36,523 nt of DNA from an uncultured Kiloniellales bacterium. GTDB lineage: Bacteria > Pseudomonadota > Alphaproteobacteria > Kiloniellales > JAKSDN01. This document shows positions 1-36,523 of the stretch, one piece after another (position 1 is the stretch's first letter; every line of letters begins with the position of its first letter). The notes under the pieces were generated by a model. The model was not told the DNA's origin, did no database searches, and was given only the letters and a program-made list of their open reading frames with translations. The position numbers and the translations under genes were made by a program. The stretch spans positions 24,671 to 61,193 of the forward strand of contig CAMYKD010000017.1 in NCBI GenBank assembly GCA_947258885.1. The letters run 5' to 3'.

Positions 1-14
1 TGTAGAATGGCGGC

Positions 15-1100
15 ATGGCCCGCAAACCGGATGGACCTCTGCGGCGCGGCTGGACCACGGGCGCCTGCGCGGCCGCCGCGACCCGCGCGGCCTACACGGC
101 GCTGTTGACCGGCGCCTTCCCGGACCCGGTGGCGATCACCCTGCCCGGTGGCGAACGGCCGGCCTTCGCGCTGGCGCGCGAAGGGCAGGGGCCGGGCTAC
201 GCCCTGGCCGGCATCGTCAAGGACGCCGGCGACGACCCGGACGTGACCCACCTGGCCGAAATCGTGGTGCGGGTGCGCAAGGCCGCGCCCGGTGCCGGCG
301 TCGTCTTCACGGCCGGCGCCGGCGTCGGCACGGTCACCAGGCCGGGCCTGCCGCTGGCCGTCGGCGAACCGGCGATCAACCCGGCGCCGCGCGCGATGAT
401 GCGCGAGGCGGTCCATGCGGTCGCGGCCGAGCAGGGCGCCGCTGGCGACCTGGAAATCGAGATCTCTGTGCCCGGCGGGGAAGCGCTGGCCAAGAAGACC
501 TGGAACCCGCGCCTGGGTATCCTGGGCGGCATCTCGATCCTGGGCACGACCGGCGTCGTGGTGCCCTATTCCTGCTCGGCCTGGATCCACTCGATCCGGC
601 GCGGTATCGACGTCGCCCGGGCCGGCGGCATCGCGCACGTTGCCGGCTGTACCGGCTCGACCTCCGAGCGGGCGGTGCAGGCGCTCTACGGCCTGCCGGA
701 CGTCGCCCTGCTCGACATGGGCGATTTCGCCGGCGGACTGCTCAAGTACCTGCGCCGCCACCCCTTGCCCCGGCTCACGATCGGCGGCGGCTTCGGCAAG
801 ATCTCAAAGCTCGGCGCCGGGCACTTGGACCTGCACTCCGGGCGCAGCCAAGTGGATCTGGACTGGTTGGCCGAGCGGCTGGCGGACTTGGGCGGAGGAT
901 CCGACCTGCTCGAGAAGACCCGCGCGGCCAACACGGCAAGGGAGGTGCTCGACTTGGCACGCGACGCCGGCCTGCCGCTCGCCGATGCGGTTGCTCGGCA
1001 AGCCCGGGGGACGGCGCTCGGCGTGCTGGGCGGCGAGACCGAGGTCGAGGTGCTGGTGTTCGATCGGGAGGGCCGGCTGGTCGGTCGCTCGGATGGCTAG
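15..1100 (+). CDS. cbiD: Cobalt-precorrin-5B C1-methyltransferase CbiD
   Basis: CbiD methylates C1 of the corrin ring with S-adenosylmethionine in the cytoplasm, the step done by CobF in the oxygen-dependent route. The 361-residue protein has the usual family length. It opens with the hallmark Gly-Trp-Thr-Thr-Gly-Ala-Cys-Ala-Ala-Ala segment (about residues 13-22) and carries the central GILGGISILGTTGVVVPYS-type glycine-rich stretch (about 168-186) and a TIGGGFGKISKL segment (about 255-266). The ATG start lies at the window edge, so upstream signals are only partly visible. The stop overlaps the start of cobK by eight bases, which suggests translational coupling. It is the first of a two-gene + strand unit, apart from the other corrin genes. 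Its presence points to the oxygen-independent ring-contraction chemistry. Confidence 0.95.
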   Translation: MARKPDGPLRRGWTTGACAAAATRAAYTALLTGAFPDPVAITLPGGERPAFALAREGQGPGYALAGIVKDAGDDPDVTHLAEIVVRVRKAAPGAGVVFTAGAGVGTVTRPGLPLAVGEPAINPAPRAMMREAVHAVAAEQGAAGDLEIEISVPGGEALAKKTWNPRLGILGGISILGTTGVVVPYSCSAWIHSIRRGIDVARAGGIAHVAGCTGSTSERAVQALYGLPDVALLDMGDFAGGLLKYLRRHPLPRLTIGGGFGKISKLGAGHLDLHSGRSQVDLDWLAERLADLGGGSDLLEKTRAANTAREVLDLARDAGLPLADAVARQARGTALGVLGGETEVEVLVFDREGRLVGRSDG

Positions 1101-1851
1101 GCTCCTGCTTCTGGGCGGCACGGCCGAGGGCCTGGCGCTGGCGCGGAGCACGGCGGGTGATCCGGGGCTCCACACCGTCACCTCGCTGGCCGGTCGGACC
1201 CGCCGGCCGGCAGATGTTCCCGGCGAGGTCCGGGTCGGCGGCTTCGGCGGCGCCGAGGGGCTCGCCCGCCACCTCCAAGAGCAGGGGATCGACCTGCTGG
1301 TCGATGCGACACACCCCTTCGCCGCGGTCATGGCGCAGAACGCCGCCCAAGCCTGCCACGAGGCCGGCGTGCCCCGGCTCAAGCTGCTCCGCCCCGCCTG
1401 GCGTCCCGTGCCCGGCGATCTGTGGATCGAGGCGGCCGACGCGGCGGAGGCGGCCGCCGCCCTGCCCGGCCTCGGCGGAAGGTTCTTCCTGACGACGGGG
1501 TTCCGGGACATGACGGCCTTTGCCGGCCTCGCGGACGCGTGGTTTCTCGTCCGTCTCATCGATAGACCCGAGGCGGCCTTGCCGTTGGCGTGGCACGATC
1601 TGATTCTCGCGCGCGGCCCTTTCGCCGAAGCCGCTGAGGTGGCGCTCATGCGCGGTCACCGCATCGAAGCGCTGATCGCCAAGAACAGCGGCGGGCATTC
1701 CACCTACGCAAAGATTGCCGCGGCGCGGCGCCTGGGCCTTCCTGTAGTCATGATCCGCCGCCCGGAGGCACCGGCCGGTGAAATGGTCGAGACCGTCGAC
1801 CAGGCGCTCGCCTGGATCGCCGCGCGCGTCGGCCGAGATATGCGCTCATAA
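1093..1851 (+). CDS. cobK: Precorrin-6A / cobalt-precorrin-6A reductase
   Basis: CobK/CbiJ reduces a C18-C19 double bond of (cobalt-)precorrin-6A with NADPH. The 252-residue product starts at an ATG inside the end of cbiD. The same frame stays open far upstream, but that extension only reads cbiD out of frame. Family marks are the N-terminal LLLLGGTAEG nucleotide-binding motif (residues 4-13), LVDATHPFAA in the first half, and the AKNSGGHSTYAK motif near the C-terminus. The length fits CobK (about 245-260). The sequence alone cannot separate the CobK from the CbiJ substrate form, but pairing with cbiD favours the cobalt-containing substrate. Confidence 0.93.
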   Translation: MARLLLLGGTAEGLALARSTAGDPGLHTVTSLAGRTRRPADVPGEVRVGGFGGAEGLARHLQEQGIDLLVDATHPFAAVMAQNAAQACHEAGVPRLKLLRPAWRPVPGDLWIEAADAAEAAAALPGLGGRFFLTTGFRDMTAFAGLADAWFLVRLIDRPEAALPLAWHDLILARGPFAEAAEVALMRGHRIEALIAKNSGGHSTYAKIAAARRLGLPVVMIRRPEAPAGEMVETVDQALAWIAARVGRDMRS

Positions 1852-2049
1852 AGGGCTTTTGCACCAGAGGTCGTTGACGGGGATAGTCCGGACGAGCGCG
1901 TGTCGGTTACGGGGTCTCGTCGAATACGCGGTCGCGGGGAACCCGGGCGCGGTGCAGTGGGGAACCTGATAGAAACGGTTCTTCGCCGTGACCGGACCGA
2001 TTTTGACCGGTTCGAACAGGATGTCGTAGCGTGAATCGCGTTCGTTCAT
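1846..2049 (-). pseudogene. Truncated trimethylamine-dehydrogenase-like (Old Yellow Enzyme) N-terminal fragment
   Basis: The reading frame starts at an ATG preceded by a GGGAG ribosome binding site. Its first 32 or so residues closely resemble the N-terminus of trimethylamine/dimethylamine dehydrogenases: a DILFEPVKIGP stretch followed by KNRFYQVPHC. After residue 32 the similarity stops. The expected glycine/tryptophan-rich barrel segment is missing, and the frame ends after 67 codons, running into the 3' end of cobK on the other strand. A full enzyme has about 730 residues, so more than 90% of the gene is gone. It lies just downstream of, and co-oriented with, the MDR oxidoreductase and ureohydrolase, and was probably the third gene of that operon. 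The family assignment rests on recognising a short N-terminal motif; a small real protein cannot be fully excluded. Confidence 0.6.
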
Positions 2050-2149
2050 GGCCCTGCTCCCAGGTTCAGTGCCGCTGGCTGGTCCGGACTGCCGGAAGCC
2101 CGGCGGAGGCGCCGGTCGGCGCGCTGGAGAACATGTCCCTGATCCCGGC

Positions 2150-3160
2150 TCAGATCCGCACGACGATCTTGCCGAAGTGGCCGGCCGAGCGCATGTGGTG
2201 GAAAGCCGCGCGCGCCTCGGCGAAGTCGAACGCCCGGTCGACTACCGGTGTCAGACCATGCAGTCCGATCGCCCGGTTCATGGCCTCGCACATCTCGCGG
2301 TTGCCCACATAGATGCCCTGGAGGCAGAGGCTGCTGCGCATGACCGGCGTCGGGTTCACGGCGCCGGCCATGCCGGTCAGGATGCCGATCAGGCTGATAC
2401 GCCCGCCGACGCGGGTCGCCTGTATCGACTGTTCGAGCGTGCCCGGGCCGCCCAGCTCGACCACATGGTCGACGCCGAGGCCTCCGGTCGCCTCGCGCAC
2501 GGCCTCGGCCCAAGCCGGCGTCTGACGGTAGTTGACCGTCTCGTCGGCGCCCAGGCCCCGCGCCCGTTCCAGCTTCTCATCGCTGCTCGAGGTGATGACG
2601 ACCCGCGCGCCATGCAGCTTGGCGAACTGCAGCGCGAAGAGCGAGACGCCGCCGGTGCCGAGCAGCAGGACCGTGTCGCCGGCCTTGACGCCGCCCTTGG
2701 TCACCAGGGCGTGCCACGCGGTGAGCGCCGCGCAGGGCAAGGTCGCGCCCTCCTCGAAGCCGAGGTGATCGGGCAGCGCGACGAGGCCGTCCTCGCGCAG
2801 CACCGCGTGCTCGCACAACACGCCGTCCAGCGCGCCGCCGAGCGCGCTGGCCATGGCCTCGGCACTGATGCCTCCGGAGGTCCAGCGTTGGAAGAACAAG
2901 CCCATGACGCGGTCGCCCGGTTTGAAGCGGGTGACACCCGGTCCGACTTCGACGACCTCTCCGGCGGCGTCGGAGTTGGGGATCAGCGGCAGGCTCAGCC
3001 CGCGCGAGAGCGGGTCGAGCACCGTGGAGAGATCCCGGTAGTTCAGCGAGGAGGCGCGCAGGCGGACGAGTACCTCGCCCGGCCCGGGCCGCTGCGTCTC
3101 TCGCTCGACCAGCGCCAGTGCGTCGATCCCGCCGTCGCCTTGTATCTCGTAGGCCCTCAT
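2150..3160 (-). CDS. Zinc-independent-looking MDR family NAD(P)-dependent oxidoreductase
   Basis: This is a 336-residue medium-chain dehydrogenase/reductase. It has the GroES-like catalytic N-terminal half (with PNSDAAGEVVEVG at about 61-73 and FKPGDRVMG at about 79-87) and a C-terminal Rossmann domain with the cofactor motif LLLGTGGVS (about 165-173). The four-cysteine structural zinc lobe of classical alcohol dehydrogenases is absent, so a quinone-oxidoreductase-like or zinc-free alcohol dehydrogenase activity is likely. The substrate cannot be told. The open frame extends further upstream, but the start at 3160 is chosen because it forms an ATGA overlap with the ureohydrolase stop and matches the family N-terminus. 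Translational coupling to that gene and the downstream amine-dehydrogenase remnant suggest amine or guanidine catabolism, which is inference. Confidence 0.85.
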   Translation of the reverse strand: MRAYEIQGDGGIDALALVERETQRPGPGEVLVRLRASSLNYRDLSTVLDPLSRGLSLPLIPNSDAAGEVVEVGPGVTRFKPGDRVMGLFFQRWTSGGISAEAMASALGGALDGVLCEHAVLREDGLVALPDHLGFEEGATLPCAALTAWHALVTKGGVKAGDTVLLLGTGGVSLFALQFAKLHGARVVITSSSDEKLERARGLGADETVNYRQTPAWAEAVREATGGLGVDHVVELGGPGTLEQSIQATRVGGRISLIGILTGMAGAVNPTPVMRSSLCLQGIYVGNREMCEAMNRAIGLHGLTPVVDRAFDFAEARAAFHHMRSAGHFGKIVVRI

Positions 3161-4131
3161 GACGCGGCTCCCTTCCGGCTGCGTTCGTGGAACACGAAGC
3201 CCAGCACGTTCATCAGCAGCTGGGCGGCCAGGAAGGAGGTGATCCCCGTCGGGTCGTAGTCCGGCGCGACCTCGACCAGGTCGAGGCCGACGACCTCGCC
3301 CTTGCCCGCCAGGCCCTGCAGGATCTCCAGCACCTCGTAGTAGAGGAAGCCGCCGTGACTGGGCGTTCCCGTGCCCGGCGCGATCGAGGGGTCGAAGCCG
3401 TCGATGTCGATGGTGACGTAGTAGCGCAGGCCGGCCGGGATCCTGGCTAGCGTGCCCTCGGCACCCAGCCGCCGGACGTCGCGGACCGAGAGGATTTCCG
3501 AGCCCGCCTTGCGCGCGTCGTCGTAGTCGTCCCGATTCGAGGAGGAGACGTTGCGGATGCCCATCTGGGTCATGCCGGTGACCCACCCCATCTCGGAGGC
3601 TCGCCGCAGGGGGTTGCCGTGGCCGTAGCGCACGCCGTGGCGCTCGTCGACGAAGTCCAAGTGCGCGTCGAAATGGATGACGTGCAGCGGCGGCTGCTCG
3701 GAATAGGCGGCGAGGCAAGGCGCCGTGATCGAGTGGTCGCCGCCCAGGATGACGGGCAGCGCGCCGCTCTCCAGGATCTTGCGGACCGCGGCCTCGGTAT
3801 TGGCGTGACTCCGGAGCGTATCGGTATGGACGATGTCGGCGTCACCCAGGTCGACGATCCGGACCTGGTCGATGGGCAGATAGGTGACGTCGTCCTCGAA
3901 GTCGTAGGCGCCGCCGTGCCCGAAGGAGAACAGCGTAGAGGCCTCGCGAATCGCGCGCGGCCCGAAGCGCGCGCCCGAGCGGTACTGCGTGCCCATGTCG
4001 AAGGGCACGCCGAGGATCGCGACCTCGGCATCGATCCGGTCCCAATCGAGGCAGACCGGCTGCTTGGCGAAGGTGCTGTGGCCGACAAAGGGCAGGTTCA
4101 GGCGGCCGGTCTCGTAGGCGTTTCCAGTCAT
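3157..4131 (-). CDS. Agmatinase-family ureohydrolase (guanidino compound hydrolase)
   Basis: Members of this family use a binuclear manganese centre to hydrolyse a guanidino group to urea plus an amine. The 324-residue protein has all the family motifs: GGDHS (131-135, His133), DAHLD (155-159) and DIDGFDPSIAPGTGTP (242-257), so all expected metal ligands are present, followed by GLDLVEV (282-288). The length fits SpeB-type agmatinases. Guanidinobutyrase, guanidinopropionase and other guanidine hydrolases share these motifs, so the substrate is open. The ATG is preceded by GGAG at good spacing. It is the first gene of a minus-strand unit with the MDR oxidoreductase (ATGA overlap) and the amine dehydrogenase fragment. 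About 190 bases separate it from the divergent prenyltransferase; no clear operator was recognised there. Confidence 0.88.
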   Translation of the reverse strand: MTGNAYETGRLNLPFVGHSTFAKQPVCLDWDRIDAEVAILGVPFDMGTQYRSGARFGPRAIREASTLFSFGHGGAYDFEDDVTYLPIDQVRIVDLGDADIVHTDTLRSHANTEAAVRKILESGALPVILGGDHSITAPCLAAYSEQPPLHVIHFDAHLDFVDERHGVRYGHGNPLRRASEMGWVTGMTQMGIRNVSSSNRDDYDDARKAGSEILSVRDVRRLGAEGTLARIPAGLRYYVTIDIDGFDPSIAPGTGTPSHGGFLYYEVLEILQGLAGKGEVVGLDLVEVAPDYDPTGITSFLAAQLLMNVLGFVFHERSRKGAAS

Positions 4132-4321
4132 CCATGCTCTCCTCGCTCGCCGGCGAACCGCGGACTGTCCGAGGCTGCCTCTCGAAGGCTAACTCCGGGG
4201 CGTGCTGTTGGAAATAGGCCACGACTCGTGACCGCCGAGCTGTCGTTTCGGTCATTTGACGTGCCTCAATGCGCCACCGGCACGTTGGGCGCTACGAATC
4301 GGGTGGAAAGGTCGAAATCCA

Positions 4322-5287
4322 ATGACAACGACCTCCGGCATCGAGCCGTCGCGCCGCGCGCGCCTCGGCCGACCGCCGCTACGGAGCGCAAAGCGGCTCC
4401 TGACGGCTACCCGGCCCATGTTCTTTCCGGCCTCGGCCCTGCCGGTGTTGCTCGGCACGGCCTGGGGCGCCCGCCTGGACGGGATGCTCGACCCCGGGCC
4501 TTTCGCCCTGGCGCTCGCCGCCACGCTCTCGGTCCATGCCGGGGTGAACGTTCTGAACGATGTCTATGACGACCTGGGGGGCACCGACCGGATCAACACG
4601 GGGCGGATCCCACCCTTTACCGGCGGCTCCCGCCACATCCAGGACGGCGTCATGACGGCGCGCCAGATGTTCCGCTGGGGCGTCGCGCTCCTGGTCTTCG
4701 CGGCCGTGGTCGGGATTACGCTTTTCGCGACGAAAGGCTTGGGGGTCCTCCTGTTCGGAGCGGTAGGGGTCACCCTCGGGATCCTCTATTCCGTGCCGCC
4801 CGTGCGGCTGAGCGCGCGCGGTCTCGGCGAAGCCGCGGTAGGGGTCGGTTTCGGGGTCCTGCCGGTGACCGGCGCCGCCTGGCTGCAGAGCGGGTCGCTC
4901 GATTGGGGAGGACTGCTGCTCTCCCTGCCGGTCGCGCTCTGGGTGGTCGACATCCTGTTCGTCAACGAGATTCCGGACGCCGCGGCCGACGGGGCGACGG
5001 GCAAGCGCACCCTCGTGGTTCGCCTGGGACTGGACGGCACACGTGACCTCTATGTCCTGCTGAATGTTCTGGCCGCGCTCTGCGTCGTCGCGGCTGCTGC
5101 CGTGGGCTTGGTTCCCCTTGCCGCTGCCGCGGCGGCGCCGTTGCTCTTCTTGGCCGCGCTTGGCGTGGCCCGCGGGATGGTCCGAACCGCTGACCGGCGG
5201 CGCGCCCTGACGAGGAGCATCAAGGCGACGCTGGCAATTCACGCGGCCGGGACCTTTTGGCTCGCAGCCTGGATCTGGATCGGTTGA
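4322..5287 (+). CDS. UbiA-superfamily (MenA-like) membrane prenyltransferase
   Basis: UbiA-superfamily enzymes attach an isoprenoid chain to an aromatic acceptor in the inner membrane. The 321-residue protein is very hydrophobic, with about eight or nine membrane segments. It carries the first Asp-rich motif as NDVYDDLGGTDRIN (79-92) and a second as VNEIPDAAAD (about 216-225), which bind Mg-diphosphate. The NDxxDxxxGTDxxN form is closer to MenA (1,4-dihydroxy-2-naphthoate prenyltransferase) and related proteins than to UbiA proper. No other menaquinone gene lies nearby, so the acceptor is unknown. The start at 4322 is preferred over an in-frame ATG 66 bases upstream because it has a purine-rich GGTGGAAAGG about 10 bases ahead and gives the usual length. 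A START-domain quinone-binding protein follows 40 bases later, consistent with a quinone role. Confidence 0.85.
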   Translation: MTTTSGIEPSRRARLGRPPLRSAKRLLTATRPMFFPASALPVLLGTAWGARLDGMLDPGPFALALAATLSVHAGVNVLNDVYDDLGGTDRINTGRIPPFTGGSRHIQDGVMTARQMFRWGVALLVFAAVVGITLFATKGLGVLLFGAVGVTLGILYSVPPVRLSARGLGEAAVGVGFGVLPVTGAAWLQSGSLDWGGLLLSLPVALWVVDILFVNEIPDAAADGATGKRTLVVRLGLDGTRDLYVLLNVLAALCVVAAAAVGLVPLAAAAAAPLLFLAALGVARGMVRTADRRRALTRSIKATLAIHAAGTFWLAAWIWIG

Positions 5288-5327
5288 ACGCATAGGCTGG
5301 AAGGCCGGCCAAGAAACGGAATGCGCG

Positions 5328-5780
5328 ATGCCGAGATACGAGGAAACACGTGTGCTGCCCTATTCGAGGGAACGGCTCTTCGATCTGATCGCCGATGTCG
5401 AGCGCTATCCCGAGTTCCTGCCCTGGTGGCACGCGGCGAGAGTGCGCCGCCGCGACGGCAACACGGAGCAGGTCGAGCAGGTGGTCGGCCCCGTGATCGC
5501 GCGCTTCCGCTTCGCCTCGACGACCGTTCTCGAACGGCCCGACCACATAAAAACCACCTCGAACGAGCGCCCGTTCCGCCGCCTGGAAATCCACTGGACC
5601 TTCGCGCCGGCTCCGCACGGCGGCTGCGCCGCGACCTTCTCCGTCGACTACGAGCTGCGCTCGGGCGCGATAGAGAAGCTCACCGCCGTCATATTCGACG
5701 CCGCCGTCCGGCGGGTCGTGACCGCCTTCGAGACTAGGGCACACCGGCTTCTTGCCAAGGCCAGGGTCGCAGGGGCTTGA
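5328..5780 (+). CDS. Coq10/RatA-type START-domain protein
   Basis: This 150-residue protein matches the polyketide-cyclase/START group that includes mitochondrial Coq10 (ubiquinone-binding) and bacterial RatA. Visible hallmarks are an N-terminal PYSRERLFDLIADVERYPEFL-like segment, the central P-F-R-x-L-x-x-x-W pattern (FRRLEIHW), and the C-terminal FDAAVRRVVTAFETRA helix. The fold is a helix-grip cavity that binds a lipid-like ligand. It follows the prenyltransferase by 40 bases on the same strand, so both may serve quinone synthesis or delivery. RatA was described as a ribosome-association toxin in E. coli, but a quinone-chaperone role fits this context better. It ends four bases before the convergent ABC permease gene. 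Confidence 0.85.
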   Translation: MPRYEETRVLPYSRERLFDLIADVERYPEFLPWWHAARVRRRDGNTEQVEQVVGPVIARFRFASTTVLERPDHIKTTSNERPFRRLEIHWTFAPAPHGGCAATFSVDYELRSGAIEKLTAVIFDAAVRRVVTAFETRAHRLLAKARVAGA

Positions 5781-5784
5781 CGGT

Positions 5785-6540
5785 TCAGCCCCGCGCGCCG
5801 GCATAGAACTCGACCTTTCGCTCGGCCCAGCCGACCAGTTCGGCGGCCAGCATCGCGAAGGCGAAGAGCAGGATCGTCAAGGCCCAGAACTGCTCCATCA
5901 GGAAGTTGCGGGAGTACAGCTCGAACAGCTCGCCGTAGCCGATGATCGAGACGAGCAGCTGTCCGATCACCACCCCCTTCACGGCTCGGATAATCCCCAA
6001 TCGCACCCCGGCCAGGATTTCGGGCAGTGCCGCCAAGAGAAGTATCCTGGCGTAGAGGTCGAGCCGGCTTGCTCCGAACGAGCGTGCCATTTCGAGTAAC
6101 GAGGGGTTGACGTGCTTGATACCCGCCTGGGTGTCCAGGACGATGATCCAGACCGCGAACAGCATCACGGTCACGACGATGGTCGTCTGCCCCAGACCGA
6201 AGAGGATCATGATGACCGGTACCAGGGCGGTGAGCGGTGCGCTGACGAAGACGTTGACCCATGTGCCGAGAAGCTTCTCCGCCGCCTCGACCCGACCCAT
6301 CAGAACTCCTAGCGGAATGCCGAGGGACAGCGCCAGCCCCATGCCCAGCGCGAAGGACTCGAACGTCAGCAGGGTGGCATGCCGGAACTTGCCGGTCTGC
6401 ACCATCTCGGCAAGGGCCGCCAGAACATGCGTGAATGGCGGCACGAGAAAAACCAGCTCGGCGCGCCCAACGATTTCCCAGGCAAGGGCCCAGAAGACCA
6501 GCGCGAACATGATCGGAATGTCGCGGCCGAAGACCCTCAT
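5785..6540 (-). CDS. ABC importer permease (SsuC/TauC type), second permease
   Basis: This 251-residue integral membrane protein belongs to the binding-protein-dependent permease family of nitrate/sulfonate/taurine importers. It has about six hydrophobic helices and the EAA cytoplasmic loop around residues 145-175, reading LLEMARSFGASRLDLYARILLLAALPEILAGVRLG in pieces typical of SsuC. It is the last gene of a four-gene transporter unit: binding protein, permease, ATPase, then this permease. It starts 13 bases after the ATPase stop. It is clearly related to, but not a recent copy of, the other permease, so the two probably form a heterodimer. The substrate cannot be read from the sequence. Confidence 0.9.
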   Translation of the reverse strand: MRVFGRDIPIMFALVFWALAWEIVGRAELVFLVPPFTHVLAALAEMVQTGKFRHATLLTFESFALGMGLALSLGIPLGVLMGRVEAAEKLLGTWVNVFVSAPLTALVPVIMILFGLGQTTIVVTVMLFAVWIIVLDTQAGIKHVNPSLLEMARSFGASRLDLYARILLLAALPEILAGVRLGIIRAVKGVVIGQLLVSIIGYGELFELYSRNFLMEQFWALTILLFAFAMLAAELVGWAERKVEFYAGARG

Positions 6541-6553
6541 GACGACGGCGCCA

Positions 6554-7357
6554 TCACACCAGATACTCGCGAAGCATCTGCCAGATCTCCTCGACCATAT
6601 CGAGATAGCGCTTGTTGCGGCGCAACTCCTCCGGACTGCCGCCGTGATCCAGCCCGGTGCGGATCACGCGCGACACCGCGCCCGGCCGCGGTGTCAGGAG
6701 GACGACCTGATCGGAGACGTAGACCGCCTCCTCGATGCTGTGCGTGACGAAAATGAAGGTCTTGTTCTCGCTCTGGATCAGATGCAGCAGATCCTCCTGG
6801 AACTTCCGTCTGGTCTGCTCGTCGACCGCCGAAAAGGGCTCGTCCATCAACAGCACCTCGGCGTCGACGGCCAGGGCGCGCGCGAGCCCCACCCGTTGAC
6901 GCATGCCGCCCGACAGCTCGTGGGGATAGCGCTCCTCGAAGCCCGCCAGACCGACCTTCGCGATATAGGAACGGGCGATGGCGTGCCGTTCGTGCCGGGA
7001 CATGCCTCTCAGTTCGAGCCCGAACGCGACGTTGCGAAGCACGCTCGCCCAGGGCATGAGGGCAAAGTCCTGAAACACGAAGGCCCTCTCCGGGCCCGGG
7101 CCGGTAACCGCACGGCCGTTGACGATTATCGTGCCCGCGCTCGGCTCCAGAAGTCCGGCAATGATCTTGAGCAGGGTCGTCTTGCCGCAGCCGCTCGGCC
7201 CGAGCAGCGTCGTCAGCTCTCCCTTGGGAAAGCCGAGATCGATGCCCTCGAGTGCCTGAATGCCGCCGTCGTAGGTTTTCGAGATGCCTCTCGCCTGAAC
7301 GATGCCGTCCGGCTTCGTCGCGGTCTCGACGGGATCTGTGGCGCCGGAGATACTCAT
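6554..7357 (-). CDS. ABC importer ATPase (SsuB/TauB type)
   Basis: This is a 267-residue cytoplasmic ATPase that drives the neighbouring importer. It shows Walker A as GPSGCGKTT (about 54-62), a Q-loop at FQDFALMPW, the ABC signature LSGGMRQR, Walker B as VLLMDEPFSAVD and the switch His in FVTHSIEEA. This arrangement is typical of nitrate/sulfonate/taurine ATPases. The long open frame upstream is a shadow of the permease gene. The start at 7357 overlaps the preceding permease stop as TGATG, indicating translational coupling. The N-terminal 25 residues before the ABC core are non-conserved. Confidence 0.94.
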   Translation of the reverse strand: MSISGATDPVETATKPDGIVQARGISKTYDGGIQALEGIDLGFPKGELTTLLGPSGCGKTTLLKIIAGLLEPSAGTIIVNGRAVTGPGPERAFVFQDFALMPWASVLRNVAFGLELRGMSRHERHAIARSYIAKVGLAGFEERYPHELSGGMRQRVGLARALAVDAEVLLMDEPFSAVDEQTRRKFQEDLLHLIQSENKTFIFVTHSIEEAVYVSDQVVLLTPRPGAVSRVIRTGLDHGGSPEELRRNKRYLDMVEEIWQMLREYLV

Positions 7358-8157
7358 CAACCCTCCTTCTTCTCGGGCCTGAAGACCATCGTCTCGAGCT
7401 TCTGAAGGCTGCTCACGGTGATCGCGGCGAACGCGACGATCGAGAAGATGGCGGCGTACATCTCGGCATAGTCGGCGACGGACCGATGGTAGGTGATCAG
7501 GTCCCCGATGCCGGTCGGCGTGATCAGCAGCTCGGCCAAGACGACCCCGATGAATCCGGCCGCTATGCCCAATCTCAGGCCCGCGAAGATGAGCGGACTG
7601 GCGTCCGGCAGGATGATCTTGGCGATGACCTGCACTCTGCTGCCCTGGAATGCCCGGCACATCTCTATCAGCGAGGGGCTGGCGTTTCGCACCGCCTTGT
7701 AGGAGTTCAGCACGATGACCGGGGCGGCGAGGATACAGACCGCGATGACCTTGGCGGTCAGGCCGATTCCATAAATGAAGGTGATCAAGGGAATGAGGGC
7801 GGCGACGGGGGCGGCCTGAAGAACGATGAAGACCGGCGCGACGAAGAATTCGAAAAGCCGCGACAGACCCATCGCGACACCGGCGAGTATCCCGAAAACG
7901 CCCGAAATCAAGAGGCCGATGAGCAAGGGTTGCAGCGTCGAGAGATAAGCGCGTCCCATGCTCCCGTCGAGCGTCATCTGGAACAGGGCCGCCATTGTCG
8001 CGCCGAAGGTTGGAAAAGCCGGGCTGATTGGAACCCGCCCGGCGAACTCCCACGCGCCGAAAACCAGAACGAACGAGGCCAGCCGCCAGACCGCGGTGGA
8101 CGAAAGCGGGCGAAACGGCCCTCCCCGTCCTACGGGCTCAAAATCACGTGTCGTCAT
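7357..8157 (-). CDS. ABC importer permease (SsuC/TauC type), first permease
   Basis: This 266-residue inner-membrane permease has five to six hydrophobic segments and an EAA loop (SLIEMCRAFQGSRVQVIAKI region, about residues 160-180), followed by the conserved GLRLGIAAGFIGVVLAELL helix. It lies between the binding protein (104-base gap) and the ATPase (one-base overlap). No strong ribosome binding site is seen before its ATG, but the start fits the family length. It most likely pairs with the second permease, 5785-6540. Confidence 0.9.
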   Translation of the reverse strand: MTTRDFEPVGRGGPFRPLSSTAVWRLASFVLVFGAWEFAGRVPISPAFPTFGATMAALFQMTLDGSMGRAYLSTLQPLLIGLLISGVFGILAGVAMGLSRLFEFFVAPVFIVLQAAPVAALIPLITFIYGIGLTAKVIAVCILAAPVIVLNSYKAVRNASPSLIEMCRAFQGSRVQVIAKIILPDASPLIFAGLRLGIAAGFIGVVLAELLITPTGIGDLITYHRSVADYAEMYAAIFSIVAFAAITVSSLQKLETMVFRPEKKEG

Positions 8158-8261
8158 CCGACGGTTTCTCGACGGCCCGGCAGTCGTATCGGCCGGGGGC
8201 AGGGAGGTCCCGGGCCGATACGGCCATCGGTCAGGTTTTCGCGCTCAATTCGCCGATGCGG

Positions 8262-9263
8262 TCACATTCGGCCCAGCTTGTTCTGGGCCTTGTCGAGCGG
8301 ACCGAGATACCAGAAATCCTCGATCTTCAGACTGGTCGGGTTGCCCTGCAACTGGCCGGCGATCGCGTAGAACTCGAAATCGGTCTTGACCGCTTCGGGG
8401 CCGCCGCCATTGACCGGAAAGGCGCCACTCTTGGCCGACTCGGTGAAATAGGGAATGATTTCCGGCTCGAGCTCGGCGGGCAGGTCGGCAAGCAAGCCGT
8501 ATTTCTTGCGCTGGGCCGTGACGTAATCCGGGTCCTTGTTGATCTCGCGCCACACGGTCAGTAGCTCCTCGACCAGGATATCGACCGTCTCCGGGTTCGA
8601 TTCCAGGAAATCCGTGCTGGCGTAGAGTGCCTCGTCGCTGGCGTCCACGCCCTCCATCGGCAGGACCATGAACTTGTCGCCGCCTTTTTCGAGCAGCAGA
8701 TTGCGGTTGGGCGCATCCACGATGGTCGCGCGGATATTGCCTTGGAGCATGGCGCCGGCGCGAACCTCGGAACCCGGGACGTAGCTGAGGCGTTTGAAGG
8801 TGATGCCCTCGCGCTTGGCCATGAGGTTCATGATCGCCTCGGTACCCGAACCCCGCGAATGGACTACGAACTCCTCGCCGTCGAGGTCCTTCCAGCCCTT
8901 GTAATACTCGGTGTTGACGATGGGATAGAAGCGTAGCGCGCTCAGCTGGAAGAACATCCGAATCGGTGCCTTGACCTTCTGCAGCAGCGCATAAGGCGTT
9001 CCGACCCCGATATCGGCGTGCCCGCCGACGACGGCTTGCGCCGCGATGTCCTCGGACTTGAAGAAGGTGACATCGATCTCCACGCTCCTCTCCTTGGCCC
9101 GCTCGAGCGCGATCAGGAAATTGAGCGATTCGACGGAGGCAATGTCCCCGAAAGCGATCCTGACGGGTTTCGCCTGCGCGGGTGCGGACTGTCCGATTGT
9201 CGCGGCGAGCAACACCAGGACGCCTGCGACAGGCAGAAAGATCGATCTGGCTTTTTCAAACAT
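8262..9263 (-). CDS. Periplasmic substrate-binding protein of NMT1/SsuA type
   Basis: This 333-residue exported protein starts with a Sec signal peptide: two Lys/Arg residues, a hydrophobic core, and probable cleavage after the Ala-Gln-Ala near residue 31. The mature part has the type II binding-protein layout of nitrate/sulfonate/taurine and HMP-precursor receptors: VRIAFGDIASVESLNFL at the start, the GGHADIGVGTPYALL ligand-loop region near residue 80, and a second lobe with HSRGSGTEA. A strong GGGGAGGAG ribosome binding site lies five bases before the ATG. It heads the ABC importer unit. No B12 or other riboswitch was seen upstream, so a link to cobalt or cobalamin is not supported. Confidence 0.9.
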   Translation of the reverse strand: MFEKARSIFLPVAGVLVLLAATIGQSAPAQAKPVRIAFGDIASVESLNFLIALERAKERSVEIDVTFFKSEDIAAQAVVGGHADIGVGTPYALLQKVKAPIRMFFQLSALRFYPIVNTEYYKGWKDLDGEEFVVHSRGSGTEAIMNLMAKREGITFKRLSYVPGSEVRAGAMLQGNIRATIVDAPNRNLLLEKGGDKFMVLPMEGVDASDEALYASTDFLESNPETVDILVEELLTVWREINKDPDYVTAQRKKYGLLADLPAELEPEIIPYFTESAKSGAFPVNGGGPEAVKTDFEFYAIAGQLQGNPTSLKIEDFWYLGPLDKAQNKLGRM

Positions 9264-9298
9264 TTCTACTCCTCCCCTGTAACCTGTACGACGTAATT

Positions 9299-9361
9299 CT
9301 ACCCGTTATCGTCCTGCACCTGCTCCAGGAATTCCCACCACGCCACTTGGGTCTTGGTCAT
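9299..9361 (-). CDS. Possible 20-residue leader or small ORF upstream of the binding protein
   Basis: Between cobM and the binding-protein gene lies a short ATG-to-TAG frame of 21 codons on the transporter strand. It contains two adjacent Trp residues and an acidic C-terminal half, and ends about 35 bases before the transporter start. The ribosome binding site is weak. A TATTAT hexamer at 9406-9411 (minus strand) could be a -10 element for this transcript. It may be a leader peptide, the tail of a decayed gene (the frame stays open upstream for at least 15 codons), or chance. Confidence 0.2.
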   Translation of the reverse strand: MTKTQVAWWEFLEQVQDDNG

Positions 9362-9446
9362 GTTGTGCGGGATCCGCCTGGCACTCTGCTGGACCTGTGG
9401 GGCCAATAATAGCACGGGCGACCGCTGTCGCTGCTATCTATCGTCG

Positions 9447-10211
9447 CTAGGCCCGGCGCTTCGGCCGCAGGATATGAACGTGGCCGGGATCGTAGAGCCG
9501 GCTGTCGGCGAAATCCGACTGGTCCAGCACGCGACCGACCAGGATCAGCGCCGTGCGGGTGATCTTGGCCGCGCGCACCTTCTGCCGGATGTCCTCGAGC
9601 GTCCCGCGGATCACCTGCTCGTCCGGCCAGCTCGCCCGGTAGACCACGGCGGCCGGGCAGTCGGCGCCGTAGATCGGCGCAAGGATCTCGGTCACGTGCT
9701 TCAGGTTGCGCACCGAAAGATGCACCGCGAGGGTCGCGCCCGAGGCCGCCAGGGTCGCGAGGTCCTCCCCTTCGGGCATGGCCGAGGCCTTCATGGCGGT
9801 GCGCGTCAGGATCACGGTCTGGCTCACGGCCGGCAGGGTCAGCTCTTGTCCCAGGGCCGCTGCCGCCGCGGCATAGGCCGGCACGCCGGGCGTCACGTCG
9901 TAGGCGATGCCGAGATCCTTCAACCGTCGGATCTGCTCGGCGATCGCGCCGTAGAGCGAGGGGTCGCCGGAATGCACCCGGGCCACGTCCTCGCCCGCTT
10001 CCTCCGCTTGGCGCATCCGCTCGACGATCTCGTCCAGCGTCATAGGTGCCGTGTCGATGACCCGGGCGTCGGGGTCGGCGCAGGCCAAGACCTCGCGCGG
10101 CACCAACGAACCGGCGTAGAGCACCAGCGGGCAGCGCGCGATCAGGTCGCGACCGCGGACCGTGATCAGGTCGGGGGCGCCCGGCCCGGCGCCGATGAAG
10201 TGCACGGTCAC
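9447..10211 (-). CDS. cobM: Precorrin-4 C11-methyltransferase
   Basis: CobM/CbiF transfers a methyl group from S-adenosylmethionine to C11 of (cobalt-)precorrin-4. The 254-residue protein shows the tetrapyrrole methylase fold: VHFIGAGPGAPDLITVRG at the N-terminus, YAGSLVP, the VHSGDPSLYGAIAEQ loop near residue 84, and TPGVPAYAAAAA. The start is taken as the GTG at 10211, which overlaps the upstream stop as GTGA and begins exactly at the family N-terminus. An in-frame ATG 60 bases upstream would add a non-family extension. It is the last gene of the cbiX-led corrin operon. CbiF and CobM cannot be separated by sequence alone. Confidence 0.94.
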   Translation of the reverse strand: MTVHFIGAGPGAPDLITVRGRDLIARCPLVLYAGSLVPREVLACADPDARVIDTAPMTLDEIVERMRQAEEAGEDVARVHSGDPSLYGAIAEQIRRLKDLGIAYDVTPGVPAYAAAAAALGQELTLPAVSQTVILTRTAMKASAMPEGEDLATLAASGATLAVHLSVRNLKHVTEILAPIYGADCPAAVVYRASWPDEQVIRGTLEDIRQKVRAAKITRTALILVGRVLDQSDFADSRLYDPGHVHILRPKRRA

Positions 10212-12019
10212 GCCGCATCCTCCGAGCTCTTGCCCCCCTTGGCGGCGTATCCGCGCGGCGTGTAGACCCAACAGCCGCCGTCGCCGCGCGCCATCCGCCG
10301 GGTCGCGGTCGAGCCCACCAGGACGACCGTCAGCATGTCGACCTTCTCGGGCGTCAGATCGTCCAGCGCAATCACCGCGACCTCCTCGCCCAGGCGTCCC
10401 AGGTTGCGTGCCAGTACGACGGGCGTGTCGCCGGGCCGCCGGGCGCGCAGGATCCCGGCGGCGGCGGCGAGCTGCCGGCTGCGGCGCTTTGAAACCGGAT
10501 TGTAGAGCGCCACGACGAAGTCGCCCTCGGCCGCGGCCTTCAGGCGCTGCTCGATCACCGGCCAGGGCGTCAGCAAGTCGGACAGCGACACCGCACAGAA
10601 GTCGTGGCCAAGTGGCGCGCCGATCCGCGCGGCCGCGGCCTGCAGGGCCGAGATGCCAGGTACGACCGTTATTGCCACACGCTTCCAGTCCACCCGCTCG
10701 TCCCGGTCCAGCAATTCGAAGACCAGCGCCGCCATGGCGTAGATCCCCGGGTCGCCCGAGCAGACCAGCGCGACCGAGCGGCCCTCGGCCGCCAGGTCCA
10801 GGGCGGCGCGCACCCGCGCCTCCTCTTCGCCCAGCTCGTAGGCGTGGTAGACCTGCCCGGCAAGGGGCGGTCCCAGCAGATCGAGGTAAAGCCGGTAGCC
10901 GACCAGGTCGCTCGCGAAGCGGGCCGCCGCCGAGGCCTCGGGCGTGCGCCAGTCAGCCGTGCCGGGACCGAGCCCGACCACGGCCAGAGCGCCGCGTGGC
11001 CGGCCGGCGTCGAGGATCGGTCGGGATGCCTTGGCAAGCGCGCAGGTGGCGCGCGCCGACTTGACCTTGGACACGATCAGCTCGCCCTCGGGGCCCGCGG
11101 CGGCCAGGGCCGCGCCCTCGGCCACCCCGTGGCAGCCGACCTCGTGGAATACGAGGTCCGAGGGATTGGCCAGACGCGGGGCTTCGGCCTCCAGCCTTGC
11201 CGCGTCGAAGAAACGGGCCGACACGCCGAACGCCTCGGCGACTGCATGGAGCGCCGGTTCGTCGGCTTTCTGGTCGATCGAGAAGACGCCGGCCAGCGCG
11301 CCCTCCGCCAGACCAGCTTCGGTGAGGGTTTCGCGCGCCAGGGCAAGCACTTCTTCCGGCGCCGCCCCGCGCTCGCAGCCCAACCCGAGCGCCAGTACGG
11401 CCGGATGGTAGACCAGCACCTGATCCGAGCCCGCCTCGACCCTTTCGGTGACCCGAATGACCAGCTCCGCCTCCTCGGCAAAGGGCAGGTCGCTGTCCTC
11501 GAGCCAGTCCGCCGCACCGTCCAGGCCCACGTCGGCGCCCGAGAGCAGGGCCGCCGCAAAGGCCTTGTGGTCTCCGGGGTTGGCCAGGCGCCAGCCGGAC
11601 GGCGGGTCGTCGAGCGCGAGGCCGAAGCGCAGATCGCCGGCCGTGGTGAGGGCCGGGGCCACGCCGAACAGGTCGCCCAGGCGCTGCGCCAGCCTGTTGG
11701 CGCCCCGGTGGCCGCCCAGCAGAGGCACGACTGCACAGCCGTCTTCGGCGACCGCCAGCACCGGCGGCTCGCCGGTTTTGTCCCGGATCAGCGGCGCCAG
11801 CGCGCGGAACAGGATTCCGGCGGCGCAAATCCCGATGATCGGCCGGCCGGCCTGGAACAGGGCCTGAAGATGCGCCGTGGTCTCCGTGAAGCTAAGGTCC
11901 GCGCCCTCGACACGGCCGGCGAGGCCATGCAGCTCGGCGCCCGGCAGCCCTTGGGCGATGCGCCGTGCAAGCGCGAGCCCGGCGGGGGTGAGCGCGACGA
12001 GGGCCGGGGAATCGGTCAT
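10208..12019 (-). CDS. cobJ: Bifunctional cobalt-precorrin-5A hydrolase / precorrin-3B C17-methyltransferase (CbiG-CobJ fusion)
   Basis: This 603-residue fusion has CbiG in residues 1 to about 340 and a CobJ/CbiH methylase in about 345-603. The CbiG part has its N-terminal ALTPAGLALARRIA start, a GICAAGILFRALAPLI motif, PLLGGHRGANRLA (central domain) and a CobE-like C-terminal domain beginning LALGLGCERGAAPEEV. The CobJ part starts at VVGLGPGTADWRTPEA and shows CSGDPGIYAMAALV, VVPGISALQAAAARIGAPLGHDFC and VALYNPVSKRR. CobJ methylates C17 and contracts the ring; CbiG expels C20 as acetaldehyde in the cobalt-containing route. An intact CbiG, rather than only the CobE part, argues for oxygen-independent contraction. 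The ATG at 12019 overlaps the cobI stop as ATGA. Confidence 0.94.
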   Translation of the reverse strand: MTDSPALVALTPAGLALARRIAQGLPGAELHGLAGRVEGADLSFTETTAHLQALFQAGRPIIGICAAGILFRALAPLIRDKTGEPPVLAVAEDGCAVVPLLGGHRGANRLAQRLGDLFGVAPALTTAGDLRFGLALDDPPSGWRLANPGDHKAFAAALLSGADVGLDGAADWLEDSDLPFAEEAELVIRVTERVEAGSDQVLVYHPAVLALGLGCERGAAPEEVLALARETLTEAGLAEGALAGVFSIDQKADEPALHAVAEAFGVSARFFDAARLEAEAPRLANPSDLVFHEVGCHGVAEGAALAAAGPEGELIVSKVKSARATCALAKASRPILDAGRPRGALAVVGLGPGTADWRTPEASAAARFASDLVGYRLYLDLLGPPLAGQVYHAYELGEEEARVRAALDLAAEGRSVALVCSGDPGIYAMAALVFELLDRDERVDWKRVAITVVPGISALQAAAARIGAPLGHDFCAVSLSDLLTPWPVIEQRLKAAAEGDFVVALYNPVSKRRSRQLAAAAGILRARRPGDTPVVLARNLGRLGEEVAVIALDDLTPEKVDMLTVVLVGSTATRRMARGDGGCWVYTPRGYAAKGGKSSEDAA

Positions 12020-12720
12020 GACCAAGCCTCGCCTCTTTTGTGCAGCAGCACCATGGAGAAGTACGGTACGTCTCCGGGATCGACCGAGCCGAGCGGCAGG
12101 ATGCGCTGGCTTGCCATGGTTGCGCGCTCGATGTAGCGCGCCCGTTCGCTCAGCCCCAGTTCCTCCAGCACCCGGCGCACCTTCTCGAAGTGGCGGCCGA
12201 CCTTGATGATCGCCGTGGCATCGCCGCTTGAAAGCCGCGCCCTGAGCTCCGCCTCATCGAGCGGCGCCGGCACCACGCTAAGCACGTCGTTGCGCGCCGC
12301 GAGCGGCGCGCCCAGCACGGCGGCGCAGGCGGTCAGCGAGGAGACCCCCGGCACCACCTCGACCGGAAAGCGCTCGGCCATGCGGGCGAACAGATACATG
12401 AAGGAGCCGTAGAAGAAGGGGTCGCCCTCGCAGAGCACGGCGACGTCGCGCTCGGCGGCCAGGTGCTCGCCCAGTTCCACCGCCGCGCGGTCGTAGACCT
12501 CCTGGGCCGGAAAGCGCTCTACCAGGAGCGGCACGCGGATCGCAACCTCGCGCTGCCCGCCAGGCAGCAGAGGTGCGACGATTGCCCGGGCCAGGCTCTC
12601 CCCCGTTTCCGGCGCAGGGTAGGCGACGACCGGCGCGGCCTTCAACAACCGCAGCGCCTTGACGGTGATCAGCTCCGGGTCGCCCGGGCCGATGCCGAGG
12701 CCATAGAGGATGCCGGTCAT
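12016..12720 (-). CDS. cobI: Precorrin-2 C20-methyltransferase
   Basis: CobI/CbiL methylates C20 of (cobalt-factor II) precorrin-2 with S-adenosylmethionine. The 234-residue protein begins GILYGLGIGPGDPELITVKA, has VAYPAPETGESLA, the CEGDPFFYGSFMYLF loop (about 98-112) and VVPGVSSLTACAA, all typical. The length fits the family. The apparent longer frame upstream only reads cobL out of frame. Both ends overlap neighbours as ATGA, so it lies inside a tightly coupled chain between cobL and the cbiG/cobJ fusion. Confidence 0.94.
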   Translation of the reverse strand: MTGILYGLGIGPGDPELITVKALRLLKAAPVVAYPAPETGESLARAIVAPLLPGGQREVAIRVPLLVERFPAQEVYDRAAVELGEHLAAERDVAVLCEGDPFFYGSFMYLFARMAERFPVEVVPGVSSLTACAAVLGAPLAARNDVLSVVPAPLDEAELRARLSSGDATAIIKVGRHFEKVRRVLEELGLSERARYIERATMASQRILPLGSVDPGDVPYFSMVLLHKRGEAWS

Positions 12721-13922
12721 CGCTTGGCCACTGCGAGCTGGGTTACGGCCATGAGCGGGCGCCAGCCGGTCAAGCCGCCGATCGGCTCGGCGCGCGAGAC
12801 GGCGATCCGGGTCAGAGTGCCGCCGACCTGCTCGCGCCAGGTCACGAGCGCCTGCTCGCCCTCCAGGGTCACCGCGTTGGCGACCAGCCGTCCGCCGGGC
12901 GAGAGCGCCCGCCAGCAGGCCTCGATCAGGCCGTCCCGCGCCGCGCCGCCGCCGATGAAGACGGCGTCGGGTGGCGCCAGGTTCGCCAGCACCCCCGGCG
13001 CCTCGCCGGCGACGATCTCGAGCTCCGGCGTGCCGAGCGCCGCGGCGTTGGCGGCGATCAGCGCGACGCGGTCCCGGTCGTGCTCCACGGCGACGGCCTC
13101 CGTGCGCCGGGCCGCGCGCATCCATTCGATAGCGACCGAGCCGCAGCCGGCACCGACGTCCCAGAGGCGCTGGCCCGGCACCGGGGCGAGCGCGGCCAGG
13201 GTCGCGGCCCGCACCTCGCGCTTGGTCAGTTGCCCGTCGTGCTTGAAGGCCGTGTCGGGTAGGCCCGGCGCGCGCGGCAGGAGGGCGGCCTCGGGAGCGG
13301 CAAGACATGCGATGGCGAGCGTGTTGAAGTCGGCGACAACGGGAACGTCCCATTCAGCCGCGGTGTTCTCGACGATGTGCTCGCGTGGGCCGCCCATGTG
13401 CGAGAGCACCGTGAGCCGGCTGCCGCCGTAGCCTCGCTCGCGCAGCAGTCCGGCGACCTGACCGGGCGTCGCACCGTCGGCGCATAGCACCAGCAGCCTG
13501 GCACCCGGCTGCAGATAGGAGTGAAGGAGCTCGAGAGGCCGGCCGTGCAGGCTCAGCGTCTCGGTCTCGGCGAGGCCCCAGCCGAGGCGCGCGGCGGCGA
13601 GCGAAAAGGCCGAAGGAGCCGGCACGACGAAGGTCTCCTTTCTGGGCACGTAGCGGGCCAAGGTGGCGCCGATGCCGTAGGTCATGGGGTCGCCGGTCGC
13701 CAGCACGCAGATCCGCTGCCCCCGTCGGCGCACGATCTCCTCGACCAAATGCTCGATCGGACTGCTCCAGGCGAGCCGTTCGCGCCCGTCCTCCGGAACC
13801 ATGGCGAGGTGGCGCTCACCGCCGACCAGGACCTCGGCGCTCTCGACGAGCGCGCGCGCGGCGTGGCCGAGGCCCTGGAGGCCGTCCTCGCCCAGGCCGA
13901 CGATGGCAAGCCAGGGCGTCAA
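12717..13922 (-). CDS. cobL: Precorrin-6Y C5,15-methyltransferase (decarboxylating), CbiE-CbiT fusion
   Basis: This 401-residue CobL has a CbiE methylase (about 1-210: WLAIVGLGEDGLQGL, VLATGDPMTYGIGATLA, HGRPLELLHSYLQPG) joined to a CbiT Rossmann methylase (about 220-401: KHDGQLTKREVRAATLAAL and the SAM motif LWDVGAGCGSVAIEW). It methylates C5 and C15 and decarboxylates the C12 acetate. No ATG or GTG fits the N-terminus. The best start is the TTG at 13922, giving a TTGA overlap with the cobH stop and starting exactly at the family N-terminus. Its expression would therefore depend on reinitiation after cobH. The longer frame upstream is a shadow of cobH. Confidence 0.93.
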   Translation of the reverse strand: MTPWLAIVGLGEDGLQGLGHAARALVESAEVLVGGERHLAMVPEDGRERLAWSSPIEHLVEEIVRRRGQRICVLATGDPMTYGIGATLARYVPRKETFVVPAPSAFSLAAARLGWGLAETETLSLHGRPLELLHSYLQPGARLLVLCADGATPGQVAGLLRERGYGGSRLTVLSHMGGPREHIVENTAAEWDVPVVADFNTLAIACLAAPEAALLPRAPGLPDTAFKHDGQLTKREVRAATLAALAPVPGQRLWDVGAGCGSVAIEWMRAARRTEAVAVEHDRDRVALIAANAAALGTPELEIVAGEAPGVLANLAPPDAVFIGGGAARDGLIEACWRALSPGGRLVANAVTLEGEQALVTWREQVGGTLTRIAVSRAEPIGGLTGWRPLMAVTQLAVAKR

Positions 13923-14560
13923 GGCTCGCCCGCCACGACCGCGTTGACCGCCGCGGCCGCCAACGCGCTGCCGCCCAGCCGGCCGCGCAATGTCAGATAC
14001 GGGATATCCAATGCGGCCTCGATCAGCGCCTCCTTGGACTCCGCCGCACCGACGAAGCCGACCGGGAAGGCGAGGATCGCCGCCGGCCGGGGCGCACCCG
14101 CGTGCAGCAGCTCGAGCAGGCGGTAGAGTGCGGTCGGTGCGTTGCCGATGGCGACCACGGCGCCGTCCAGGCGCGGCTGCCAGAGCTCTATCGCCGCGGC
14201 CGAGCGCGTCGTGGCCCGGCACCGGGCCAGCTCGGGAACCGCCGGGTCCTGGAGCGTGCAGAGCACTTCGTTGTCCACCGGCAGGCGATTGCGCATCACC
14301 CCCTCGGCCAGCATGCGGCAGTCGGCGAGGACCGGCCCGCCGGCCACGAGCGCGCTACGCGCCGCGCCGGCCACCGGGCCGTTCCAGGCCAGACGGCCGA
14401 CGATCTCGGGCAGGCCGCAGGCGTGCACCAGGCGCACTGCCACTGCGGCCAGTTCCTCAGGCAGGCCCGAAAGGTCCGTCTCGGCCCGGACCAGGTCGAA
14501 GGACCGGCGGGTGATTTCGCCCGGATCGCGCAGGTAGTCGTAAGAAGCCGGCACTGGCAT
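13919..14560 (-). CDS. cobH: Precorrin-8X methylmutase
   Basis: CobH/CbiC moves the methyl group from C11 to C12 to give hydrogenobyrinate or cobyrinate. The 213-residue protein matches the family length and shows YDYLRDPGEITRRSF with the conserved start, the segment VRLVHACGLPEI containing the catalytic His (about residue 45), GGPVLADCRMLAEGV, and AIGNAPTALYRLLEL followed by FPVGFVGAAESKEAL. The ATG at 14560 is preceded by GAGAGGGAGC. It lies eight bases after the cbiX stop and overlaps cobL. Confidence 0.96.
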   Translation of the reverse strand: MPVPASYDYLRDPGEITRRSFDLVRAETDLSGLPEELAAVAVRLVHACGLPEIVGRLAWNGPVAGAARSALVAGGPVLADCRMLAEGVMRNRLPVDNEVLCTLQDPAVPELARCRATTRSAAAIELWQPRLDGAVVAIGNAPTALYRLLELLHAGAPRPAAILAFPVGFVGAAESKEALIEAALDIPYLTLRGRLGGSALAAAAVNAVVAGEP

Positions 14561-14568
14561 GCTCCCTC

Positions 14569-15585
14569 TCAGGCCCGCTCTTTCTTCATGCTGCGCGGCC
14601 CCAGCGGATGGTCCGCGTGCGGATAGGGGTGGTGGTGATGGTCGTGACCGTGATCATGACCATGGCCGTGATGACGATGGTGGTGACCGTTGCCGTCGGT
14701 CTTGTCGGCGTTCGTGCCGACGCCCTCGACGTGGTGGTGGTGGCTTTCCTGCGGCAAGCCGATCTCGGCGGCGAAGCCGACGATCTGCTCCCGGTACTTG
14801 CACAGCTTGCAGTTCATGACGTTCTCGCCGCCGGTGATCTCCTCGACGCGTTCGGCGAAGGAATCCAGCACCAGCCGATGGCCGGACAGGTAGGGCGCCT
14901 TGACGAACCGGATCCCCGGGTGCCGTTCGGCGACTACATCGGTGTAGTGGTAGATGCGTTTGACCAGCACGCCGGTGAAGAGGAAATAGGGAAAGACGAC
15001 GATGCGCCGGTAGCCGAGCTTCGCGGCGTGCTCCAGGCCGGGCTCGACAAGCGGGAAGGTGACGCCCGAATAGCAGGTCTCGCCCCAGCCGAAGCCGATG
15101 CCCTCCCAGAGCATGCGCATGACCTTGGCGACGTTCGAGTTGGCGTCCGGGTCCGAGGCGCCGCGCCCGACGACCATGAGCAGGGTCTCGTCCAGCGGCA
15201 CCTCATCCCCGGCCCGGTCCAGCGCCTCGCCGATCCGCGCCTCGGCCGCGCCCAGCAGCTTGGCGTCGATTCCCAGCTCGCGCCCGTAGAGGATCTCCAT
15301 GCCCGGATGCTGGGCCTGATAGGTGTTGAGCACCGAGGGGATGTCGTTCTTGGCGTGCCCCGCGGCGAACAGCATGCCCGGCACGGCCAATACCCGGTCG
15401 TGGCCGCTTTCGCGCAGGCGGTCCAGGCCGTCGCGGATAACCGGCGTGGCGAACTCCAGGAAACCGCTCTCCACGTCGTAGTGCGGCAGCCGTTCGCGGA
15501 TGCCCCGCGCGACGGACTCGAACTCGCGCACCGCCTCCACGTCGCGGCTGCCGTGGCCGCAGACCATGACACCGGTCTTGGTCAT
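14569..15585 (-). CDS. cbiX: Sirohydrochlorin cobaltochelatase CbiX, long form with CxxC and His-rich tail
   Basis: CbiX inserts cobalt into sirohydrochlorin at the start of the early-cobalt B12 route. The 338-residue protein is a two-lobed chelatase. The N-terminal lobe has CGHGSRD with His11 and PGMLFAAGHAKNDIP with His77; the second lobe has VVFPYFLFTGVL. After that comes an MNCKLC motif (Cys259, Cys262), as in long CbiX forms reported to carry an iron-sulfur centre. A tail follows with about 19 His in residues 282-326, probably for metal storage or delivery. The ATG at 15585 is chosen from family alignment. An AGGAGG abuts it directly and a GGGAGA lies ten bases upstream; an ATG at 15621 is a weaker alternative. 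It leads the corrin operon, divergent from cbiB. Confidence 0.93.
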   Translation of the reverse strand: MTKTGVMVCGHGSRDVEAVREFESVARGIRERLPHYDVESGFLEFATPVIRDGLDRLRESGHDRVLAVPGMLFAAGHAKNDIPSVLNTYQAQHPGMEILYGRELGIDAKLLGAAEARIGEALDRAGDEVPLDETLLMVVGRGASDPDANSNVAKVMRMLWEGIGFGWGETCYSGVTFPLVEPGLEHAAKLGYRRIVVFPYFLFTGVLVKRIYHYTDVVAERHPGIRFVKAPYLSGHRLVLDSFAERVEEITGGENVMNCKLCKYREQIVGFAAEIGLPQESHHHHVEGVGTNADKTDGNGHHHRHHGHGHDHGHDHHHHPYPHADHPLGPRSMKKERA

Positions 15586-15665
15586 CCTCCTGTTCTCCCT
15601 GATCGGCCCTCGAAAGGGCATGTTCTGCCGTTGACCGGAGCGGCAGGCGCACCCATGCTCCGGCC

Positions 15666-16658
15666 ATGCTGACTGCCTGGTTCATCGGCGGCGAGATGCC
15701 GGACGGCGTGCTCCTGATCCTGTTCCTGGCGCTTGCCCTGGATGCGGCCCTGGGCGACCCGCCATGGCTCTACGGGACGGTACCACACCCGGTCGCCATG
15801 ATCGGCCGCCTGGTGACCTCGGGCGACCGCCGGCTGAACGACGAGCGTGCCGGCGAGGGCGTGCGGGTCCTGCGCGGCGCCCTGCTGACGTCGGCGGTGG
15901 TGCTGGTGAGTGCGGCGTTGGGCTGGGTGCTGGCCGGAGCGCTTCAGGGGCTGCCCGGCGGCTGGCTGGTCGAGGCGGGTTTCGCCAGCACGCTGATCTC
16001 CTTCCGCGGGCTCTATGATCGCGCGGCTTCGGTGGCCCGGGCCTTGGGCGACGGACTGGCCGAGGGCCGCGCCGCCGTGGCCCACATCGTCGGCCGCGAC
16101 CCCGACAGCCTGGACGGGCCGGGCGTGGCGCGGGCCGCGGTCGAGAGCATCGCCGAGAACTTCTCCGACGGGGTGGTGGCGCCGGCCTTCTGGTATGCGC
16201 TGCTCGGGCTGCCGGGGCTCTGCGCCTACAAGGCGGTCAACACACTGGATTCCATGATCGGTCACAAAAACCCGCGCTACCGGGCCTTCGGCCGGGCCGC
16301 GGCGCGGCTCGACGACGCCGCGAACTGGCTGCCGGCGCGCTTGGCCGGCGGGCTCGTCGTACTGGTTGCGGCTCTGCTGCCGGGAGCACGCGCAGGTAGC
16401 GCCTGGCGCACGATGCGGCGCGACGCGCCTCGGCACCGCTCGCCCAATGCCGGCTGGCAGGAGGCGGCCTTCGCCGGTGCGCTCGGCTTCGCGCTGGCCG
16501 GCCCGCGCCGCTACCACGACGAGGCGGTCGAGGATCCCTGGATGGGCGACGGCCGCAGCGACCTGGACCCGGCCGACATCCGCGCCGCCCTCAGGCTCTA
16601 CGTCGCAGCCGGCGCCCTGCTGGCCGCCATGGTTCTGGCGCTGTGGCTCCTGCTGTGA
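15666..16658 (+). CDS. cbiB: Adenosylcobinamide-phosphate synthase CbiB/CobD
   Basis: CbiB attaches (R)-1-amino-2-propanol phosphate to adenosylcobyric acid in the inner membrane. The 330-residue protein has several hydrophobic segments and the family motifs LALDAALGDPPWLYGTVPHPV near the N-terminus, RAAVESIAENFSDGVVAPAFWY in the middle, YKAVNTLDSMIGHKNPRY and LDDAANWLPARL, and a C-terminal PNAGWQEAAFAGALG stretch. The gene is single on the + strand, between two minus-strand cobalamin operons. An 80-base divergent spacer separates it from cbiX. The name cobD is used in the aerobic nomenclature. Confidence 0.95.
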   Translation: MLTAWFIGGEMPDGVLLILFLALALDAALGDPPWLYGTVPHPVAMIGRLVTSGDRRLNDERAGEGVRVLRGALLTSAVVLVSAALGWVLAGALQGLPGGWLVEAGFASTLISFRGLYDRAASVARALGDGLAEGRAAVAHIVGRDPDSLDGPGVARAAVESIAENFSDGVVAPAFWYALLGLPGLCAYKAVNTLDSMIGHKNPRYRAFGRAAARLDDAANWLPARLAGGLVVLVAALLPGARAGSAWRTMRRDAPRHRSPNAGWQEAAFAGALGFALAGPRRYHDEAVEDPWMGDGRSDLDPADIRAALRLYVAAGALLAAMVLALWLLL

Positions 16659-16665
16659 GGCGGCG

Positions 16666-16689
16666 AAAAACGGGTCGGACCCCTTTTTT
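16666..16689. terminator. Bidirectional hairpin terminator between cbiB and cobQ
   Basis: An AAAAA run is followed by GGGTC, a one-base G loop, GACCC and a TTTTTT run, with single C mismatches between the stem and the A/T runs. Flanked by A on one side and T on the other, it can end transcripts from both the converging cbiB (8 bases after its stop) and cobQ (7 bases after its stop). Its core resembles small palindromes that recur in many proteobacterial intergenic regions. Confidence 0.65.
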
Positions 16690-16695
16690 AGCGGA

Positions 16696-18168
16696 TCACG
16701 CGGCACGGGCGACCTCCAGAAGGCGATCGAGGTTCAAGTGCGCCTCCAGGTGCTCGGCGAGCGCATCGAGCGTGCGCTCGATCCCGCTCTCGTAGGCCAG
16801 GCCGCTCTCGTCGCGCTCCCGGATGCGATTGAGGAAGGCGTGGCGGAAGCCGTCGGCGGCGAAGAGACCGTGCAGATAGCAGCCGAAGACCCGGCCGTCG
16901 GCCGAAACCGCGCCCTCGGGCCGGCCGCCGAGGCGCAGCATGGGCCGCTCCAGGCCCGGGCCGCCGGTCGCGCCCACGTGCATCTCGTAGCCGCGCACCG
17001 CTGCGCCGCTCGCCACGTCCTCACCCTCGGCCGGGGCCAAAGTCTTGTCGCCGGTCAGCTCCGTGGCGATCTCGAGCAGGCCGAGGCCCGGCGCCTCGCC
17101 CGGGTCGCCCTCGACGCCGAGCGGATCGCGGATCGCGCGGCCCAGCATCTGGTAGCCGCCGCAGAGGCCCAGGAGCAGGCCGCCGCGCCGCAGGTGCGCC
17201 TTGATGTCGAGATCCCAGCCCTGCGCCCGCAGGAACGCCAGGTCGGCCAGGGTCGCCTTGGAGCCCGGCAGGACCACGAGGTCGGCGGTCCCGGGGAGCG
17301 CCTCCCCGGGCCGCACGAAGTCGACCGCCACGTCCGGTTCGGCGATCAGCGGGTCGAGATCGTCGAAGTTGGCGATGCGCGAGACGAACGGTACCGCGAT
17401 CCGGATCGCGCTGCCGCCCGATACGGACCCGGCGCGGTCAATCGCCAACGCGTCCTCCGCGGGCAGGCGCCGGGCGGCGGGAAAATAGGGTACCACGCCG
17501 AAGCACTCGAGACCGGTCTTCCGGCCTATCGCCTCGAGCCCGCCATCGAACAGGGAGACCTCGCCGCGGAACTTGTTGATGATGGTGCCGGCCAGGCGCG
17601 CCCGCTCGGCCTCGCTCAGCAGGAGGTGCGTGCCGACGATGCTGGCGATCACGCCGCCGCGGTCGATGTCGCCGATCAGCACGACCGGGACTTGCGCGGC
17701 CTCGGCGAAGCCCATGTTGGCGATGTCACCGTCGCGCAGGTTGACCTCCGCGGGGCTGCCCGCACCCTCGACCAAGATCAGGTCCGCCCCCTCGCTGAGG
17801 CGCTGAAAGCTCTCCAGGACGCTGGGCAGCAACTCGCGCCTGAGGTTCTGGTATTCGCGCGCCTGTGCGTTGCCTCGGACGCGCCCTTGCACGATGACCT
17901 GGGCACCGACATCGCACTGCGGCTTCAGCAACACGGGGTTCATGTCGACCGAGGGTGCCAGCCCGCAAGCGCGCGCCTGCAGCGCCTGGGCGCGGCCGAT
18001 CTCGCCGCCGTCGGCGGTGACCGCGGCGTTGTTGGACATGTTCTGCGGCTTGAAGGGGCGCACCTTCAGGCCGCGCCGCGAATAGGCCCGGCCGAGCCCG
18101 GCGGCGAGCAGCGACTTGCCGACGTCCGAGCCGGTGCCCTGCAGCATGATGGCGGCGGCCGTGCTCAA
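16696..18168 (-). CDS. cobQ: Cobyric acid synthase
   Basis: CobQ/CbiP amidates side chains b, d, e and g of adenosylcobyrinic acid a,c-diamide, using glutamine and ATP. The protein has an N-terminal dethiobiotin-synthetase-like ATPase domain ([18 protein letters not shown] near residues 8-25, [14 protein letters not shown]) and a C-terminal type I glutamine amidotransferase domain with the nucleophile Cys in [13 protein letters not shown] and a late His in YLHGLF. The preferred start is TTG at 18168. It overlaps the cobO stop as TTGA and gives the common family start [11 protein letters not shown] and 490 residues. The ATG at 18147 would remove seven residues. It is the last gene of the riboswitch-led operon. 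Confidence 0.95.
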
Positions 18169-18803
18169 AACTCGATGCCCTTCTGGGCCTTCACGCCCTG
18201 CTCCCGGAAGGGATGCTTGACCAGCGTCATCTCGGTCACCAAGTCGGCGGCCTCGACCAGTTCCGGCTTCGCGTTGCGTCCCGTCACCACGACATGCAGG
18301 TCCGCCGGCCGGTCGCGCAGGAAGGTCACGACCTCGGCCAGCGGCAGGTAGCCGTAACGCAGCACGATGCTGAGCTCGTCGAGCACGATCAAATCGTACT
18401 TGGGCGGCGCGGCACGACAGGCCTCGATCATCGCCTTCGAGGCCTCCCAGGCCGCCTCGGCCGCGCGGATGTCGCGCGCGCGGTCCTGGGTGTCCCAGGT
18501 GAAGCCCTCGCCCATGGTGCGGATCTCGACCTGCTCGGGAAAGCGTTCCAGCACGACGCGCTCGCCGGTCTGCCACTTGCCCTTGACGAACTGCACGACG
18601 CCAACCTTCATGCCGTTGCCGAGCGCGCGCACGGCGAGGCCGAAGGCGGCGGTCGACTTGCCCTTGCCCTTGCCGGTGTGGACGATCAGCAGGCCCTTCT
18701 CCTTGGTCTTGTCGGCCAGCATCTTCTCGCGCGCCGCCTTGCGCTTGCGCGCCTTCTCGTTGGCCCGCCGGTTGACGTCCGCTTCGCTCGGCTTCTCGGT
18801 CAT
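18165..18803 (-). CDS. cobO: Cob(I)yrinic acid a,c-diamide adenosyltransferase (CobO/BtuR type)
   Basis: CobO transfers the adenosyl group of ATP to reduced cobalt, giving the coenzyme form of the corrinoid. The 212-residue protein has a basic N-terminal segment (residues 11-36), a P-loop as [10 protein letters not shown] (42-51), VVQFVKGKW and the Walker B-like LIVLDELS. This is the CobA/CobO/BtuR family rather than PduO. The ATG overlaps the cobN stop as ATGA. It lies between cobN and cobQ, as in many alphaproteobacterial B12 operons. Confidence 0.95.
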
Positions 18804-21800
18804 CGGACCTCCTCCAGCGTCATCCCGGTCAGTTCCTCCAGCCGGGCATGCGCCGAGTTGGAGCGCGGCCGCCAGAGGGCGCGCTCCTGGGCTTCGGTCA
18901 GGCGCTCGGCCATCTCCTTGAGCGCCGCCGGGTTGTTGTCCTTCAGGAAGTCCCGCACCTTCGGGTCCTCCAGATAAGCCTCGAAGACGGCGTCGAAGTG
19001 ATGGTCGGCGACGGCATGGGCCGTGGCCGCGAAGGCGAAGAGGTAATCCACCGTGGCCGCCATCTCGAAAGCGCCCTTGTAGCCGTGGCGCATGACGCCG
19101 GCGACCCATTTCGGATTGACCACGCGGGCGCGCACGACGCGGGCGACCTCCTCCTCCAGCGAGCGCACCTTGGGGCTTTCCGGCCGCGAATGGTCGTTGT
19201 GGTAGACCGCCGGCTGACTGCCTGAGAGGTGGCGCACCGCGGCGGTCAGGCCGCCCTCGAACTGATAATAGTCGTCGGAATCCAAGAGGTCGTGCTCGCG
19301 GTTGTCCTGGTTGTGGACCACGCCGTCGATGCCGGAGAGCCGCTGTTCGAAGAGGCCGTGCTCGGCCGCGCCCGCGGCGCCGGACCCATAGGCATAGCCG
19401 CCCCACGCAAGATAGGCGCGCGCCAGGTCCGCGTCGCCCTGCCAGCCGCGCTCGTCGATCAGGGCCTGAAGTCCCGCGCCGTAGGCCCCCGGCTTGGAAC
19501 CGAACACCCGGAAGCCAGCGCGGCGCCGGGCCGCCGTCTCGTCCAGGCCGCCGGCCCGGAGCGCCGCCGTATCGGCGCGCACGCGGGCGGCTAGGGGGTT
19601 GCCGCCTTCCGGCTCGTCGAGCCCGGCCACGGCGCGAACCGCCGAATCGAAGAGATCGATCTGGGCCGGAAAGGCGTCGCGGAAGAAGCCCGAGATCCTG
19701 AGCGTCACGTCGACCCGCGGCCGGTCGAGCACCGAGAGCGGCAGGATCTCGAAGCCGGTCACCCGGCGCGAGGTGACCTCCCAGGTCGGTTGCACGCCCA
19801 TCAGCGCCAGGGCCTGGGCGATGTCGTCGCCGCCGGTGCGCATGTTGGCCGTGCCCCAGGCCGAGAGCGCCAGCCGGCGCGGCCAGGCGCCCTGTTCCTG
19901 GCGATAGCGCTCGATCAGCAGCGCGGCCGACTTCCAGCCCAGGTGCCAGGCGGCCGGCGTCGGCACGACGCGGGTGTCGAGCGAATAGAAGTTGCGCCCC
20001 GTGGGCAGGACGTCGGGTCGGCCGCGGGTCGGCGCGCCCGAGGGTCCGGGCGCCAAGAAGCGGCCGTCGAGTCCGGTCAGCAAGCCCCCGATCTCGGCCG
20101 GGCCGCAGGCCAGCACCGCCGGGCGCAGCTCGCGGTCGACATAGTCCAGAACCGCCTGCGTCGCGGTCCACGCGGCCTTGGCCTCGCGGTCCCCGGCGAC
20201 CAGACCGCAGGCCATCAGCTCAAGCCGCTCTACCGTGTCGCCCTGGCTGCGCCACGGTCCGGGCCCCTCGAGCGCGGCCGGACGCGGCCCCTGCCAGGAC
20301 GCTGCCATCTCGCAGTCGAGCGGATCGAACCCCTCGAAACCCAGGTCGACCGAAAGCGCGCGCAGCAGCGAGGCGCCGCCGCCCGTGCCGTCGCCGCGCG
20401 GCAGACGGACGAGCGCGACCAGCAGGTCGGCGAGCAGGTCTCCCTGAGGCGAGACGCCGAAGACGTGCAGGCCGTCGCGAATCTGCATCTCCTTCAGCTC
20501 GCAGAGATAGTTGTCGAGCTTGGCGAGAGCGGTATCCGCCGGGTCGTCGCGCGCGATGCCGCAGTCCTTGTCCAGGCCGATCCGCGCCGAGAGCTCCAAG
20601 ATCTCGCCACGCAGCACCATGAGGCGCCGCGGGTCGACGCCCGCGGCCTCGTAGTACTCGTCGACCAGCCGCTCCAGCTCGGCCAAAGGACCATAGGACT
20701 CGGCGCGGGTCAGGGGCGGCGTCAGGTGGTCGACAATGACCGCCTGGGCGCGGCGCTTGGCTTGGGTGCCCTCGCCCGGGTCGTTGACGATGAATGGATA
20801 GAGGTGCGGCAAGGGACCGAGCGCAGCCTCCGGATAGCAGGTATGCGACAGGCCGAGCGCCTTGCCGGGCAGCCATTCCAGATTGCCGTGCTTGCCCATG
20901 TGGACCACGGCCTGCGCCCGAAAGGTCTCGCGCAGCCAGGCATAGAACGCAAGGTAGCCGTGCGGCGGTACCAGGTCCGGGTCGTGGTAGCTCGCCTGCG
21001 GGTCGATGTTGTAGCCGCGCGCCGGCTGGAGTCCGACCACGACGTTGGCACACCGGAAGGCGGCCACCGCGAAGGCCCCGCAGTCCGTCTCGCCCGGCAG
21101 GAAGAAGGAATCGCGTTCGGGCGGTCCCCAGCGCGCCAGCACCTGCGCCTGCACGCTCGGCGCTAGCGCGGCGAAGAACATCTGATAGTCGGCGAAGGAC
21201 AGCCTCTCGCGGATCTCGCGGAAGGCGATGGCCGCGTTGGTCGGCCCGGCGGCGAGGCGCGCGATCAGCGCGTTGCCGTCGGCGGGCAGGTCTTCGGTTC
21301 GGTAGCCCGCGGCCTCCAACGCGCGCAGCACCTCCATCGTCCCCGCCGGCGTGTCGAGCCCCACGCCGTTGCCGATGCGCCCGTCGCGGTTGGGGTAGTT
21401 GGCGAGCACGAGCGCGACACGGCGCTCGGCGGGCGGCGTCCGCGCGAGATCGAGCCAGCTCGCGGCGAGCGCGGCCACGAAGTCTATGCGGTCGGGCACC
21501 GGGGCGTAGGCGACCACCGGGCACTGGGTCGCGGCGTCAAAGCGGGCCTCGGACTTGAAGGAGACGGCGCGGGTCAGCACGCGCCCGTCGACCTCGGGCA
21601 GGGCCACGTTCATGGCGATGTCGCGCGCCGAGAGGCCCTGGCTACCTTCGGCCCAGGCGTCCTCGGTACCACCCGAGAAGACGACTTGCAGGACCAGCCC
21701 GCAGACCGAATCGAAGGGCGTCTCCCGGCGCTGGGCGCCGGGGCTGGAGACGGCGAAGCCCGTTGCGTTCAGCACGATCCCGGCGCCGGCCTCGGCGAGC

Positions 21801-22558
21801 AGACGGGCGACGGTGCCGGCCGAGACCGGTTCCTTCAGGCTGGCGCAGAATATGGGCAAAGGATTGACTCCGCGCGCGGCCAGCGCGGCGATCAGTCCGT
21901 CGACCGGCGCCAGGTTGTTGGCCTGGAGCAGCGCCCGGTAGAACACGACCGCGGCCACGGGGGCGCCTTCGCGCCAGTCCTTTCGCAGGTCCTCCAGCGT
22001 GAGCCGGTTCCGGCCGGGCCAGTAGAGCCCGGCGCGCAGCAGGGGCTTGGGCTCTATCCAGGGCTCTACGCGACCGATCAGCCCGGCGGCGTAGGCCAGG
22101 AGGTTGCGCGCGTTCTCCGGTCCGCCATGAACGCAGTACTGCCACAGGCGATGGCAGGCCTCTTGGGGCAGGGTACTCTGCGCGGCCAGTTCCGCGTCGG
22201 GCTGGTCGTCGCCCGGCAGCAGGGCGAGCGGGATGCCCCGCTCGGCGCAAACCGCGCGCAGCTGCTCGACGCCGTAGGGCCAATAGCCAGTGCCGCCCAA
22301 CAGGCGCACGACGACCAGTCTGGCCTCGGCTACCACGGCTTCGGCATAGATGTCGACCGAGAGGTTGTGGCCAAGCTGCATCAGGTTGGCCAACCGCAGG
22401 CTCGGGAAGTCTTCTCCAAACGCGCCGCGCGCCGCCGCTAGGTTGGCGAGCTCGGTATCGGCGGCGGAGAGCACGACGATGTCGCCCGGGGTCTGCCCCA
22501 GGTCCACGGCCTCCGAGCCGTCGGCGATCGCACCGGCCTGGGCTTGCAGAAGGTGCAT
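18800..22558 (-). CDS. cobN: Cobaltochelatase large subunit CobN
   Basis: CobN is the large, tetrapyrrole-binding subunit of the ATP-dependent cobaltochelatase (CobNST) that puts cobalt into hydrogenobyrinic acid a,c-diamide in the late-cobalt route. It is homologous to the ChlH/BchH magnesium chelatase subunit. The 1252-residue length is normal. Recognisable blocks include [35 protein letters not shown] (HGNLEW core), [19 protein letters not shown] and [22 protein letters not shown]. It starts at an ATG three bases after the cobW stop and overlaps cobO as ATGA. The CobS and CobT subunits are not in the window and would be needed elsewhere for this activity. Confidence 0.97.
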
Positions 22559-22561
22559 GGG

Positions 22562-23596
22562 CTACCCCGCCAGGGCCGCGCGGACGGCGGCCTCGTCCAG
22601 GCCGGCCTGGCCGATCACCACGAGCCGGGTCGCGCGCGTCTCGTCCGGCCGCCAGTCGCGGTCGTAGTGGTGCTGCAGGCGCCCGCCGACGCCCTGGACG
22701 ACCAGGCGCATGGCCTTGCCCGCCACGGCGGCGAAACCCTTGATCCGCAAGATGTCGTGCGCCGCGATCGCGGGCGCCAAGCGCGCGAGCAGGACTTCGG
22801 GCGTGGCGACCTCGCCGAGCGCGACGGCGAAGCTGGTGAAATCGTCGTGGTCGTGCGGCTCGCCGTCGTCGTGGTGCGAAGGCCGGGACTCGAGATCGTC
22901 CTCGGCGGCTGCGTCCAGGCCGAGCAGCACCCCCGCCTCTATCGCCCCGTGCGCGGCGTGCAGCACCTTGACCGCCGGACGCAAATGCGGCGCGACCGCC
23001 GCGTTCACCCGGCCGAGTTCCTCCCGGCCCAGTAGGTCGGTTTTGTTGATCACCACCAGGTCGGCCGAGCCCAGCTGCTCCTCGAACAGCTCCTCCAGCG
23101 GCGTCTCGTGATCGAGCGATTCATCGGCCCGGCGCTGCGCCTCCACCGCCCCCGGGTCGCCGGCGAAAAGGCCCGCGGCCACGGCCGGGCCGTCGATCAT
23201 GGTGATCACGCCGTCGACCGTGACCCGGGTGCGGATCTCCGGCCAGCTGAAGGCCTTGACCAGCGGCTTGGGCAGCGCCAGGCCCGAGGTCTCGATGACG
23301 ATGTGATCGGGCGGCTCGGGCCGGTCCAGCAGCGCCTCGATGGTCGGGATGAAGTCGTCGGCCACGGTGCAGCAGAGGCATCCGTTGGCGAGCTCCACCA
23401 CGTCGTCCTCGCCGCACGCGCCGAAGCCGCAGCCCTTGAGGATCTCGCCGTCGACGCCGAGGTCGCCGAACTCGTTGATGATCAGCGCCAGGCGCCGGCC
23501 GTTGGCGGTGGCCAGCAGGTGGCGGATGCTCGAGGTCTTGCCGGCGCCGAGGAAGCCGGTGATCACGGTCGCGGGGATCTTTCCGTTCAGGGCCAT
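22562..23596 (-). CDS. cobW: CobW-type G3E GTPase metallochaperone
   Basis: CobW proteins are GTP-dependent metal chaperones, here probably supplying cobalt to the chelatase encoded next to it. The 344-residue protein has the P-loop GFLGAGKT (14-21), the metal-binding CxCC motif in NGCLCCTV (Cys73, Cys75, Cys76), the G3 ETSG region, NKTD for guanine recognition, and a His/Asp-rich linker (about 240-255) before the C-terminal domain. The ATG at 23596 has GGAG six bases upstream. A TTG at 23611 that overlaps the cobP stop as TTGA is an alternative start adding five residues. It sits between cobP and cobN in the riboswitch-led operon. Confidence 0.95.
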   Translation of the reverse strand: MALNGKIPATVITGFLGAGKTSSIRHLLATANGRRLALIINEFGDLGVDGEILKGCGFGACGEDDVVELANGCLCCTVADDFIPTIEALLDRPEPPDHIVIETSGLALPKPLVKAFSWPEIRTRVTVDGVITMIDGPAVAAGLFAGDPGAVEAQRRADESLDHETPLEELFEEQLGSADLVVINKTDLLGREELGRVNAAVAPHLRPAVKVLHAAHGAIEAGVLLGLDAAAEDDLESRPSHHDDGEPHDHDDFTSFAVALGEVATPEVLLARLAPAIAAHDILRIKGFAAVAGKAMRLVVQGVGGRLQHHYDRDWRPDETRATRLVVIGQAGLDEAAVRAALAG

Positions 23597-23607
23597 AGAG
23601 GGCTCCG

Positions 23608-24135
23608 TCAAGCAGGCGTTTTGAGGGCGAGCGGCAGGCCGGCCGTCATGAACAGGACCGACTGTGCGGCAGTTGCGATCGCCTGGTGCAGGCGTCCGGC
23701 ATGGTCGACGAAAGCCCGGGTCAGCGCGCCTTCCGGCACGATGCCCAGGCCGACTTCGTTGGACACGAAGACGACCGGACCCGCAAGGCCCGGCAGGGCC
23801 GCGACAAGACTCTGGGTTTCCGTTTCGACGTCACGGTCTGCGCCCAGCAGGTTGGAGAGCCACAGGGTCAGGCAATCGACCAGCACCGCGCCGTCGGACC
23901 TGGCCGCGCCACGAAGCGCGCCGACTAGGTCGAGTGGCTCCTCGAGGGTCTGCCAGCGTGCGCCGCGCCGCGCTTGGTGCCGGCGGATCCGCTCGGCCAT
24001 CTCATGGTCGCCCGCCTCGGCGGTCGCGATGTAGACGCAAGCGCCCGGCTGGCCCTCGACCAGCGCCTCGGCATGGCGGCTCTTGCCCGAACGGGCGCCG
24101 CCGAGCATCAGGGTCACGGGGGGCAGGGCGTTCAT
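23608..24135 (-). CDS. cobP: Adenosylcobinamide kinase / guanylyltransferase
   Basis: CobP (CobU in enterics) phosphorylates adenosylcobinamide and then transfers GMP to it, preparing for lower-ligand attachment. The 175-residue protein has the P-loop GGARSGKS (12-19), the probable GMP-accepting His in RRHQARRGARW (His53), VLVDCLTLWLSNLL and VSNEVGLGIVP. The length is standard. Its ATG overlaps the S41 protease stop as ATGA, which ties the unusual upstream genes to the cobalamin operon at the level of translation. Confidence 0.95.
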   Translation of the reverse strand: MNALPPVTLMLGGARSGKSRHAEALVEGQPGACVYIATAEAGDHEMAERIRRHQARRGARWQTLEEPLDLVGALRGAARSDGAVLVDCLTLWLSNLLGADRDVETETQSLVAALPGLAGPVVFVSNEVGLGIVPEGALTRAFVDHAGRLHQAIATAAQSVLFMTAGLPLALKTPA

Positions 24136-24959
24136 GGCGTGGTTCCGCCGGCCGGCAGCGGTCGGTCGGGTACGAGACCGCCGGCCAGCGTCTCGCCCGG
24201 CACCTCGACCCGCTCGGCTGGAAGCAGTAGGCGCCAGTTCTGGTCGATCGCCACGACGCGCAGCAGATAGTCCTTGCCGACGGTCCGCCGGCCGGCCAGT
24301 TCCGCGCCGGCGTAGCGGCGCAGGAGCGCCGCCAATATCTCGCCGCTGCTCGCGGTCTCCGGCCCGACCAGGACGGTCAGGGCCCGGGCAGCGACCGGCG
24401 TGCCGTTGCCCGGGATCGCCACCGGTCGCCGGCCACTACCGTCGACCAGATAGAGCGCGTCGGGCAGAGCGCCGGTGAACAGGGCGGCAACCCGCAGCAT
24501 GCGCCCGAAGTCGCCGCCACGGTTGTCGCGCAAGTCGAGCACGAGACCTTGGCCGAGTTGCAGGTCGGCCAGGGCGGCGCGCAGCTCCCACTCGACCTTG
24601 CGGCCGAACCGCTCGAGGGCAACGACCGTCCGCCCGTCGCTCGCCTGCGTATGGCCCCCGAGCGACGCGCGCGTCGTGACCCAGCGGATCGTGTCCGTGT
24701 CGGGATGATCCCGCCGCTGGAGACGCGCCCGCCCGTCGCCCCCGGCGACGATCCGCCGGGCCGCGCAGAGTAGGTCCGTACCGCAACGGCCGAGTGCTTC
24801 GGCCGTCACTCCCTCGGTTGCCGGACCATGGGCTTCCACTGCTTCCAGCAAGCGCGCGACAGCGCCCTCACCCGCGGCGACCGCGGGTGCGACGAGCACG
24901 ACTGCCGCCGCGGCGGAAAGCCTAGTGGCAGTACCCGATTGCGCCCACCATGGTGGCAC
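24132..24959 (-). CDS. Short exported S41-family (C-terminal processing type) peptidase, B12-operon associated
   Basis: This 275-residue protein carries the S41 core: LVLDLRDNRGGDFG (about 139-152), VLVGPETASSGEILAALL with the Ser-x-x-Glu pattern (probable nucleophile Ser204) and TVGKDYL with the general-base Lys229, a spacing normal for Ser/Lys S41 enzymes. No PDZ domain is seen. A hydrophobic N-terminus (residues 13-30) suggests export. The GTG at 24959 is preferred because an AGGAG lies seven bases upstream; a GTG at 24980 is an alternative. Either start lies inside the 3' end of the propeller gene, and the stop overlaps cobP as ATGA, so the protease is embedded in the B12 operon. No cobalamin role is known for this family; processing of an envelope protein is a guess. 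Confidence 0.75.
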   Translation of the reverse strand: MPPWWAQSGTATRLSAAAAVVLVAPAVAAGEGAVARLLEAVEAHGPATEGVTAEALGRCGTDLLCAARRIVAGGDGRARLQRRDHPDTDTIRWVTTRASLGGHTQASDGRTVVALERFGRKVEWELRAALADLQLGQGLVLDLRDNRGGDFGRMLRVAALFTGALPDALYLVDGSGRRPVAIPGNGTPVAARALTVLVGPETASSGEILAALLRRYAGAELAGRRTVGKDYLLRVVAIDQNWRLLLPAERVEVPGETLAGGLVPDRPLPAGGTTP

Positions 24960-26106
24960 CCCAAGGCTCCTCGCCGACACCGTCGATCATCTTGACGACC
25001 TTGCGCGCGCGGGTATCGATCACCGCAACCTTCCCGGCCTCGCTGAGCGCAACATAAAGCTTCCTGCCGTCGGGCGTGGTGACACCGGTCTCCGGCGTGC
25101 CGGGCAGGGCGATTTCACCGGCGTTTTTCATGCCGACCAGGTCGAGCAGCACAGCCTTGTCCTCGCCGCGGCTGATGACGAAGGCCGTGGAGTCGAACCA
25201 GCCGGTATTGACCCCGGTCATATCGGCTCCGCCCGGCAGGGTCGCCACGACCTCGAGCGAGGCGGTCGAGATGATCGAGACGCTGCGCTCGCCGTTGTTG
25301 GGCACCAGCATGAAGCGGCCGTCGGCGGTGCCGTAGGCCCGCCACGGCAACTCGCCCAGCTGGATGTCCTTCACCTTGCTTTGGCGTTGCAGGTCGATCA
25401 CCGCCAGGGTGTTGCCCTCGCCGTGGGCTGCGAAGCCGAGACGTCCGTCGGCCGTGCCGGTCACGCTGACGATGCCCTGGAACTCCGCCGAAGCATCGTG
25501 TCCGGAGGCGGCGAGCGGGGTCGGCTCGGCCACGGAGATTTCGTTCACGACCCCGGCCTTCGCGACGTCGACCACACTGATGTGGTCGGCGCCCAGGTTG
25601 GCGACGTAGATCAGCGTTCCGTCCGGGCTGAAGGTCAGGTTGTGCGGCTCGATCAGGCCCGTGACCCGGGCGATTTCACGGACCTCGGCGAGCGACACCA
25701 GCGAAACGGTGCCGGCGCCGATGTTGCCGACTGCGAGCAGCGCGCCGTCCGGGCTCAGCGCCATGTGCTCGGGTGTGTCGCCGAGCTTGATCGTAGCTTC
25801 GACGGCGAGCGTCTTAAGGTTGACGACCGAGATGGTGTCGTCCTCGGTGTTGCTGGCGACGAGCTTGGCCAGGGTTTCGGCAACGACCACCTGGTGCGGC
25901 ACCTTGCCGACCGGCACACGGACCACGACCTCGTCCTTGACCGTGTCGATGATCGCGACGTCCGCCGAGGCACGGTTCGGCACGTAGACGTAACGCCCGA
26001 CATCTTCTAGCGCCGTAGCCCCGCCGGACCAGCCGGCCACGACCGCCGCCACGGCGGCCGGCAGAGCAAATGACAACCTGCGTAGAATGGACCTGAAACA
26101 CGACAT
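24922..26106 (-). CDS. Exported YncE-like (YVTN repeat) beta-propeller, first gene of the B12 riboswitch operon
   Basis: The 394-residue protein has a Sec signal (Arg/Arg N-region, hydrophobic core, cleavage near residue 33) and then about seven repeats of the YVTN/YncE kind. They recur as YVYVPNRASADVAIIDT, LVASNTEDDTISVVNL, LLAVGNIGAGTVSLVSL, IYVANLGADHISVVDV and MLVPNNGERSVSIIST. It should fold as a periplasmic seven-bladed propeller. The C-terminus is Gly-Tyr-Cys-His, with the only obvious Cys in the mature chain. The ATG at 26106 is preceded by GGGAGG at seven bases; in-frame upstream ATG codons lie within the leader. The gene directly follows a B12 riboswitch and overlaps the protease gene. 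Such propellers bind diverse ligands, so a corrinoid or metal function is inference from regulation only. Confidence 0.85.
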   Translation of the reverse strand: MSCFRSILRRLSFALPAAVAAVVAGWSGGATALEDVGRYVYVPNRASADVAIIDTVKDEVVVRVPVGKVPHQVVVAETLAKLVASNTEDDTISVVNLKTLAVEATIKLGDTPEHMALSPDGALLAVGNIGAGTVSLVSLAEVREIARVTGLIEPHNLTFSPDGTLIYVANLGADHISVVDVAKAGVVNEISVAEPTPLAASGHDASAEFQGIVSVTGTADGRLGFAAHGEGNTLAVIDLQRQSKVKDIQLGELPWRAYGTADGRFMLVPNNGERSVSIISTASLEVVATLPGGADMTGVNTGWFDSTAFVISRGEDKAVLLDLVGMKNAGEIALPGTPETGVTTPDGRKLYVALSEAGKVAVIDTRARKVVKMIDGVGEEPWGATMVGAIGYCH

Positions 26107-26112
26107 GGGCAG

Positions 26113-26159
26113 CCCTCCCGTTTCAAACACATGACCCATGCCATTGCGAAACGGGAGAG
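26113..26159 (-). promoter_or_regulatory. Shine-Dalgarno-sequestering hairpin (probable riboswitch expression platform)
   Basis: On the minus strand CTCCCGTTTC (26157-26148) pairs perfectly with GAAACGGGAG (26124-26115) across a 23-base loop, and two further pairs extend the stem. The 3' arm contains the GGGAGG ribosome binding site of the propeller gene, seven bases before its ATG. When formed, the hairpin should block translation. It lies about 75 bases downstream of the B12 aptamer, as expected for translational control. Confidence 0.7.
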
Positions 26160-26235
26160 ACATGCCTGGAAGCGGCATGCAAGTGCCCCCTTTCCGCCGG
26201 TTCGCCCCGCCCGACGGCTTCACAAAGGCGCGTGC

Positions 26236-26402
26236 AACGGCAGGTCTCCTGACTTGCGGATCCCGGCTTCGCGCCCTGCCTTCCCGGTTACCCAGTGGCT
26301 CCTACGGCGGCGCGGGCCATCCGCTCACAGTTGCGGGGGCAGTCAGGGCCTTGGCGCCTAGGCACCGCACCCTGTTCCCTATTGTTCCCCGAAGGAAACC
26401 GT
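26236..26402 (-). ncRNA. Adenosylcobalamin riboswitch (B12 element)
   Basis: Read on the minus strand, the leader contains the conserved pieces in the right order: a GGGAACAGGGTGCGGTGCC region (26377 down to about 26359), GACTGCCCCCGCAACTG (26344-26328), the GCCACTG box (26299-26293), GGGAAGGC, and the B12 box AAGTCAGGAGACCTGCC (26255-26239). These define the cobalamin aptamer core, which binds adenosylcobalamin and lowers expression downstream. It precedes the propeller-S41-cobP-cobW-cobN-cobO-cobQ operon by about 130 bases. Both outer limits are approximate. Confidence 0.96.
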
Positions 26403-26485
26403 TGCGTAGCAGAGACTAAGACAGATTCGCAGCGGAATACAGGCAAATCGCGCCGCCTTGCGAATACGTGACTGGGTGCGATCGG

Positions 26486-26499
26486 CACTGCCCGCAGTG
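26486..26499. other. Short perfect hairpin in the spacer between the Crp/Fnr gene and the riboswitch
   Basis: CACTGC, a two-base loop and GCAGTG form a small stem in the 135-base spacer between the regulator stop and the riboswitch. There is no T-run, so it is at best a weak terminator or processing site. The rest of the spacer should hold the promoter of the riboswitch transcript; a TTGCCT-17-TGTCTT pair on the minus strand is a weak candidate. Confidence 0.3.
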
Positions 26500-26537
26500 G
26501 GGCGTGAGTCGGCGGGCTTCCGCGCAGGACCGGCCGG

Positions 26538-27233
26538 TCAGTCCCCGAGAACCTCTCGGACCATCCGTTCCAGGCGCGGCACGTCGCGGACGACCAGCGA
26601 ACCGTGGCGACGCTCCACGAGCCCCTGCCGGGACAGCTCGGTCAGTTCGCGGGTCACGGCTTCCCGGTGCGTCGAGATCCGGCTGGCAATATCCGCGTGC
26701 GTCGGAGACGGCACGATCACCGCTGTCACATCGTCGACCATATGGTCGTGCGCCAAGCGAAGCAGTTCGGCGTGAATCCGGTTCTTGACCGCAAGCGTGC
26801 TGAACTCGAACACCCGTTCGCTCAGGGCCCTGACCTGCCGGGTCAGCTGCTTCAACATGATGGCGTTTGCGCTGGGATGGTTTTCCAGGACCTCCCAGAA
26901 ACAGGATGCCGGCATGGCGGCAACATAGGACGGTACGAGAGCCTCGATGGTCGCGCAGCGCGGCTCGCCGTCGATCGCGGCATACTCGCCGAACACGTCG
27001 CCGGCCGGAATATCCCGAAAGGTCACCTCCTTGCCCTCGAGGGAGTAAGTGATGGCGCGCACCTCGCCCTCCACGACGAAGTAGACGTCGCGGGTCTCGT
27101 CATGAAAATGGATGATTTGCTCGTGCGCCTGATAGTGCCGCCAGCTGCAACGTTTGGCCAGAGCCTCGAGATCGGCCTCGCGCAGACCGTGCAACAGTCC
27201 GATGCCTTGTAGAGAGTTCGCGGCTACCAGCAT
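26538..27233 (-). CDS. Crp/Fnr-family transcription regulator
   Basis: This 231-residue regulator has an N-terminal cyclic-nucleotide-binding fold (about 10-125, with GDVFGEYAAIDGEPRCATIEAL at the ligand loop), a dimerisation helix, and a C-terminal winged helix-turn-helix (about 165-225). The recognition helix reads T-H-R-E-A-V-T-R-E-L, with the Arg-Glu...Arg pattern of CRP rather than the Glu...Ser-Arg of FNR. No N-terminal Cys cluster for an oxygen-sensing iron-sulfur centre is visible. An AGGGAGG lies before the ATG. It is monocistronic and faces away from the redox island. Its targets are unknown; an Fnr-like palindrome at 30999 is one candidate, although the recognition helix does not specially predict it. 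Confidence 0.9.
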   Translation of the reverse strand: MLVAANSLQGIGLLHGLREADLEALAKRCSWRHYQAHEQIIHFHDETRDVYFVVEGEVRAITYSLEGKEVTFRDIPAGDVFGEYAAIDGEPRCATIEALVPSYVAAMPASCFWEVLENHPSANAIMLKQLTRQVRALSERVFEFSTLAVKNRIHAELLRLAHDHMVDDVTAVIVPSPTHADIASRISTHREAVTRELTELSRQGLVERRHGSLVVRDVPRLERMVREVLGD

Positions 27234-27433
27234 CCCGCACCCCTCCCTTATTCACTTCCTTCGCCGGACGCTAGAGTACGTCGCAATGCGGAAATCTTAA
27301 AACCACAATATTTCTATGGTTATGATTGATGCTCCTGGATCGTCAGCCATGGCCCCTGAATTTTGCGTCGCCTCGGATGGCCGGACCCGCCGCCAGGTTG
27401 CCGCGGCGCTGCCTTGGCCCATAGGCAGTGCGC

Positions 27434-28591
27434 TCAACCCTCTTCGAGAAGGCCCCGCGCCTCGCCCAGTGCCGGGGACTCCTTCGTGCCGGGCGCGGCG
27501 CGCAAGGCCGGGGCGAGCGGCGCCGGCAGGGCCGGCAGGGTGGCGTCGCCGCAGGAAAGCCTGGCGGCGAAGAGGCCGCGCGCCCGGAACTGCGGGTCCT
27601 TGAGCGCTGCCTCGAGCGGGCGGACCAAGGCGCAGCAGGTATCCTTTCCCGCGAACAGGACCTGCCAGTGGCCCGCCGGCTGCGCCGCGATGATCTCCGC
27701 GACGGCGCGTTTCGTCGCGTCGGGATTCTTGGTGTCGTCGCGTAGCGACTCGGGCAGGCCGATCAGGTGGCAGAAGGTTTCCCAGAACTTTTGCTCCAGC
27801 GGCGCGGCGGCAAGGAAACGGCCGTCGGCGGTGCGGTAGATCTGGTAGCGCGGCGAGCCGCCGGTCAAGAGCTCGCCACCCGGCCGGGGCGGCCCCGCGT
27901 CGGCGGCGAGCTGCGCCTGCGCCCAGAACTGCCAGGCGAAGAGGTTGTCGCACATGGCGACATCGAGATAGCAGCCTTCGCCGGTCGCCTCGGCCCGGCG
28001 CAGCGCCAGCAGGATGTCGATCACCGCCGGCAGGCTGCCGCCGCCGATGTCGGCGATCAGGCCCGGCGGCACGACCGGCGCGCCGTCGGCTCCGGCGGCG
28101 AGCGCCAAGAGGCCGGTCCGGGCGAGATAGTTGAGGTCGTGGCCGGCCTCGAGCGCCCGCGGTCCGTCCTGGCCATAGCCGGTGATCGAGCAATAGACCA
28201 GGGCCGGGTTGACCTCGCTGAGCGCCGCCCAGCCGAGGCCGAGGCGGTCCATGACGCCGGGCCGAAACTGCTCGACCAGCACCTGGGTTTCGGCGACCAG
28301 AGACCGAAGGCGTCGAACGTTCTCAGGTGCCTTCAGGTCGAGCGCCAGGCTACGTTTGCCACGGTTGAGCAGCGCGAAGCTCAGGCTCTCGGCGCCCGCC
28401 TTGGGCGGGTAGCCACGCATCTCGTCGCCTTCGCCCGGCCGCTCGATTTTGATGACCTCGGCGCCGGCTTCGGCGAGCAGCAGGGTCGCCAGCGGGCCCG
28501 GCAGCAAGGTCGAGAAGTCGAGCACACGCACGCCTTCCAGCGGCCGTGCGGCCCGGCGACTCCCTCGATTGGCGGCGGCAGAGCTGGGCAC
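27434..28591 (-). CDS. Family III CoA-transferase / alpha-methylacyl-CoA racemase-like (CaiB/BaiF/AMACR)
   Basis: This 385-residue protein starts with LEGVRVLDFSTLLPGPLATLLLAEAGAEVIKIE-type residues shared by CaiB/BaiF enzymes. It has AGHDLNYLARTGLLALA (His151) and LIADIGGGSLPAVIDIL (Asp181). This His/Asp pair, with the surrounding pattern, matches alpha-methylacyl-CoA racemases better than formyl-CoA transferases. The likely role is epimerising 2-methylacyl-CoA or moving CoA between acids in the cytoplasm. The GTG at 28591 is chosen because GGGAGG lies eight bases upstream; an ATG 33 bases further up lacks a good site. It lies 200 bases upstream of the regulator on the same strand. That spacer is AT-rich around 27297-27335 and probably holds the regulator promoter. 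Confidence 0.87.
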   Translation of the reverse strand: MPSSAAANRGSRRAARPLEGVRVLDFSTLLPGPLATLLLAEAGAEVIKIERPGEGDEMRGYPPKAGAESLSFALLNRGKRSLALDLKAPENVRRLRSLVAETQVLVEQFRPGVMDRLGLGWAALSEVNPALVYCSITGYGQDGPRALEAGHDLNYLARTGLLALAAGADGAPVVPPGLIADIGGGSLPAVIDILLALRRAEATGEGCYLDVAMCDNLFAWQFWAQAQLAADAGPPRPGGELLTGGSPRYQIYRTADGRFLAAAPLEQKFWETFCHLIGLPESLRDDTKNPDATKRAVAEIIAAQPAGHWQVLFAGKDTCCALVRPLEAALKDPQFRARGLFAARLSCGDATLPALPAPLAPALRAAPGTKESPALGEARGLLEEG

Positions 28592-28813
28592 GGAAAGAGC
28601 CTCCCGGCATCGCTTCGCGGCCACGGCCGCGGGGCACCGGGCATCTTACGGCTCGCGGGCCGGTGTGCGCCAGAGAGGATCGGCTCGGCGGTCTTTCGGA
28701 TGCGTTCGGATCTTGGCCCGGGTCAATGCTTTTCTTGGGGCTTTGGCACGATTTGTTAGCTGATTTCGAGTACAGTTGGATCCACCCCACATACAGGGGG
28801 CGAGGTGCCGCCA

Positions 28814-29788
28814 ATGCTGTTGCGCATGACGAGATGGCCGAGTTCGTCGGCCGCGCCCTGCTGGATCATGGCGCTGGTCCTTGGCCTTGCCCATGTCGCC
28901 ACAGCGTGGGCGCAGACGATCCAGAACCCGAGGCGAATCGCCGAGGGGCCGGCTGGGCAGCTATTGGTCTCCGACCGATCCGGATCCATCGTCGCGGTAG
29001 ACCGCAGCAGCCTGCAGCCGCTTTGGAGCTTTCAGCTGCCGGCGGAGGGCGCCCCCTTCGGGTTGGCGACGTCGAACCGGCTGGTCTTCGTGGGCAACAC
29101 CGGGACCGGGAATGTCGAGGTCTATCGGCTCACGGGGGCCCGGGGCGGGAGCAAGACACTCCGTTTCGCCTACAATCTCGGCGACTCTTCCCCAGGTGAG
29201 ACGGGCACCATCCAAAACCCGATCAGCATAGATACGGACCGCAAAGAGAAGCTCGTCTTCGTTCTCGACGGCTCGGCGAAGAAGGTCAAGGTCTTCGAAC
29301 AGAAGGGCGCGTTCCTTTACGACTTTGCCCCCGTGGACCAGGACGGTGTACTGCTCAGCCCGGTATCGCTGGAGGTGGACGAGTTGCGCGGAGAGGTGCT
29401 GGTTGCCGACTATGGCGACCCCAGCGGCGGCTTCGCTGCGAACGCGCCGGCGCGAATTCTCATCTATGGCTACGACGGCACACTGCTCGACCAGATCGAC
29501 GGCAGCGGCTTCCTTGGAAGCAACTTCGTCTTCAGGCGGGTGCAGGGCATGGCGGCCAGCGCGGACGGCCGGATCTTCGCGGCCGATCCCCTGGGCAGCC
29601 GGATTCTCGTCTTCGATCGGAGCAACGGCGAGCTCAAGGACGCTCTGGGTACCCAGGGCTCGGAGCCGGGACAGCTCATGATCCCGACGGATGTCCTTCT
29701 CGACCAGGACAGCGGCGATCTGTTCATCGTCAACAACCGGGGCGGCCGCAGGGTCGAAGTCATACGGGGCGCGGGAGGATCACGATGA
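28814..29788 (+). CDS. Exported NHL-repeat beta-propeller, partner of a pentaheme cytochrome
   Basis: The 324-residue protein has an N-terminal signal peptide (cleavage near Ala-Trp-Ala-Gln, about residue 34) and repeated NHL-type blades, each with a hydrophobic strand, a short turn and a V-F/Y or V-D element: LLVSDRSGSIVAVD, LVFVLDGSAKKVKVFEQ, VLVADYGDP, IFAADPLGSRILVFD and LFIVNNRGGRRVEVI. It should be a six-bladed periplasmic propeller for protein contacts. The ATG at 28814 has GAGG eight bases upstream; a GTG at 28805 is an alternative. Its stop overlaps the pentaheme cytochrome start as ATGA, implying that the two are made together and probably work together. A degraded relative of this gene lies at 32305-32466. 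Confidence 0.82.
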   Translation: MLLRMTRWPSSSAAPCWIMALVLGLAHVATAWAQTIQNPRRIAEGPAGQLLVSDRSGSIVAVDRSSLQPLWSFQLPAEGAPFGLATSNRLVFVGNTGTGNVEVYRLTGARGGSKTLRFAYNLGDSSPGETGTIQNPISIDTDRKEKLVFVLDGSAKKVKVFEQKGAFLYDFAPVDQDGVLLSPVSLEVDELRGEVLVADYGDPSGGFAANAPARILIYGYDGTLLDQIDGSGFLGSNFVFRRVQGMAASADGRIFAADPLGSRILVFDRSNGELKDALGTQGSEPGQLMIPTDVLLDQDSGDLFIVNNRGGRRVEVIRGAGGSR

Positions 29789-30888
29789 TGGGAACCAGAT
29801 GGGTCGCCGCCATCTCGCCGCTCGCGTGCGCTTGGCTTTTGCTTTTGCCGCCGGCCGCCCAGGCGCAGGTCGGTGGCATGACCTGCATCGAATGCCACGG
29901 CGCTCCTCTCGCCGGGGGCTTTCACGGCGGCTTCAGGAACCTGGTCGGCCTGACGGACGCCGAGATGGAGATCGTTTGCCTCAGCTGCCACGACGGCAGC
30001 TACACGAACCCGCAGGGCGTCCCGGCGCCCGAGGCCGCCGTTCACCAGAACAAGAACCCCGGCGCGGGTCGTGACGAATACGGGGACTTCAAGGCCAGCT
30101 GCCTCGACTGCCACAACAATCACTCTCCCGTGCTCGCCGGCGACGGGACCACGAGCGTCGTCACGATCAGCCCCACGCCCGACCCGGCCGTCGACGAGGC
30201 GCACGACGTGCAACCCACGACCGAGACCTTCTTGCTCGACGAGAGCTCGATCATTCTCTCCGTCGCGCACCCCATCGAGATCGTCGACGACACTGGCAGC
30301 GTCACCTTTGTCGAGGGTGTCGACTATCAGATCGAGACCGTTAACGGCGATCCGAGGAGAGTCAGGATCCTGCCTGGCGGCGCGATCAGGGCCGTGGCAC
30401 CGCTCACGGTGTTCGCCCATGATTACGAGTTCGCGGCCAACCAGCAGCTGCTTGGCCGCGAGGTCGTCGAGCGGAACTCGACCGACGGACTGGCCCGCAT
30501 CCGCAGGCCGATCATCGTCGACCCCAACGGCGACGACAATGGTTCGGGCAACCAACGCTTCGAGGACGATTTCCAGAGCGGTTGGGCCTGCAGCAACGGC
30601 ATCCCGGACGACCCGGCCTGCCTTGCAGACGACGTCCGAGAGCTGGTCTTCCACGACCAAGTCACCGAGAACGGGACGAATTGGGTGCCGACGATCGTGA
30701 GCTTCAACCCGGCCGTAACCACTGGTCCCCGCAACGGCGCCTGTAATTCCTGCCACACCCGGACCAACCACCACCGGCGCAACGACCTGGGCGAGTTCGG
30801 CGGCGGCGACGACCACAACCACAATGTCGCCAGGCCGTGCGACGACTGCCACAACCACAAGGACGGCTGGGTGAACAAGGGCGGCTAA
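29785..30888 (+). CDS. Exported pentaheme c-type cytochrome
   Basis: This 367-residue protein has a signal peptide (residues 1 to about 28, ending Ala-Gln-Ala) and five CxxCH haem-binding motifs: CIECH (34-38), CLSCH (65-69), CLDCH (106-110), CNSCH (about 320-324) and CDDCH (about 352-356). Several extra His residues near them could be axial ligands. A 200-residue haem-free middle section (about 120-310), acidic and beta-rich, separates three N-terminal from two C-terminal haems. The layout resembles doubled-CxxCH proteins found with NHL propellers. It is coupled to the upstream propeller gene by an ATGA overlap, with GGGAGG before the ATG. It should act in the periplasm or at the outer surface in electron transfer; the partner is unknown. 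Confidence 0.88.
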   Translation: MMGTRWVAAISPLACAWLLLLPPAAQAQVGGMTCIECHGAPLAGGFHGGFRNLVGLTDAEMEIVCLSCHDGSYTNPQGVPAPEAAVHQNKNPGAGRDEYGDFKASCLDCHNNHSPVLAGDGTTSVVTISPTPDPAVDEAHDVQPTTETFLLDESSIILSVAHPIEIVDDTGSVTFVEGVDYQIETVNGDPRRVRILPGGAIRAVAPLTVFAHDYEFAANQQLLGREVVERNSTDGLARIRRPIIVDPNGDDNGSGNQRFEDDFQSGWACSNGIPDDPACLADDVRELVFHDQVTENGTNWVPTIVSFNPAVTTGPRNGACNSCHTRTNHHRRNDLGEFGGGDDHNHNVARPCDDCHNHKDGWVNKGG

Positions 30889-30998
30889 CGCACGCCGCGG
30901 CATCGTGCCCTGAGATCCCTGAACGCCGCGGGCTGAAGACCCGGCCCGTCGGCGCTGGGTTCGGGTGGCCGGTTGCGACGCCGCATCCGGGCTCGGTT

Positions 30999-31041
30999 TT
31001 TGACTTAAGTCAAAGCGAGATCCGGTGCGGCCATTTAGATA
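30999..31041 (+). promoter_or_regulatory. Fnr/Crp-like palindrome with class II promoter spacing upstream of the NHL lipoprotein gene
   Basis: TTTGACTTAAGTCAAA (30999-31014) is a perfect 16-base palindrome containing the Fnr-like TTGAC-N4-GTCAA. A TAGATA hexamer at 31036-31041 lies just where a -10 box should be if the palindrome is centred at -41.5, putting +1 near 31048 and leaving a leader of about 130 bases before the lipoprotein start. This is a class II activator arrangement, typical of low-oxygen or nitric-oxide control. The regulator is not identified. Confidence 0.55.
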
Positions 31042-31179
31042 AAGGTGGTGGGGCCAATCGAGAGGCAGTGTTTCGGTTGGAGATGTGGAAAATTAAGACA
31101 TATATGGGCAAGGTGGGCCCGCAGCGGCCAGGCAAGTGGGGCCGCTCTTGCCGAATCGAGTAAGGGAGTCGTTGTAGTG

Positions 31180-32298
31180 ATGCGGTTGCTGCAAATCCTC
31201 GGATCGAATGCCAGCCGGCGGACCTTGGCTGTTGCCGGTGTCCTCTTTCTCGCGCTGGTTGGCTGCGCCACTCGGGATGAACCGCCGGAAACCGTGGACG
31301 TATCAGAACTCGTGTGGCCCCGGCCACCCGAGCAGCCTCGCGTTAAGTTCCTCAACAGCTTTAGTTTTCGAGCTGACGTGCAACCCGACCTAGGGACAGA
31401 ACAGCTGCTGGGCGCCCTGCTGGGCGCACGAGAGGACCGGGGTGAGCGGCTGAAGAAACCCTACGGTGTTCACGCGGACAAGGATGGACGGATTTACGTC
31501 GCCGACACCGGCTGGGGCAAGGTCGTGGTCTTTGACCCTGTCAACGAGAAGTTCTCCTTCTGGGGCACCGAAGGGAAGGGACAGCTGACCAAGCCGGCCG
31601 GCATTACCTCGGACAGCAACGGTAGGGTTTACGTCACGGACGTATGGGACAAGCGGCTGATCGTGTATGGCCCGGACGGCGGTTTTCTCTCCGCCATGGG
31701 CCGGAAAGGAGAGCTCGAGTCGCCCGTGGGCGTTGCCATCGACGAGAGCCTGGGGCGGATATACGTCGTCGATTCCAAGAAGCACAGCATCGCCGTCTTC
31801 GACATGAGCGGCACCATGGTCGCGACCATCGGAGAGCGGGGTAAGGACCCCGGCCAGTTCAACTTCCCCACCAACCTTGCCTTGGACCGGAACGGGAAGC
31901 TCTACGTGATGGACACCATGAACTTCCGGGTTCAGGTGCTCGAATCCGACGGCAGCGTCGTGAACACATTCGGGGAGGTTGGCGACGGCCTGGGGCAGTT
32001 CGCACGCCCCAAGGGGATCGCGGTCGATTCCGAGGGGCACATCTACGTGGTGGATGCGGCCTTCAACAACTTCCAGATCTTCGATTCCGAAGGCCGGCTC
32101 TTGCTCTTCGTCGGCTCGATCGGCCACAATCCCGGCCAGTTCTGGCTGCCGGCCGGAGCCTACATCGACGGACAGGACCGGATCTACGTGGCCGACCAGT
32201 ACAACTTCCGGATACAGGTGTTCCAGTACCTTGGGGAAGACGAAGCCGCAACGGCCCCGGCGGATTCCGAGGCGGCCGCGGCACCGGAGCAGCAATGA
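31180..32298 (+). CDS. NHL-repeat beta-propeller lipoprotein
   Basis: The 372-residue protein has a lipoprotein signal ending in the lipobox Leu-Val-Gly-Cys (Cys29), so it should be membrane-anchored. After a linker come about six regular NHL blades of 40-45 residues, each with the G-R/K-I/V-Y-V-x-D core: GRIYVADTG, GRVYVTDVW, GRIYVVDSKK, GKLYVMDTMNFRVQV, GHIYVVDAAFNNFQI and DRIYVADQYNFRIQV. A short Ala/Pro/Glu-rich tail ends it. The ATG at 31180 gives the correct signal; a GTG one codon earlier has slightly better spacing to GGGAG. The frame stays open upstream without meaning. It lies between the pentaheme and tetraheme genes and is probably a scaffold for them. Confidence 0.88.
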   Translation: MRLLQILGSNASRRTLAVAGVLFLALVGCATRDEPPETVDVSELVWPRPPEQPRVKFLNSFSFRADVQPDLGTEQLLGALLGAREDRGERLKKPYGVHADKDGRIYVADTGWGKVVVFDPVNEKFSFWGTEGKGQLTKPAGITSDSNGRVYVTDVWDKRLIVYGPDGGFLSAMGRKGELESPVGVAIDESLGRIYVVDSKKHSIAVFDMSGTMVATIGERGKDPGQFNFPTNLALDRNGKLYVMDTMNFRVQVLESDGSVVNTFGEVGDGLGQFARPKGIAVDSEGHIYVVDAAFNNFQIFDSEGRLLLFVGSIGHNPGQFWLPAGAYIDGQDRIYVADQYNFRIQVFQYLGEDEAATAPADSEAAAAPEQQ

Positions 32299-32304
32299 CG
32301 TGGC

Positions 32305-32466
32305 GCTCGTCCTGCACATAGCCCATACCGGCTCGCCGCGGTCATAGATGATCCGGACTCCGAAAGATCCGGATCGAACGTTGCGGCGAACAACAACGGC
32401 CCGCAGCCGATTTGGAGCTTCCGGTTGCCGGCGCAAAGGCCCGCGGACTCTCCGGCACTCGACTAG
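32305..32466 (+). pseudogene. Remnant of an NHL propeller gene paralogous to 28814-29788
   Basis: In the frame ending with TAG at 32464, codons from about 32365 read ERSGSNVAANNNGPQPIW and then SFRLPA. The propeller gene at 28814 reads DRSGSIVAVDRSSLQPLW and then SFQLPA. Weaker similarity runs upstream (SPYRLAA against NPRRIAE). The bases also match (shared GATCCGGATC, GCAGCCG, TTTGGAGCTT and TGCCGGCG). Only part of the first blades remains, with no start codon and an early stop. It lies just upstream of the tetraheme gene, in the same relation as the intact propeller to the pentaheme gene. Confidence 0.65.
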
Positions 32467-32552
32467 AGACCGTGGATTTTGTATGGTTTATCGAGACCTT
32501 GGAGCGAAATAGCGATCCCGTTGTGACAAAACTGCTTCGAAATGGAGGGCCA

Positions 32553-33305
32553 ATGAACCGTGGGGCCGAGTGGCTTGCCCGCCATACGGCAGGGTCTCGG
32601 CGTCGCGTATGGCGGCGGGTCGTGAACGCCGCGCGGCCCGAGCTTTCGCGTTGCGGCCGGCTGACCGTCATCGGGCTCTGTCTCATAATCATGGCGCCGG
32701 ACCGGCCATCCCGAGCGGCCAGCGCGGAGGACCTGGGGCAACCGACAACGACTGCCCTGCTCGATAGCGATAGCCAAGCCACGCAGACCAAGATACAGCA
32801 GACCCGCCACGACCTGTCGTTTGAAGGCGAGCCATCCTGCAGCTATTGCCACTTGGCCCAGGAGCCCCCAGAGCCCGTCAAGCCGCAATGGGACGGCCGG
32901 GAAGGCGCCGCCACCTACCCCACCTACAGCGAGGCCGACCTGGAACACGTGACGGAATGGCAGCCGCAGGGGGTTTCGCTGGTCTGCCTGTCGTGCCACG
33001 ACGGCACCCTCGGCCCCGACCGGGTCGTCGACACCGCCACAGGCGCTCTTGGTTGGAACCCGATACGCGCTGTGATCGGCACGCTTTTCGCGAGCGACCA
33101 TCCGATATCGGTGGCTTATGCTCGTGCGGGACCCGGCGGTTTCAATGCGGTTCACCGCGGGCGTGTGCGCTCCCTGCCGCTATACGGGGACGGTCAGCGG
33201 CTCGAATGCGCATCATGCCACAACGCCCATTTCGAAACCTTCGGTGTCTTCCTGCGGGCCGCCGCGGCGCAAGGCACGTTGTGCAGGACCTGCCACATCA
33301 AATAG
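32553..33305 (+). CDS. Exported tetraheme c-type cytochrome
   Basis: This 250-residue protein has an unusually long, Arg-rich N-region (residues 1-35), then a hydrophobic segment (about 37-49) that is either a signal peptide or a membrane anchor. Four CxxCH motifs follow: CSYCH (96-100), CLSCH (145-149), CASCH (219-223) and CRTCH (244-248). The VCLSCHDG block matches the second haem site of the pentaheme protein, so the two are probably related. The ATG at 32553 is chosen because GGAGGG lies just upstream and the 47 codons before it hold no signal. A haem-free region of about 70 residues separates haems 2 and 3. It is expected to be periplasmic or surface exposed. Confidence 0.85.
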   Translation: MNRGAEWLARHTAGSRRRVWRRVVNAARPELSRCGRLTVIGLCLIIMAPDRPSRAASAEDLGQPTTTALLDSDSQATQTKIQQTRHDLSFEGEPSCSYCHLAQEPPEPVKPQWDGREGAATYPTYSEADLEHVTEWQPQGVSLVCLSCHDGTLGPDRVVDTATGALGWNPIRAVIGTLFASDHPISVAYARAGPGGFNAVHRGRVRSLPLYGDGQRLECASCHNAHFETFGVFLRAAAAQGTLCRTCHIK

Positions 33306-33460
33306 GGACCGCGACCCGTCCCGCTCGTCACTCGGTCATCCCCTCGGGGGGCAGCTCGAGACATAACGAGCCCGGGATCGGGGTCTTGTGCCAAGGCTCG
33401 AAGATGATGACCCGTTTTCCCGAGCGTATTGGAACGCCCGGGGCGCTGGCGGCGCTTGTC

Positions 33461-33498
33461 CGATGACCCCACAGCCGAGGCGAGCCTCTGGGTCATCG
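33461..33498. other. Strong nested hairpin downstream of the tetraheme gene
   Basis: CGATGACCC and GGGTCATCG form a perfect nine-pair outer stem. Inside it, GAGGC-GA-GCCTC forms a second perfect stem. There is no T-run, so it may be a Rho-independent-like pause, an mRNA 3' end stabiliser or a protein binding site. Confidence 0.45.
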
Positions 33499-33718
33499 TC
33501 AATCGGTGAGCTTTGGTAGTGCGGCGGGTTGTTGTGCTTGGGGGGCGTTTGCCGTGCCGCGGCCGACGCGGTTCGAACCGGTACGGGCTGTGCAGGGCCT
33601 GCGAGGGCCCTGCTCGCTCCATGTGATCGGCGCCTCGACGTGAAGAGGGACGGGGCGGGTCCGCAAGAGACCGGTTGGACGGCCGAGCGGCGGTCCTGAA
33701 TCGCGTGGCGAACCCCAC

Positions 33719-33762
33719 CCAGAAAAAGAAAAGGGGAAAGGAAGTTTTCACTCCCTTTCCCC
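33719..33762 (-). terminator. Rho-independent terminator of the hexaheme cytochrome gene
   Basis: On the minus strand GGGGAAAGG (33762-33754) pairs perfectly with CCTTTCCCC (33741-33733) across a 12-base loop, followed at once by a T-rich run (TTTTCTTTTTCT). It lies about 60 bases after the hexaheme stop codon. Confidence 0.75.
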
Positions 33763-33823
33763 CCAAAGGCGGGTTCAGACGTTACGACGATATCACGCTA
33801 TTGTCGTGACGCCGTTCTCGACT

Positions 33824-36082
33824 CTACCGGCGAGCCATAAGATCGTCGTGCTCGTCATCGTCGTCATCGTCGTCGTAGTCGTCATCGTCGTCGTAGTCGT
33901 CATCGTCGTCGTAGTCATCGAGCATCTCGAGGTAGGCACCGATCTGGTCGATGTCGGAATACGGCAGACACCCGAGGAACATCATCGGATCCTCGTCGTA
34001 GATCGCATCCGCGATCTCCTCGGCATCTTCGCCGCGGACGTCCTCGTCGACGAAACCGCCGCTGGCGTCGATCCCGTGGCACCCGGCACAGGCGGTGACG
34101 TAGCGCTTCATGCCCGATACCGGCTGAGAGTTGAGGTATTCCGAGATCTCGAAGATCTGCTCGTCGGACAACTTCCCCTTGAGGGACATCATCTCGGGCA
34201 CGCCGAACGGGAAGGGGCTCTCGGCCTCGTCCTCGTCGTCCTCGTGGCCACCGTATTTGTCCTCGGGGTGTTCGTCGTCCTCCTCCTCGTCGATCGCACC
34301 AGGATTGCCGTAGATCGCCGCGACGATCGAGCAGGTCCTGGCCCCGGGCACCTTCCTGAAAGGCGCCGGATCGTCGGTGAACGGGTCGCCGTGACAGGAC
34401 GCACAGTTGACAACGTAGAGCTCTTCGCCACCGGTGACCGGCTCCTGGCCCTGACCCGACAGCTTCACCGGCACCGTTCCCTCGTCGGGATCGTTGCTGA
34501 CGATGTCGAGCTGGCCTTCATCGGGCGGCGGTGCCTCCGCGACGGGCGTGTAGCTCAGCACCACGTCCACCGAGACGCCGGGATCGATCGGGCCCGGCAG
34601 CCCAGGCGCCGACACGATCGCGAAGGTGGTGCTGCCCGTCAGGTTGAGCGCGGTGACCTCGAGCACGGCGGTGCCGGCGTTCTTGACGGTAACCGTCCGC
34701 TCCTCGGTATCAGCGATGTAGACCATGCCGAAATCGACGAGCAAGGGCGCCACGTCGATATCCGCCATGCCCGCAGTGATCGTGGCCGTGGCCGTGGCCG
34801 TATCGCTCAACATGCCGTCGCTCACCGTCAAGGTGACGGTGAAGGTTCCGGCGGCCATGTAGGCATAGCTCGGGCTGACGCCCGTTCCGGTGCCGACGCC
34901 ATCGCCGAAGTCCCACGCGTAGGTGAGCATATCGCCGTCAGGATCCGACGAGCCCGACCCGCTGAAGGTCACCGCGACCCCGACGGTCCCGCTGTACGGG
35001 CCGCCGGCATCGGCCACCGGTGCGTCGTTGACCGCGTTGACCGTGATGGTCACCGTCGCGGCGGTCGCGGAGTCCACCGTGCCGTCGTTGGCGTTGTAGG
35101 TGAAGCTGTCGGAGCCGTTGAAGTCGGTGTTCGGCGTGTAGGTGAACGAGCCGTCGGAGTTCAGCGTCAGGCTGCCGTTCGACACGCTGGTCACCAGCAC
35201 GGCGGTCAGCGGATTGCTCTCCGCGTCGGTGTCGTTGGCGAGCACGCCGGGCGCCGCCACGGTCAGCGTCACGTCCTCGTCGGTCGTGTAGCTGTCGTCG
35301 ACCGCCACCGGCGCGGTGTTGCCGCCGCCACCACAGTCTATGACATCGGCGGCGTCGTCGAGCAGGTCGCCGTCGTTGTCCAGGCCGGTCGCACCGAATT
35401 TGTTCTCATGGCGCGGCGCGGCTGCCCCATTACAGGCGTCCGCGGGAATGTTCGCATGCCCCGCCGGGTTCGCGTAATAGGCCGGCTGAATGTGTTCACC
35501 GGCTGGCGTGGCCGGGTCGCCGGCATGGCAACCACTGCACGTCCCGACAGGCACGCTCGGGCTGTTCTCGTGGTGCTCCCGCAGTCCGGCGGCGGACCCG
35601 CAGTTCGCGGTGTTGAAGCCCGGCGGAAGGGCGCCGGGGGCGCACGCGCCCGCTCCCAACGCGTCCGGGGGCCGGCCGTGACAGCCCAGGCAGGAGACCG
35701 GGTCAAGACCGGCTCCGCCGCCCGACAGCCCGGTGTAAACGGGATAGAACGGCCCCGACTGGTGGCACGTGGCGCAATCGCCGCTGACCATCGCGATGTG
35801 CCCGCCCATCAAGGTATCACCCCAGGCCGTGCCGTCCTTTCGCGACGTGTAGAGGCCGGAATTGAAGTCGCCGTGGCAAGTCGCGCAGTTGCCGGACGCA
35901 GGCGAGGGATCCGGGCCGCCTGTCGACCACTGCGTGTAGGCGCCGGACGGGGGTGTCCAAGCGATCAGAGCCGCGAGGCCGACAAGCGCGGGCAGCAACG
36001 CGCGAGTCGCGCTCCACCTTCGCGCCCCGCTAGGACTCCGCGACGGTCGCGCCGCAGATCTGTGGATGAAAAAGCCGATCAT
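33824..36082 (-). CDS. Large exported hexaheme cytochrome with cadherin-like, PKD and HYDIN-like modules and poly-Asp tail
   Basis: This is a 752-residue protein. A long basic N-region and hydrophobic segment (about 28-43) form the signal. Four haem sites lie in the N-terminal third: CATCH (66-70), CATCH (103-107), CLGCH (131-135) and CSGCH (182-186). [10 protein letters not shown] calcium-loop-like stretch (about 235-243) comes next. Three beta modules follow: a cadherin/VCBS-like repeat (about 257-352, [13 protein letters not shown] and [10 protein letters not shown]), a PKD domain (about 353-438, [12 protein letters not shown] and YAWDFGDG) and a HYDIN/ASH-like domain (about 441-545). Two mono-haem cytochrome domains follow, with CASCH (560-564) and CAGCH (665-669). 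The chain ends in an Asp-rich tail (721-750). The ATG at 36082 has GGGAG eight bases upstream. It is probably a surface electron carrier; this architecture is not one I recognise. Confidence 0.85.
33860..33913. repeat. Three perfect tandem copies of an 18-base unit encoding Tyr-Asp5
   Basis: The + strand unit GTCGTCATCGTCGTCGTA occurs three times without change, flanked by partial copies. On the coding minus strand each unit reads Tyr plus five Asp in the C-terminal tail of the hexaheme protein. Perfect identity of codons suggests recent expansion by slippage. Confidence 0.9.
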
Positions 36083-36523
36083 GATTGCTACTCCCTGTAA
36101 CGCTCGGTTGACCCCCACTCGCACGAAAGATCCTGGAAACATTCCAGTTCCAATGGTGCGCGAAATCACCCCAAGCCGTCAAGGGTTTCCTTAACGATTT
36201 GTTAAACCTCCCTCATATCTGGCCCCAGATGGGACGCGGAGCGCCAAGGCGGCCGGCGGAAGCTGCATTTGCAGAATCTCGTTGGCCAGATGCCGCAAGA
36301 TGTCCCGCCGGTCCTTGACCTCCAGCAATACCGTGGATCTCGCCCCTGGCAGAAGCGGCAGGGACGCGAAAGCACGGCCGCGGAGCGCGTCGCCGATTGC
36401 GTCCGGAACGGTTATCCGAAAGGGGTCGGCGGCGGGCGAGCGCCTTATTGCCGCCGATTGCCGCCGTCACGAGACCGGTAGGAGCGACTTGCCCGCGCAT
36501 CTCGCGAGACGAGACCTGCGGGG
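36083..36523. other. Upstream region of the hexaheme gene to the window end
   Basis: The region holds two inverted repeats that could be operators for the hexaheme gene: CTGGAA-ACA-TTCCAG (36133-36147) and TTAAC-GATTT-GTTAA (36191-36205). A TTGACG on the minus strand (36182-36177) could be a -35 element, but no good -10 was seen. A start-less open frame (36191-36466) is listed separately. No complete gene is supported. Confidence 0.4.
36191..36466 (-). pseudogene. Possible C-terminal gene fragment without a start codon
   Basis: The minus strand is open for 91 codons between a TGA (36469-36467) and a TAA at 36193. It has no good start codon in its first half. Its composition looks coding: a hydrophobic run, then EVKDRRDILRHLANEIL, an amphipathic helix, and LPPAALALRVP. 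No family was recognised. It may be the tail of a decayed gene or chance in GC-rich DNA. Confidence 0.25.

What the first reader, a model, noticed from the sequence alone, without database searches (positions are those of the whole stretch)
24132..26402. B12 riboswitch whose first two genes are an exported YVTN propeller and an S41 protease
The riboswitch core is unmistakable. The first two genes it controls encode envelope proteins not known in cobalamin metabolism, yet they are joined by overlaps to cobP-cobW-cobN-cobO-cobQ. Under B12 limitation the cell would make a periplasmic propeller and a PDZ-less S41 protease together with the cobalt chelatase. Possible roles are corrinoid or cobalt capture, or proteolytic activation of an uptake receptor. 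The riboswitch and gene order are seen directly; the roles are inference.
Basis: partly seen in the sequence, partly recalled or inferred. Interest (0 to 1): 0.78.

Follow-up and report, generated by a model that had tools for sequence, protein, structure and literature searches.

The report
B12-controlled propeller and protease pair
Upstream of the vitamin B12 genes of an uncultured bacterium, a B12-sensing RNA switch stands before genes for a probably secreted propeller-shaped protein and a partner protease; the arrangement recurs in many relatives, which suggests an undescribed way of handling cobalt or B12 outside the cytoplasm.

Summary
A cobalamin riboswitch (RF00174, 113.7 bits; 26222-26418, minus strand), the only one found in this genome, precedes propeller, S41, cobP, cobW, cobN, cobO, cobQ. 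The association is not incidental. I found 27 alphaproteobacterial genomes with the pair. The propeller adjoins the S41 gene in all 26 readable loci, and a B12 riboswitch precedes the propeller in 17 of 25. In five of those no cob gene was found beside the pair. In Candidatus Manganitrophus (another phylum) a 39% identical propeller, with no S41 annotated nearby, follows a B12 riboswitch and an OprB-type porin beside cob genes.

The propeller model is eight-bladed and closest to heme-d1 propellers. His71/His114/His155 are conserved in all copies but one, and the C-terminal Tyr-Cys-His in all. The exception also lacks S41, a nearby riboswitch and cob genes. The S41 protein keeps Ser and Lys in 26 of 27, and lacks PDZ and the usual Gln.

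Best reading: an envelope cobalt carrier, or a corrinoid-binding protein, made when B12 is low, with a dedicated protease. Conservation and switch position are shown; ligand and protease role are inferred. Against: eight loci lack the switch, five of them followed by a copper chaperone gene.

The parts
26222..26418 (-). Cobalamin riboswitch aptamer (RF00174)
   Evidence: cmscan 113.7 bits, E 5.7e-28, full length; only RF00174 match in the assembly
26115..26157 (-). Hairpin that would bury the propeller ribosome-binding site (10-bp perfect stem CTCCCGTTTC/GAAACGGGAG); probable translational expression platform
   Evidence: longest inverted repeat; folded; z -1.73, 14 of 200 shuffles fold as well, so weak by itself
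24922..26106 (-). Eight-bladed YncE/YVTN propeller, 394 aa, probably secreted; His71 (25894-25896), His114 (25765-25767), His155 (25642-25644), C-terminal Tyr392-Cys393-His394
24132..24959 (-). S41 peptidase without PDZ domain, about 275 aa; Ser204 (24348-24350), Lys229 (24273-24275); start GTG 24959 (AGGAG upstream) or GTG 24980; gene overlaps the propeller gene
23608..24135 (-). cobP (CobU-type adenosylcobinamide kinase/guanylyltransferase)
   Evidence: PF02283 202.8 bits, NF004469 206.1 bits
22562..23611 (-). cobW
   Evidence: TIGR02475 526.8 bits
18800..22558 (-). cobN (cobaltochelatase large subunit)
   Evidence: TIGR02257 1661.8 bits
18165..18800 (-). cobO (corrinoid adenosyltransferase)
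   Evidence: PF02572 225.7 bits, NF004637
16696..18102 (-). cobQ (cobyric acid synthase), last gene before the opposite-strand cobD
   Evidence: NF001989 590.5 bits
15666..16658 (+). cobD/cbiB, opposite strand
   Evidence: PF03186 333.8 bits, TIGR00380

Best explanation
The pair is a B12-repressed envelope cassette for cobalt supply. Shown from sequence: a cobalamin riboswitch directly precedes the propeller gene; the S41 gene overlaps the propeller gene; the pair is conserved as a unit; nearly all of its genomes tested have a CobN-type chelatase gene. Inferred: when B12 is low the riboswitch lets the propeller be translated by freeing its ribosome-binding site, and the S41 gene follows by translational coupling. 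The propeller is secreted and binds Co2+ (or another divalent metal) at a His71/His114/His155 site at the mouth of its central channel, with a second site at the conserved C-terminal Cys-His, much as the zinc chaperone AztD does, and hands it to a cobalt importer so that CobW and CobN can load the corrin ring. The S41 protease, catalytically competent by its Ser and Lys but without a PDZ domain, is a dedicated partner that probably clears or processes the propeller or its client.
For: Conserved pair: 27 alphaproteobacterial genomes (10 of 38 relatives, own included; 14 further loci among the 23 of 63 with E<1e-30; 3 more); propeller beside S41 in 26 of 26 readable (the contig of one ends inside S41). 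Reverse direction: of 7 genomes with the propeller (E<=1e-40) among 385, 6 have S41 next to it. Riboswitch directly upstream in 17 of 25 readable loci. In five of these (L060, L061, L063, G162, G504) none of the window's cob genes was found in the fetched flanks, so the pair itself is the regulated unit. A CobN/Mg-chelatase family (PF02514) match in 21 of 22 genomes tested (21 of the 27 with the pair, plus G016) against 46 of 115 of the class (Fisher p 5e-7, not corrected for kinship, different E limits, and the family includes BchH-type chelatases). His71/114/155 in 23 of 24 aligned rows and in 4 further sequences; Tyr-Cys-His end in 24 of 24 rows and in 4 further. The exception, L117, lost all three His and has no S41, no riboswitch within its 20 kb and no cob genes there. 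AztD is an eight-bladed propeller with a three-His pore site and a C-terminal His ligand (PMC6689063 section 7). Metal theme: a PCu(A)C copper chaperone gene follows the pair in 5 of 5 readable loci of one clade. In G162 and G504 another riboswitch lies just before a CbiM cobalt importer gene. Ser204 and Lys229 in 24 of 24 aligned S41 rows and 2 further.
Against: No metal or corrinoid binding was measured. The AztD likeness is by geometry only: its NCBIfam model does not match, profile comparison with three AztD sequences gives 15.6% probability, and by my reading the AztD triad sits one blade further round. Eight readable loci (L052-L058, G263) have no riboswitch before the pair, and in five of them copper, not cobalt, is the neighbouring theme. 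The S41 copy of G263 is cut off before the catalytic Ser, by decay or by a faulty assembly join. No cobalt importer was found among the Pfam-scanned genes of the window's operon. The heme-d1-like fold fits a corrinoid ligand at least as well as a bare metal.
Confidence: 0.4

Rival explanations
1. The propeller binds a corrinoid or a cobalt-tetrapyrrole, not bare metal: a soluble d1-type propeller used like BtuG or NirF to capture or carry corrinoids (for salvage or retention) when B12 is low, with His71 as the axial ligand to cobalt.
For: Best structural matches of the model are the heme-d1 domain of cytochrome cd1 (Z 39.5, rmsd 2.8, 348 aligned), above designed or WD40 eight-bladed propellers (Z up to 34.8); NirF 34.3, NirN 33.5. 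Profile match to NirF-type proteins 98.6% probability, E 1e-15, with His71 on their conserved LSH histidine. BtuG structures appear weakly in the profile search (8blw E 4e-5, 8p97 1.4e-4; named as BtuG complexes in PMC10404256), and BtuG is itself a propeller linked to corrinoid riboswitches (PMC6143338 passages). In Manganitrophus the propeller is paired with an OprB-type porin behind the riboswitch.
Against: BtuG has seven blades and a lipoprotein signal, this has eight and none evident. The pair genomes are B12 makers by their chelatase genes. NirF and NirN are no better by Z than unrelated eight-bladed propellers. The PCu(A)C neighbour clade points to metal.
Confidence: 0.33
2. One reading: the S41 enzyme is the effector and cleaves an uptake receptor or another envelope protein when B12 is low; the propeller is its adaptor, as NlpI or LbcA are for Prc and CtpA.
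For: The pair is together in 26 of 26 readable S41 loci; S41 lacks the PDZ substrate-binding domain, so an outside adaptor is plausible; Ser and Lys are kept in 26 of 27.
Against: The propeller without an annotated S41 within 6 kb is kept behind a B12 riboswitch in Manganitrophus, with the histidines and the Tyr-Cys-His end intact, so its function does not seem to need the protease. No receptor gene was seen to travel with the pair. In G263 the protease is broken or cut.
Confidence: 0.12
3. The pair serves general metal or redox upkeep of the envelope (for example copper handling with PCu(A)C) and came under B12 control secondarily.
For: Clade without riboswitch and with PCu(A)C adjacent; the own-genome locus is near other propeller and CXXCH cytochrome genes.
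Against: In the propeller tree riboswitch loci occur on several branches including the Nitrospirota copy, and the loci without riboswitch form mainly one clade (L051-L058, support 86/87, below the tool's star), so loss of B12 control is the simpler reading, though deep forks are weakly supported and long branches meet.
Confidence: 0.1
4. Incidental: the pair merely sits between a riboswitch and the cob genes.
For: The pair is rare: 6 of 385 genomes of the class and 2 of 398 of the phylum sample, own genome included in both.
Against: Riboswitch plus pair occurs without nearby cob genes in five genomes, and riboswitch plus porin and propeller in another phylum.
Confidence: 0.05

Closest known systems
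BtuG (Bacteroides surface corrinoid-binding propeller)
   Same: Extracytoplasmic propeller linked to a corrinoid riboswitch; weak profile similarity
   Different: BtuG has seven blades, is a surface lipoprotein and pairs with BtuB; this has eight blades, no lipobox evident, and pairs with an S41 protease and cob biosynthesis genes
NirF / NirN / NirS d1 domain (heme-d1 propellers)
   Same: Eight blades; cd1 is the closest structural match; His71 in register with the NirF-type conserved histidine; the ligand class, a modified tetrapyrrole, is akin to corrin
   Different: Sequence identity about 16%; no nir genes beside it; this genome has strong Cytochrom_D1 family genes (NirS/NirF type) on another contig
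AztD (periplasmic zinc metallochaperone)
   Same: Eight-bladed propeller; three pore histidines, first spacing 43 in both; C-terminal His as ligand in AztD, conserved here
   Different: Not matched by the AztD model; single C-terminal Cys instead of a disulfide pair; triad appears one blade shifted (my reading); no ABC transporter genes in the scanned operon; B12 rather than zinc context
CtpA/CtpB/Prc (S41 C-terminal processing proteases)
   Same: S41 core fold (Z about 19); Ser and Lys with the same 25-residue spacing as H. pylori CtpA S300/K325 (title)
   Different: No PDZ domain; the third residue (Gln, four after Lys) is present in 1 of 24 rows; an own N-terminal helical part with two Cys kept in 24 of 24 rows
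PMC2770081: COG0523 subfamily 5 with WD40 propellers and znuABC, some under Zur
   Same: An earlier report of propeller genes beside a COG0523 GTPase in a metal setting (passages)
   Different: Zinc/Zur rather than B12; the CobW subfamily is treated apart; the propeller is not described further in the passages seen

Membership tests
Cobalamin riboswitch (RF00174) | Match above the curated gathering score over the whole aptamer | tested here: met
   113.7 bits against 31.5, positions 1-189
Cobalamin riboswitch (RF00174) | Binds cobalamin and changes expression of the gene behind it | not testable with these tools
   Only a probable ribosome-binding-site hairpin was seen
YncE-like propeller (PF21783) | Score above Pfam's gathering cut-off | tested here: met
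   79.8 bits against 27.1
BtuG | Seven-bladed propeller | tested here: not met
   Model shows strands for eight blades and aligns end to end with eight-bladed structures
BtuG | Lipobox with acylated Cys near the N-terminus | tested here: not met
   19 of 24 rows have no Cys but the penultimate one; the other 5 have one at residue 3, 5 or 12 with no lipobox by eye
BtuG | Encoded beside BtuB | tested here: not met
   No TonB receptor among the Pfam-scanned genes of the window's operon; in Manganitrophus the neighbour is an OprB porin
BtuG | Binds corrinoids | not testable with these tools
   -
Heme-d1 propeller family (NirS d1 domain, NirF, NirN) | Eight-bladed propeller of this arrangement | tested here: met
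   Z 39.5 to cd1, 34.3 NirF, 33.5 NirN; unrelated eight-bladed propellers reach 34.8
Heme-d1 propeller family (NirS d1 domain, NirF, NirN) | Conserved histidine that binds the tetrapyrrole iron | tested here: inconclusive
   His71 in register in the NirF-type profile alignment; the NirS-type profile alignment was blade-shifted
Heme-d1 propeller family (NirS d1 domain, NirF, NirN) | Part of heme-d1 synthesis or nitrite reduction | tested here: not met
   Neighbours are cobalamin genes; the genome's two strong Cytochrom_D1 genes lie on another contig
AztD | NCBIfam NF038015 above cut-off (400 bits) | tested here: not met
   Absent from the listing at E<=1e-3; own genome no match
AztD | Three His from successive blades in the central pore | tested here: inconclusive
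   His71/114/155, spacing 43 and 41, in 23 of 24; AztD 43 and 51; coordinates of the model were not available to measure the site
AztD | C-terminal His ligand | tested here: met
   His394 in 24 of 24; that it binds metal is not shown, and in AztD itself it is kept in 68%
AztD | Conserved disulfide Cys pair | tested here: not met
   One Cys, the penultimate residue, in 19 of 24 rows
S41 peptidase | PF03572 domain above cut-off | tested here: met
   69.6 bits against 24
S41 peptidase | Catalytic Ser and Lys | tested here: met
   24 of 24 aligned rows, L126 and L059 too; the G263 copy is cut before them
C-terminal processing protease (CtpA type) | PDZ domain and Gln four residues after Lys | tested here: not met
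   No PDZ hit; Gln in 1 of 24 rows

The most novel reading that the evidence does not exclude
An undescribed extracytoplasmic cobalt-handling device: a d1-type eight-bladed propeller that carries Co2+ or a cobalt-corrinoid by a pore histidine set and a C-terminal Cys-His, switched by B12 itself and serviced by its own PDZ-less S41 protease. It would be a periplasmic cobalt chaperone upstream of CobW/CobN, and a link between the heme-d1 propellers and B12.
Probability: 0.3. Interest if true: 0.78.

Novelty: new variant of a known kind. Interest (0 to 1): 0.62.

Why it matters
How Gram-negative B12 makers move cobalt through the envelope is poorly known. [quoted passage not shown] the CobW passage was cut before its conclusion). 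A conserved propeller behind a B12 switch, with a clear histidine set, gives a specific candidate for a missing periplasmic step, and its likeness to heme-d1 propellers suggests a common way of holding tetrapyrrole or metal on an eight-bladed ring. It also names a small envelope protease family with a B12-related context.

Tried and rejected
Incidental linkage was rejected because the riboswitch precedes the pair without nearby cob genes in five genomes, and a porin plus propeller in another phylum. The idea that the conserved Tyr-Cys-His end is a recognition tag for the S41 protease was set aside because the end is kept in the two copies without an S41 neighbour, Manganitrophus and L117. NirS as register guide was dropped: hhalign gave a blade-shifted alignment. 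AztD kinship by sequence was not supported; AztD did not show among the listed fold matches, which does not exclude it. The minus-strand ORF between cobQ and cbiX (15582-16706) is an artefact of the cobD gene on the other strand. The viral fold search gave only general propeller matches. Paper searches: searches returned no paper; some searches returned one, two and one paper on other matters. They cover only the open PubMed Central library. The hairpin before the propeller is weak as evidence alone: z -1.73 in the window, -4.15 in L035 and -0.25 to -3.09 in the other ten of twelve stretches folded.

Rows dropped or special. Riboswitch count: of 27 loci, G006 (contig ends in S41) and L051 (124 bases upstream; its genome has no RF00174 match) are not readable; L059/G786 is counted as positive although its propeller is split over two contigs, that these are halves of one gene being my inference. 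The L050 propeller is split over two frames. The 24-row propeller alignment leaves out L033, L050, L059/L160 and L126, checked later; the 24-row S41 alignment leaves out L059, L126 and G263, of which G263 lacks the catalytic region. Whole-genome searches score only a few candidates per genome, so their counts are lower bounds.

The Pfam scan of genes near the other riboswitches of these genomes covered ten chosen proteins only: two BtuF-like, two CbiM, one TonB receptor, one TauE, one without a family, one ABC ATPase and two unrelated.
Full report
What is there. On the minus strand a full cobalamin riboswitch (RF00174, 26222-26418, 113.7 bits) stands before a gene for a YncE/YVTN propeller (24922-26106), which overlaps a gene for an S41 peptidase (24132-24959 or -24980), followed closely by cobP, cobW, cobN, cobO and cobQ. 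cobD lies next on the other strand. It is the only RF00174 match in the assembly. Between aptamer and start codon a 10-bp inverted repeat covers the ribosome-binding site. In L036, L038 and L040 a different stem covers the start codon instead, and L035 has another ribosome-binding-site stem. This suggests translational control, but of twelve stretches folded only L035 and L036 clearly beat shuffled sequences.

Is the pair real and conserved? A search of 38 relatives (own genome included) with the S41 protein gave 10 genomes with a match at E<1e-60. In all nine with enough contig the order is riboswitch, propeller, S41, cobP, cobW, and the tenth begins inside S41. A scan of the genome collection with the S41 alignment gave 63 loci, 23 of them at E<1e-30 (L041-L063); 22 of these record titles are MAG titles and one, Bacterium HR39, is named as isolate HRbin39. 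In 22 of the 23 the propeller lies directly upstream of S41; the other contig is cut. In L050 the propeller is split over two frames and in L059 only its end is on the contig. Three more genomes (G162, G263, G504) came from class and phylum searches. The total is 27 genomes, with the propeller adjacent in 26 of 26 readable. In the other direction, 7 of 385 genomes of the class have the propeller at E<=1e-40 and 6 of these 7 have the S41 gene beside it. The seventh, G016, has a divergent copy (L117) followed by an AraC-type regulator gene. The pair is rare: 6 of 385 in the class and 2 of 398 in the phylum sample, own genome included.

B12 control. A riboswitch directly precedes the propeller in 17 of 25 readable loci: the window and eight relatives, L050, L062, L063, L060, L061, G162, G504 and the split G786 locus. 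Eight readable loci have none: L052-L058 and G263. In L060, L061, L063, G162 and G504 none of the window's cob genes was found in the fetched flanks (L063 has only about 1 kb downstream), so the pair is itself the regulated unit. In three Candidatus Manganitrophus plasmids (Nitrospirota) a propeller of 38-39% identity covers 90% of the query. I opened two, CP114562 and CP114554; both copies end in the same Tyr-Cys-His. In both a riboswitch of about 92 bits stands before a porin gene (OprB family by Pfam in CP114562) and the propeller, next to cobJ, cobO and cobyrinate synthase genes, with no S41 annotated within 6 kb. In CP114554 the propeller is annotated as two pieces.

Genomes that carry it. 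A PF02514 match (CobN and Mg-chelatase large subunits) is found in 21 of 22 tested genomes (21 of the 27 with the pair, plus G016) against 46 of 115 in a class sample. Fisher's test gives p 5e-7, but the genomes are related, the E-value limits differed (0.001 and 1e-100) and the family includes BchH-type chelatases, so this is only supporting. Other riboswitches in these genomes lie beside genes for BtuF-like proteins, CbiM, a TonB receptor and a TauE protein, among ten proteins scanned.

The propeller. The AlphaFold model (23 sequences, pLDDT 88.4) has strands for eight blades. The structural second look ranks the heme-d1 domain of cytochrome cd1 first (Z 39.5, 348 residues, rmsd 2.8), with NirF at 34.3 and NirN at 33.5. 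Designed and WD40 eight-bladed propellers reach 34.8, so only the cd1 match stands clear. Profile comparison with seven NirF-type sequences gives 98.6% probability and places His71 on their conserved histidine. A 2026 paper says that NirF needs two histidines, an arginine and a lysine in vivo (PMC13168839 passages); that His71 matches one of those two is my inference. His71, His114 and His155 each open the innermost strand of successive blades by my reading of the secondary structure. They are kept in 23 of 24 aligned sequences and in four others checked later (L126, L033, L160, first part of L050); the Tyr-Cys-His end is kept in 24 of 24 and in four others (L126, L033, second part of L050, L059). 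L061 has only four histidines in all: these three and the last residue. The exception, L117, has Leu, Phe and Gly at the three places and also lacks S41, a riboswitch or any of the window's cob genes in its 20 kb, though its genome has four riboswitches elsewhere. The zinc chaperone AztD, also eight-bladed, uses three pore histidines (124, 167, 218) and its C-terminal histidine (PMC6689063 section 7). The likeness is geometric, not familial.

The protease. The S41 model (pLDDT 82.5) matches CtpA, CtpB and Prc (Z about 19). Ser204, Lys229 and two cysteines are kept in 24 of 24 aligned rows; Gln four residues after Lys is present in 1 of 24. L126 and L059 keep the Ser and Lys motifs too, but the G263 copy is cut off before them, by decay or a faulty assembly join. 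It has no PDZ domain. In L057 and L058 no ATG, GTG or TTG lies near the start of the S41 signal sequence, and in L053-L056 the only ones lie within or after it; a CTG overlapping the propeller's stop region is a possible start. This is inference.

The copper side-line. In L053, L054, L055, L057 and L058 the pair is followed by a PCu(A)C copper chaperone gene, 16-36 bases after or overlapping S41 in four and 300 bases after in L053; the contig of L056 ends too soon. These loci have no riboswitch before the pair, but their genomes have one elsewhere; in G781 and G784 a BtuF-like gene lies behind it. In the tree the loci without riboswitch, L051-L058, form one clade (86/87, below the tool's star), G263 and L117 being apart; deep forks are weak and long branches meet. 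Loss of B12 control in that clade is the simpler reading, and a metal role is the theme common to both settings.

Mechanism. Shown from sequence: the switch, its position, the overlap, the conservation and the residues. Inferred: secretion, translational control, metal or corrinoid binding, hand-over to an importer, and the protease's part. I favour a cobalt carrier (0.40) over a corrinoid carrier (0.33) because of the histidine set, the C-terminal Cys-His, the metal-chaperone neighbour in one clade and the hosts' chelatase genes. The heme-d1 likeness and the porin partner keep the corrinoid reading close behind.

Print. Full-text searches of the open library for propeller, YVTN or S41 together with cobalamin and riboswitch terms found no paper. 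BtuG is the nearest described case (PMC6143338 and PMC10404256, passages only). Subscription papers were not searched.

Noticed in passing
window 15666-16658 (+) and 14569-15621 (-): cobD/cbiB sits on the opposite strand between cobQ and a CbiX-family chelatase gene; the cluster thus has genes for both an early (CbiX) and a late (CobN) type of cobalt chelatase.
   Followed up: partly
window 28805-36169: A cluster with NHL-repeat propellers (28805-29788, 31045-32298) and a CXXCH-motif cytochrome gene (32412-33305); the ORF at 33824-36169 (-) ends in a long Asp-rich run.
   Followed up: no
window 26538-27233 (-): A Crp/Fnr-type regulator gene directly upstream of the riboswitch on the same strand; kept next to the operon in G001 and G002.
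   Followed up: no
G000:C123:908-1990 and 3300-4478: The same genome has two strong Cytochrom_D1 family genes (NirF and NirS type), so it holds at least three d1-like propellers.
   Followed up: partly
L117:9404-10639: Divergent propeller copy without S41 or nearby riboswitch that has lost all three ring histidines but keeps the Tyr-Cys-His end, followed by an AraC-type regulator gene: a natural contrast case.
   Followed up: yes
L053-L058, S41 start region: No ATG, GTG or TTG fits upstream of the S41 signal sequence; a CTG overlapping the propeller's stop codon is a possible start.
   Followed up: partly
L119:1-1046 (-): The S41 copy of G263 breaks off before the catalytic Ser and runs into unrelated sequence: decay or an assembly join.
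   Followed up: partly
L158:1123-3832: A second B12 riboswitch in G787 lies before a TauE/SafE-domain frame with about 450 further residues and no other Pfam match: possible cobalt transporter.
   Followed up: no
L123:5872-7085: The Manganitrophus propeller in CP114554 is annotated as two overlapping genes, whereas CP114562 has it in one piece.
   Followed up: no
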